NCBI GenBank assembly: GCA_021462855.1 | Contig: JAJTXQ010000019.1 | Coordinates: forward strand, 1 to 40,575 | Length of the DNA stretch: 40,575 nucleotides | From: Dehalococcoidia bacterium | GTDB lineage: Bacteria > Chloroflexota > Dehalococcoidia > DSTF01 > JACRBR01 | Direction: 5' to 3' | Part shown: piece after piece, positions 1 to 40,575 of the stretch | How positions within the stretch are numbered: position 1 is the stretch's first letter | How the letters are laid out: each line of letters begins with the position of its first letter | Made by a program: the position numbers and the translations under genes | Notes under the pieces: generated by a model | Databases searched by the model: none | Seen by the model: the letters and a program-made list of their open reading frames with translations, nothing else | Told to the model about the DNA's origin: nothing

Positions 1-121
1 CGAAGAGGTGAACGACGGGCGCCACGTCGAGGGTGATGACGGTCCGTTGTGCCGCTCCTGCGCGGGCGCGGCGTACTACCGGATCATCGACCCGGGCGTA
101 CGGGAGGAGGCGCAGCGATGA
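1..121 (+). CDS. C-terminus of FmdE-like zinc-ribbon protein (5' partial)
   Basis: Frame 2 is open from the window edge and ends in TGA at 119-121, overlapping the next gene's ATG by four bases (ATGA). The visible ~39 residues contain a C-x2-C pair (CRSC) preceded by EVNDGRHVEGDDGP and followed by AGAAYYRI. This resembles the C-terminal zinc ribbon of FmdE-family proteins (formylmethanofuran dehydrogenase subunit E-like), in which a CxxCGE pair should lie just upstream, outside the window. Zinc binding follows from the family; the function in this operon is unknown. The overlap implies co-translation with the molybdoenzyme gamma subunit and chaperone. Too little is visible to exclude another zinc-ribbon family. 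Confidence 0.5.
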   Translation, partial: EEVNDGRHVEGDDGPLCRSCAGAAYYRIIDPGVREEAQR

Positions 122-768
122 AGTGTCCGCGCGTGACCGGCACGTCGAGCGAGCTGCTCGACCCGGCATCCCCCGTGTGGCAGAGCGTGCCCTCCGAGAC
201 GCTGAACCTCACGGCGACACCGCTGGTGATGCAGCCCTCGGAGTACATCCAGAACAAATGGCAGTCGCTCGGGCACGGCGCGACGCCGCAGGTGACGGTC
301 GCCTCGGCGCACAACGGCCAGGAGATCTACTTCCGGCTCGAGTGGGAAGACGCCACCGACGACGGCAACCCCGACGATCTGGCGGCGTTCCCGGACCAGG
401 CCGGTGTGATGATGCCGATCAAGGAAGACGCGACGCTCATGGAGATGGGCACAGCGGACCAGCCTGTGAACATGTGGCTGTGGCGCGCCGATGTCGACCC
501 GCCGTACTACGTCACGGCGACGGGGCGCGGCACGTCGAAGCGGCATCGTGAGTCGCCGCTCGCGGCGAAGGCTGCCCGGGACGGCGGGCGCTGGCGCGTC
601 GTCATCTCGCGGCCGTTCCACGTGTCGCTCGCGGCCGAGGACATCGTGCCGCTGGCGCCGGGGATGGAACACAAGTGCTCGTTCGCGGTGTGGCAGGGGT
701 CGGCGCAGGAGCGCGGCGGCTTGAAGGCATACCAGCAGCGCTGGCTGCCGCTCGAGATCGCATCATGA
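118..768 (+). CDS. Type II DMSO-reductase-family gamma subunit (EbdC/DdhC-like, haem b domain)
   Basis: This 216-residue protein resembles the haem-b-binding gamma subunits of ethylbenzene and dimethylsulfide dehydrogenases, which pass electrons from the beta subunit to an external carrier. It shares GTADxxVNxWxWRAD and a C-terminal WxGSxxERGxxxxYxxxW pattern with the second gamma subunit at 7828-8466. The start at 118 is chosen because of the ATGA overlap with the upstream gene and because MKCPRVTG aligns with the start of the other copy. Earlier in-frame starts would lie within the upstream gene. There is no Sec or Tat signal peptide, whereas the periplasmic EbdC and DdhC carry one. The stop overlaps the chaperone start (ATGA at 765-768). 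Haem ligands (Met/Lys in characterised members) cannot be assigned without an alignment. Confidence 0.8.
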   Translation: MKCPRVTGTSSELLDPASPVWQSVPSETLNLTATPLVMQPSEYIQNKWQSLGHGATPQVTVASAHNGQEIYFRLEWEDATDDGNPDDLAAFPDQAGVMMPIKEDATLMEMGTADQPVNMWLWRADVDPPYYVTATGRGTSKRHRESPLAAKAARDGGRWRVVISRPFHVSLAAEDIVPLAPGMEHKCSFAVWQGSAQERGGLKAYQQRWLPLEIAS

Positions 769-1421
769 CGGTGGCGCCCGAGACGGCCATCGACGACGCC
801 GCCGCATCGCGCTTCGCGATGTACCGCGTGCTCGCGGAAGCGCTCGAGTTCCCGGTGCAGGAGTTCCACGAGTCGGTGCGCGCGGGCATCTTCCGCGACA
901 CCGTCGAAGGCATCGTCGAGAGCCTGCCGTATGCGATCGACGCCGACGTCGCCGCGCTTGAGACGGGTGACGAGTACGTCGATTTCCAGGCGGAGTACAT
1001 CCGGCTGTTCGATGTGGGCACGGTGCGACCGCCGTGCCCGCTGTACGGCGGCGAATGGGGCATGGCGCGCCGCACGGCGATGGAGGATGCGCTGCGCTTC
1101 TACCGATTCTTCGGGATGAAGATGAACGATGAAGCGCACGAACTGCCGGACCACGTCACCGTCGAGCTCGAGTTCATGCAGATGATGGCGTACACCGAGG
1201 GCACCGCGCGCGGACGCGGCGCCGACGAACTGCCGCTCGTGCGGGCGCAGCGCGACTTCCTGACGCGCCACCTCGCGAAGTGGTGGCCGATGCTGCGCCG
1301 CAAGCTGCCATCGCAGCAGCCCTCGCCGTTCTACGATGCGCTCACGGCGATCGCGGAACGGTTCTTCGCCGCCGACCTGGCGTACCTCACCGCCGCCGCA
1401 AAGCGAAGCCCCGGCGGGTAG
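765..1421 (+). CDS. TorD/DmsD-family molybdoenzyme assembly chaperone
   Basis: This 218-residue, mainly helical acidic protein resembles the TorD/NarJ/EbdD family, which binds the apo-alpha subunit and holds it for cofactor insertion. The central stretch YIRLFDVGTVRPPCPLYGGEW corresponds to the family's LF-x-G-x-P-x-PxYxxE region. The start overlaps the gamma-subunit stop (ATGA), so the two are translationally coupled. It is the only chaperone visible for three catalytic subunits, so it may serve several of them (inference). The stop codon lies in the loop of a strong hairpin that also terminates the converging SCP2-like gene. Confidence 0.8.
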   Translation: MTVAPETAIDDAAASRFAMYRVLAEALEFPVQEFHESVRAGIFRDTVEGIVESLPYAIDADVAALETGDEYVDFQAEYIRLFDVGTVRPPCPLYGGEWGMARRTAMEDALRFYRFFGMKMNDEAHELPDHVTVELEFMQMMAYTEGTARGRGADELPLVRAQRDFLTRHLAKWWPMLRRKLPSQQPSPFYDALTAIAERFFAADLAYLTAAAKRSPGG

Positions 1422-1430
1422 GCCGGGGCT
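1407..1430. terminator. Bidirectional hairpin between convergent genes
   Basis: A perfect 9-bp stem AGCCCCGGC / GCCGGGGCT has a 6-nt loop containing the chaperone stop codon. It sits between the convergent chaperone and SCP2-like genes. No clear T-run follows on either strand, so it could be a terminator or a transcript-end stabiliser. Confidence 0.6.
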
Positions 1431-1452
1431 CGGCAGTCGCTACGGACGCGCG

Positions 1453-1896
1453 CTACGCCTTCGGCGGGCGCATCGATGGCGGCACGATCAGGAACCGGTA
1501 CGTCTGCGCGCTGAACAGCGGCCGCCGCCATTTGATGCCAACGCTGAGCTTGCGTTTGAGCATCGCCGCGTAGGGGTTCGCCTGGCCGACGAGCGTTTCC
1601 GTCTGCAGCTTGAGCGTGCCCTTGATCGTGGCGTCGACGTCGGCGTCGATGCCGTTCTTGATGGTCACGCGCTCGCCGTCGAAGACGAGCGTCGCCTGCG
1701 ACGGCGGTTCGGTGGAGTCGAGCCCGAGCTTGCCGTTGATCCTGCGCGCCTCGTCCGCCTTCTTCGGTTCGCCGGCGACGATCGCGTCGATGTGCTGCTT
1801 GAGCAGCCCGGCGAACAGGTTCGCGTCGCCGCCATCGGCGAGGACGACGTCCAGCGCCGGCGCTGGCGCGGCCTCATTGGTCGCTGTGGTGGTCAC
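1453..1896 (-). CDS. SCP2-like sterol/lipid-carrier domain protein
   Basis: This 147-residue protein has a C-terminal half resembling the SCP2 sterol-carrier fold: a beta-rich stretch GERVTIKNGIDADVDATIKG, then a helix with LVGQANPYAAML and KRKLSVGIKW. This matches the family pattern of a strand pair, a 'G-x-NP' helix and a final amphipathic segment. SCP2 domains bind fatty acyl chains, sterols and other hydrophobic ligands. The N-terminal 60 residues are helical and Ala-rich. It begins 13 nt after the stop of the alpha1 gene on the same strand, so the two are very probably cotranscribed. That pairing suggests a role in handling a hydrophobic substrate of alpha1, or in lipid association (inference). 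There is no signal peptide. Confidence 0.55.
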   Translation of the reverse strand: MTTTATNEAAPAPALDVVLADGGDANLFAGLLKQHIDAIVAGEPKKADEARRINGKLGLDSTEPPSQATLVFDGERVTIKNGIDADVDATIKGTLKLQTETLVGQANPYAAMLKRKLSVGIKWRRPLFSAQTYRFLIVPPSMRPPKA

Positions 1897-1909
1897 GGGT
1901 GCTCCCTTT

Positions 1910-4696
1910 CTACTGTGCCTTTGCGATGGCGACCTTCTGCGCGCGCGGCGTGTGGCTCGGCTGCGCCAGGATTGGCCGGAAGCTCAGGTGCCCGTAGCCG
2001 CCGAGCAGGTGCAACGGCTTGAACGCGCCGGCGACGACGGTCTGGCTGCTGTTCCATCCGGCGAACTGGTACGGCTCCCACGCGTGGTAGATCACCGCCT
2101 GGCCCGGCTGGATGGCCGGAGAGATCTTTGCGTGCACCTTGAAGCCGCCGACGTCATTCGTCACGTCGACGATGTCGTGGTCCTTGATGTTCGCTTCGAG
2201 CGCATCGCGCGCGCTGATGTAGACGACGGGCTCACCGCGCTGGAGGTTGAGCAGCGTCTTGTTCGACCGGAAGATCGCGTGGATGCTGTGGCGCGTGTGG
2301 CCGCCGGTCAGCGCGATCGGGTAGTCGCCGCCGCCGTTCGGGTTCTCCTTGTGCACCGGCAGCGCCTCGCCGGCGTCGATGTACCACGGGTGGTCGAGGT
2401 AGAACTGCTGGCGGCCCGTGAGCGTCGGCCACGGCTCCTTCTCCTCGACGAACCACTTGAGCGGCGCGAGCGCGTCGTCGTCCGGCATGTCGGAGCAGAT
2501 CGCGGTGATCGGCCCGTAACTCCCCGGCGACTTGACGCGGACCGCGCCCTTCTCGGCGATTTCGTCCCAGCGCGTGCCGTTGAGCGGCTGTGACATGCTG
2601 ATCGAAACGTCGAGCGCCTTCGTGGCGTCGCCTTCGCTGAACTCGCCGTTCATGCTCCAGTTCTCGTAGATCTGCGTCAGGTCGTGCTGCTGGCCGAGGT
2701 TGTCGGTGTACGGCTGCTCCTCGCGCTGACGGGCGCGCTCCTGGATCGCCTTCGCGAGCCGCGCCATGATGTCGAACTCGGCCGCCGATTCGAAGAGCGG
2801 CTCCACCGCCTGCTCGCCGACGCAGATGTACGGCACGAGCGACTGGCAGAACTTGATGCCCGCCTTCTCGTGCCATCCCGCCGCGGGCAGGATCATGTCC
2901 GCATGCATCGCCGAGCTCGACATGCGGAACTCCCACGTGACGATGAAGTCGAGCTCCGCCCACAGGTTCTCGCGGATGATGTGCGGCGCCGGCCAGCGGC
3001 GGAGCGGGTTCATGCCCGTGTACATCATCACGCGCGGCGTCACGCCGGTGGGCATCCAGTTGTTGTCGAACGCCTCCTTCGCGTACTCCGCGGGGGTCTT
3101 CGGGAGCGCGGGGTCGTGGAATTTCACGTTGTTCACGACCTCGCGGAAGCCCTTGTCGTGCGCGTAGAGCCAGGCCATGGTCGGCGCGTTGCTCGACATG
3201 CGTCCGGCCATCGTCTTCATGACGTTTTCGATGTCGCGGACCTTCGGGCGCTGGCCGGGTTCCGGCGCTTGGCCGATCATCGCGAGCTGGCCCTTGTCGT
3301 AGTTGAGCGGAAGGTTCCACCAGGCGCCGATGCGCAGTCCGCCGCCCTGCTTGCCCGTGTGACCGCCGAGCGCCGAGATGAGGATCATCGCGCGCTGGAA
3401 GAGGTCCATGTGGTAGTGCTTGCAGGCGCCCCACGACGCGAAGATCGATGCCGCCTTTGCGCCGGCGTAGCCACGCGCCAGCTGGCGCACCGTGTCAGCG
3501 TGCACGCCCGTGGTCTCCTGCACCTTCTCGGGCGTGTAGTCTTCGAGCTGGTCGAGCAGTCGTGCGAAGACGGGGCGCACGCTGACCTTCGATCCATCGG
3601 CCAGCGTCACGTCGAAGCGGCCGCGCAGCGCCGGGTCGACGTCGCCCAGCACGAGCGATGCGACGGGGGGGTCGATGCTGCCCTGCGCCTCGGCGAGCGC
3701 ATTGGTCTTCGTGTCCCAGAAGTAGAACCGGCTCTCGCTGCCGCCTTCCTGGACATCGGACTGGCGGAGGAAGCGCGCGTTGTCGTCGCGGACGAGGAAG
3801 GGCAGGTCGGTCTGCTCCTTCACGTAGTCCCACTTGCACAGATCCTCATCGATCATGACCTTCGCGATGCCGAGGCCGAGCGCGGCGTCGGTGGCGACCC
3901 GCAGGTTGACCCACAGATCGGCGTGCATCGTCGACGGGTTGTAGTCCGGCGCAATCATCACGACCTGCGCGCCGCGGTAGCGCGACTCGAGCATGAAGTG
4001 CACGTCGGGGATGCGCGTGTACGCGGGGTTGCCGAGCCAGATGAGGATGTAGTCGGAGTTGCAGTAGTCGTCGGATGTGCCGTCGGTGTTGAACAGGCCC
4101 CACGTCTGGATCGCGCCCATCGGCAGGTCGCCCACACTCGCCCACTCGTCGAGCGAGGTGGTGCCGATCAGTGACATGAGGCGGAACTGCGCCGGCGTGC
4201 CGGGTCCGAAGTCGATGTTGGTCGTGCCCATGTCGTAGACGATGGCCTCGGGGCCATGTGCGGCGATGGTGTCGAGCAGCTTGTCGGCGATCGTCGTGAG
4301 CGCCTCGTCCCAGGAGATGCGCTCCCACTTGCCGCTGCCGCGCTCGCCGACGCGCTTCAGGGGGTACTTGATGCGCGTCGCGTCGTACATCAGGTCGGAG
4401 TAGACCATGCCCTTCTGGCAACCGCGCGGGTTGAAGTCGGGCAGGTGGTCGCCGGAGGCTTCGTAGATCGGGTTCTGCTCCTCGCGGAGGACGATGCCGT
4501 CCTTCACGAACAGGTTGAGCGTACACGCGGCGATGCAGTCCGCCTGGTTGCAGGTGCCCTTGACGACCTTGTCCCACGACCACTTTTCGCGGAACAGATC
4601 TTCGGCGGCCTTGTAATCGGGGATGCTCGCACCGGCGTCCGACACGAGGCGCCGCGTGCGCGGGGCGGGCGTCTTCGCGCGGGTATGCACAACCAT
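1910..4696 (-). CDS. Type II DMSO-reductase-family catalytic (alpha) subunit 1, molybdopterin oxidoreductase
   Basis: This 928-residue bis-MGD enzyme has the NarG/EbdA architecture. An N-terminal [4Fe-4S] (FS0) motif has C49, C54, C58 and C93 (RGCQKG). The conserved GDLPMGAIQTWG places the Mo-ligand Asp at about residue 190, as in YCDLPxxxPQTWG of NarG. C-terminal dinucleotide-binding elements follow (TGGHTRHSIHAIFRSN; GGYGHLSFRP). The first FS0 ligand position, His in type II enzymes and in the two paralogues here, appears to be Cys with C-x4-C-x3-C spacing. No twin-arginine signal or hydrophobic N-terminus is evident, so a cytoplasmic location is inferred. The SCP2-like gene follows closely; no beta or gamma gene is adjacent in this operon. 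The substrate is unknown. It is divergent from alpha2 across a 258-bp regulatory region. Confidence 0.88.
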   Translation of the reverse strand: MVVHTRAKTPAPRTRRLVSDAGASIPDYKAAEDLFREKWSWDKVVKGTCNQADCIAACTLNLFVKDGIVLREEQNPIYEASGDHLPDFNPRGCQKGMVYSDLMYDATRIKYPLKRVGERGSGKWERISWDEALTTIADKLLDTIAAHGPEAIVYDMGTTNIDFGPGTPAQFRLMSLIGTTSLDEWASVGDLPMGAIQTWGLFNTDGTSDDYCNSDYILIWLGNPAYTRIPDVHFMLESRYRGAQVVMIAPDYNPSTMHADLWVNLRVATDAALGLGIAKVMIDEDLCKWDYVKEQTDLPFLVRDDNARFLRQSDVQEGGSESRFYFWDTKTNALAEAQGSIDPPVASLVLGDVDPALRGRFDVTLADGSKVSVRPVFARLLDQLEDYTPEKVQETTGVHADTVRQLARGYAGAKAASIFASWGACKHYHMDLFQRAMILISALGGHTGKQGGGLRIGAWWNLPLNYDKGQLAMIGQAPEPGQRPKVRDIENVMKTMAGRMSSNAPTMAWLYAHDKGFREVVNNVKFHDPALPKTPAEYAKEAFDNNWMPTGVTPRVMMYTGMNPLRRWPAPHIIRENLWAELDFIVTWEFRMSSSAMHADMILPAAGWHEKAGIKFCQSLVPYICVGEQAVEPLFESAAEFDIMARLAKAIQERARQREEQPYTDNLGQQHDLTQIYENWSMNGEFSEGDATKALDVSISMSQPLNGTRWDEIAEKGAVRVKSPGSYGPITAICSDMPDDDALAPLKWFVEEKEPWPTLTGRQQFYLDHPWYIDAGEALPVHKENPNGGGDYPIALTGGHTRHSIHAIFRSNKTLLNLQRGEPVVYISARDALEANIKDHDIVDVTNDVGGFKVHAKISPAIQPGQAVIYHAWEPYQFAGWNSSQTVVAGAFKPLHLLGGYGHLSFRPILAQPSHTPRAQKVAIAKAQ

Positions 4697-4770
4697 AGTT
4701 CCTCCGCAAGGAGAAACCGGGGTCTGTCGTGTTTATAGGGCGGGGCGGCGGCCATCAGGTAGTGCCATAA

Positions 4771-4799
4771 GGCCCTAGCTCGCCCTTGGCGGCCCTAGC
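4771..4799 (+). repeat. Tandem direct repeat GGCCCTAGC, 20-bp period
   Basis: GGCCCTAGC occurs at 4771-4779 and again at 4791-4799, separated by 11 bp, so the two copies are about two helical turns apart on one DNA face. This is the geometry expected of a two-site operator. The related GGCCCTACC occurs on the opposite strand at about 18271-18279 in front of moaA. Confidence 0.45.
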
Positions 4800-4857
4800 G
4801 ACGATCGACGGCACCGTCACCCGTTTGTTGCGTTCGAAGCCGAACGGCGCGGGCTGA

Positions 4858-4869
4858 GGGCCGATCGGC
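4858..4869. promoter_or_regulatory. Candidate operator palindrome GGCCGATCGGC(A)
   Basis: GCCGATCGGC is a perfect 10-bp palindrome about 86 bp upstream of the alpha2 start. The 11-bp core GGCCGATCGGC recurs in the moaA/pirin intergenic region (18298-18309) at a similar distance from the rightward gene. Its role as a regulator-binding site is inference. Confidence 0.35.
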
Positions 4870-4903
4870 ACGGCCGATAGGCTCTCACGCACTTATTCTA
4901 GCA

Positions 4904-4924
4904 GTCGCTAAATTAAGCAGCGAC
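4904..4924. promoter_or_regulatory. Inverted repeat GTCGCT-N9-AGCGAC
   Basis: A perfect 6-bp inverted repeat flanks the AT-rich spacer AAATTAAGC and ends about 30 bp before the alpha2 ATG. It could be a dimeric regulator site overlapping the promoter, or a hairpin in the alpha2 leader. Confidence 0.35.
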
Positions 4925-4954
4925 AATCAGGGACAACGAAAGAGAGGCACCGGG

Positions 4955-7831
4955 ATGCCCCCGACCAAGACCCCGGTACGTGCCCGGCGCAACGGCAACG
5001 GCAAGGCCGCCGTGGCGCCATCGCCGGTGCGGGCGCGCCCCCGCACCACCACCCCCCAGCCCTCGGAAGAGGCATACCGCGAGCGCATCAAGTGGTCGAA
5101 GTGGGCTTGGGGCAGCCATTGCGTGGACTGCTACCCGAGCAACTGCCCATTCCGCGTGTACGTCGGCAAGGACGGCGAGGTATGGCGCGAGGAGCAGTCG
5201 GGCACCTACGACACCGTCGAGAAGGGCGTGCCGGACTTTAACCCGGCGGGATGCCAGAAGGGCGTCACGTGGCACAAGCTGCTCACCGGCAAGGAGCGCG
5301 TCCTGAAGCCGCTCAAGCGCGCCGGCGAGCGCGGCAGCGGCAAGTGGAAGGAGATCTCGTGGGACCAGGCGCTCACCGAGATCGCTGACCACATCATCGA
5401 TGCGATCGAGGAGCAGGGGCCGGAGTCCGTCATCCGCATCGGCGAACCGGCGGAGGGCGGCACGCAGTCGCTGATCTACGGCAGCGCGATCGTGAACCAG
5501 ATCGGCGGCACGGTCACCGACGTGCAGGCCGAGATCAACGACTTCTCACCGGGCATCTACGTCACGTTCGGAAAGTTCGACCCGGCCGCCAGCTGCGACG
5601 ACTGGTTCCACACGGACCTGATGCTGTGCTGGCAGATCAACCCCGCGTACACGTCGATCCCGTGGTACCACTTCATCGCCGAGGGCCGGTACCGCGGCGC
5701 CGAGGTGGTGGTGGTCGCGCCGGACTTTAACCCGACGGCGCCGCACGCGGACATGTTCGTGCCGGTGCGCATCGGCACCGACGTGGCGCTGGCAAACGCG
5801 ATGTGCCAGGTGATCATCGAAGAGGACATCGCCGACTGGAAGTTCGTGCGTGAGCAGACGGACCTGCCGCTGCTGGTGCGCGTCGACAACGAGCGCTTCC
5901 TGCGCGGGAGCGAAGTCGATGGCGGCCGCGAGGACCAGTTCTACTGGTTCGACGAGAAGACGCAGTCCGTCGTCGAGGCGCCGCGCGGCACGTTGGCGCT
6001 CGGCAAGCGCAAGCCGGCGCTCGAAGGCGTGTTCAAGGCGAAGCTCAAGGACGGCACGACGGTCAAGGTGACGACGGCCTTCGCGCTGTTGAAGAAGATG
6101 CTCAACCGCGACTACACGCCGGAGAAGGCGCAGAAGATCAGCGGCGTCAGTCCGGACGTGGTGCGCACGCTCGCGCGCAAGGCGGCGACGAAGCGCACGC
6201 GCATGCTCATGGGCTGGAACTCGGGCAAGTACTACCACGGCGACCTCATGGAGCGTTCCATGATGCTCGTGCTGGGGCTCACCGGGAACTGGGGCAAGAA
6301 GGGCACGGGCGCGCGCTCGTGGGCGGTCGGCATGTTCGACGGCCAGTTCTTCGCGCCGAACAAGCCGGCGCCGGGCCAGGAGATCACCGCGGCGGCGATG
6401 GCCGGCCGCGACGCGATGATGGACGCGCTGCGCGCCGAGGACCCGACGCTCACCGAGGAGATGATCGGGCACGAGATGGCGTACCGCGGCGCGGCGATGG
6501 GCGGCACGGTCCCGCCGGCGTTCTTCTGGTACTACCACTGTGGCTACAAGGAGATCTGGAACAAGAAGACGTGGGGCGACGTCGGCATGAAGCGGACGTT
6601 CGACCAGTACTTCGAGGAAGCGCTGGCGAAGGGCTGGTTCACCGGCACGGTGCAGCCGGCGGCGACGCAGGAGCCGCGCGTCATCTTCGAGGTCGGTTCG
6701 AACTTGCTGCGGCGGACCCGCGGCGGCCAGAACATGCTGATCAAGAACCTGTGGCCGAAGCTGAGCTGCATCATCACGATCGACTGGCGCATGAACACGA
6801 CCGCCATGTGGTCGGACTACGTGCTGCCGGCCGCACACCACTACGAGAAGCCGAACTTCTGCTACTCGACGCCGCACATCATGCACCTGACGTTCTCCGA
6901 CCGGGCGGTGCCGCCCCGCGGCGACTCGAAGGAGGAGTTCGAGATCGCGGTGCTGCTGGCGAAGAAGATCGAGGAGCGCGCCAAGAAGCGGAAGTTCACG
7001 CAGTACACCGACGCGCACGGCATCCCGCACAACCTGGAAGGCATGTCCGACCGGCTGACGCTCAACGGCTACTACGACACGTCGGACAAGCTGATGGACG
7101 AGATGGTGCGCGACAGCGCCGTCATGGGGAACCTGCCCGAAGGCACGACGCTCGACACCATGCGCGAGAAGGGGTACGTGCGGTTCACCGGCTGGGGCAT
7201 GTCGCCGATGGCGATCGGCCAGTCGTCGGACATCAAGGAAGACGAGACGCACGCGCCGTTCCGCTGGCACACCGAAAAGAAGGTGCCGTTCCCAACGCTG
7301 ACGCGGCGCGCGCAGTTCTACATCGACCACGACTGGTTCATGGAGGCGGGCGAGCAGTTCGCCGTGCACAAGGAGACGCCGGCGCAGGGCGGCGACTACC
7401 CGTTCCACCTGACGAGCGGTCACCCGCGCTGGTCGATCCACTCGATGAACATGACGAACAAGATCATCCTGAACACGCACCGCGGGCACCCGTTCTGCTA
7501 CATCAACACGAGCGACGCAGAACAGCGCGGGGTTGCCGATGACGAGGTCGTCGAGCTGTACAACGACATGGGCAAGATGAAGGTGGCGCTGCGCGTGACG
7601 CCTTCGGTCCGGCCGGGCGAGCTCATCATCTACAACGGGTTCGAACCCTACCAGTTCGACGATTGGTACGACCCGGCGAACGTGGAGCCAGGCATGGTGA
7701 AGTGGCTGGCGTTCGCTGGTGGTTACGGGCATCTGCGCTACCGGGGAATCCACTGGCAGCCGGTGCCCATTGACAGGGCGATCCGTCTGGATGTCCGCAA
7801 GATCGCGGAGAAGGAGGCAGTGGGCGCATGA
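4955..7831 (+). CDS. Type II DMSO-reductase-family catalytic (alpha) subunit 2, molybdopterin oxidoreductase
   Basis: This 958-residue bis-MGD catalytic subunit has the FS0 ligands expected of type II enzymes: H55-x3-C59-x4-C64 and C100 (AGCQKG). INDFSPGIYVTFG places the Mo-ligand Asp at about residue 196. C-terminal signatures include LTSGHPRWSIHSMN and AGGYGHLRYRG. The N-terminus is basic (MPPTKTPVRARRNGNGK) but lacks a twin-arginine motif followed by a hydrophobic stretch, so export by Tat is not supported. The stop overlaps the gamma2 start (ATGA at 7828-7831) and beta1 follows, giving an alpha-gamma-beta set like ebdABC but in a different order. It clearly resembles alpha3 more than alpha1. 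The substrate, and whether it oxidises or reduces, cannot be read from sequence. Confidence 0.9.
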   Translation: MPPTKTPVRARRNGNGKAAVAPSPVRARPRTTTPQPSEEAYRERIKWSKWAWGSHCVDCYPSNCPFRVYVGKDGEVWREEQSGTYDTVEKGVPDFNPAGCQKGVTWHKLLTGKERVLKPLKRAGERGSGKWKEISWDQALTEIADHIIDAIEEQGPESVIRIGEPAEGGTQSLIYGSAIVNQIGGTVTDVQAEINDFSPGIYVTFGKFDPAASCDDWFHTDLMLCWQINPAYTSIPWYHFIAEGRYRGAEVVVVAPDFNPTAPHADMFVPVRIGTDVALANAMCQVIIEEDIADWKFVREQTDLPLLVRVDNERFLRGSEVDGGREDQFYWFDEKTQSVVEAPRGTLALGKRKPALEGVFKAKLKDGTTVKVTTAFALLKKMLNRDYTPEKAQKISGVSPDVVRTLARKAATKRTRMLMGWNSGKYYHGDLMERSMMLVLGLTGNWGKKGTGARSWAVGMFDGQFFAPNKPAPGQEITAAAMAGRDAMMDALRAEDPTLTEEMIGHEMAYRGAAMGGTVPPAFFWYYHCGYKEIWNKKTWGDVGMKRTFDQYFEEALAKGWFTGTVQPAATQEPRVIFEVGSNLLRRTRGGQNMLIKNLWPKLSCIITIDWRMNTTAMWSDYVLPAAHHYEKPNFCYSTPHIMHLTFSDRAVPPRGDSKEEFEIAVLLAKKIEERAKKRKFTQYTDAHGIPHNLEGMSDRLTLNGYYDTSDKLMDEMVRDSAVMGNLPEGTTLDTMREKGYVRFTGWGMSPMAIGQSSDIKEDETHAPFRWHTEKKVPFPTLTRRAQFYIDHDWFMEAGEQFAVHKETPAQGGDYPFHLTSGHPRWSIHSMNMTNKIILNTHRGHPFCYINTSDAEQRGVADDEVVELYNDMGKMKVALRVTPSVRPGELIIYNGFEPYQFDDWYDPANVEPGMVKWLAFAGGYGHLRYRGIHWQPVPIDRAIRLDVRKIAEKEAVGA

Positions 7832-8466
7832 AAGCCAAGAAGGTCTCGAATGTGAGCGCGTTGCTCGAGCCATCGGCTGCCGGGTGGCAGAAGGTGGACC
7901 GGGAGGTCGTCGACCTGGCGGGCATGCCGCTCCACGTGCAGACGTCGCGCTACGTGCGGACGGTGTGGGCCGACAAGCTCGTCGGCAAGGTGCGCGCGGT
8001 GTCGGTGCGCGCCGCGCACGACGGGGAGCGCCTCGCCGTGCAGCTGGAGTGGAACGACGACACGCAAAACACGGAGTTCGCCGAGCGCCTGTTCCCGGAC
8101 GCGGCGGCCGTGATGTTCCCGTGCAACGGCGACGCGCCCATCGTCACGCTGGGCACGGCGGACGCGGGCGTGAACCAGTGGTACTGGCGCGCGGACTTGG
8201 CGCAGCCGGAGAACCTGGTCGCGCACGGCCTGTCGACGGAGACGGCGGCGGACGGCGCCGCGCTCGACGGCGCTGGCAAGTGGAGCGATTCGCGCTGGTC
8301 CGTGGTGCTGAGCCGGCCGCTGAAGGCGAAGGGCTCGGACAACGTGAAGCTCGCGCCGGGCAAGACCGTGAAGGTCGGGTTCAGCATCTGGGAAGGCAGC
8401 AACCGCGAGCGGGGCGACATCCGCTCGTACTCGCGGCAGTGGCACGAGCTGGCGCTCGAGGCTTAG
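7828..8466 (+). CDS. Type II DMSO-reductase-family gamma subunit 2 (haem b domain)
   Basis: This 212-residue paralogue of the gamma subunit at 118-768 shares GTADAGVNQWYWRAD and a C-terminal WEGSNRERG with a following SYSRQW. Family members bind one haem b and relay electrons from the beta subunit's last cluster. It overlaps the alpha2 stop by four bases, and beta1 follows after 9 nt, so the three are expected in stoichiometric amounts. The N-terminus (MKAKKVSNVSALLEPS) has no signal peptide, unlike periplasmic EbdC/DdhC/SerC. This fits a cytoplasmic alpha2-beta1-gamma2 complex. Confidence 0.82.
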   Translation: MKAKKVSNVSALLEPSAAGWQKVDREVVDLAGMPLHVQTSRYVRTVWADKLVGKVRAVSVRAAHDGERLAVQLEWNDDTQNTEFAERLFPDAAAVMFPCNGDAPIVTLGTADAGVNQWYWRADLAQPENLVAHGLSTETAADGAALDGAGKWSDSRWSVVLSRPLKAKGSDNVKLAPGKTVKVGFSIWEGSNRERGDIRSYSRQWHELALEA

Positions 8467-8475
8467 GAGGCGACC

Positions 8476-9552
8476 GTGGCTAAGAATGGGAAAACAGCGG
8501 CACCGGCGGTCACGCACAAGGCGCAAAACCAGCTCGCGATGGTCTTCGACCTCAACAAGTGCATCGGCTGCCAGACGTGCTCCGTCGCGTGCAAGACGCT
8601 GTGGACGCGCGACGAAGGCACCGACTACCAGTGGTGGATGACCGTCAACACGCTCCCGGGCAAGGGTTGCCCGATGGACTGGGAGCAGATGGGCGGCGGC
8701 TACCGCGACGGCGTCCCGCAGGAGGGCACGCTGCCGACGCGCGACGAGTTCGGCGGCGGCTGGGACTTCAACTACGACGAGGTCTTCTACCAGGGCAAGG
8801 GCAACACGGTGCACCTGCAGCCCGTCGGCAAGAAGCCGACGTGGGGCCCGAACTGGGACGAGGACCAGGGCGCCGGCGAGTACCCGAACGCGTACTACTT
8901 CTACATGCCGCGCCTGTGCAACCACTGCACGCACCCGGCATGCGTCGAGGCGTGCCCCCGCGGGTCGATGTACAAGCGCCCGCAGGACGGCATCGTCCTC
9001 CGCGATGAGGAGAACTGCCGCGGCCTCCAGTTCTGCGCCGAGGCGTGCCCGTACAAGAAGATCTACTTCAACTACGTGAAGAAGGTCTCACAGCACTGCA
9101 TCATGTGCTTCCCGCGCATCGAGCAGGGCGTGGCGCCGGCGTGCGCGCGCCAGTGCCCGGGCCGGCTGGTGTTCGTCGGCTACCTCAACGACGCGGAACG
9201 CCCGATCCACAAGCTGGTCAACAAGTGGGAGGTGGCGCTGCCGCTCCACCCGGAGTACGGCACCGACCCGAACATCTTCTACATCCCACCGCTAAGCCCG
9301 TACCGGCTCAAGGAGGATGGCAGCCTCGACACCGAGACGCCGCGCATCCCGAACGAGTACCTGGAGCGGCTGTTTGGCCCGCGGGTGCACAAGGCGCTCA
9401 ACACCATGAAGTCCGAGCTCGCAAAAGTGCGGGCCGGAGGCAAGTCCGAACTCCTGGATACGCTCATCGTCTACCGCTGGCACACGCTGTTCGAGCCGTT
9501 TACACGCGACCCTGTGGAGGTGGGCGGACCGCAAACGGTTCAGGTTCTGTAA
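8476..9552 (+). CDS. Type II DMSO-reductase-family iron-sulfur (beta) subunit 1
   Basis: This 358-residue NarH/EbdB-like electron-transfer subunit has four cysteine groups: C29/C32/C35/C39 (KCIGCQTCSVACK), C148/C151/C156/C160, C181/C187/C191 and C208/C211/C223/C227. In the third group the second cysteine is replaced by Leu (C-R-G-L). NarH has Trp there, which gives three [4Fe-4S] and one [3Fe-4S] cluster. The GTG start follows GGAGG (8465-8469) at normal spacing. The surrounding KxLWTxxEGxxYxWWxxVNTxPG matches NarH closely. No signal peptide is present, as is normal for beta subunits, which are co-exported when the alpha subunit is exported. It is probably the partner of alpha2. Confidence 0.92.
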   Translation: MAKNGKTAAPAVTHKAQNQLAMVFDLNKCIGCQTCSVACKTLWTRDEGTDYQWWMTVNTLPGKGCPMDWEQMGGGYRDGVPQEGTLPTRDEFGGGWDFNYDEVFYQGKGNTVHLQPVGKKPTWGPNWDEDQGAGEYPNAYYFYMPRLCNHCTHPACVEACPRGSMYKRPQDGIVLRDEENCRGLQFCAEACPYKKIYFNYVKKVSQHCIMCFPRIEQGVAPACARQCPGRLVFVGYLNDAERPIHKLVNKWEVALPLHPEYGTDPNIFYIPPLSPYRLKEDGSLDTETPRIPNEYLERLFGPRVHKALNTMKSELAKVRAGGKSELLDTLIVYRWHTLFEPFTRDPVEVGGPQTVQVL

Positions 9553-9713
9553 CCGAACAACTGACTAGTTAGAGGCCGGGGTCTGCAACCAGCCGGTCTT
9601 CCTGTACGGCGAGATGATGAGCAGCGGGCTGCCCCGAACAGGGTGGCTAGTCCAGCGGAAGCCAAGGCAGGGGGACCGGCTGAGTTGCGTCAACTGGAGA
9701 TGAAGATCAGGTC
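9553..9713 (+). promoter_or_regulatory. 161-nt gene-free spacer before alpha3, structured
   Basis: This is the only sizeable gap in the rightward molybdoenzyme unit. AGCCGGTC (9591-9598) is the exact reverse complement of GACCGGCT (9674-9681), enclosing 75 nt with further short pairings such as GGCT/AGCC around 9647-9665. It could be a structured leader or attenuator giving alpha3 separate control, or hold an internal promoter. A GGAGATG stretch (about 9695) lies somewhat far from the alpha3 ATG. It does not match any riboswitch class I can identify. Confidence 0.35.
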
Positions 9714-12626
9714 ATGAGCCGGCTAGTAACGCGCCGCTCGTTCATCAAGGGCACCGGCGCCGCGATCGCGGCGATTGGCATGAGCCGGCTGGTGCCGCTG
9801 CCATCGTTCGACAGGATCATGACGACGGCCGCGCGCACGTACTCGTCGTTCGAGGACGTGTACCGGCAGAAGTGGTCGTGGGACAAGGTGACGTGGGGCA
9901 CGCACCTGGTCGACTGTTACCCCGGATCGTGCTCCTGGCGAGTCTACACCAAGGACGGCGTCGTCTTCCGCGAGGAGCAGGGCGCGCAGTACCCGCAGGT
10001 CGAAGACCGCGTGCCGGACATGAACCCCCGCGGCTGCCAGAAGGGCGGCTGCTTCTCCGAGGTGATGTACGGCTCCGAGCGGATCACCTATCCGCTTCGC
10101 CGGACCGGCGAGCGCGGGGAAGGCAAGTGGGAGCGCATCACCTGGGACGAGGCGATGACGACGATCGCGGACGCGATCCTCGACGCGGTCGAGAGCCACG
10201 GGCCGGAGTCGATCATCCACGAGTTCGGCTCTGGCGAAGGCGGGGTCGTCCATGGCGCGCTGCCGAGCTGGCGGCTGACACGCCTGCTGGGTGGCACGGT
10301 CCTCGACAGCAACGGCCTGACGTCGGACTTCAACGTCGGCATGTACGAGACGTTCGGGAAGTTCCAGTTCGCCTCGTCGATCGATGACTGGTACCACGCT
10401 GACCTGATCCTGATGTGGCACATGAACCCGCTCTACACGCGGATCCCGTCGGCGCATTACATCATGGAGGCGCGGTACAACGGCGCGCGCATCGTGTCCA
10501 TCGCGCCCGACTACAACGCGTCGACGATCCACGCGGACCTGTACGTGCCGGTGGTGCCGGGCACGGATGCGGCGCTCGCGCTCGCCGTGTCGAAGATCGT
10601 GATCGATGAGGGCGCGTACAACGCGGAGTTCGTGAAGGAGCAGACCGACCTGCCGCTGCTCGTGCGGTCTGACACGCGCCGCTACTTGCGCCAGACCGAT
10701 GTCGAGGGCAAGGGCCGGGAGGATCAGCTCTACTTCTGGGACGCGAAGGCAAACGAACTGGCGCGCGCGTCGCGCAAGACGCTCGACCTCGGCGACACGG
10801 ACCCGCAACTCGAGGGCACGTTCAGCGTGAAGCTCGCCGACGGGTCTGAAGTCGAGGTGCAGCCGGCGTTCGCGCTGTTGCGCGAGCACCTGGAGCAGTA
10901 CACGCCGGAGCACGCGTCGCAAACGACGGGCACCGCCGCGGGCACGATCCGCCGCATGGCGAAGATGGTCATCGCGGCGAAGCGCATCCACATCCTGCAG
11001 GGCTTCAATACGCCGAAGTACTACCACGGCGACCTGATGGAGCGCGGGATGGCGCTGCTCCTGGCGCTGACCGGCAACTTCGGGCGGCAGGGCACCGGCA
11101 TGCGCGGCTGGAACAGCAGCCAGCTCGTCATGGCGAACAACCTCAAGGCCAAGCCGGGGTTCGAGGGGTTCATGGAGCTGGCGACGAATCAGCTCGACCT
11201 CGAAAAGAAGCTGCACCACGAAGACCCCGACCTCACGGCGGAAATGCTGGCGATCGGTGTCGAGCGCGAGGAGGCGACGAACAGCGCGCTCTCGCCGCTG
11301 CGGATGAGCGGGATGATGATCCCGCCGCACTTCTACTGGTACTGGCATGCGGGCTACAAGGATGTCTGGAACAAGCGCGAGTGGGCCGACACCGGCATGA
11401 AGCGCCGCTTCGATGAGTACTTCCAGGAAGCGGTGGACAAGGGCTGGTGGGACGGTGTCGTGCAGCCGGCGCAGGACCAGACGCCGCAGGTGCTGCTCGG
11501 CGCATGCGGCAACACGCTGCGCCGCACGCGCGGCGGCGCGAAGCAGCTGCTCAACCATGCGTGGCCGAACTTCAAGCTCGTGGTCACGACTGACTACCGC
11601 ATGAGCGCGACCGGGCGCCAGTCGGACATCTTCCTGCCCGCGGCGGCCTATTACGAGAAGACGGACTTCCGCTTTCCGACAGCGCACCTCAACTTCCTCG
11701 TCTTCACCGAGAAGGCGGTCGAACCGCCGGGCGAGGCGAAGGAGGAGTGGGAGATCAACTGGCTCCTCGCGAAGAAGATCGAGGAACGGGCGAAGGCGCG
11801 CGGGGTCAACACGTACAAGGACCGGCGCGGCCGTGAGTTCAAGTTCTCCGGATTGCTCGACCGCTACTCCTACAACGGCGAGGTCGGCCCGAGTGAGGGT
11901 GAGAAGATCGCCGAGGACCTCATCTTCGACACGGTGCGCGCGGGTGCGCTGCCCGAGAAGACGAACCTCAACACGTTCCGCAAGAAGGGCATCGTGCGGT
12001 TCACGCACGTCGGCATCGATGCGGTCGGCATGAACATGGCGACGGACATCGAGAAGGACAAGACGATCAATCCGCTCCAGTGGCACACGCGGGACAAGCT
12101 GCCGTACCCGACGTATGCTCGGCGCATCCAGTTCTACATCGACCACGAGTGGTTCCTGGAAGCGGGAGAGCAGCTGCCCGTGCACAAGCCGACGCCGAAG
12201 ATGGGCGGCGACTTCCCGCTGACGATGACGAGCGGGCATCAGCGCTGGTCCATCCACTCGATGTGGGTGGTCAACCAGGTGCTGGCGCGCACGCACCGCG
12301 GGCACCCGACGCTATGCATGAACCCCGATGACATGAAGCAACGGGGGATCGCCGACGACGACACCGTGCTGGTGCACAACGACATGTCGTCGTTCAAGGT
12401 ACGGGTGAAGATCTCGCCATCCTGCCGCCCGGGGCAGGTGGTGATCTACCACGCGTGGGAGCCGTACCAGTTCCCCGGCGGCAAGTCGTACGACGTCGCG
12501 ATCCCGGGACTCATCAAGTGGCTGCACCTTGCCGGGGGCTACGGCCATCTGCGCTATTACCGCTGGAACTGGGTTCCGCAGCAGGTTGATCGCGCTGTCT
12601 CCGTGGAAGTGGAGAAGACGGCATGA
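9714..12626 (+). CDS. Tat-exported type II DMSO-reductase-family catalytic (alpha) subunit 3
   Basis: This 970-residue bis-MGD enzyme is closely related to alpha2. It begins with a twin-arginine signal, TRRSFIKGTGAAIAAIG (residues 6-22), so it should be exported folded. FS0 ligands are H64-x3-C68-x4-C73 and C108. The Mo-ligand Asp is at about residue 205 (TSDFNVGMYETFG). C-terminal MTSGHQRWSIHSMW and AGGYGHLRYY are typical. The 9714 start is preferred because it preserves the complete Tat signal; an ATG at 9780 would remove it. The stop overlaps the nitrilase ATG (ATGA, 12623-12626), and permease and beta2 follow with similar coupling. No gamma or membrane-anchor gene is in this half of the unit. 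The substrate is unknown; neighbours suggest an organic nitrogen compound (inference). Confidence 0.9.
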   Translation: MSRLVTRRSFIKGTGAAIAAIGMSRLVPLPSFDRIMTTAARTYSSFEDVYRQKWSWDKVTWGTHLVDCYPGSCSWRVYTKDGVVFREEQGAQYPQVEDRVPDMNPRGCQKGGCFSEVMYGSERITYPLRRTGERGEGKWERITWDEAMTTIADAILDAVESHGPESIIHEFGSGEGGVVHGALPSWRLTRLLGGTVLDSNGLTSDFNVGMYETFGKFQFASSIDDWYHADLILMWHMNPLYTRIPSAHYIMEARYNGARIVSIAPDYNASTIHADLYVPVVPGTDAALALAVSKIVIDEGAYNAEFVKEQTDLPLLVRSDTRRYLRQTDVEGKGREDQLYFWDAKANELARASRKTLDLGDTDPQLEGTFSVKLADGSEVEVQPAFALLREHLEQYTPEHASQTTGTAAGTIRRMAKMVIAAKRIHILQGFNTPKYYHGDLMERGMALLLALTGNFGRQGTGMRGWNSSQLVMANNLKAKPGFEGFMELATNQLDLEKKLHHEDPDLTAEMLAIGVEREEATNSALSPLRMSGMMIPPHFYWYWHAGYKDVWNKREWADTGMKRRFDEYFQEAVDKGWWDGVVQPAQDQTPQVLLGACGNTLRRTRGGAKQLLNHAWPNFKLVVTTDYRMSATGRQSDIFLPAAAYYEKTDFRFPTAHLNFLVFTEKAVEPPGEAKEEWEINWLLAKKIEERAKARGVNTYKDRRGREFKFSGLLDRYSYNGEVGPSEGEKIAEDLIFDTVRAGALPEKTNLNTFRKKGIVRFTHVGIDAVGMNMATDIEKDKTINPLQWHTRDKLPYPTYARRIQFYIDHEWFLEAGEQLPVHKPTPKMGGDFPLTMTSGHQRWSIHSMWVVNQVLARTHRGHPTLCMNPDDMKQRGIADDDTVLVHNDMSSFKVRVKISPSCRPGQVVIYHAWEPYQFPGGKSYDVAIPGLIKWLHLAGGYGHLRYYRWNWVPQQVDRAVSVEVEKTA

Positions 12627-13675
12627 AGCTGAACCTCGTGGCGATTCAGGCGAAGCCGGAAATGTCGGACTACGCCGACGCGGAAGCGTTTTACCGCAAG
12701 ATGGCGAGCCTCATGGAGCGGGCGTCGAAGGAGGTCGACTTCTCGGCGCCGACGCTGGTCGCGTATCCGGAGGGCATCGGCCTGCCGCTGGCGTTCGTCC
12801 CGCAGACGTACCACCAGATCGGCGATGCGAAGACGATCGCGCAGGTGCTCGTGCGCGCGATCCCGAAGAACCTGCCGCGGTTCCTCGGCGCGCTGGTGCG
12901 CTACCACACGTCGGTGATCCGCACGGTGTTCCTCGAGACGGCGCTGGAGGCGGAGGACATCTACACGGCGACGTTTTCGACGCTGGCGCGGGAGTACGGC
13001 GTGTACCTCTGCGCGGGCTGCATCTACTTGCCGCACATCGAGGATGAGGCGGTGAAGGGCCGGCACGCGACGACCCGCAAGGTGTACAACCAGTCGTACC
13101 TCTACAACCCGCACGGCGTCTGCCTGCGCCGCACGCCGAAGGTGAACCTGGCGCCGCCGACGGAGCCGCGCTTCGGGTTCAGCCCCGGCAACCGCGCCGA
13201 CATCCTTCCCGTCGACACGAAGATCGGCCGGCTCGGCACGCTCGTCTGCTACGACGCGTTCCACCGCAGCCTGGTTGAGCGCATGGACGCCATGGGCGTC
13301 GAAGTGCTCATCAACCCGTCGCACAACGAGCGGCGATGGAACGTGCCGGCGGGGTTCAACCCGGGGATCACCGTCGGTGAGGCGTGGATCCAGCACGGGC
13401 TGCCGGCGATGATCCAGGGGCGCGAGCATCTGCGCTTCGGCGTGTCGCCGATGCTCGTCGGTCCGGTGTTCGACGTGCGCTCGCACGGCCAGTCGCGCAT
13501 CTGCCAGAACATCGACGCGACGGGCGACTTCGGCCGCACGCTGCTGGCCGAGGCGTCGGTGGACGAGGAAGACGTGATCTACGCGACGGTCGAGGTCGGC
13601 ATGCACACGTCGCCGAACGGCCGGCTATACGACGAAGCCGACGAGCCGATCGTCCGCCGCATCAAGGGGGCGTGA
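12623..13675 (+). CDS. Nitrilase-superfamily carbon-nitrogen hydrolase
   Basis: This 350-residue cytoplasmic enzyme has the Glu-Lys-Cys triad: E50 in YPEG, K173 in RTPKVNLAP and C209 in LVCYDAFH. The superfamily hydrolyses nitriles, aliphatic amides, N-carbamoyl amines and related C-N bonds through a Cys thioester; the branch cannot be fixed by eye. A 60-residue region between the Glu and Lys motifs (about 95-155) is longer than in compact amidase types. It overlaps alpha3 by four bases and the permease by one (TGATG), so the ribosome passes directly between them. Embedding a C-N hydrolase between the alpha and beta subunits of a molybdoenzyme is not seen in the characterised type II systems known to me. 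Confidence 0.85.
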   Translation: MKLNLVAIQAKPEMSDYADAEAFYRKMASLMERASKEVDFSAPTLVAYPEGIGLPLAFVPQTYHQIGDAKTIAQVLVRAIPKNLPRFLGALVRYHTSVIRTVFLETALEAEDIYTATFSTLAREYGVYLCAGCIYLPHIEDEAVKGRHATTRKVYNQSYLYNPHGVCLRRTPKVNLAPPTEPRFGFSPGNRADILPVDTKIGRLGTLVCYDAFHRSLVERMDAMGVEVLINPSHNERRWNVPAGFNPGITVGEAWIQHGLPAMIQGREHLRFGVSPMLVGPVFDVRSHGQSRICQNIDATGDFGRTLLAEASVDEEDVIYATVEVGMHTSPNGRLYDEADEPIVRRIKGA

Positions 13676-14991
13676 TGGCAGTCCGCTCGGCCCGCATCGA
13701 ATCGCTCACGCAGTCGGCGGCAATCGAGGCGCCGCGCGAGTACAGCGCGTTCGGCCTGGCGATGCTGCTCGGCGGGCTTTCGATGAGCCTGCTCGTGTTC
13801 CTGCCCGGCGCGTACCTCGTGCCGGCGCTGACGCTGCGCGGCGCAATCCTGGCGGCGGTGCTGGGTAGCGCGGCGGGCGCGGCGCTGCTCGCCGGCGTGG
13901 GCGTGGTGGCGGCGCGCAGGCGGCGCAACACCGTCGGCCTGCTGTCGACGACGTTCGGCATGCCATCGGCGCTGCCGTTCGCCGTGCTGCTGTTCGTGCG
14001 CCACACCGCATGGGCGCTGTTCATGATCGCCTTCGCATCAGAGGTCGCGATGTCGGTGCCGGGGCTCGGCGGGCCGCGCTGGCTGTGGGTGGTGGCGCTG
14101 TCCGCGCTGGCGCTGGCGCTGGCGCTCATGCCGGTGCACCTGTTCGTGAACCGGTGGATGGCGTGGTTCGCGTTCTGGGTGGGCCTGCTGATGATCATCC
14201 TCATCACGCTCACCGGTATCACGACGTACGGCCTCCCGGTGCTGCACGATGCTGACGGCATGGGCGGCTGGCCGACGTGGGCGCAGGGGTTCGACCTCAT
14301 CGCCGCGCTGCCGCTCGTGTGGGCGCCGATCGTGGCCGACTACGCGATGGACGCGCGCCGCCCGCGCGACGCCGCGGCGGGCATCGCGGGCGGCGCGGGC
14401 GTGGTGACCGCGTGGTACGCGATCATCGGGCTGCTCTGGGTATTCACGGTGAACGCGCGCGACGTCGCCGGGTTCATCACGGCGTTGCCCATCGGCGTCG
14501 GCGGCCTGCTGATCGTCGTCGCGCTCGAGGCCGATGCGATCGCCGCGAACGTGCGTGGCGCATCGCTCGCGGGCGGGCGGTTCGGGTACCGGTACTTCAC
14601 GCCGGCGCTCATTGCCTCGGGCATCATCGCCGCCGCGCTTGCGGTGGCGTGGGACGGATTCGAGATCGAAGACGCGCTGGCGACGCTGGGCGCGGTCTTT
14701 CTGCCGCTGATGACCGTGGTGCTCGCGCGCGAATTTGTCGGCGCGGCGCCGCGCGCGTTTGCCTGGCTCGCGTGGCTCGCCGGCACGCTGTGCTACGGCT
14801 GGATTAACCCCGGCGACTGGGACGCCTGGCGCGACGCGATGGAGTTCATCTTCGCGACGGTGCTGCAGCTACCGTTCCCGCTTGGCGGCGAGCTCACCTC
14901 GATCCCGGCGACGGCCGTGTCGTTCGCCGTGGCGCTGGTGGTGTACGCCGCGGGCGCGGCCGCCGGGCGCATCACGAGGAGGTCAGCGTAA
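13675..14991 (+). CDS. NCS1-like (cytosine/purine/hydantoin permease family) transporter
   Basis: This 438-residue integral membrane protein has about twelve hydrophobic segments and a short cytoplasmic N-terminus. It looks like the NCS1 family (CodB, PucI, Mhp1): an early glycine-rich helix (LAMLLGGLSMSLLVFLPGAYLVP) and a central segment (LPLVWAPIVADYAMDARRPRDA) typical of cation-coupled nucleobase or hydantoin importers. The start overlaps the nitrilase stop (TGATG), and the stop overlaps the beta2 ATG by one base. Placement inside the enzyme unit suggests import of the substrate, or of a product made outside by alpha3, for the nitrilase. Family assignment is by overall pattern; another APC-superfamily transporter is possible. 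Confidence 0.7.
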   Translation: MAVRSARIESLTQSAAIEAPREYSAFGLAMLLGGLSMSLLVFLPGAYLVPALTLRGAILAAVLGSAAGAALLAGVGVVAARRRRNTVGLLSTTFGMPSALPFAVLLFVRHTAWALFMIAFASEVAMSVPGLGGPRWLWVVALSALALALALMPVHLFVNRWMAWFAFWVGLLMIILITLTGITTYGLPVLHDADGMGGWPTWAQGFDLIAALPLVWAPIVADYAMDARRPRDAAAGIAGGAGVVTAWYAIIGLLWVFTVNARDVAGFITALPIGVGGLLIVVALEADAIAANVRGASLAGGRFGYRYFTPALIASGIIAAALAVAWDGFEIEDALATLGAVFLPLMTVVLAREFVGAAPRAFAWLAWLAGTLCYGWINPGDWDAWRDAMEFIFATVLQLPFPLGGELTSIPATAVSFAVALVVYAAGAAAGRITRRSA

Positions 14992-16064
14992 TGGCCGACC
15001 GAGCGCCGACACCCGAACGCCAGCTGGCGATGGTCTTCGACCTGAACAAGTGCCTGGGCTGCCAGACGTGCTCCATCGCGTGCAAGACCCTCTGGACGGA
15101 CCAGGAGGGCATGGAGCACATGTGGTGGAACGTGGTCAACACGCTGCCCGGCGACGGCTCGCCGCGGAAGTGGATGGAGACGGCCGGCGGGTTTGACGCC
15201 GAAGGCAAGTCGCGGCCGAGCGTCCTGCCGACGAGCGAGGAATTCGGCGTCGCGTGGAAGTACAACTACGACGAGGTGTGGAACAGCTCTGACACCGTGC
15301 TCTCGAAGGACCGCGACACGAAGTGGGGCATGAACTGGGACGAGGACGAGGGCGCGGGACAGTGGCCGAATAACTACTTCTTCTACCTCCCGCGCATCTG
15401 CATGCACTGTACGCGTCCGGCGTGCCTCGAGGCGTGCCCGCGCACGGCGATCTACAAGCGGGAGGACAACGGCATCGTCCTGATCGACGAGGAGCGGTGC
15501 AACGGCTACCGCTTTTGCGCCGAGGCGTGCCCGTACAAGCGCATCTACTTCAACCCGCAGCGCAAGCTGTCGCAGAAGTGCGTGCTGTGCTTCGCGCGGG
15601 TCGAGCAGGGCGTGGCGCCGGCGTGCATGCGCCAGTGCCCCGGCCGCATCCGCTTCTTCGGGTATCTCGATGACCCGGACAGCGCGGTGTACAAGCTGGT
15701 CAACGAATGGAAGGTGGCGATCCGGCTGCACCCGGAGTTCGGCACCGAGCCAAACCTGTACTACGTGCCGCCGCTGGCGCCCTCGCGGCTCACCGATGAC
15801 GGCGAGATCGACGAGTCGCAGCCGCGGATCCCGGACGAGTATCTCGAGTGGCTCTTCGGGCCGGGCGTGCACGACGCGCTGAACATCCTGAAGGCGGAAA
15901 TGGAAAAGCGACGCAACGGCGAACCGTCCGAGCTCATGGACATCCTGATCGCGTACAAGCACGGCGACATGTTCGGCGGGTTCACGAATGACCCGGGCGT
16001 GCTCGACCGCAAGCCCGACAGCGTGAAGACGGGCGCGCTCAACTCACCGAAGACCAGGTCGTAA
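14991..16064 (+). CDS. Type II DMSO-reductase-family iron-sulfur (beta) subunit 2
   Basis: This 357-residue paralogue of beta1 has cysteine groups at C21/C24/C27/C31, C137/C140/C145/C149, C170/C176/C180 and C197/C200/C212/C216. The third group has Tyr where the second Cys would be (C-N-G-Y), consistent with a [3Fe-4S] centre as in NarH/EbdB-like proteins. GAGGAGG (14976-14982) provides a strong ribosome-binding site. It is the probable partner of alpha3 and would be exported with it through the alpha Tat signal. It is separated from alpha3 by the nitrilase and permease, an unusual order for an alpha-beta pair that is normally adjacent. Confidence 0.92.
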   Translation: MADRAPTPERQLAMVFDLNKCLGCQTCSIACKTLWTDQEGMEHMWWNVVNTLPGDGSPRKWMETAGGFDAEGKSRPSVLPTSEEFGVAWKYNYDEVWNSSDTVLSKDRDTKWGMNWDEDEGAGQWPNNYFFYLPRICMHCTRPACLEACPRTAIYKREDNGIVLIDEERCNGYRFCAEACPYKRIYFNPQRKLSQKCVLCFARVEQGVAPACMRQCPGRIRFFGYLDDPDSAVYKLVNEWKVAIRLHPEFGTEPNLYYVPPLAPSRLTDDGEIDESQPRIPDEYLEWLFGPGVHDALNILKAEMEKRRNGEPSELMDILIAYKHGDMFGGFTNDPGVLDRKPDSVKTGALNSPKTRS

Positions 16065-16066
16065 CC

Positions 16067-16085
16067 GGGGCGTCTACGACGCCTC
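16067..16085. terminator. Hairpin between convergent beta2 and mobA
   Basis: GGGGCGTC-TAC-GACGCCTC forms an 8-bp stem with one G-T pair on the plus strand and includes the mobA stop codon. No T-run follows, so it is a weak intrinsic terminator at best. Its position between convergent genes supports a 3'-end role. Confidence 0.4.
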
Positions 16086-16682
16086 GCGCGCGTCGAGCAT
16101 CGCCGCGGCGCGGCGGAGGTCGGCGGCCGTGTTGACGTTGAAGAACGTGCGGAGCGCCGGATCGACGGCGCGCAGGTCGTCTTCCGGCACGATGTCGGCG
16201 CGCACACGGGCGAGCAGCCCGCGAATCGACAGGTTCTCGCTGTTCAATGCATCGACGAGGGCGGGCAGGCAGGACCGCGCGTAGACGCCGACGGCGGGAT
16301 GAAGCTGGCCGCCCGTCTCCGGCACCACGGCGTCCCAGCCGTGGCGCCGCCCCAGGAGCATCTTCAGCAGCGCCGGCTCGAGGAACGGCGCATCGCACGG
16401 CACCACGAGCACCGCCTCGGCGGCGGATGATTGCAGCCCGGTGTAGATGCCGGTCAGCGGCCCGCGCGATGGCAGCAGATCCTCACACAGGATGACCGGA
16501 ACGCGAGCATCGATCTCCGGGTGCTCCTGCCCGGGTGCGATGCTCACCATGATCCGCGGCGTCACCTGCTGCAACGCGTCGATCGAGCGCTGGAGCAACG
16601 AGCGGCCGCCGAGCGTACGTTCGGGCTTCCTGCCGCCGATGCGTTTGCCCATGCCGCCCGCGAGCAGCACGCCTTCGATCAC
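16074..16682 (-). CDS. mobA: Molybdenum cofactor guanylyltransferase
   Basis: This 202-residue cytoplasmic enzyme attaches GMP from GTP to Mo-molybdopterin; MGD made this way is the cofactor form used by all three alpha subunits. The N-terminal nucleotide-binding loop LLAGGMGKRIGGRKP matches LAGGxxxRMGxxK, VVPCDAPFLEP matches the metal-binding PCDxP motif, and the C-terminal FFNVNTAADL matches the usual FxNxNTxxDL. The GTG start at 16682 overlaps the stop of the upstream cysteine-rich gene (GTGA). A longer in-frame extension would run inside that gene. It is the last gene of a moaA - V4R-like - mobA operon. Confidence 0.88.
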   Translation of the reverse strand: MIEGVLLAGGMGKRIGGRKPERTLGGRSLLQRSIDALQQVTPRIMVSIAPGQEHPEIDARVPVILCEDLLPSRGPLTGIYTGLQSSAAEAVLVVPCDAPFLEPALLKMLLGRRHGWDAVVPETGGQLHPAVGVYARSCLPALVDALNSENLSIRGLLARVRADIVPEDDLRAVDPALRTFFNVNTAADLRRAAAMLDAREAS

Positions 16683-17185
16683 GTCGTCGTCCCTTCGTGT
16701 GCCGGCGCCAGCGCGTCGCCGAGGCTGATGCGGTAGATGCAGTTCTCGGCTCCGGTCGCGACGGATTCGACCAATTCTACCTTCGCGGCGCGGTGCGCGT
16801 GTCGTTCGACGAGCAGGCGCACCCACGTCTCGCCACAGATGCACAGCTTGGGGTCGAGCCGGATGATCTCCTGCCGGACGTGCGGGCACACGCACTCGCC
16901 GTGGTGCAGCTCCTTCCAGAGGAACTCGTCCTCGGAGACGGGCTCGATGGCGACCTGGCTCGGCCCGGATGTCTTCATGCGTTCGAGGAACTGCGGCAGG
17001 TCGAGCTCGGGCGGGATCTGCGTCAGCGCGACGAAGGCGTGCATGCACGATTCCGCCTGCGCGTCCATCACCTGCCGCAGCGGCTCGCCCTCGAGTTGGT
17101 AGATGCCTTCGTACAGCCCGCCGACGAGCCGGTCGCGGAACGACCGCATCAGTTGTTCGACCCAGTCGGCGCCGCTCTCGCTCAT
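16679..17185 (-). CDS. Cysteine-rich V4R/ATC-hydrolase-like protein in the Moco operon
   Basis: This 168-residue protein has no assigned function. The C-terminal half carries CVCPHVRQEIIRL (C98, C100, H102), LCICGETWVRLL (C115, C117), KVELVES and a terminal NCIYRISL (C149). This resembles uncharacterised small-molecule-binding proteins of the V4R or L-2-amino-thiazoline-4-carboxylate-hydrolase-like type, which share a cysteine-rich core and a final C-x-F/Y-x-I strand. The N-terminal half is helical. It sits two bases after the moaA stop and overlaps mobA by four, so it is fully embedded in the cofactor operon. A role in molybdenum or sulfur handling is possible but only inferred from position. 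Confidence 0.6.
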   Translation of the reverse strand: MSESGADWVEQLMRSFRDRLVGGLYEGIYQLEGEPLRQVMDAQAESCMHAFVALTQIPPELDLPQFLERMKTSGPSQVAIEPVSEDEFLWKELHHGECVCPHVRQEIIRLDPKLCICGETWVRLLVERHAHRAAKVELVESVATGAENCIYRISLGDALAPAHEGTTT

Positions 17186-18208
17186 CTATCCACCGATGTA
17201 CGACATCTCGATGCGCGGCATCCCGCGGGTCTCGGAGGATCGCAGCTCGGAGTACCTGTCGGTGCGCCGTGACCAGATGCCGGCGAGCGCGGCGGCGATG
17301 ACGTCGTCGCCGGCGCCGGAGCGGACGAGCGCGCGGATGTCGTGGCCCTGGGTTGCGAAGAGGCAGGTGTAGAGCGCGCCGTCCGCGGAAAGGCGGGCGC
17401 GGGTGCAGTCGCCGCAAAACGGCTCCGTGACCGATGTGATGATGCCGATCTCGCCGCTGCCGTCGGCGTACCGCCAGCGACGCGCGACCTCGCCGTGGTA
17501 GTTGGGCTCCGCCGGCTCGAGCGGCAGTTCGGAGGAGATCATGCGGACGATGTCCCAGCCCGATAGCACGTCATCGAGCCGCCAGCCGTTGGTCGTGCCG
17601 ACGTCCATGAATTCGATGAAGCGGACAACGTGGCCGGTCGCCCTGAAGTGACGCGCGAGGTCGACGACGGTGTGGTCGTTGATGCCGCGCCGCACGACGG
17701 TGTTGATCTTGATCGGCGCGAGCCCAGCGGCTGCCGCGGCGGCGATGCCATCGAGAACCTTGGCGGCGGGGAAATCCGCGTCGTTCATCTGCCGGAATAC
17801 ATCCTCATCGAGCGAGTCAAGGCTGACGGTGACGCGCCGGAGGCCGGCATCGGCGAGCGCCTGCGCGTGCTGCGCGAGCGTCGAGCCGTTGGTCGTGAGC
17901 GCGACGTCGATGCCGGGGATGCCGGCGAGCATGCCGACGAGCGTCGGCAGGCCGTTGCGCAGCAGCGGCTCGCCGCCGGTCAGGCGCACCTTGCGCACGC
18001 CGAGATCGGCGGCGATCCGGGCGACGCGCGTGATCTCCTCGAACGAGAGCAACTCGTCGCGACGGAGGAAGGCGTGCTGCTCGCCGAACAGTTCGCGCGG
18101 CATGCAGTACCGGCAGCGGAAGTTGCAGCGGTCGGTGACCGAGATACGCAAGTCACGCAGCGGCCGCTCGAGGCGGTCGAGGGTGGCGATGGAGTTGGTA
18201 GCAGGCAT
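17186..18208 (-). CDS. moaA: GTP 3',8-cyclase (molybdenum cofactor biosynthesis)
   Basis: This 340-residue radical-SAM enzyme converts GTP to 3',8-cyclo-GTP, the first step toward cyclic pyranopterin monophosphate. The N-terminal cluster motif is C28-x3-C32-x2-C35 (CNFRCRYC). LTGGEPLLR follows. The C-terminal substrate-binding [4Fe-4S] cluster uses C265, C268 and C282 (FCGDCTRAR...LYTC). The protein ends in the diagnostic Gly-Gly (MSYIGG). The start MPATNSIAT at 18208 is chosen because conserved MoaA sequence begins about ten residues later; upstream in-frame sequence is Arg/Pro-rich and unlike the family. No moaC, moaE or moeA is in the window. Confidence 0.93.
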   Translation of the reverse strand: MPATNSIATLDRLERPLRDLRISVTDRCNFRCRYCMPRELFGEQHAFLRRDELLSFEEITRVARIAADLGVRKVRLTGGEPLLRNGLPTLVGMLAGIPGIDVALTTNGSTLAQHAQALADAGLRRVTVSLDSLDEDVFRQMNDADFPAAKVLDGIAAAAAAGLAPIKINTVVRRGINDHTVVDLARHFRATGHVVRFIEFMDVGTTNGWRLDDVLSGWDIVRMISSELPLEPAEPNYHGEVARRWRYADGSGEIGIITSVTEPFCGDCTRARLSADGALYTCLFATQGHDIRALVRSGAGDDVIAAALAGIWSRRTDRYSELRSSETRGMPRIEMSYIGG

Positions 18209-18402
18209 CGGATCGGCTCCGGGACCGACCAGGGTCTTGCCCGTAGAGTACGGGCGGCGCGCGGCGGGCAGGTAGGGCCGTAACGGACACGCGCGGGGGC
18301 CGATCGGCCGTGCCAAAACGGGCCGCTTGTGGGGCCCGCGCGCCATGTGTCAAGATCAAAGAGCTCTTAGTTGCAGGACGAACCAATCGAGGAGGTCCCA
18401 CC
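18209..18402. promoter_or_regulatory. Divergent promoter region between moaA and the pirin gene
   Basis: This 194-bp gap lies between divergent genes. It contains the 12-bp palindrome GGCCGATCGGCC at 18298-18309, whose 11-bp core is shared with the alpha1/alpha2 promoter region, and GGCCCTA on the minus strand at about 18272-18278. A strong GGAGG (18391-18395) lies 7 nt before the pirin ATG. No clear -35/-10 pair is seen. Confidence 0.45.
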
Positions 18403-19392
18403 ATGCCAGCCGTAACCGCGGACACGCTCACCCTGCCGAGGCTCGATGCGCTGCCCGATGGCGGCACCAGCTGGAGGCCGGTCTCGAGCGTCGTCACCGC
18501 GACCCGCGCGGTCGAGGGGGAGGGGTTTGTCGTGCGGCGGCCGTTCCCGGGGTACGAGTTGCCGATGGCCGACCCGTTCCTGCTCCTCGACCACATCGGC
18601 GCGGTCGAGTACGCGCCGGGGGAGGCGAAGGGCACCGCGTGGCACCCGCACCGCGGCTTCGAGACCGTGACCTACATGATCGATGGCGCCTTTGAGCACC
18701 AGGATACGACGGGCGGCGGCGGCCTCATCACCGACGGGGCGACGCAGTGGATGACGGCGGGCGCCGGCATCCAGCACATCGAGGCGCCGCCGGAGCAGCT
18801 CGTGGCGAAAGGCGGGCTGTTCCACGGCGTGCAGCTCTGGGTGAACCTGCCGGCCGCGCAGAAGTGGCTGCCGCCGCGCTACCAGGACATCGGCGCGCGC
18901 GACGTTGCGTTGCTTTCGGGCCACGACGGCGCGTCGCTGGTGCGCGTCATCGCGGGCGAGGTGGCCGGGCACCGTGGCCCCGGCATCACGCACACGCCGA
19001 TCACGTACCTGCACGCGACGGTCGCGCCCGGCTCGCGGCTGGTGTTGCCGTGGCCGCGCGACTTCAACGCGCTCGTGTACGCTCTCGCGGGGCAGGGGTA
19101 CGCCGGCATCGAACGGCGACCGGTCGGCGAGGGCCAGCTCGCCGTGTTCGGCGAGGGTGAGGCGCTGGCCATCGCGGCGGCCGATCGCCAGCCGGTCGCC
19201 GCGGCCGCGGGCTGGGAGGTGCTGGTCCTGGGCGGATTCCCGATCCGCGAGCAGGTCGCCCGCTACGGCCCGTTCGTGATGAACACGCGCGAGGAGATCG
19301 TGCAGGCGGTCGAGGACTTCCGCGCTGGCCGCATGGGCACGGTGCCGGCGGTACGGGTCCCACACCGTACGAGCGCGGACGCCGAGGTATAA
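18403..19392 (+). CDS. Pirin-family (bicupin) protein
   Basis: This 329-residue cytoplasmic protein has an N-terminal cupin with the pirin metal site: HPHRGFETVTYM supplies two His, FEHQD a third, and AGAGIQHIE a His and Glu. A PLLxxDH-type start (FLLLDHIG) precedes it. The C-terminal half is a second, degenerate cupin ending in GGFPIREQVARYGPFVMNTREEI, a stretch typical of pirins. Members include quercetinase-like dioxygenases and proteins of unknown function. GGAGG 7 nt upstream fixes the start. It is divergent from moaA, and a functional link to cofactor synthesis is not evident. Confidence 0.88.
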   Translation: MPAVTADTLTLPRLDALPDGGTSWRPVSSVVTATRAVEGEGFVVRRPFPGYELPMADPFLLLDHIGAVEYAPGEAKGTAWHPHRGFETVTYMIDGAFEHQDTTGGGGLITDGATQWMTAGAGIQHIEAPPEQLVAKGGLFHGVQLWVNLPAAQKWLPPRYQDIGARDVALLSGHDGASLVRVIAGEVAGHRGPGITHTPITYLHATVAPGSRLVLPWPRDFNALVYALAGQGYAGIERRPVGEGQLAVFGEGEALAIAAADRQPVAAAAGWEVLVLGGFPIREQVARYGPFVMNTREEIVQAVEDFRAGRMGTVPAVRVPHRTSADAEV

Positions 19393-19408
19393 CCGAACGG
19401 GTGTTCGG
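19393..19408 (+). terminator. Short hairpin after the pirin gene
   Basis: CCGAAC-GGGT-GTTCGG starts immediately after the pirin stop codon: a perfect 6-bp stem with a 4-nt loop. No T-run follows, so termination is plausible but unproven. Confidence 0.35.
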
Positions 19409-19563
19409 ATCGCCGCGGCGCCAGCACCCTGAATCCGCCGGGTTCCAGCGCCGATATTCCTCCGACGCAACGATCGGAGGGCGCTATCGCGCGCGGGGTC
19501 GTACCGACGGATCTCGCCGAGGCCCGGCGTGAACAGCTGCCACAGGCGGGGGCTCGCCTCGCC

Positions 19564-21867
19564 GTGGTCGGGCTGTTTATCGGCCTGTGGACGTTCCTCT
19601 GGCTCATTCGCATCCCGATGCCGCGGCCGTTCCTCGCGGTGCTGCTCATCGAGGCGGCGTTCTACGTCGCCTACCTGTATGCGCTGCCATTCCTGCCGAA
19701 TCGCCGTGCGCTGAAGTACAGCTATTACGTCACGCTGGCGGCGGAGATCGTCTTCCATACGACGATCGTGTACTTCCTGGGCGGCATCACGTGGCTCGGC
19801 GCGTTCGCGTACATGTTCGGCCTGATCTTCACGAACACGTTCCTCGACCTGAAACGCGGCTTCATCTACACCGCGTGTGCGTCGGCGGCGTTCTCCGCGC
19901 TCATCGTGCTCGACGCGACGGGGACGATCCCGCACTACAGCTACATGGCGCAGGGCCCGCTGCGTTACCAGGATTCGCGCGTGGTGATGACGACGCTGCT
20001 CGGCGGCGTCGGGGTGTTCTTCAGCACGTACGTGTGGGTGAACTGGGTGGGGCACCAGGTGCGCGCCGAGCGCGACCACGCCGTCGAGATGCAGCAGCAA
20101 CTCGCGACGACGCGCGCCGGGCTGGAACGCGCGAACAGCGCGCTCGAGGCGCGCGTGCGCGACCGCACGTCGGAGCTCGAGATGGCCGTGGGCGCGCTGA
20201 GCAGCAGCGAGCGGCTGCTGCGTTCGACCATCGAGTCGACCGCCGATGGCATCCTGGTCGTGGACTCGCATGGAAAGGTCGCGCTGGCCAATAGCCGCTT
20301 CCTCGAAATGTGGCGCATCCCACGAGACCTCGCGGACGGGCGCGAGGACGATAGCCTGCTCGAGTTCGTGCTGGATCAACTCGACGACCCGCAGGCGTTC
20401 GTCGAGAAGGTGCGCGACCTGTACGCGAGCGCCGACGAGAGCTACGACACGCTCGCCTTCAAGGACGGCCGCGCGTTCGAGCGCTATTCGCGCGCGCTGG
20501 TGAAGTCGGGCGCGATCGAGGGACGCGTGTGGAGCTTCCGCGACGTGAGCGAGCGCAAGCAGTTCGAGTCGCAACTGCTGGACCTGGCGAACCATGACCC
20601 GCTGACCGGCCTGTACAACCGGCGGCGGTTCAACCAGGAGATTGAAAGCCAGCTCGCGATGTCGCGGCGGTACGGGCTTAACTTCTCGCTGCTGTTCCTC
20701 GACATCGACCAGTTCAAGGACGTGAACGACAGCCGGGGTCACCGCGCCGGCGATGACCTGCTCGTCGAGCTGGCCCGGATCTTGCGCGGGAGCGTGAAGG
20801 ATACGGACGTCGTTGCGCGATTCGGGGGTGACGAGTTCGCTCTCCTCCTGCCGCACACGCATGAACGCGATGCTCTGGTCGCAGCACAGCGCCTGCTCGA
20901 GAACGTGCGTGCGCACCCGTTCGAGGTGGCGAACGCGCCGATCAACGTCACCATCAGCGTTGGCGTCGCCTCGTACCCTGCGCACAGCGTGACCGCCGAC
21001 GAGCTCTTGTCCTGCGCCGATGTTGCGATGTACGAAGCGAAGGAGCTCGGCCGGAACCGCGTCGCGATGTTCAGCCGCGACCTTGGCTGGAAGGCACGGA
21101 TCGAGTCGCGCATCGCGTGGCAGCAGCGGATCCGCGAGGCGCTGGAGCGCGACGAGCTCGTGCTGCACGCGCAGCCGATCCTCGACCTGCGGACGCACAC
21201 CATCACGCAGTACGAGTTGCTGCTGCGCGCGCTGCAGGTCGACGGCACGCTCGTGTTGCCCGGCGTGTTCCTGCCGATCGCAGAGCGCTCGGGGCTGATC
21301 CAGGACATCGACCGGTGGGTCGTGAAACGGGCGATCGCGCTGCTGGCTGAAGCCGAGCGGGCGGGCCGGGACATCACGCTCGAAGTGAACCTCTCGGGGA
21401 AGGCGTTCGGCGACGAGGTCCTGCTGCAGGTGATCCGCCAGTCGCTGGCCGACACGGGCATCGACCCGTCGAAGCTGGTGCTGGAGGTCACGGAGTCCGT
21501 CGCGATCGCGAACATGAGCGAGGCGTGCCGCTTCGTCGAGACGCTGCGCGGCCTCGGCTGCCAGTTCGCGCTCGACGACTTCGGCGTCGGCTTCTCTTCG
21601 TTCTCGCACTTGAAGCACCTGCTGGTCGACTACCTGAAGATCGACGGCAGCTTCATCCGCGATCTGTCGCGCAGTCCCGTGGACCAGCACCTCGTGCGGG
21701 CAATCGTCGACGTGGCGCAGGCGCTCGGCAAGCGGACGATCGCCGAGTTCGTGAGCGATGAGGATTCGTTGCACCTGCTGACGTCGTATGGCGTGGACTA
21801 CGCGCAGGGGTTCTACCTGGCGCAGCCCGACGAGCTACGCATCACAGACGCCGGCCGCGCCGCCTGA
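19564..21867 (+). CDS. Membrane-bound PAS-GGDEF-EAL cyclic-di-GMP protein
   Basis: This 767-residue protein has about five to six N-terminal membrane helices (residues 1-165), a short coiled segment (about 170-220), a PAS domain (about 220-335, ending SFRDVSERK), GGDEF (DxLTGLYNRR; intact GGDEF in ARFGGDEFALLLP) and EAL (E in YELLLRAL; DDFGVGFSSF; DYLKIDGSFI). An intact GGDEF suggests diguanylate cyclase. The EAL core motif reads ELL rather than EAL but retains the catalytic Glu. The start is uncertain. The GTG used here begins inside the first helix. The frame stays open upstream to 19393, and GGAGG at 19476-19480 lies 5 nt before an in-frame ATC at 19486, which would add 26 residues. Confidence 0.88.
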   Translation: MVGLFIGLWTFLWLIRIPMPRPFLAVLLIEAAFYVAYLYALPFLPNRRALKYSYYVTLAAEIVFHTTIVYFLGGITWLGAFAYMFGLIFTNTFLDLKRGFIYTACASAAFSALIVLDATGTIPHYSYMAQGPLRYQDSRVVMTTLLGGVGVFFSTYVWVNWVGHQVRAERDHAVEMQQQLATTRAGLERANSALEARVRDRTSELEMAVGALSSSERLLRSTIESTADGILVVDSHGKVALANSRFLEMWRIPRDLADGREDDSLLEFVLDQLDDPQAFVEKVRDLYASADESYDTLAFKDGRAFERYSRALVKSGAIEGRVWSFRDVSERKQFESQLLDLANHDPLTGLYNRRRFNQEIESQLAMSRRYGLNFSLLFLDIDQFKDVNDSRGHRAGDDLLVELARILRGSVKDTDVVARFGGDEFALLLPHTHERDALVAAQRLLENVRAHPFEVANAPINVTISVGVASYPAHSVTADELLSCADVAMYEAKELGRNRVAMFSRDLGWKARIESRIAWQQRIREALERDELVLHAQPILDLRTHTITQYELLLRALQVDGTLVLPGVFLPIAERSGLIQDIDRWVVKRAIALLAEAERAGRDITLEVNLSGKAFGDEVLLQVIRQSLADTGIDPSKLVLEVTESVAIANMSEACRFVETLRGLGCQFALDDFGVGFSSFSHLKHLLVDYLKIDGSFIRDLSRSPVDQHLVRAIVDVAQALGKRTIAEFVSDEDSLHLLTSYGVDYAQGFYLAQPDELRITDAGRAA

Positions 21868-21913
21868 CCCCGGGGTGGCCCTCGCGGGCGCGCCTTCGTA
21901 CACTCCCCATCGC

Positions 21914-22786
21914 ATGAGTGGGACGCGTGGCGATGCGCTCGCCCGGCTGTTGAAGCAACTCGACCTGGAGCGGCTGGATCGCGACCTGTTCCTCGGCGAT
22001 CCGGGACCGGGGCAGTGGCGGCTCTTCGGCGGGCTGGTCGCGGCGCAGTCAGTGATGGCGGCGTATCGCACGGTCGAAGAGGGCGCGATCCACTCGCTGC
22101 ACTCGTACTTCCTGCGGCCCGGGCGCCACGACGTGCCCGTGCGCTACGCCGTCTACCGCATCCGCGACGGGCGCACGTTCACGACGCGCGATGTCGTCGC
22201 GTACCAGGCGGGCGAGGCGATCTTCAACCTCTCGTGCAGCTTCGCGAGGCCCGAGGAAGGGCTGTCGCGCTCGCAACCGCCGCCCGATGTGCCACCGCCC
22301 GACGGGTTGCCGCCGTGGGAGTTCTTCCGCCCGGACCACCATGAAGCGAAGAAGCTGATGGAGCAGTTCGACCGGGAAAGCCCGATCGAGCTCGTGAGCA
22401 TCGACGCCGTGCAGCCGCCGCCGGCGGACATCCCGCGCCGGCGCGTGTGGGCGCGCGTCCGCGGGACGCTGCCCGAGGATCCGGCCGTGCACGCCGCGCT
22501 GATGACGTACGCGAGCGACCGCGGGCTCATCGCGACGGCGCGCACCCCCGCGGTCCTCCCGCGGTCCAGCGCGGCCTCGGCGAGCCTCGACCACACGATC
22601 TGGTTCCACCGCCCGCCGCGGTTCGACGACTGGCTGCTGTTCACGAGCGAGAGCCCGGTCGCCGAGGCGGCGCGCGCGCTCATCTTCGGGCAGATGTACC
22701 GCATAGATGGGACGCGCGTGGCGTCAATCGCGCAGGAGTCGTTGCTGCGCATGCCGCGCGGGGAGCCGCCGCCTCCGCGCGCCTGA
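21914..22786 (+). CDS. tesB: Acyl-CoA thioesterase II (TesB-like)
   Basis: This 290-residue double-hotdog thioesterase hydrolyses acyl-CoA to fatty acid and CoA. The first hotdog carries FGGLVAAQSVMAA and LHSYFLRPGRHDVPVRYAVYRIRDGRTF, near-diagnostic of TesB (HSYFLRPGD...V..IRDGRSF). The second carries LMTYASDRGLI and SLDHTIWFHRPPRFDDWLLF with the catalytic Asp in YASD. The start at 21914 follows from the family's MxxxLxxLLxxLDLExLDxDLF beginning. It is 46 bp downstream of the GGDEF-EAL gene and 49 bp upstream of prmC. Confidence 0.9.
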   Translation: MSGTRGDALARLLKQLDLERLDRDLFLGDPGPGQWRLFGGLVAAQSVMAAYRTVEEGAIHSLHSYFLRPGRHDVPVRYAVYRIRDGRTFTTRDVVAYQAGEAIFNLSCSFARPEEGLSRSQPPPDVPPPDGLPPWEFFRPDHHEAKKLMEQFDRESPIELVSIDAVQPPPADIPRRRVWARVRGTLPEDPAVHAALMTYASDRGLIATARTPAVLPRSSAASASLDHTIWFHRPPRFDDWLLFTSESPVAEAARALIFGQMYRIDGTRVASIAQESLLRMPRGEPPPPRA

Positions 22787-22835
22787 CGGCGGCCCGGCTC
22801 CTTGCGCCGGACGCCGAAGCGCGATATCGCGAAGC

Positions 22836-23708
22836 ATGACACATGACGGGCGCCGGTCCATCGGCTCGCTGCTGCACGACGCGAGATCGCGGCTGGCGGC
22901 AGCGGGGATCGATGACGCGATGCTCGAGGCCGACGTGTTGCTCAGGCACGCGCTCGGGCTCGGCGCCGACCGCGCGCGCCTCGTAGCGATGTTGGGCGAA
23001 CCGGCGCCGGAAGGGATCGCGGCGGCGTACGACGCCCTGCTCGCGCGGCGCCTGGCGCATGAGCCGGCGGCGTACATCACCGGCGTGCGCGAGTTCTACG
23101 GCATGGAGTTCGCGTGCACGCCCGCCGCGCTCATCCCGCGGCCGGAGACGGAGCTGCTGGTCGAGGCGGCGCTCGCGTGGCTGCGCGATGTGGGGCCGGC
23201 GCGGCCGCTGGTGGTCGACGTGGGCACCGGCACGGGCGCGCTCGCCGTTGCGATCGCCGGGCACCGGCCCGATGCGATGGTCGTCGCGATCGACGTGTCG
23301 TCAAATGCGCTTGCGCTGGCGGCGCGCAACGCGCGCCGGCACGGTGTCGCCGGCCGGTGTCACTTCGTGCGTGGAGACGTGCTCGCGCCGCTGCGCGCGC
23401 GCGCGGACGTGATCGTCGCCAACCTGCCGTACGTGAGCGAGACGGATGTGCCGGGGCTGGCGCCCGAGATCCGCGAGCACGAACCGCTCGGCGCGCTTGT
23501 CGGCGGCCCCTCGGGCACGGAAATCATCGAGCGCATGCTGCTGGATGCGCCGCGCGTGATGGCGGCGCGGTCACTGTTGCTGTGCGAGTGCGGGGAGGCG
23601 CAGGCGGACGCGCTGCGGGTAGCGGCCGTGCGCGCGTTTCCCGGCGCGTGGATCGACATGCGCCAGGACCTCGCAGGGCTCGACCGGATGCTCTGCATCG
23701 AGCGGTAG
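22836..23708 (+). CDS. prmC: Peptide chain release factor N5-glutamine methyltransferase
   Basis: This 290-residue SAM-dependent methyltransferase modifies the GGQ glutamine of release factors. An N-terminal helical domain (1-85) with ITGVREFYGMEF and LIPRPETE leads into the SAM-binding VVDVGTGTGALAVAIA. The active-site motif reads NLPY (in VANLPYVSETD), where PrmC normally has NPPY. The usual partner prfA is not adjacent. Two ATGs occur close together (22836 and 22843, different frames); 22836 is in frame. Confidence 0.88.
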   Translation: MTHDGRRSIGSLLHDARSRLAAAGIDDAMLEADVLLRHALGLGADRARLVAMLGEPAPEGIAAAYDALLARRLAHEPAAYITGVREFYGMEFACTPAALIPRPETELLVEAALAWLRDVGPARPLVVDVGTGTGALAVAIAGHRPDAMVVAIDVSSNALALAARNARRHGVAGRCHFVRGDVLAPLRARADVIVANLPYVSETDVPGLAPEIREHEPLGALVGGPSGTEIIERMLLDAPRVMAARSLLLCECGEAQADALRVAAVRAFPGAWIDMRQDLAGLDRMLCIER

Positions 23709-24048
23709 GGTACGTGCTACGCGCGGATACCGCCGCGCGTCCATGACGCGATCATCAGCGCGGCCGCGGCGAGGTCGTCGGCGGGCGCCAGGCGCCGATT
23801 GGTCGATGGATTCGAGCGCGACGGGCCGGGCGCAGGTCCGTGCCACGGCCGACCCCACGGCAATCGATTGTCATGCGGACGAAATGCGGAACTGCGTTCC
23901 GTTTCGATCTTCGTGCCGCGTGCGGGCATACGATACGCAACGACGAAGCGCACGGAAGGCCGGCATCTCCCTCTGCCCACCTGGCTTAACCGGCGCGTCA
24001 TACAGTGAGGCCTGGCAGGATGCCAGGCCTCGCTTGTTTGTTCGCCGC
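23709..24048. other. 340-bp gene-free stretch between prmC and the nitroreductase
   Basis: No open frame here looks like a real protein and no tRNA or known RNA is recognised. It ends with a strong intrinsic terminator (24007-24038). A minus-strand frame near 23717-23800 reads LAAAALMIASWTRGG, which looks mildly protein-like and might be the remnant of a decayed gene. Confidence 0.4.
24007..24038 (+). terminator. Strong rho-independent terminator
   Basis: GAGGCCTGGCA (24007-24017), loop GGA, TGCCAGGCCTC (24021-24031): a perfect 11-bp stem followed on the plus strand by GCTTGTTTGTT. It would end transcripts from tesB-prmC and the gene-free stretch, and separates them from the convergent F420 operon. 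Confidence 0.85.
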
Positions 24049-24651
24049 TTAGCGTTCGGTGACCAGTTTCGAGAGGTCGATCGGCGGGCGCGGCCCGGGC
24101 GCGGCGCCCCCGGCCGGGTAGCCGACGACGACGAACGCCTGCGCGACGTAGCCGTCGGGCAGCGCGAGCGCGTTGGCGCAGGCCTCGGGCGCGAAGAGCG
24201 GCGCCGAGATCCAGTACGACGCCAGCCCGAGCGCGTGCGCGCCCAGCATGACGTTCTGCATCGCCGCGCCGAGCGACTGCTGCGCCATCGCCCATTCGTT
24301 GCGCGCGCGCCGTTCATCGGGCCATGCGCGCAGCCCCTCGTTCGTGAGACAGGCGAGGATGAGTGCGGGTGCGCCAGCGACCTGGCGCCGCGAACGCCGC
24401 AGCAGGCGCTCGATGACCGCCGGCGCGTGGCCGTCGCGTTCCAGGTCGGCGCGCCAGGCGGCGCCCATCGCTACCGCGAGACGCTCGCGCGATCGGGGCA
24501 GGACGATGACGTAGCGCCACGGCCGCGTGTGGTGCGGCGCAGGCGCCGTCGCGGCGAGCTCGAGCAGCGTGTCCAGGGTGTCGTGTGGCACCGGGCGCGG
24601 ATCGAGCTGGCGCAGGGAGCGGCGGGTGCGGATCGCATCGAGCGCGTCCAT
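24049..24651 (-). CDS. Nitroreductase-family protein, FbiB C-terminal-like (F420 operon)
   Basis: This 200-residue FMN-binding nitroreductase fold begins with IRTRRSLRQLDPRPV (family R-RSxRxY pattern). TAPAPHHTRPWRYVI and SLGAAMQNVMLGAHALGLASYWI follow. Linkage to cofC and cofD makes it a likely counterpart of the C-terminal domain of mycobacterial FbiB, which reduces dehydro-F420 to F420. That assignment rests on context. The start at 24651 shares one base with the cofC stop (TGATG). The gamma-glutamyl ligase part (CofE) is not fused here and not in the window. Confidence 0.75.
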   Translation of the reverse strand: MDALDAIRTRRSLRQLDPRPVPHDTLDTLLELAATAPAPHHTRPWRYVIVLPRSRERLAVAMGAAWRADLERDGHAPAVIERLLRRSRRQVAGAPALILACLTNEGLRAWPDERRARNEWAMAQQSLGAAMQNVMLGAHALGLASYWISAPLFAPEACANALALPDGYVAQAFVVVGYPAGGAAPGPRPPIDLSKLVTER

Positions 24652-25313
24652 CAGGCGCGGCGTTCCCGCGGGAGTACGGCGCGCGCGGCGACCCATGCGG
24701 CTGTCTCGGGACCGCACGGCAGCGCCGGCAGCGCGTCGACATCGTCGATGCTGTCGACATCGAACGCGAGCGCGTCATTGGCGACCGCGGCGGCGTCGAT
24801 GCCGGCGGCGCGGGCGGCGGCGATGTGCGCCGACGCGCTGTCGCGCCCGAACCGCATCGGGATCGCCTCGGGCGGGCGGATGGCGAGCGCGTTCGTGCCG
24901 CCATCGCGCGCGCGGACGAGGGCGACGCTTCGCGGCGTTTCGCCCAGGGCGTCGATGACCGATCGGATGTCGATGGCGCGCGCCAGCGGCACATCGGCGG
25001 GCAGCACGAGCAGCTCCCGCGCGGCGAGGCGACGCCCGGCGTACCGCTGGCCGAACGTCAGGCTGTCGTTCAGGCCGTCGAGCGTCGCGGGCTCGGGTAG
25101 CGGCAGGGCGCCAAGGTCGCGCGCGTGCCAGGCGATGTCGCGGTCGCGGCTGAGCACGCGGATCTCATCGAACATCGCGCTCTCGCGGCAGGCGGTGATG
25201 ACGTCGGAGAGCATGGCGATGGCGAGCGACGTGCGGCCGGCGGCGTCGAGCGCCGGGGCGAGGCGCATCTTCGCCTGTGCGAGCTCCTTGACAGGGATCA
25301 GCGCGACACGCAT
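24651..25313 (-). CDS. cofC: 2-phospholactate/phosphoenolpyruvate guanylyltransferase (F420 synthesis)
   Basis: This 220-residue nucleotidyltransferase loads GMP onto 2-phospho-L-lactate or PEP, making the unstable intermediate used by CofD. The N-terminal VALIPVKELAQAKMRLAPAL matches the CofC/FbiD pattern (PVKxxxxAKxRL). DLGALPLPEPATLDGLNDSL and LVLPADVPLARAIDI are the substrate and metal-binding segments, and ARDGGTNAL and the following FGRDSASAH are characteristic. It lies 4 nt after cofD and is coupled to the nitroreductase. Confidence 0.9.
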   Translation of the reverse strand: MRVALIPVKELAQAKMRLAPALDAAGRTSLAIAMLSDVITACRESAMFDEIRVLSRDRDIAWHARDLGALPLPEPATLDGLNDSLTFGQRYAGRRLAARELLVLPADVPLARAIDIRSVIDALGETPRSVALVRARDGGTNALAIRPPEAIPMRFGRDSASAHIAAARAAGIDAAAVANDALAFDVDSIDDVDALPALPCGPETAAWVAARAVLPRERRA

Positions 25314-25317
25314 GGCG

Positions 25318-26244
25318 TTATTGAACCGCGCGCAGCACCGTTTCGGCCAGTGCGCGCTTCTCGTCGGGCCCGCGCATGACCGTCTGGGCGATGACCGGCC
25401 GGACGCCCGTTGCCGCTACATCCGAAGCGAGCGCAGCGTCCTGCTCGTCGATCACAAGCACGTCGAGAAAGCCGGCGTACGCGGCGGCGATGCCCGCGGC
25501 GTCCGGGCGCATGCCAAGCGCAGCCATCATGCGGTCTGCGGGGCCCTTGATCGTGCGGCCGCCGACAATCGGGCTGATGGCGGCGACCGGGGCGCGGGTC
25601 TCGCGCAGGGCGTCACGCACGCCGGCCACCGCGAGCAGCGGTCCGATGCTGACGACGGGATTGCTTGGCGCGATGATGACGGCATCCGCCGCGGCGATCG
25701 CGCTGAGCACGCCGGGCGCCGGACGTGCGGCATCTGCGCCTTCGAACCGCACGGCCCGTACGTCGTCCGCCGTGCGGCGCTTCACGAAGTACTCCTGGAA
25801 GGCCAGCGTGCCAGCGTCGGTGTCGACGAGCGTGCGCATGCGGTCGTCGGTCACCGGCAGCATGGTGATGCGCAACCCGAACGCGGCGGCGATCGAGCGC
25901 GTCGCGTCGCTCAGCGCGGCGCCGGCGCGCAGCATCTGCGTGCGGTGCGCGTGCGTCGCCATGTCGGCGTCGCCGAGGTTGAACCACGTGTCGTAGCCAA
26001 AGCGGGCGAGCGCGCTGAGCGCGGTGTACGTTTCGCCGTGCAGCCCCCACCCCTTCTCGCGGTCAATCGCGCCGGCCAGCGTGTAGATGACGATGTCGAT
26101 ATCGGGCGAGACGTGCAGGCCGAAGAACTCTTCGTCGTCGCCGGTATTGGAGATGACGGTGACGTCGTCCTGCGGGACGGCCTGTATGAGCCCTTCGAGG
26201 AAGCGCGCCGCGCCGACGCCGCCGGCGAGCGCCGTCACCTTCAT
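25318..26244 (-). CDS. cofD: 2-phospho-L-lactate transferase (F420 synthesis)
   Basis: This 308-residue enzyme transfers the phospholactyl or phosphoenolpyruvyl group to Fo, giving (dehydro)F420-0. Diagnostic elements are the N-terminal ALAGGVGAARFLEGL, VISNTGDDEEFFGLHVSPDIDI, WFNLGDADMATH and IIAPSNPVVSIGPLLAV. The ATG at 26244 overlaps the mutS2 stop (ATGA, 26241-26244). It is followed by cofC. The Fo synthase and CofE genes are not in the window. Confidence 0.94.
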   Translation of the reverse strand: MKVTALAGGVGAARFLEGLIQAVPQDDVTVISNTGDDEEFFGLHVSPDIDIVIYTLAGAIDREKGWGLHGETYTALSALARFGYDTWFNLGDADMATHAHRTQMLRAGAALSDATRSIAAAFGLRITMLPVTDDRMRTLVDTDAGTLAFQEYFVKRRTADDVRAVRFEGADAARPAPGVLSAIAAADAVIIAPSNPVVSIGPLLAVAGVRDALRETRAPVAAISPIVGGRTIKGPADRMMAALGMRPDAAGIAAAYAGFLDVLVIDEQDAALASDVAATGVRPVIAQTVMRGPDEKRALAETVLRAVQ

Positions 26245-28640
26245 ACGGCGAGATGCACGATCGTCACGCCCTCGCCGCCGTACTCCCGCGGGGCTTCCTC
26301 GTACGATTTCACGAGTGCGTGCTTCGACAGATGATCGCGCACGGCGCGGCGCAGCGTGCCGGTTCCCTTGCCGTGGATTACGCGCACGGACGGCACGCCG
26401 GCGCGGAACGCGTCGTCGAGGTACTGCTCGAGCGCGGGCGTGCCCTCGTCGATGGTCTGCCCGCGGATGTCGAGCTCGCCTGCAACGGGCGGCGGCGGCG
26501 CCACGTCGGCCGTGATCGCGCCGTGCGCCTGCGAGGGACGCGGACGCTGCACGCGCTCGACCTGCGCGAGCTTGATGCGGCTCCGCAGCGCGCCCATCCG
26601 CACCTCGATCTCGCCCCGCGCATCGGGCTCGCCGAGCGCCTCGCCGAAGTGGTCCATGCCGCGCAGCCAGACGAGGTCGCCTTCGCGGATGTCCTCCGGC
26701 CGCGGCCCGCCGCCGGTGCGCGGCTCGCGCGGCTCGCGGCGCCGGCGTTCGGGATGGCGCCGCTGTGCGCGTTCGACGGCCCGCGCCGACTCCTCGGCGG
26801 CCGCTTTCAGCGTTGCTGCGGCCTCCGCGAGGCGCTGGCGGTCGACCTCGCGCTCGGTCTCGGCGATGAGCGCGCGGGCGCGTTCGAACTCGCGCGCGAT
26901 CTCGGTCCTCGCGGATTCGAGCATGCGCTCGCGCTGCTCCGTGACCTCGTCCAGCCGGGCTTCGAGATTTGCGCGGATCTCCTCGGCCTCGCGGCGGGCG
27001 ATCTGCTCCGAGCGGCGCGCGTCGGCGGCCTCGCGCCGCTCGCGGTGGATGTCGGACAGCAGCTCGTCGACCTGGCGCTGCTCCGGCGCGATGGTGTCAC
27101 GCGCGCTTCCGATGATGTCGCGCGGCATGCCGAGCCGCTGCGCGATCTCAAGCGCGTTGCTGCGGCCCGGCAGGCCGATCGACAGGTGGTACGTGGGTGA
27201 CAGCGTCTCCAGGTTGAACTCGACGGATGCGTTCATGACGCCGTTGGTGCCGTGCGCGAACGCCTTCAACTCGCCGTGGTGCGTCGTTGCGATGGTGAGC
27301 GCGCCGATTTCGAGCAGGCGGGAGAGGATGGCGCGCGCAAGGGCGGAACCCTCCGTCGGGTCGGTGCCGGCGGCGAGCTCGTCGAGGAGCACGAGCGACG
27401 ACGCGCCGGCGCCTGCGACGATGGCGATGATGTTCTTCATGTGGCTGCTGAACGTCGACAGCGACTGTTCGATGCTCTGCTCGTCGCCGATATCGGCGAA
27501 GACGTCGGCGAAGACGGGCACGCGGCTGCCGCGGTCGGCGGGCACGGGGAGCCCGGCCTGCGCCATGAGCACGAGCAGGCCGGCGGTCTTGAGCGCGACG
27601 GTCTTGCCGCCGGTGTTGGGCCCGGTGATCAGCAGCACGCGGTAGCCGTCGCCGACGGTGAGCGTCGTCGGGATGACCGGCGGCTTGAGCAACGGATGCC
27701 GCGCGAGCAACAGGTGCAACTGCGCGGGCGCCTTCACGAGCCACGGCTGCTCATCACCCTCGTACGGGAGCTCATGCGCGCCGATCTCGTCGCCGAAGCG
27801 TGCCTTCGCCAGCGCCAGGTCGAGCCGCGCGAGCACGTCGACGTTCACCGTGATGGCGTCGCACGCGGCGCCGGTGTCGGCGCTCAGCGCGCGCAGGACG
27901 CGCTCGACCTCGCGCTCCTCCTCGAGCTGCGCCTCACGCCAGCGGTTGGCGAGGTCGACGACGGCGAGCGGTTCCATCCAGACGGTCGCGCCGCTGCCCG
28001 AGACGTCGTGGACGATGCCTTTGAGCTGGCCGCGCATGTCCGCCTTCACGGGGATCACGTAACGGCCGTCGCGCAAGGTGATGATCGACTCCTGCGCGAT
28101 GCCCTTTGTGACCGCGGACGAAAGGATGTCCTCGATCCGCTGGTAGAGGCGGTCGTGCAGCACGCGCACCTCGCGGCGGATGGCGCCGAGCGCCGGGCTT
28201 GCCTGGTCCGTCACCTCGCCGCGCTGGTTGATGCTCCGGTTGATGTCGTCGATCAAGCGGGTGAGCGGCGCAATGACCGAGACGGCGTCGGCGAGCAGCG
28301 GCAGCGCTTCGTCGAGGCGGGCGATGGCGTGCTTCAGGTCGCGGGCGCACTCGAGCGTCGTCGCGATCTCGAGCAGTGCGTTCGGTTCGAGGATGCCGCC
28401 GCGCTGCGCCTTCTCGGCGGCGGGACGGACGTCGTGCGCGCCGCCGAGGCCCGTGCGCGGCTTGAGTTGCAGCAGCCGCCGCGCCTCCGCGGTCTCGCGC
28501 TGGCGCAGGACGACCGCCGCGAAGTCGGCCGTCGGCTCGAGCGTGATCGCGCGCTCCTTCCCGGCCGAGAACGACGTGTGGCGCGCGAGGCGCGCGAGGA
28601 TCTTGTCGAACTCGAGTGTGCGCAGGGCATGGGCGTCCAT
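26241..28640 (-). CDS. mutS2: Endonuclease MutS2 / ribosome-associated Smr ATPase
   Basis: This 799-residue protein has the full MutS2 order: a helical core (1-300) without the MutS mismatch-recognition domain, and an ABC-type ATPase with Walker A GPNTGGKT (about 340-347), LLDELAAGTDPTEGS and TTHHGELKAFA. A long charged coiled coil (about 520-620) and a C-terminal Smr domain (about 725-799: LDIRGQTIDE, HGKGTGTLRRAV) follow. MutS2 acts on branched DNA or on collided ribosomes. The start MDAHALRTLEFDKIL at 28640 is chosen because MutS2 homology begins there; upstream in-frame sequence is low complexity. It heads a mutS2-cofD-cofC-nitroreductase operon with overlapping joints. Confidence 0.93.
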   Translation of the reverse strand: MDAHALRTLEFDKILARLARHTSFSAGKERAITLEPTADFAAVVLRQRETAEARRLLQLKPRTGLGGAHDVRPAAEKAQRGGILEPNALLEIATTLECARDLKHAIARLDEALPLLADAVSVIAPLTRLIDDINRSINQRGEVTDQASPALGAIRREVRVLHDRLYQRIEDILSSAVTKGIAQESIITLRDGRYVIPVKADMRGQLKGIVHDVSGSGATVWMEPLAVVDLANRWREAQLEEEREVERVLRALSADTGAACDAITVNVDVLARLDLALAKARFGDEIGAHELPYEGDEQPWLVKAPAQLHLLLARHPLLKPPVIPTTLTVGDGYRVLLITGPNTGGKTVALKTAGLLVLMAQAGLPVPADRGSRVPVFADVFADIGDEQSIEQSLSTFSSHMKNIIAIVAGAGASSLVLLDELAAGTDPTEGSALARAILSRLLEIGALTIATTHHGELKAFAHGTNGVMNASVEFNLETLSPTYHLSIGLPGRSNALEIAQRLGMPRDIIGSARDTIAPEQRQVDELLSDIHRERREAADARRSEQIARREAEEIRANLEARLDEVTEQRERMLESARTEIAREFERARALIAETEREVDRQRLAEAAATLKAAAEESARAVERAQRRHPERRRREPREPRTGGGPRPEDIREGDLVWLRGMDHFGEALGEPDARGEIEVRMGALRSRIKLAQVERVQRPRPSQAHGAITADVAPPPPVAGELDIRGQTIDEGTPALEQYLDDAFRAGVPSVRVIHGKGTGTLRRAVRDHLSKHALVKSYEEAPREYGGEGVTIVHLAV

Positions 28641-28706
28641 CCGCGCATTGTATAGGGAAGGCGCGTCGCCGTAGACACGCTGCGCGCGCGGGAGGATGAT
28701 GCACAC

Positions 28707-29873
28707 ATGAGACTCCTGGCGACGGTGCTTGCGGTGCTCGCGACGCTCGGCGCGCTGGCGGCCGCATGTCAGGGCGGTGGCGATGATGGCCCGGAGCCGA
28801 CGATCACCCCGCGACCGTCGTGGACACCGACGGTCACGCCGACAGCCACAGCCACGCCGATTGCCGTCGCGGGGCTGTTCACCGACCCGCGGCCGGTCGT
28901 GGTGGACGAGTGGCGGAGCCTGGGGCCCGAGCCCGCGCTGTTCCCGCCGTGGAACGGCACGTCGACGATGCTGTACGACATCGCCGCCGGCGCCGCTACG
29001 GACCTCGGGCCGGGGATCGCGGGGCGCTTCAGCCCGGACGGGCGGTGGATGGCGTGGATCGCGGAACCGACGCCGGGCAGCGCGACCGGCGAGGTGCGCG
29101 TCATCGACCTGCGCACGCATGAGCAGCGGAGCCTGGGCGCCGGCGGCGGCGCGGCGTTCCTCGCTGATGGCCGCCTCGGGTTCGGCGTGCAGGGCAGTGG
29201 CAACGTCGCGATTGACCTTGCGACAGGGCAGCGGACCGACTCCGCGACGCCGGCGCCGTTCTTCGCACGAAGAGACACGATGACGACGGACGACGGCTAC
29301 TACCTGTTCAGGCGCCAGTCCGTCGAGAGTCCGTTCGAGCTGAAGGAATCAGCAACCGGCCGCGTGCTGCTGACGTTTGATGCTCTTGGCGCCGCGCCCG
29401 CCGGCCGGGGGAAGTTCGTGGTCGTGACCGTGCCGCAGATCACCGAGCGCCAGCAACTCGGCGCCGGGGTGGTGACCGAGATCGGGACGACCAACATCTT
29501 CCTCGTCGACTACGCGGGGAGCGCGCAATTTGTCGCCAGCGCGAAGTTCGAGGGACAGGCGCCGCTCGCGGCGAACGACGACTACGCCGCATGGGGCGAT
29601 GCGTACTGCACGCCGGGCGAGGAATCGTTGAGGATCCTGGACCGGCGGTCGGGGAAGATCACCGCGATCGAGGGAAGGCACTGGGTCGAGGGCTTCACGC
29701 GCGACGGGTTGCTCGCGATCGGTGAGTTTGGCGCAAAGCGGCTCATCGACCCGGCCACGCTCGCCCAGCGCGCCGTGCTGCGCGACGCGGCCGAGCCAGT
29801 CTGGTCGGACGATTACCGCTTCGCTTCGACCGGGATGTACATGTGGGGCCACGGCGGCATGTGCTGGCGATAA
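28707..29873 (+). CDS. Beta-propeller lipoprotein (TolB/WD40-like)
   Basis: This 388-residue secreted lipoprotein has a signal peptide MRLLATVLAVLATLGALAAAC with the lipobox cysteine at 21. A Gly/Asp-rich then Thr/Pro-rich spacer (about 22-52) follows. After it come repeated strand units such as GRFSPDGRWMAWIAE, typical of TolB-like or WD40-like propellers that report on stored values. It should be anchored outside the membrane. No enzymatic motif is seen and the ligand is unknown. It is divergent from mutS2 across 66 bp and followed by a strong terminator. Confidence 0.75.
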   Translation: MRLLATVLAVLATLGALAAACQGGGDDGPEPTITPRPSWTPTVTPTATATPIAVAGLFTDPRPVVVDEWRSLGPEPALFPPWNGTSTMLYDIAAGAATDLGPGIAGRFSPDGRWMAWIAEPTPGSATGEVRVIDLRTHEQRSLGAGGGAAFLADGRLGFGVQGSGNVAIDLATGQRTDSATPAPFFARRDTMTTDDGYYLFRRQSVESPFELKESATGRVLLTFDALGAAPAGRGKFVVVTVPQITERQQLGAGVVTEIGTTNIFLVDYAGSAQFVASAKFEGQAPLAANDDYAAWGDAYCTPGEESLRILDRRSGKITAIEGRHWVEGFTRDGLLAIGEFGAKRLIDPATLAQRAVLRDAAEPVWSDDYRFASTGMYMWGHGGMCWR

Positions 29874-29876
29874 CGA

Positions 29877-29901
29877 GAAGGCCCGCCATGGGCGGGCCTT
29901 C
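29877..29901 (+). terminator. Rho-independent-type hairpin after the lipoprotein gene
   Basis: GAAGGCCCGCC-ATG-GGCGGGCCTTC is a perfect 11-bp stem with a 3-nt loop, 3 nt after the lipoprotein stop codon. The plus-strand tail is GTGTGTGCG, so the T content is modest. On the minus strand it lies just past the end of the small gene at 29931 and may serve both. Confidence 0.75.
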
Positions 29902-29930
29902 GTGTGTGCGCTGTGCGTGTGCGGCGCGTG

Positions 29931-30206
29931 CTACCGGCGGGCGCGGGAGAGCGGCACCGTTAGCCGCACGTCCTTGAGCACGGCGCGCGCCGCATCCCCC
30001 TGGCCGATGTCGATGCAGTCGCAGTAGGCGGCGAAGATCGAGCGGTCGAGCAGCCGCAGCCCCTGGTCGTTGAGTTCATCGAAGTGGTCGCGGCGCAGTC
30101 GCAGCAGCCGGCGGAGGCGCGCCAGGTAGCCATCGCGCAGTTGCTCGGGCGTGGCGCGGCTGATCGGCGCGGCGGCGGCGTCTTCGCTGTATCGTCGTTC
30201 TCGCAT
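29931..30206 (-). CDS. Small charged helical protein downstream of the response regulator
   Basis: This 91-residue, Arg-rich, helical protein has no recognisable domain (RDGYLARLRRLLRLRRDHFDELNDQGLRLLDRSIFAAYCDC). It begins 15 nt after the stop of the NarL-type regulator on the same strand, so it is probably cotranscribed. The pattern 'xLNxxGLRLLDRSIxAAYxDC' looks like a conserved protein rather than chance coding. It may be an accessory to the regulator (inference); function unknown. Confidence 0.6.
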   Translation of the reverse strand: MRERRYSEDAAAAPISRATPEQLRDGYLARLRRLLRLRRDHFDELNDQGLRLLDRSIFAAYCDCIDIGQGDAARAVLKDVRLTVPLSRARR

Positions 30207-30221
30207 TGCTCAGTGCCCCAT

Positions 30222-30956
30222 CTAGCCGACGGCCTGGTCGGCGCCGCCGTCGCTGAGCTCGGGGCCGCTGTCGAGGCCGACGATACCCTTGCGGATGGCG
30301 TAGCGGATGAGGTCGGTGCGGTTCTGCGCGTGCAGCTTCGACATGATGTGCGCCTTGTGCGCCTCCACGGTCTTGACGCTGATGAACAACTCGCTGGCGA
30401 TCCGCTGGTTCGAGTAGCCCTCGGCGATGAGCTGCAGCACCTCGCGCTCGCGGCTGGTCAGCAGGTCGTAGCCGGACTTCGACTCGGGGCGCTTGGCCTG
30501 CCACAGGTAGTCCTGCACGGCGTCGCCGTCGCTGATCGATGAGCTGAAGTACGTGTTGCCGCGGTGCACCGACATGATGCCGAGCAGCAGTTCCTGCACG
30601 TCGGACTTCTTCACGACGTAGCCGCTGGCGCCGGCGCGCAGGGCGGCGAGGATCTGCTCATCCTCCATGTACCCGGTGAGGATCAGCACCTTCGCCTTCG
30701 GCGCGCGGCGCCGGATCTGGCGCGTGGCTTCGAGGCCGTTGAGGCCGGGCATCACCATGTCCATCAGCACGACGTCGGGGTGGAACTTCTCCACCGCGTC
30801 GAGCGCCTCCCGGCCGTTGCCGGCGTCGCCGACGACCTCGACCTCGGGCTGGTTCTCGAGGAGCATGCGGAGCGCCTGGCGGAGCACCGCGTGGTCATCG
30901 ACGATCAGCACCTTGATGCGGCTCGCGTGGACGCGGGGGGCGTTCGTGTTGGTCAT
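30222..30956 (-). CDS. NarL/LuxR-family response regulator
   Basis: This 244-residue two-component regulator has a receiver domain with acidic pocket D20/D21, phospho-acceptor D66 (VVLMDMVMPG) and a Lys in the GYVVKK segment. A LuxR-type HTH lies at about 170-225 (LTSREREVLQLIAEGYSNQRIASELFISVKTVEAHKAHIMSKL). No sensor kinase gene is adjacent, so it is an orphan within the window. A GGGRAAACCCTTA motif 63-75 bp upstream also precedes the neighbouring zinc-ribbon gene, raising the possibility of autoregulation. AAGGTAGGG precedes the ATG. Confidence 0.92.
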   Translation of the reverse strand: MTNTNAPRVHASRIKVLIVDDHAVLRQALRMLLENQPEVEVVGDAGNGREALDAVEKFHPDVVLMDMVMPGLNGLEATRQIRRRAPKAKVLILTGYMEDEQILAALRAGASGYVVKKSDVQELLLGIMSVHRGNTYFSSSISDGDAVQDYLWQAKRPESKSGYDLLTSREREVLQLIAEGYSNQRIASELFISVKTVEAHKAHIMSKLHAQNRTDLIRYAIRKGIVGLDSGPELSDGGADQAVG

Positions 30957-31018
30957 GTATCCCTACCTTTCGCTTCGGCGCGTCGCGCCGCCTGGTCCTT
31001 CAGTCTGAATCGCACCCT

Positions 31019-31031
31019 TAAGGGTTTTCCC
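31019..31031 (-). promoter_or_regulatory. Conserved upstream motif, copy 1 (response regulator)
   Basis: Read in the gene direction this is GGGAAAACCCTTA, embedded in a larger near-symmetrical stretch that includes the palindrome CCCTTAAGGG (31015-31024). It lies 63-75 bp upstream of the response-regulator ATG and matches copy 2 (31325-31337) at 12 of 13 positions. Confidence 0.5.
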
Positions 31032-31043
31032 TAAGGAGGCTGA

Positions 31044-31271
31044 TTACCATGATTTCGCGAGTCCCGGCAAGCTGCTGGGGCCTCCGTCCGGGAGGAGCGC
31101 CACGCTCTTGTTGAGCGAGGCGGCCTCGTCGTACACGCCCTGGCGGCTCGCGCCCTCAACGCTGGCCGGGTAGTCGCGGACGGCGCCGCAGCGCTTGCAG
31201 CGGCCGTGGATCACGTCGTCCTGCGGTAGGCCCAGCACCCAGTGGTGCACGCAGTTGTCCGTATCTGGCAT
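31044..31271 (-). CDS. Small zinc-ribbon-like protein
   Basis: This 75-residue protein has an N-terminal putative metal site: NCVHHWVLG (Cys7, His9, His10) and GRCKRCGAVRDYP (C-x2-C), a pattern seen in small zinc-ribbon proteins. The remaining 40 residues are polar. GGAGG lies 5 nt before the ATG. It is upstream of the response-regulator gene on the same strand, with its own copy of the shared GGGRAAACCCTTA motif. Function unknown. Confidence 0.65.
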   Translation of the reverse strand: MPDTDNCVHHWVLGLPQDDVIHGRCKRCGAVRDYPASVEGASRQGVYDEAASLNKSVALLPDGGPSSLPGLAKSW

Positions 31272-31324
31272 CGGTTCCTCCCTGAACGAGGCGGATTATG
31301 CCGATTGGGGGAGGGGGTAGCACA

Positions 31325-31337
31325 TAAGGGTTTCCCC
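31325..31337 (-). promoter_or_regulatory. Conserved upstream motif, copy 2 (zinc-ribbon gene)
   Basis: In gene direction this reads GGGGAAACCCTTA, 54-66 bp upstream of the zinc-ribbon ATG. It differs from copy 1 by one base. The surrounding sequence (GGTTTCCGCGGGGAAACC) is itself an imperfect inverted repeat, suggesting a protein-binding site. Confidence 0.5.
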
Positions 31338-31430
31338 GCGGAAACCGTAGGTGAAGTCCCCTAAATCCTTAAGAAACGTCAGGGAGCCGGGAGTCTGGCG
31401 CGTACTTGGCAGATCGCGCGGCGCCGGTCC

Positions 31431-31733
31431 TTAGCTGTCTCCGTCGCCGGCCGGCGCTCCTTCGAGCAGCTCGCGGGCGCGGCGGAGGTCACGGCGGAGC
31501 ACCCAGAGTTCGTACGACCACCAGCCGCCGGCAGCGCCGCCGCGGGCGGTGAGGTTGCCGCTCCTCACCAGGGCGTGGATCCCGTGCTGCGCGAGGATGT
31601 CTTTCAGCATCAGCGCCTCGGGCTCGCCCTGCGGCCGCGCGACCAGCGCGAGTTCGTCGGGTGACGGCAGGCGCGACGGCGGGTCTTCGCCCCTGCCCGT
31701 GATGATCTGTCGCAGGCGCGCCAGGATGTTCAT
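31431..31733 (-). CDS. DUF2007-like small protein
   Basis: This 100-residue protein resembles the DUF2007 'putative signal transducing' fold: ELALVARPQGEPEALMLKDILAQHGIHALVRSG, followed by a Gly-rich turn and SYELWVLRRDLRRARELLE. The family pattern is a strand, a helix of the type AExxxxxLLxxxGI, and a final 'V xx D xx xAxxLL' helix. Cytoplasmic, function unknown. It is transcribed on its own, separated by about 160 bp from the next leftward gene. Confidence 0.7.
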   Translation of the reverse strand: MNILARLRQIITGRGEDPPSRLPSPDELALVARPQGEPEALMLKDILAQHGIHALVRSGNLTARGGAAGGWWSYELWVLRRDLRRARELLEGAPAGDGDS

Positions 31734-31824
31734 GCGGCCATCATACGGCGTGGGCGCGACGCGACGCCGGAAGCGGCGCGCGCGGCTGGGCGGCGCGCGG
31801 GGCCGCTGTTAGAATGCATCGCTC

Positions 31825-31916
31825 GGAGGGGTCGCATAGTGGCCTAGTGCGGGCGCCTGCTAAGCGCTTATCTCGGGAAACCGGGATCGAGGGTTCGAAT
31901 CCCTCCCCCTCCGCCA
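31825..31916 (+). tRNA. tRNA-Ser (GCT)
   Basis: The acceptor GGAGGGG (31825-31831) pairs with CCCCTCC (31906-31912), followed by G and an encoded CCA (31914-31916). The anticodon loop CTGCTAA gives anticodon GCT (reads AGC/AGU). The long variable arm with paired TCTCGGG...CCGGGAT is typical of class II tRNA-Ser, and the T arm is GAGGG-TTCGAAT-CCCTC. A TAGAAT hexamer at 31810-31815 is a possible -10 element. Confidence 0.95.
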
Positions 31917-31984
31917 CTTGCGCCACGGTGCGCACCACCAGGACCCGTGCCGGCGGGCACGGCGCAGCCGCACGGAAGCGCCGG

Positions 31985-32473
31985 ATGAAGCAACCAGCGA
32001 AGAGCCAGTCGACCACGCCGAAGTCGCCGACGACCGTCGACGAGTACCTCGCGGGCGTGCCGGAAGCCGGGCGCGCGGCGCTGGAACGCGTCCGCGCGAC
32101 GATCCGCAGCGTCGTGCCGGGCGCGACAGAGGTCATCAGCTACGGCATGCCGACCGTGCGGCACAACGGGCGCATGCTCATCGCGTACGGCGCGCGGAAG
32201 GACGGTCTGAGCCTGTACGGGATGAGCGCCAACCTGCAGAAGACGCATGCGGAGGCCCTCAGGGGCGTAGAGTTCGCTCCGGGCACGAAGGGCACTGTGC
32301 ACTTCAGCGCGAAGAAGCCCATCCCGGCGGCCGCGGTGAAGGCGCTCGTCCGAGCGCGGCTCGCCGAGGTCGCCGGGCAACAGGCAGCGAAGCGGCCCGC
32401 AGGCCGTGCTACGACCGCCAAACCCGCAGCGAAGAATGCCCGACCGAAGGCGCGACCGCAGAAGACCAGGTAG
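31985..32473 (+). CDS. DUF1801/YdhG-like protein with basic C-terminal tail
   Basis: This 162-residue protein has a core (about 17-125) resembling the DUF1801 (YdhG/YjhX-like) fold: TVDEYLAGVPEAGRAALERVRATIRSVVPGATEVISYGMPTVRHNGRMLIAYGARKDGLSLYGMS, then a later strand GTVHFSAKKPIP. The family is uncharacterised. The last 35 residues are a Lys/Arg/Ala/Pro-rich tail (PAGRATTAKPAAKNARPKAR) like the nucleic-acid-binding tails of high-GC bacteria. A start at 31985 excludes the overlapping tRNA sequence upstream. Confidence 0.75.
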   Translation: MKQPAKSQSTTPKSPTTVDEYLAGVPEAGRAALERVRATIRSVVPGATEVISYGMPTVRHNGRMLIAYGARKDGLSLYGMSANLQKTHAEALRGVEFAPGTKGTVHFSAKKPIPAAAVKALVRARLAEVAGQQAAKRPAGRATTAKPAAKNARPKARPQKTR

Positions 32474-32565
32474 CGAGCGCCCGTCGCTGCAGTCCGATTC
32501 GCCCGTCGCTCTCCGCCGAACGGGCCTTGACGCATGCCGGCGCGGCGCGACAGGCTGTGCGTGCC

Positions 32566-33570
32566 ATGAGGGAAGAGCAACTGATCGCCTATCTCCGCCA
32601 CTGCTTGCCCGGCGCACACGACATCGGCGTGAGCGGGATAGCGCGCATCCCGGGAGGCGCCTCGCGCGAGACGTGGACCTTCGACGCGCGCTGGAGCGAA
32701 AACGGCGGCACGGTGGTGGAGCGCGGGTTCATCGCCCGGCGCGACCCGCCGGCGAGCCTGCTCGATGGGAACAACGACCTGGAGTTCGAACTCTACAGCG
32801 CGCTCGAAGGCAGCGGCGTGCCGGCGCCGCGCGTGTTCTGGATCGAGCGGGGCGGCGAATGGCTCGACCGCCCGTTCTTCGTCATGGAGCGGCTCCCCGG
32901 CGCGACCGATGCGCGTACGCTCGCGACATCGCCGGAATGGGCGGACCTGCGGCCGGAGATCGCGCGCCAGAAGGCGCAGGTGCTGGCGCGCATCCATGCG
33001 TTCGATATCGCAAAGGTGAAGGGCATCGAGCGCCCGCCGTCGGCCGAGGGCGCGGCGATGCACGAGATCGCGCGCTGGGAGGCGGTGATGCGGCGCGACA
33101 CGCTGGAGCCGCAGCCGGTGCTCGAGTTCGCATACAGCTGGATGAAGCGGCATCTGCCGCCGCCGCCGGCGAAGCTCGCGCTGGTGCACGCCGACTATCG
33201 CACCGGCAACTTCCTGTACGACCGGACCGGGATCACCGGCGTCCTGGACTGGGAGATGGCGCACGCCGGCGACCCGATCGAGGACCTCGGCTGGCTGATG
33301 ATCAAGTCGTGGCGCTGGGCCGGCGACGAGCGCGTCGGCGGGCTGTGCACGCGCGATGAGTTCATCCGCATGTACGAGGAAGCGGGTGGCGTGAAGGTCG
33401 ACCGCGACGCGCTGCGGTTCTGGGAAGTGTTCAGCAACGTGAAGTTCGCGTCGCTGTTCCTTACCGGCACGAAGGCGATCATCGAAGGGAAGACGGCCGA
33501 CCTGCTGCTCGGCGTCACGTCGTTCATCCAGCCGGGCGTCGAAGTGGAGTTGCTGGAGCTGATGTCGTGA
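32566..33570 (+). CDS. APH-family phosphotransferase (ACAD10/11-like)
   Basis: This 334-residue kinase-like protein has the ATP-binding core (IPGGASRETWTFDA), the catalytic loop LVHADYRTGNFLY (HxDxxxxN) and the metal-binding DWEMAHAGDPIEDLGW. It matches the aminoglycoside-phosphotransferase-like group fused or linked to acyl-CoA dehydrogenases, not true antibiotic-resistance enzymes. Some members are thought to phosphorylate hydroxyacyl substrates. The stop overlaps the GTG of the next gene (GTGA), a pairing that suggests joint function. Confidence 0.82.
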   Translation: MREEQLIAYLRHCLPGAHDIGVSGIARIPGGASRETWTFDARWSENGGTVVERGFIARRDPPASLLDGNNDLEFELYSALEGSGVPAPRVFWIERGGEWLDRPFFVMERLPGATDARTLATSPEWADLRPEIARQKAQVLARIHAFDIAKVKGIERPPSAEGAAMHEIARWEAVMRRDTLEPQPVLEFAYSWMKRHLPPPPAKLALVHADYRTGNFLYDRTGITGVLDWEMAHAGDPIEDLGWLMIKSWRWAGDERVGGLCTRDEFIRMYEEAGGVKVDRDALRFWEVFSNVKFASLFLTGTKAIIEGKTADLLLGVTSFIQPGVEVELLELMS

Positions 33571-34040
33571 GGCCGTACCCGGATGAGGTGCTGCGGATGA
33601 TCCAGGCGGGCGTGGCGACGCACATGCTGCCGGAGCTCACGTCGAAGTACGCACAGGCGCAATTCGCATTCATGGCGCTGCTCTTCGGCATCGCGCAGAA
33701 GGATTACGACGGCGCCGTGCCCGACCTGGTCGACGCGAACGGCGCGCTGCGAGCGCTGCTCGGCGAGACGGCCGGGGCGCTGGCAGCGATCGAGCGCGAC
33801 GAGGCGCGGGCCGGTTGCGAGGCGATCGCCGCGCTGCCCGGGGAAGCGGCGTCGCTGAGGCTGTCGGCGCTGCGCGCGGAGCACGACGCGCTGCGTGGCG
33901 TGCTCGCCGGGCTGATGCCGCTCATCGAGCCGGCGGCCGACGTGGCCGACCTGGCGCCGTTGCGCGAGGTGCGAGGAAAGATCATCGAGCACCTGCGTGC
34001 GGACTCGCGCAAGCGCATCGTGCCGATCCTCACCGCCTGA
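33567..34040 (+). CDS. Uncharacterised helical protein coupled to the APH-family gene
   Basis: This 157-residue, all-helical protein starts at GTG overlapping the preceding stop. It contains no domain I recognise. Visible features are a hydrophobic helix (YAQAQFAFMALLFGIAQKDYDGAVPDLV) and Ala/Leu/Glu-rich helices typical of a small cytoplasmic bundle. Tight coupling suggests a partner or regulatory subunit of the kinase-like protein (inference). Confidence 0.65.
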   Translation: MRPYPDEVLRMIQAGVATHMLPELTSKYAQAQFAFMALLFGIAQKDYDGAVPDLVDANGALRALLGETAGALAAIERDEARAGCEAIAALPGEAASLRLSALRAEHDALRGVLAGLMPLIEPAADVADLAPLREVRGKIIEHLRADSRKRIVPILTA

Positions 34041-34071
34041 GCGTAGCGGCCCGCGGCCGTACAATGCGCGC

Positions 34072-34638
34072 GTGATCGACCGCATCCGCGCGCTTCTCCG
34101 CGAATACGACCCGGCGTACATCGACAACGCCGCGCTGGCGCGCGCCGCGGTGCTCGTGCCGCTTTACGAGGTGGGCGGCGAGCCGCACATCATCTTCACC
34201 AAGCGGTCGGAACTGGTGGAGCATCACAAGGGACAGATCTCGTTCCCCGGCGGCGCGTTCGATGCCGACGACGGCGATCTGTCGCGCACCGCTGTGCGGG
34301 AGACGTTCGAGGAGATCGGCGTCGACCCGTCGCACGTCGAACTGCTCGGCCAGCTCGACGAGATGATCACGGTGTCGAACTTCCTTGTCCGGCCGTTCGT
34401 CGGGCGGATCACCGAGCCGGCGCCGTACCCGTTCTCGCACTCGGAGATCGAGGTCGCGGAGATCATCGAGGTGCCGGTCGCGCATCTGCAGGACCGGACG
34501 AACATGGTGGTGGAGAGCCGCATCCATGAAGGGCGGGAGATGTTCGCCTATTCCTTCACGTACCGCCACCACGTGATCTGGGGCGCGACGGGCCGCATCC
34601 TGCACCAGTTCCTCGAGCTGCTCGCGCTCCCGCGCTGA
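34072..34638 (+). CDS. Nudix hydrolase, CoA pyrophosphatase-like
   Basis: This 188-residue Nudix protein contains QISFPGGAFDADD (the UPF0035/CoA-diphosphatase signature preceding the box) and the box GAFDADDGDLSRTAVRETFEEIGV with the REXXEEXG core. The later PFVGRITE and FSHSEIEVAEIIEVP segments fit the NudL/CoAse group, which cleaves CoA and acyl-CoA to 3'-phospho-ADP and phosphopantetheine. The start is GTG at 34072, 31 nt after the previous gene. It converges with the sigma-fusion gene; a small GC hairpin (34631-34643) spans its stop codon. Confidence 0.88.
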   Translation: MIDRIRALLREYDPAYIDNAALARAAVLVPLYEVGGEPHIIFTKRSELVEHHKGQISFPGGAFDADDGDLSRTAVRETFEEIGVDPSHVELLGQLDEMITVSNFLVRPFVGRITEPAPYPFSHSEIEVAEIIEVPVAHLQDRTNMVVESRIHEGREMFAYSFTYRHHVIWGATGRILHQFLELLALPR

Positions 34639-34644
34639 GCGCGA

Positions 34645-35982
34645 CTACGGCGCGACGGTGGGCTCGGCGGTCACCTCGGCGGTCGGTGTGTTGCGCGGCG
34701 TGTTCGTCGGGCGCGGGGTGCGCGTCGGCGGGCCGGCGGGCGTGTTCGTCGGCGTCGGCGGGACCGGAGTGGGCGGCGCTTCCGTCGGCGGGACCTCTGT
34801 CGGCGGAGGCAGCGTCGCGGTCGCCGTCGGTTCTTCGGTCGCCGTCTGCGATGGCGTGAGGTTCGGCGTCGCCGTGTCGATGATGACGCCTGGGGTAACG
34901 CTGCTTTGCGCTGTCGCGGTGGCCTCGACCGCGGGCGCGTCATCGTCGTTTCCATCGCCTCCGCCGAACGTCGCGGCGATGAGCGCGCCACCGGCGAACG
35001 CCACTGCGAGCATGCCGGCTGCGGCGGCGGCGAACATCAGCACGCGGTTGCGCGCGCTGTTGTCGCCGGGCGATGCGCCTGCCGGCGCGAGGTTCCCGCC
35101 GCCACTGCCACCGCCGAAGCCCGCGGCGGTGAACGGCGCCGCGGCGGCGGGGATCGCCGCGACCGCGGCCGCGTCCACGTTTCCGTACGGCCACGCCTCG
35201 ACGAGCCCGCGCCAGATATCGCCCTTGGCGGCGAACGACGCCGGTACCGGCGTGAGCGAAGCGAACACGTCGAGCGGCGGCGGCATCGCGTTACGGGCTG
35301 CCTGGCAGCGCTCGCACTGGGCGGTGTGCTCGTCGACGGCGCGGCGGACGGCATCGGTGTAAGGCGGGAACTGGACGCCGGCGAGCGCCTGCTGCAGTCC
35401 CGGGCAGTCCGCGGCGCCCCGGCGCGCGAGGACGTAGCTGGTGATGGCGCCGGCGGCGGCCGCGTTCATCCGCTGGATCAGCGTGCGGGCGTTGGTCTTG
35501 CTCAGCTCGTGCATGCCGGCGAGCGCGCCCGCATCGAGTTCCTGGCGATGGCGCAGGTCGAGCAGCGCGTAGTCGCGCGGATTGAGCGTGGCGACGGCAT
35601 CCCATACGAGGCCGGGGTACTCCGCATCGCCCTGCGCGAGGGCGCGGTCGGCGAGCGCCGCGGGGTCAGGCGCCTCAAACGTGCCGAACGCTTCGTCGTG
35701 CGTCGGGCGGGCAGCGCCGGGGCTCAGCGCTTCGGCGCGCGGCAACGCGGTGTCGTAGGCGATGGCAAAGAGCCAGCCCCGGACGCTGAGTGCCTTGCCG
35801 GCGGCCGGCAGCTCGTGCATCGCGCGGGCGAATGTGTCGGCGGTGGCGGCGGCGGCCTCGGCCGGGTCGCGGAGCATGCGCCACGAGAAGTCGTAGATGC
35901 GCGAGAAGTAGATGTCGTACAGCTGGCCGAAGCTGTCGATGTCGCCGGCGGCGGCGCGGCTGACGAGCAGCCTGTCGTCCAT
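34645..35982 (-). CDS. ECF sigma factor fused to anti-sigma zinc motif, membrane helix and Thr/Pro exterior tail
   Basis: This 445-residue protein starts with a sigma region 2-like segment (1-75: SFGQLYDIYFSRIYDFSWRMLRDPAEAAAATADTFARA). A region 4-like helical segment follows (about 150-195: LNPRDYALLDLRHRQELDAGALAGMHELSKTNARTLIQRM). An HTAQCERC motif at about 230 matches the HxxxCxxC zinc site of anti-sigma factors. One membrane helix (about 316-340) is followed by an acidic patch and about 95 residues of Thr/Pro repeats predicted outside. GGAGG precedes the ATG at 35982. This combines transcription factor, inhibitor and sensor anchor in one chain, so activation would need proteolysis or a conformational release (inference). 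Divergent cohesin-like genes are candidate targets. Confidence 0.78.
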   Translation of the reverse strand: MDDRLLVSRAAAGDIDSFGQLYDIYFSRIYDFSWRMLRDPAEAAAATADTFARAMHELPAAGKALSVRGWLFAIAYDTALPRAEALSPGAARPTHDEAFGTFEAPDPAALADRALAQGDAEYPGLVWDAVATLNPRDYALLDLRHRQELDAGALAGMHELSKTNARTLIQRMNAAAAGAITSYVLARRGAADCPGLQQALAGVQFPPYTDAVRRAVDEHTAQCERCQAARNAMPPPLDVFASLTPVPASFAAKGDIWRGLVEAWPYGNVDAAAVAAIPAAAAPFTAAGFGGGSGGGNLAPAGASPGDNSARNRVLMFAAAAAGMLAVAFAGGALIAATFGGGDGNDDDAPAVEATATAQSSVTPGVIIDTATPNLTPSQTATEEPTATATLPPPTEVPPTEAPPTPVPPTPTNTPAGPPTRTPRPTNTPRNTPTAEVTAEPTVAP

Positions 35983-36123
35983 GGGCCCCTCCGCGGCGCC
36001 CGAAACGGGGCGCATCCTGCGTCCGGCACGATAGCACAGGCCATGCCGCGGCCGGGCGGCGGTACGCCGGAGAAGGCAACATTGCGGCTTGTCAACCAGA
36101 TGCGGATCGCGCGGCGGTGCTCG

Positions 36124-36153
36124 TTGACAGAACGCGGGCAGGGGGCCTATGAT
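36124..36153 (+). promoter_or_regulatory. Consensus-like sigma-70 promoter
   Basis: TTGACA (36124-36129), an 18-bp spacer and TATGAT (36148-36153): a perfect -35 and a 5/6 -10, the best promoter in the window. Transcription should begin near 36160, about 290 nt before the cohesin-like ATG, giving a long leader. Confidence 0.75.
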
Positions 36154-36159
36154 CCGCTA

Positions 36160-36350
36160 CCGCCTCGGGGCGGCAGGGTACGCGGCCAGGGGTGGGCCGG
36201 GTACCCTTCACATACACGCGACCAGGAAGGTCGCGCCCGCTTGGTACGCAGGACGCCGGAATCCGCAGGGATCGCGGGCATCAGGCCGCAGGTTCGTGGC
36301 TTTGCCACGGGTTCGGGGAGCGCAGCCGCCGGCCGGGTGCTCCTTTTTGT
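36160..36350 (+). ncRNA. Candidate structured 5' leader (possible riboswitch/attenuator)
   Basis: Successive stems are visible. GGGTAC (36176-36181) pairs with GTACCC (36201-36206), enclosing GGCC/GGCC. CGCGACC-AGGAA-GGTCGCG (36217-36235) follows. CCCGC (36236-36240) pairs with GCGGG (36274-36278). CGTGGC-TTT-GCCACG (36295-36309) is next. Last is GGAGC...GCTCC followed by TTTTT (36317-36348). CGCAGG appears three times between them. The order, several stems then a hairpin plus U-run upstream of a coding region, is that of a transcription-attenuating leader. It does not match c-di-GMP-I or another class I can recall. Confidence 0.45.
36317..36348 (+). terminator. Terminator-like hairpin with T-run in the leader
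   Basis: GGAGC (36317-36321) pairs with GCTCC (36339-36343), directly followed by TTTTT. The 17-nt interior can pair partially. It is located before the cohesin-like gene, so it would act as an attenuator rather than an operon end. Confidence 0.5.
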
Positions 36351-36453
36351 TGCTCTGCAACTCAACGGGATATGGCGGGATGGCCGGAGCGTTGTTGGAA
36401 GTGAAGGGACCGATCGCTTGGACCGAACCTCGCGGTGCCTCGGCGCACCCCGC

Positions 36454-37443
36454 ATGGCCCGGCGCGCCCTCTTCTGGGGCATGGTGCTGCTGATGACCGC
36501 GGTTGGCATCGGCTCGGCGATCGGTGCACCGGATGCGACCCAGGCGGCCGTGACCGCCACCATGTCGCTCGACATGGACCCGGCGACGCCCGGCGTGCAG
36601 GACTCCGTTTCCTACAACGAGGGCGTCGACCAAATCGACATTGATGTGTATGTCGAGGACGCGACGGCGATCGGCGCCTTCGAGTTCTGGCTGTTCTTCG
36701 ATTACACGATGCTGGAGTACCTGGGCTGGACGACTGGGCCGTTCCTCGGCAGCACGGGGCGCCCCGTGACGTGCCAGAACGTGCTCACCGAGAACACCGT
36801 CCGCATTGGCTGCACGACGAGCGGCCCGACGCCCGATGGACCGTCGGGCGAAGGCGTGCTCGGTACGCTCCACTTCCGGCCGCGGTTCGGGGGCGAGACG
36901 TGCATCTCCATGCTGCTGGTCGAGACGGCGGAGGTGCTCGGTCATGCCATCCCGACGGTCGGGTACGGCGGCTGCTCAACGCTGGTGCCGAACACGGCGA
37001 CGCCGACGCCGACGCGCACGTCGACGCCGACGCACACCCCGACCGCCACGTTCACGCGCACGCCGACCGCTACGCGCACGCCGACACCGACACACACGCC
37101 AACCACGGCGCCGAATACGGCGACGCCGACGGGCGTGCCGCCGACTTCCACGCCGCAGCGCTCGAACACATCGACGCCGAAGCCCGGGACGGCGCCTTCC
37201 ACACCGACGCTCGTGTCGACGGTGCTGGCAGGCACGCCGACGATGACGTCGCCGACGCAGACGCCGGTGCATACCGTCGTCGCGGGCGGCCCGCCGAACC
37301 GGTTCCCGGGCGCTGGCACCGGGCGCTTCGGCGATGGGAAGACCGAATGGGTGATCACCGCCATGAGCCTCGCCATCGGCGTGTTGCTCGTGGTGCTGTT
37401 GCGGCGGACGTTCTTCGACGACGAATCGGAGGACGCGACGTAG
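36454..37443 (+). CDS. Single-module cohesin-like surface protein with C-terminal anchor
   Basis: This 329-residue exported protein has an N-terminal signal sequence (ALFWGMVLLMTAVGIGSAIG) and one cohesin-like beta-sandwich (about 33-180: DIDVYVEDATAIGAFEFWLFFDYTMLEYLGW, then GPFLGSTGRPVTC). A long Thr-Pro linker (about 182-275) and a C-terminal membrane helix (WVITAMSLAIGVLLVVLL) with a charged tail complete it. Cohesins bind dockerins in cellulosome-type assemblies; in other bacteria similar modules serve in surface structures. The ATG at 36454 has no clear ribosome-binding site and other starts are not better. It is transcribed from the promoter at 36124. Confidence 0.75.
   Translation: MARRALFWGMVLLMTAVGIGSAIGAPDATQAAVTATMSLDMDPATPGVQDSVSYNEGVDQIDIDVYVEDATAIGAFEFWLFFDYTMLEYLGWTTGPFLGSTGRPVTCQNVLTENTVRIGCTTSGPTPDGPSGEGVLGTLHFRPRFGGETCISMLLVETAEVLGHAIPTVGYGGCSTLVPNTATPTPTRTSTPTHTPTATFTRTPTATRTPTPTHTPTTAPNTATPTGVPPTSTPQRSNTSTPKPGTAPSTPTLVSTVLAGTPTMTSPTQTPVHTVVAGGPPNRFPGAGTGRFGDGKTEWVITAMSLAIGVLLVVLLRRTFFDDESEDAT
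36997..37260 (+). repeat. Low-complexity ACGCCGAC-type repeats encoding a Thr-Pro linker
   Basis: Degenerate tandem hexamer/nonamer units (ACGCCGACG, ACGCCGACC, ACACCGACG) encode TPTxTPT. This is coding repeat DNA within the cohesin-like gene, and a likely slippage or recombination site. Confidence 0.7.
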
Positions 37444-37581
37444 CGACTCACCGGGGATGCGCACGAGGCGCGCCCCGCTGACAGGAACACCGCCGGGGAC
37501 GCAGACGGGGACAGGGAGTGCGGAGGATCTGCGGGCGCGGCAGGGGGAGCCAGGAGCGCGCGCGCGGCGCCGGCTCTCGCG

Positions 37582-40575
37582 TTGCGCTGCCCGTCGCGCG
37601 GCCTCCGCGGGCGTGCGTTCTTCGTCCCGTCGGGGGTCGTTGCGCTGCTTGCGGCGGCGGCCTTCCTTGCGATGGTGCTGGCGCCGGGCGCCGAGCGGGC
37701 GCAGGCCGTCGGCACCGGCGGCATGAGCGTGTCGCCGTCCTCGCAGATCGCGTCGCAGGGCGCCAACTTCAACTTTGACATCACCGCGGACAACGTGACG
37801 CACGTCGGGTCGTACGAGTTCGTCGTGTCGTACGACCCGAGCCTGGTTTCCTTCGTATCGGTCGCGAACTCGCCGTTCCTCGGAAGTACCGGACGTTCGG
37901 TATTTTGCCCGCCCGCGGTAAACGACGCGATGCTGGGCACGATCCGCTTTGGCTGCGCGAGCTTCGGCCCGTTGCCGCTCGGCCCGACCGGCAACGGCGT
38001 ATTCGCGACGCTCACGTTCCTTGGCCTCAACGCCGGTACGTCGCCGCTCAACTTGACGCTTGCCGAGATGTCGGACGAGCTCGGCGACACATTCACCGGC
38101 GTAACCGCGAACAGCGGCTCCGTGACGCTCATCGCGGGCACGCCGCCGCCGAGCTTCACTCCGACCGACACGCCGACGATCACGCCGACGCCGACGCCGC
38201 CATCGGGTTCGTGCGGCGTGGCGATTGCCGCCGCCGTGTGCTGGGACGCCACGGGTGGCACCTACAACGCCAACGTGAACTCGCCGCTCGTCGTGGGCAT
38301 GCGGGTCGAGGATGTGACGAACCTCGGCGCGTTCGACCTGACGATGAACTACAACCCGCTGGTGCTCCAGCCGATCAGCGTGGCGCCGGGGCCGTTCCTG
38401 GGTTCGACGGGACGCCCGGTGCAGTGCCTCGGGCCGGCGTACACCGCAACGACGATCAACTTCAAGTGCGTGACACTCGGCGCGACGCCGCCTGGCCCGG
38501 CCGGCGCCGGCATCCTGGTGTTCGTGACGTTCATGCCGATCGCCAGCGGGACCACGGGCGTGTCGTACGCCGATGCGGTGCTGCTCGATATCAGCGCGAA
38601 CGTGATCCCGGCGGGGTTCGGCGATACGGCGCAGGTCATCGTCGGGGACGAACTGACGGCGACACCGTGCGCCGGGCCGTGTCCGACCGCCACGGACACG
38701 CCATCGGCCACGTTCACGCCGTCGGAGACGCCGACGCGCACGCCGCTGCCAACAGACACGCCGACCGACACGGCGACGCCTTGCAGCGGACCGTGCCCGA
38801 CCGCCACGGACACCCCCACGCCGACCAACACGCCGACCGCGACGTCGACAGCGGGCCCGGCGACGCTCCGCGTGCTGCCGCCGTCGCAGACCGTGCGCGT
38901 CGGCGATGTATTCGACACGCAGGTGCAGATCGAGGGTGTCGGCAACCTCGGCGCGTTCTCGGTCAGGCTGCGCTTCGACCCGTCGATGATCGCGAAGCCG
39001 GTACCGACATCGGTCGCGCAGGTGACGGAAGGGCCGTTCCTTTCCAGCACGGGACGCACGACGCAGTGCTTCCCGCCGATCACGGGCGACCCGGGGACGG
39101 TGCAGTACAACTGCGTCACGAACGGGCCGCCGCCGCCGCCGGGCGCGAGCGGCACCGGCATCCTTGCGACGTTCCCGTTCACGGCCGTGGGCGTCGGCAC
39201 CACGGGCGTGCAGTTCGAAGACGTGGTGCTCACAAACCCGAGCGCCGTCATCATCCCGATCGCGGCGACGTTCGATGGTTCGGTGACCGTCGATCCGGCG
39301 GCGACGCCCACGCCGTGCGGCGGCCCGTGCCCGACGAGCACGCCGACCTTCACGCCGACGGCGGTCGCCACTGTCACCGGGTTGGCGCAGGGCGAGATCC
39401 TGCCGTTGCAGCAGATCGCCATCGTGAACCAGGTGGTCGAGGTGTTCGTGCGGGTCAGCAACGTCGACAACCTCGGCTCATACCAGTTCAAGATGAACTA
39501 TGACCGGCTGCGGCTGCAGTTCATCGATGCGACGAACCTGCCGTTCCTCGGCAGCACCGGGCGGCCGGTGTTCTGCCCGCCGCCGGGCGCCGATACGCAG
39601 AACGTAACGTTCGGCTGCGCGACCACGGGCGGTTCGCCACCGGGTCCGACGGGCGCCGGAAACCTCGCGCGGGTGCGGTTCCTGGCGACGGGCGTCGGTA
39701 TCGCGAACCTGCGGCTCACCGTCTTTGACCTCACCGACCCCCTCGCGGTGACGATCCCGTCGTCGATCATCGACACGCCCGACGACGTGCTGATCTTCCT
39801 CACGCCGCCGACGCCGACGCAGACGCCGACATCGACCGCGACGCCGGCCTCGCAGCCTTCGTGCGTGACGCAGCCGGGCGGCACCGGCACGACATGCATC
39901 GTCGTCGACGCCGACGCGTCGATCCCGGGCGCGCAGAGCGCGGTGTCCGTCCCGATGAGTGGCGCATTCACCGTCGATATCCTGGCGCGCGACGTGCCGG
40001 CGCAGGGACTGGCGCTCTTCGAGACGACGCTGCTCTACGACATCTCGTGGCTCACCGCCGGCACACCCACGACGCCACTTGGCCCGGAGTTCAGCTGCGG
40101 CTTCAAGGCGCCGACGGGCGACCTCCCCGAGTCGGACCTGGCCGCCGATGGCGACCCCGCGACGGGTGACGCATACATGAGCTGCGCGAACCTGACGCCG
40201 AGCGGATTCCCTTCCGGCGAGTTCGTGATCATGAGCATCCCGTTTACCGTTACGGGCCCGGGCGGCTCTTCGCTCGTCCCGTTCCACGCGTCGCTGAACG
40301 ACTCGCTCTTCGCGGAGATCGCCAGTTGCAACCCGGTGAACCTGCAGCCGGGCGCCGGCTGCCTCGCTGGCGCCGTCGCCAACACGTTCTTCCCAACGCC
40401 GACGAACACACCCACGCCTACGGACACGCCGACGGAAACCCCCACGCCGACCGACACACCGACGCCAACGGATACGCCGACCGACACGCCGACGCCGACA
40501 GACACGCCGACGGAGACCGCGACGTTCACCCCGACGGCGACACAGACGCCGGCGCCGCAGGCGGCGTGCACGACG
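37582..40575 (+). CDS. Multi-module cohesin-like surface protein (3' partial, start uncertain)
   Basis: At least 998 residues are open to the window edge. A signal sequence (VPSGVVALLAAAAFLAMVL then GAERAQA) leads to four clear cohesin-like modules at about 48-190, 211-360, 429-570 and 597-740. A diverged fifth lies at about 763-930. All are joined by Thr/Pro linkers containing PCxGPCPT segments. Modules 1-4 carry PFLGSTGRSVFC, PFLGSTGRPVQC, PFLSSTGRTTQC and PFLGSTGRPVFC; module 5 lacks this motif. Typical sheet motifs include VGDVFDTQVQIEGVGNLGAF. The TTG at 37582 is the best start that keeps the signal peptide; ATG at 37672 would truncate it. The frame is open back to the upstream gene's stop at 37443. 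No dockerin or anchor is seen before the edge. Confidence 0.75.
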   Translation, partial: MRCPSRGLRGRAFFVPSGVVALLAAAAFLAMVLAPGAERAQAVGTGGMSVSPSSQIASQGANFNFDITADNVTHVGSYEFVVSYDPSLVSFVSVANSPFLGSTGRSVFCPPAVNDAMLGTIRFGCASFGPLPLGPTGNGVFATLTFLGLNAGTSPLNLTLAEMSDELGDTFTGVTANSGSVTLIAGTPPPSFTPTDTPTITPTPTPPSGSCGVAIAAAVCWDATGGTYNANVNSPLVVGMRVEDVTNLGAFDLTMNYNPLVLQPISVAPGPFLGSTGRPVQCLGPAYTATTINFKCVTLGATPPGPAGAGILVFVTFMPIASGTTGVSYADAVLLDISANVIPAGFGDTAQVIVGDELTATPCAGPCPTATDTPSATFTPSETPTRTPLPTDTPTDTATPCSGPCPTATDTPTPTNTPTATSTAGPATLRVLPPSQTVRVGDVFDTQVQIEGVGNLGAFSVRLRFDPSMIAKPVPTSVAQVTEGPFLSSTGRTTQCFPPITGDPGTVQYNCVTNGPPPPPGASGTGILATFPFTAVGVGTTGVQFEDVVLTNPSAVIIPIAATFDGSVTVDPAATPTPCGGPCPTSTPTFTPTAVATVTGLAQGEILPLQQIAIVNQVVEVFVRVSNVDNLGSYQFKMNYDRLRLQFIDATNLPFLGSTGRPVFCPPPGADTQNVTFGCATTGGSPPGPTGAGNLARVRFLATGVGIANLRLTVFDLTDPLAVTIPSSIIDTPDDVLIFLTPPTPTQTPTSTATPASQPSCVTQPGGTGTTCIVVDADASIPGAQSAVSVPMSGAFTVDILARDVPAQGLALFETTLLYDISWLTAGTPTTPLGPEFSCGFKAPTGDLPESDLAADGDPATGDAYMSCANLTPSGFPSGEFVIMSIPFTVTGPGGSSLVPFHASLNDSLFAEIASCNPVNLQPGAGCLAGAVANTFFPTPTNTPTPTDTPTETPTPTDTPTPTDTPTDTPTPTDTPTETATFTPTATQTPAPQAACTT
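40387..40558 (+). repeat. Tandem ACGCCGACNGACACG repeats (Thr-Pro linker)
   Basis: Near-perfect repetition of ACGCCGACCGACACG-like 15-mers and shorter units encodes TPTDTPT. It looks array-like but has no spacers, so it is coding low-complexity DNA and not CRISPR. Confidence 0.7.

Follow-up and report, generated by a model that had tools for sequence, protein, structure and literature searches.

A clade-wide cysteine at the predicted histidine ligand position of FS0 in ethylbenzene-dehydrogenase-like molybdoenzymes of uncultured Chloroflexota

Water-dependent hydroxylation of C-H bonds at Mo is established for ethylbenzene dehydrogenase (EbDH) and the steroid dehydrogenases. The H49C variant of NarG, as Rothery et al. 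are said to have found in 2010, is reportedly inactive and assembles an FS0 cluster whose potential is lower by at least 500 mV. According to the available text of PMC8840923, the FS0 His is apparently fully conserved in subfamily (type) II of the DMSO reductase family, and FS0 of NarGHI lies at -55 mV. Likewise, the HxxxCxxxC pattern is said to be conserved in type II enzymes with the exception of two haloarchaeal NarG sequences, unspecified in the accessible part of the source, which also states that a His-to-Cys exchange in NarG abolishes activity and that a NarG Trp bonds FS0, perhaps raising its potential (PMC8301774). The change is thus not neutral in a relative. FS0 of NXR and NAR is described as having either Asp or His as its non-Cys ligand (PMC8387239, available text). 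No natural FS0 with four Cys turned up for subfamily II in a literature search conducted largely outside subscription papers.

Here we focus on alpha1, an alpha subunit gene in a 40,575-nucleotide stretch of DNA from Dehalococcoidia bacterium (the window; contig JAJTXQ010000019.1; Table 1). The plus strand of 1910-4696 is interrupted by stops and the reading frame lies on the minus strand, where the product reads KGTC49NQADC54IAAC58 ... NPRGC93QKG at FS0, i.e., Cys49-x4-Cys54-x3-Cys58-x34-Cys93. This is exactly the C-x4-C-x3-C motif given by the original prediction, which was made from the sequence of this stretch and had further claimed that the Mo-ligand Asp is kept; it is indeed present, in GD190LPMGAIQTWG. 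Codon 49 is TGC in alpha1 and is two base changes away from CAC/CAT, and the GC3 of the gene (0.94) is typical of real genes in this DNA. An annotation or frameshift error as the source of Cys49 is excluded by ten copies across several assemblies.

Table 1. Positions of alpha1, its FS0 and Mo-site codons, and neighbouring genes in the window
Feature	Position	Strand	Remark
alpha1, Mo-bisPGD catalytic subunit (putative)	1910..4696	-	928 aa; four-Cys FS0 motif; without Tat signal
Cys49 codon	4550..4552	-	subfamily II FS0 His position
Cys54 codon	4535..4537	-	predicted FS0 ligand 2
Cys58 codon	4523..4525	-	predicted FS0 ligand 3
Leu60 codon	4517..4519	-	Trp in 43/48 His relatives outside the branch
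Cys93 codon	4418..4420	-	predicted FS0 ligand 4
Lys95 codon	4412..4414	-	basic residue beside FS0 (role: PMC8301774, available text), kept in alpha1
Asp190 codon	4127..4129	-	Mo ligand, invariant in 42/42 aligned sequences
His609 codon	2870..2872	-	fixed in Cys clade, Tyr in 80/82 others
SCP2-like (sterol carrier protein 2) gene	1453..1896	-	adjoins alpha1, same direction
gamma (EB_dh heme b) subunit	49..768	+	near contig edge; Met at residue 24 likelier start
NarJ/TorD-type type II enzyme chaperone	675..1421	+	TIGR03482 over cut-off
alpha2	4955..7831	+	His-type paralog (H-x3-C-x4-C), without Tat signal; comparator
gamma subunit after alpha2	7828..8466	+	
beta subunit	8476..9552	+	15 cluster Cys kept; TIGR03478 over cut-off
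alpha3	9714..12626	+	His-type paralog; Tat signal present, Trp at site 60; comparator
second beta subunit	14991..16064	+	TIGR03478 over cut-off

The PDB entries nearest to alpha1 by sequence are EbdA and PcrA. An AlphaFold2 model built from 42 sequences (pLDDT 87.4, pTM 0.89) was compared with known structures by VIA-align 2, which gave Z 52.6 for PcrA (rmsd 2.0, 845 aligned), Z 52.2 for EbdA (rmsd 2.1, 871 aligned, 37% identity), Z 40.8 for NXR-A and about 38 for NarG. Alpha1 has the type II Mo-ligand Asp, fold and position in the tree among type II alpha subunits, and the partners are of the type II kind as well: a beta subunit with ligands for three 4Fe-4S clusters and one 3Fe-4S cluster, a heme b gamma subunit and a dedicated chaperone. 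The type II His as fourth FS0 ligand is missing (Cys49), as is the Asp that serves as second FS0 ligand in the NXR type (Cys54). With the type II alpha model TIGR03479, alpha1 scores 920.9 and falls under the cut-off of 984.75, which counts against our best explanation; alpha2 is also under this cut-off (875.3) and alpha3 is over it (1010). The ebdA equivalog model NF042978 yields 629 for alpha1 at a cut-off of 2000. As one part of the explanation favoured below, alpha1 is probably the catalytic subunit of an EbDH-like Mo-bisPGD enzyme (alpha-beta-gamma plus chaperone).

Among the described systems, EbdA (PDB 2ivf) resembles alpha1 in fold, Mo-Asp and the gene set of heme b gamma, Fe-S beta and chaperone, but has a His FS0 ligand with H-x3-C-x5-C spacing and, according to the available text of PMC8840923, is periplasmic. 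PcrA (perchlorate reductase, 4ydd) shares the fold, the Asp and the Lys beside FS0 and differs in its H-x3-C-x3-C FS0 motif and in a gamma subunit that the same source describes as carrying heme c (PMC8840923). NXR-A (7b04) also departs from the FS0 His and has Cys in the His position, yet its second ligand is Asp (3Cys/1Asp; PMC8387239, available text), whereas alpha1 has Cys at all four positions. The E. coli NarG-H49C protein (PDB 3ir5) carries the same substitution, but it is engineered and reported inactive (PMC8301774, available text), while the substitution in alpha1 is natural and conserved. Finally, the steroid C25/C26 dehydrogenases of Sterolibacterium (PMC6016249, PMC7411048, PMC11061730, each in its available part) were compared via genes from metagenome-assembled genomes (L111, L113, L134) rather than the characterised S25DH/S26DH sequences; these genes fall into the same large x4 clade as alpha1 and, unlike it, bear His and a Tat signal. 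Steroid C25 dehydrogenases have been produced in the laboratory host Thauera aromatica K172 (PMC6016249).

The FS0 region was examined in an alignment of 94 rows comprising the own-genome paralogs, 74 of 79 relative loci (five broken or truncated ones were left out), EbdA, PcrA and outgroups. The relatives came from collections other than viral, phage, plasmid and E. coli ones; because they were the best 80 of 422, Cys variants at greater distance may have escaped the analysis. In column 49, nine rows have Cys, 82 have His and three distant outgroups have a gap, which bears out the claim that alpha1 has Cys where the FS0 His should be. L038 is counted among the 82 only through an alignment artefact: its true motif is C-x3-C-x5-C, and a nearby His was placed in the column. 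Conservation of Cys49 alone is weak evidence because 318 of 693 columns are invariant across the nine Cys rows. However, the Cys clade departs from the 82 rows at just three of the 103 columns in which at least 96% of those rows share one residue, namely 49 (H to C, 9/9), 609 (Y to H, 9/9) and 803 (W/H split). Across residues 30-100 of the Cys clade the alignment shows no other conserved His, His84 being variable. The distant His609, which is fixed in the clade, is a candidate replacement ligand and as such counts against our best explanation. No case of the motif being widespread in characterised enzymes was found.

As regards the suggestion that the Cys motif may mark a separate subfamily, phylogeny supports a single clade: in a tree built without the motif columns, the nine Cys rows group together with an SH-aLRT of 100. 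Its sister is a 20-row His clade, and both are nested inside a 66-row clade. A mixture-model tree of 58 rows requires two changes to Cys, the second being that of a pair in genome G040 (L038, L226) that groups with His rows whose spacing is x3-x5. The AU test rejects a single origin of the Cys rows, as forcing them together costs 578 log units (p-AU 1.24e-64). Cys in the G040 pair arose independently of the Chloroflexota Cys clade.

Alpha2 and alpha3 carry His (GSHCVDCYPSNC, GTHLVDCYPGSC). The original prediction of His-x3-Cys in these paralogs holds for the His, although the full spacing is H-x3-C-x4-C and not the H-x3-C-x3-C of PcrA, so that the span from ligand 1 to ligand 3 equals that of C-x4-C-x3-C in alpha1. 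The accompanying idea that different spacing marks the variant fails, since x4 is also found in 67 of 68 His-bearing relatives: H-x4-C-x3-C is present in 20/20 rows of the sister clade and in 47 of 48 further rows, with L130 (x3-x5) as the exception. The nearest His-bearing examples, e.g., L037 (VTHIRANCISAC), differ from alpha1 in the ligand, not in the spacing. Spacing is therefore ruled out as diagnostic of the Cys variant, and its presence in His-bearing relatives suggests that the spacing changed first and His was replaced by Cys later.

Cys49 is found in all ten gene copies that hold the stretch, in nine genomes or records. Besides alpha1 these are its own-genome paralog L010 (on C13, 72% identical), a fragment in G007 (on C228) and L059 and L061-L066. 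Six of them bear Chloroflexota or Chloroflexi labels: L059 (REEB247), L061 (NC_groundwater_1625), L062 (B27T3L8), L063 (SZUA-185), L064 (B85T3L11) and L066 (RBG_16_68_14). L065, on a 3.6-kb contig, is labelled Thermoleophilia. The 11 other own-genome alpha paralogs with a readable N-terminus all have His; a further partial copy (L022) lacks the N-terminus. Scanning the class (343 genomes) for the x4 motif returned 25 matches in 22 genomes, of which 9 are Cys, 15 His and one spurious with a stop; the Cys matches come from 8 genomes, all within two families of the window's order, and the His matches from two other families. The corresponding x3-x5 scan of 336 genomes gave 13 matches (2 Cys, both in G040, 9 His and 2 spurious with stops). 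The NXR-like protein L056 is a third protein with a four-Cys motif. Taken as a reading of these sequences, a natural, clade-wide His-to-Cys change has very high confidence.

Further differences surround the cluster. Site 60 is Leu in 9/9 Cys rows, Ile, Leu or Phe in 20/20 sister rows and Trp in 43 of the 48 other His rows as well as in alpha3; we equate this Trp with the NarG Trp beside the cluster, a correspondence drawn here. Lys95 is kept in the Cys clade (9/9 aligned copies) and is Met, Ala or Ser in 20/20 sister rows, which also have Cys at 97. A Tat signal is predicted in none of the nine Cys rows, none of the 18 scorable sister rows (of 20) and 38 of the 44 scorable other His rows (of 48); in the six scored without Tat, RR is present and the hydrophobic stretch is weaker. 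Only one of the 11 own His paralogs, alpha3, has the signal. Losing Tat is not in itself enough to produce Cys, because 10 of these 11 paralogs lack it and the sister clade keeps His. Export and Trp60 were seemingly lost on the branch that gave rise to the Cys clade and its sister; later, the ligand seems to have changed in the Cys clade and the nearby Lys in the sister clade. We thus infer an order of x4 spacing, then loss of Tat signal and Trp60, then His49 to Cys. Moreover, in 12 beta subunits (one a fragment), which include those beside alpha1 in L062, L064 and L066, 14 cluster Cys are invariant and the fifteenth is absent only in the fragment. Judged from these sequences, the ligand change is confined to FS0, the 15 beta cluster Cys being unchanged.

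Directly downstream of alpha1, L062, L064 and L066 carry genes for gamma, beta and a chaperone (operon alpha-gamma-beta-delta); L063 has gamma there, where its sequence ends. No beta gene lies next to alpha1 in the window, where both beta genes are found beyond alpha2 and alpha3; the second is the best window match of the beta beside alpha1 in L062, L064 and L066. The SCP2-like gene follows alpha1 in the window and in L059-L061. Among the order's 18 genomes, one copy each is present in the eight that hold the Cys enzyme, always near it; since these eight also contain the complete type II set, co-occurrence says little more than adjacency already does. In L066, the region upstream of alpha1 contains two FAD oxidoreductases of the CrtO/phytoene-desaturase type with an SCP2-like gene between them and, directly before alpha1, a further, weak match to SCP2 that falls 0.2 bits short of the cut-off. 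The flavoprotein pair is present in the four f4 genomes, beside alpha1, and its sequences GFLHNVHC and GFHHNLHA come close to the covalent-FMN consensus GF[L/R]x[N/S][T/L]HA described for delta-24 steroid desaturase and limonene dehydrogenase (PMC11061730, available text), a further likeness to the steroid dehydrogenase systems. The pair was not found in the window's own family at E 1e-60, which counts against our best explanation. Together, the SCP2-like and flavoprotein neighbours suggest a lipid or isoprenoid substrate.

The explanation we favour, with a probability of roughly 0.68, is a cytosolic EbDH-like enzyme with a four-Cys, lower-potential FS0 that hydroxylates C-H bonds of an SCP2-presented lipid or isoprenoid. 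It is based on the motif alignment, the clade support of 100, the AU test, the class-wide scans and the invariant Asp190, together with the AlphaFold2 fold, the Tat and Trp60 counts, the beta Cys, the operon and the SCP2-like neighbour. Its parts differ in strength. Confidence is high that the proximal [4Fe-4S] cluster FS0 would be held by Cys 49, 54, 58 and 93 and not by three Cys and His. It is moderate for an FS0 potential lower than in His-type enzymes, which should follow from a four-Cys FS0 without Trp60. The substrate of this alkyl hydroxylase is probably a lipid or isoprenoid; confidence in cytosolic lipid hydroxylation by the enzyme is modest. By analogy with EbDH and the steroid dehydrogenases, the substrate C-H would be hydroxylated with water at Mo, and electrons would exit via the low-potential FS0, then the unchanged FS1-FS4 and heme b. 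The final acceptor may be cytosolic and of lower potential, which the loss of export makes plausible.

Given that His-to-Cys inactivates NarG, alpha1 must cope with an uphill step, have the effect compensated, or work with a couple of lower potential. Cys would not function in a His-type enzyme that lacks other changes, which counts against the favoured explanation. We consider the following alternative unlikely: Cys49 ligates FS0, second-sphere changes compensate, and potential and physiology are like those of the His type, i.e., neutral ligand drift at a tolerant site. The two independent His-to-Cys changes and the four-Cys motif of L056 do suggest that the site tolerates Cys, and clade-specific substitutions are many (17 positions). 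However, essentially all other rows keep His, NarG loses activity upon the exchange, and Trp60 to Leu would lower rather than raise the potential by the published argument (both PMC8301774, available text).

A considerably less probable reading is that Cys49 is not a ligand, with FS0 held by three Cys (as 3Fe-4S, or as 4Fe-4S with a non-protein ligand) or by a His elsewhere. His609 invites this reading, since no other His is both invariant in the Cys clade and almost missing from the remaining rows (see Table 1), yet it is more than 500 residues away in sequence; moreover, Cys49 is in register with the His of x4 relatives (e.g., VTHIRANC in L037), and two lineages independently chose Cys, a cluster ligand. 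That alpha1 is a decaying or non-catalytic paralog that has lost FS0 would agree with its score below the curated TIGR03479 cut-off, but is highly improbable given that the four Cys, Asp190 and Lys95 are kept in all nine aligned copies, coding bias is normal, the fold is well predicted and the operon is complete in f4 genomes.

Under the favoured reading of a cytosolic four-Cys enzyme, the FS0 ligand change should affect the way in which electrons exit the active site. We put forward only tentatively a Chloroflexota branch of cytosolic, low-potential anaerobic C-H hydroxylases that may have lost export, then Trp60 and then His49, both residues argued to raise the FS0 potential. Such enzymes might deliver electrons from the hydroxylation of lipids or isoprenoids presented by SCP2 to a cytosolic acceptor of low potential, or operate reductively, and an all-Cys FS0 would have evolved at least twice in EbDH-like enzymes. 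The Cys clade naturally carries the very exchange that inactivated the laboratory NarG mutant. Why the non-Cys ligand exists can be tested directly with this conserved all-Cys clade and the second, independent case, and His-bearing relatives of equal spacing may serve as matched controls for the Cys clade.

Position 609 of alpha1 is occupied by His in the whole Cys clade, the nine aligned alpha1-type rows that carry Cys at column 49, and by Tyr in 80 of the 82 other rows. His609 may be a change that co-evolved in this clade. The sister clade of alpha1 (n = 20; L037, L070, L074, L077, L078, L087, L092, L097, L106, L129 and 10 more loci) retains the His of FS0, the proximal [4Fe-4S] cluster. All 20 sister sequences have replaced the otherwise conserved Lys adjoining the fourth FS0 ligand with Met, Ala or Ser, and the clade has an extra Cys four residues beyond this ligand (GCPxGC and similar).

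One of the Cys-type copies, L065, is 77% identical and comes from a contig of 3.6 kb whose title names Thermoleophilia (Actinomycetota); this may reflect either transfer or misbinning of the contig. The 3.0-Mb genome that contains the window encodes about 14 type II alpha genes; 11 of those aligned are His-type, and among these only alpha3 carries a Tat signal. In the flavoprotein gene pair found beside alpha1 in relatives, an SCP2-like gene separates the two members, and the covalent FMN motif is near consensus.

Coordinates of features in the window and at homologous loci
Feature	Location	Strand	Remark
His609 codon	window 2870-2872	(-)	invariant His in Cys clade
Carbon-nitrogen-hydrolase family gene	window 12623-13675		overlaps alpha3 end; between alpha3 and second beta gene
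MobA-like and MoaA-like molybdenum cofactor genes	window 16074-18346	(-)	adjoin enzyme cluster
CrtO/limonene-dehydrogenase-like flavoprotein pair	L066 3507-7466		immediately upstream of alpha1; also G014, G015, G016
L038 alpha gene	L038 1501-4194		genome G040; FS0 C-x3-C-x5-C

Non-His motifs at FS0 also occur elsewhere. Among three long NXR/Nar-like alpha subunits (L056, L047, L058), all of which retain the Mo-ligand Asp, L047 and L058 read CxxxDxxxC, matching NXR-A, and L056 reads CxxxCxxxC, making it a possible third all-Cys FS0. The paralogs L038 and L226 of genome G040 both read C-x3-C-x5-C at FS0, and this pair represents a separate His-to-Cys event, among relatives with EbdA spacing.

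Follow-up and report, generated by a model that had tools for sequence, protein, structure and literature searches.

The window analysed here, the whole stretch of 40,575 nucleotides from a Dehalococcoidia bacterium, carries at 34645..35982 on the minus strand a gene of exactly 445 codons. Its product joins sigma region 2, sigma region 4, a zinc anti-sigma domain, one transmembrane helix and a Thr/Pro tail in a single chain. The initial annotation had read this order of parts from the letters alone, and the open reading frame, the profile matches and the homologues all agree with it. The homologues share the MDD start, which is preceded by GGAGG; an in-frame ATG at 36015 is a possible alternative but is unconserved. 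With a third-position GC of 0.895 the frame is evidently coding, and this composition together with the homologues rules out a chance ORF. On the opposite strand, an 845-residue ORF (34906-37443) lies antisense over the sigma gene; the initial part of it is an artefact of high GC, and only from 36454 onward is there a real gene.

Region 2 (residues 1-92; 35707..35982, minus strand) was assigned from profiles, alignment and fold. It is degenerate (D45A, Q48A, R76Y, N77D and R88P), and profiles match it only weakly: NCBIfam SigW gives 1.3e-8, and Pfam Sigma70_r2 gives 15.7 bits where the cut-off is 24. Region 4 (residues 118-186; 35425..35631, minus strand), assigned from alignment and fold, is likewise degenerate (H144R, G148E, E153A, Y166R and K/R173N); it has no Pfam match and aligns with family members that have one. 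The ZAS-like zinc anti-sigma domain follows (residues 187-265; 35188..35424, minus strand). Its HxxxCxxC motif, HTAQCERC (residues 219-226; 35305..35328, minus strand), had been recognised by the initial annotation, which overlooked the fourth ligand, C193; the complete spacing, C193-x25-H219xxxC223xxC226, fits H/C-x(about 25)-HxxxCxxC. The single transmembrane helix spans approximately residues 311-342 (34957..35052, minus strand; 309-339 in the structure model). Since the residues before it are basic and those after it acidic, the protein should be oriented N-in/C-out. The extracellular tail (residues 343-445; 34648..34956, minus strand) comprises 103 residues, of which 49% are Thr or Pro, without a folded domain; Pfam found no domain in it, and thus no carbohydrate-binding module. 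The gene is the only fused sigma in its genome.

Structure prediction, which had been suggested as a check on how the zinc motif packs against the sigma domains, returned a closed state. The AlphaFold2 model, built from residues 1-345 with 69 aligned members, reached a pLDDT of 82.9 and a pTM of 0.73, its confidence being high in sigma2, sigma4 and the zinc domain, and it contains sigma2 and sigma4 folds without sigma3, as is characteristic of ECF factors. The best fold match of residues 1-183 is SigW (5wur_A) from the SigW-RsiW complex (VIA alignment, Z 14.4, rmsd 3.1 over 153 residues), and the modelled arrangement resembles that of inhibitor-bound SigW. Region 2 matches region 2 of sigmaE (4lup) with Z 12.2, and PhyR is also among the fold matches. 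In profile searches against the PDB the zinc domain matched RsiW (3.6e-4) and ChrR (0.02), which lends some support to a ZAS identity; Foldseek matches of the isolated domain were weak (Z 3.0 to RsiW, 2.4 to RslA). SigW-RsiW of Bacillus subtilis comes closest in structure for the sigma half, and closest among PDB sequences for the zinc domain, but consists of two separate proteins where the window protein is one chain.

The same architecture is widespread. A search of 148 related genomes with the window protein yielded 32 clear homologues, and the order of parts is identical in the 30 that were aligned. An independent second search used an alignment of canonical members and was keyed on region-4 peptides, and is therefore blind to the zinc domain; 74 of its 77 loci are fused with a zinc motif, nearly all of them with a membrane helix. 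Agreement of this kind in both sets lies far beyond chance. As a query against genome contigs, the window protein alone gave no match, whereas the alignment of canonical members succeeded. There are 89 further non-redundant fused homologues, in Chloroflexota, Actinomycetota and a few other phyla, and the four zinc ligands are kept in 90 of 90 aligned members, all with the pattern C-x(22-27)-HxxxCxxC. Hosts include Dehalococcoidia (among them Tepidiforma flava), Acidimicrobiia, Nocardioides, Aeromicrobium, Actinophytocola and a few others, as well as Thermomicrobium roseum, the sole yield of a plasmid search. The extracellular parts vary, from a Thr/Pro tail only to BACON plus Ig domains, cadherin/Big repeats, cohesin, CAP, sortase and a WD40-like propeller. 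Two fused sigmas (L078 and L125) come from MAGs titled Armatimonadetes and Holophagae and fall inside actinobacterial or chloroflexotal clades, a placement that could reflect transfer or misbinned contigs. At G000:C41:86420-87217, a separate ECF sigma aligns with the fused profile through the zinc part across a single TAG. The interrupted zinc part may be a neighbouring anti-sigma gene that shares its reading frame with the sigma, and the locus is likely a model of the pre-fusion state.

The initial annotation had stressed that only a few ECF groups carry such C-terminal inhibitory extensions. The fusion is less exceptional than this suggests, since C-terminal membrane anti-sigma fusions have been described in ECF48, ECF52 and ECF53 of Actinobacteria and in IutY (ECF243) (PMC8999054, PMC5826349). 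ECF48 and ECF53 have a ZAS-type zinc finger and one or two transmembrane helices fused to the sigma C-terminus, as here (PMC8999054), and the fused relatives in Nocardioides and Aeromicrobium may belong to one of these groups. SCO4117 of Streptomyces coelicolor (ECF52) likewise unites an ECF sigma, a zinc finger, a transmembrane helix and a proline-rich extracellular part in one chain; it has two promoters, one apparently autoregulated, and proteolytic release has been proposed for it (PMC5826349). Compared by description, SCO4117 ends in a carbohydrate-binding module and the window protein has no end domain. ECF52 has been reported from Actinobacteria only, whereas the branch of the window protein includes Chloroflexota, and the sigma part of the window copy is degenerate. 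IutY of Pseudomonas putida also bears a membrane anti-sigma on its C-terminus, and its release by Prc and RseP has been shown (PMC8999054); it serves iron-siderophore signalling, however, and the window protein shows no sign of such a system.

Canonical members of the family share an upstream ECF-type promoter, TGTAAGAW-N14-KGTCYNAC (with definite bases, TGTAAGAA-N14-TGTCTAAC), which is conserved across phyla; its spacer is exactly 14 nt at 17 sites and 15 nt at 2 (Dehalococcoidia and Acidimicrobiia). It differs from the motif proposed for ECF52, CSGYN-17-SRHA. With the window's family left out of its training, a position-weight scan (p<=0.01) detected the promoter upstream of 40 of 76 canonical members, counting a -10 variant in Nocardioidaceae, versus 0 of 14 degenerate regions. 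In 19 genomes a shorter pattern gave 8 exact matches against 1 for a reversed control, and all 8 precede a fused sigma or a secreted or surface gene. Across 343 genomes of the class, a longer pattern gave 21 exact matches against 9 for the control (hand count). The genes that follow these 21 sites are fused sigmas (5), secreted or surface genes (11) and others or unclear cases (5), where the secreted/surface call was made by eye from an N-terminal hydrophobic segment, often in a Thr/Pro-rich protein, with no signal-peptide program behind it. Such a distribution would be the expected trace of a self-activating sigma factor for surface proteins. Our literature search found no paper tying TGTAAGA to an ECF factor. 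In two genomes (L182 in G005 and L183 in G002) a non-fused ECF sigma gene follows a similar site, CGTAAGAATCC...GAGTCYAAC, possibly a cascade or a related promoter. In a third (L198 in G308) an exact promoter site precedes a very short ORF for a membrane peptide of about 25 residues.

The neighbouring genes also point to the cell surface. A sortase gene adjoins the fused sigma in 16 actinobacterial loci (L104, L106, L114, L099 and 12 others), mostly directly downstream on the same strand, and four of these genes were confirmed by Pfam. In L029 (Dehalococcoidia genome G129; Pfam 3.1e-16) and in L091 a sortase domain is part of the sigma protein. Our search of ECF and sortase titles and abstracts returned nothing resembling a report of a link between sortases and fused sigmas. 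At L042, which has a CAP sensor, a second CAP gene follows with a two-mismatch promoter site 48 nt upstream. In the window, the divergent neighbour (36454..37443, plus strand) encodes a secreted cohesin-like protein with a Thr/Pro linker and a C-terminal transmembrane helix. Its cohesin domain recurs as the fused sensor of a relative, L024; this sensor resembles the cohesin domains in the surface proteins encoded nearby in the window (41-49% over 82 residues). A cluster of cohesin-like, Thr/Pro-linked surface proteins occupies 36454-40575 beside the fused sigma, and cohesin-like genes also flank the fused sigma in the relatives L053 and L054. A strong sigma70-type promoter, TTGACA-N18-TATGAT, lies at 36124-36153 (plus strand), about 300 nt before the cohesin-like gene. 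Rfam gave no match in the intergenic region and long leader of this gene and its RNA folding is not unusual, and we therefore make no riboswitch claim.

Within this family the window copy is derived. Compared with 75 canonical members it has lost D45 (conserved in 72 of 75), R88 (68), H144 (72), G148 (all 75), E153 (72) and K/R173 (73), so that the conserved residues for core binding (region 2.2) and promoter binding (2.4 and 4.2) are largely missing, while no zinc ligand is lost. Because region-4 peptides were the selection key of the second search, the contrast in region 4 is partly inflated; this bias does not affect region 2 or the promoter. The nearest relatives, L053 and L054, both keep a canonical sigma and the promoter, and L054, 57% identical to the window protein, scores 49.8 bits for Sigma70_r2 against 15.7. 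In the tree, the changed sigmas L051, L052, L055 and L017 form one clade with the window protein (support 96), and tree and alignment together reveal comparable change in other branches of the class. In some degenerate members, regions 2.4 and 4.2 still contain several basic residues.

The regulatory surroundings have changed as well. No family promoter precedes the window gene (score -4.4, p 0.65), and the window's genome has 0 sites with up to two mismatches, against 7 for the control; the one three-mismatch match in the window is at chance level and far from the sigma gene. Degenerate members of the same family share no new upstream motif beyond a housekeeping-like -10, although the test is a weak one; the conserved element in question, TGTGCTATCGT (36028..36038, minus strand), is probably a housekeeping extended -10. 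In 6 of 6 same-family relatives a membrane diguanylate cyclase (6TM plus GGDEF) lies directly downstream of the fused sigma, and these cyclases are 60-75% identical to the L053 copy. The window instead has a deletion point at 34638-34645, where 6 bases separate the fused sigma from a NUDIX gene with no diguanylate cyclase between them, and no orthologue was found elsewhere in the genome. The gene is still intact in degenerate relatives from other genera of the family. Two close pairs of degenerate relatives have a dN/dS of 0.07-0.24 across sigma2, sigma4 and the zinc domain, similar to canonical pairs. By this measure these two pairs are under purifying selection, which speaks against a dead gene.

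We consider it somewhat probable that the family comprises one-piece, self-inhibited ECF sigma factors for their own genes and for surface genes, and that the window copy is probably a former sigma factor whose module has been kept as a mimic or partner binder. In canonical members, the fused ZAS domain would clamp sigma2 and sigma4 at the membrane in an RsiW-like closed state, as modelled here. A signal at the extracellular part could then trigger membrane proteolysis, by analogy with IutY and SCO4117 (PMC8999054, PMC5826349), and the freed sigma would transcribe its own gene and secreted or surface genes from TGTAAGAW-N14-KGTCYNAC, as the conserved sites suggest. The initial annotation had offered such cleavage-dependent release for the window protein itself. 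It suits the canonical relatives better, because the window copy has lost the conserved residues and the family promoter.

For the same reason the window copy may have ceased to function as a regular sigma factor. Its lineage appears to have lost the residues for core-polymerase contact and promoter recognition along with the ancestral promoter, with zinc inhibitor and anchor intact, and it is probably a pseudo-sigma or a respecified sigma. Most likely it does not act as a sigma of the ancestral type, and its entire cytoplasmic part, sigma and ZAS domain together, has probably been retained to mimic a sigma factor or bind a partner, in principle much as PhyR does. PhyR has a sigma-like domain whose regions for binding polymerase and promoter are degenerate, and it acts by protein binding (PMC8103513). 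The degeneration is common to both, but PhyR is a soluble response regulator that titrates NepR, and the window protein has no receiver domain. A PhyR-like mimic, a new specificity and an EcfP-like, phosphorylation-dependent activity are all possible for the window copy. More tentatively, several Dehalococcoidia lineages might independently have made membrane-tethered pseudo-sigmas for protein binding, for example as a signal-gated anti-sigma or sigma sponge, with intact members running a surface regulon from the promoter common to Chloroflexota and Actinomycetota.

Alternatively, the window protein might still function as a sigma once cleavage frees it, having acquired a new promoter specificity and contacting core polymerase more weakly or only when phosphorylated. 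The ORF is intact with coding composition, relatives are under purifying selection in sigma2 and sigma4, the modelled fold is confidently sigma-like, and a changed sigma could use a changed promoter. There is also a precedent in EcfP (ECF43), whose sigma2.2 is missing the acidic core-contact motif DAED and which is nevertheless active once phosphorylated (PMC8999054). D45A is a partial parallel; EcfP, however, is soluble and kinase-activated, and no kinase link was found for the window protein. The search for a site-2 protease recommended by the initial annotation did find an M50 gene in the genome, a weak point in favour because M50 proteases were matched in 14 of 14 control genomes. The joint loss of several core- and DNA-contact positions, and the failure of degenerate same-family members to share any new motif except the housekeeping-like -10, make continued activity rather unlikely in our view. 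Decay after loss of the regulon and operon partner, leaving no present function, would account for the missing promoter, the lost diguanylate cyclase and the deterioration of sigma2, but we judge it improbable given the open frame, the GC3 of 0.895, the intact zinc ligands, helix and tail, the intact genes of degenerate relatives in other genera and the dN/dS well below 1 in two degenerate pairs. The initial annotation had held that absence of the core- and promoter-binding residues would leave a non-sigma membrane protein; those residues are indeed largely absent, yet sigma ancestry stands, and a chance resemblance, suggested by Pfam scores for the sigma regions under the curated cut-offs, is refuted to near certainty by the full-length homology to canonical fused sigmas such as L054 and by the sigma fold (Z 14.4).

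The fused architecture is thus of a known kind, and the window protein belongs to a poorly described branch of it. In the literature examined we did not find the Chloroflexota branch, the cross-phylum promoter, the predicted regulon, the sortase link or the repeated sigma decay. Apart from the studied cases, SCO4117 and IutY, sensors that fuse sigma and anti-sigma are familiar mainly from domain diagrams, and this family now gains a concrete promoter sequence, a predicted secreted and surface regulon and a link to sortases. Since it also has culturable members in Tepidiforma flava, Thermomicrobium roseum, Nocardioides and Aeromicrobium, the mechanism is directly testable. The degenerate branch, moreover, offers a natural series from a working sigma to a possible sigma mimic with the inhibitor intact, an unusual evolutionary direction.
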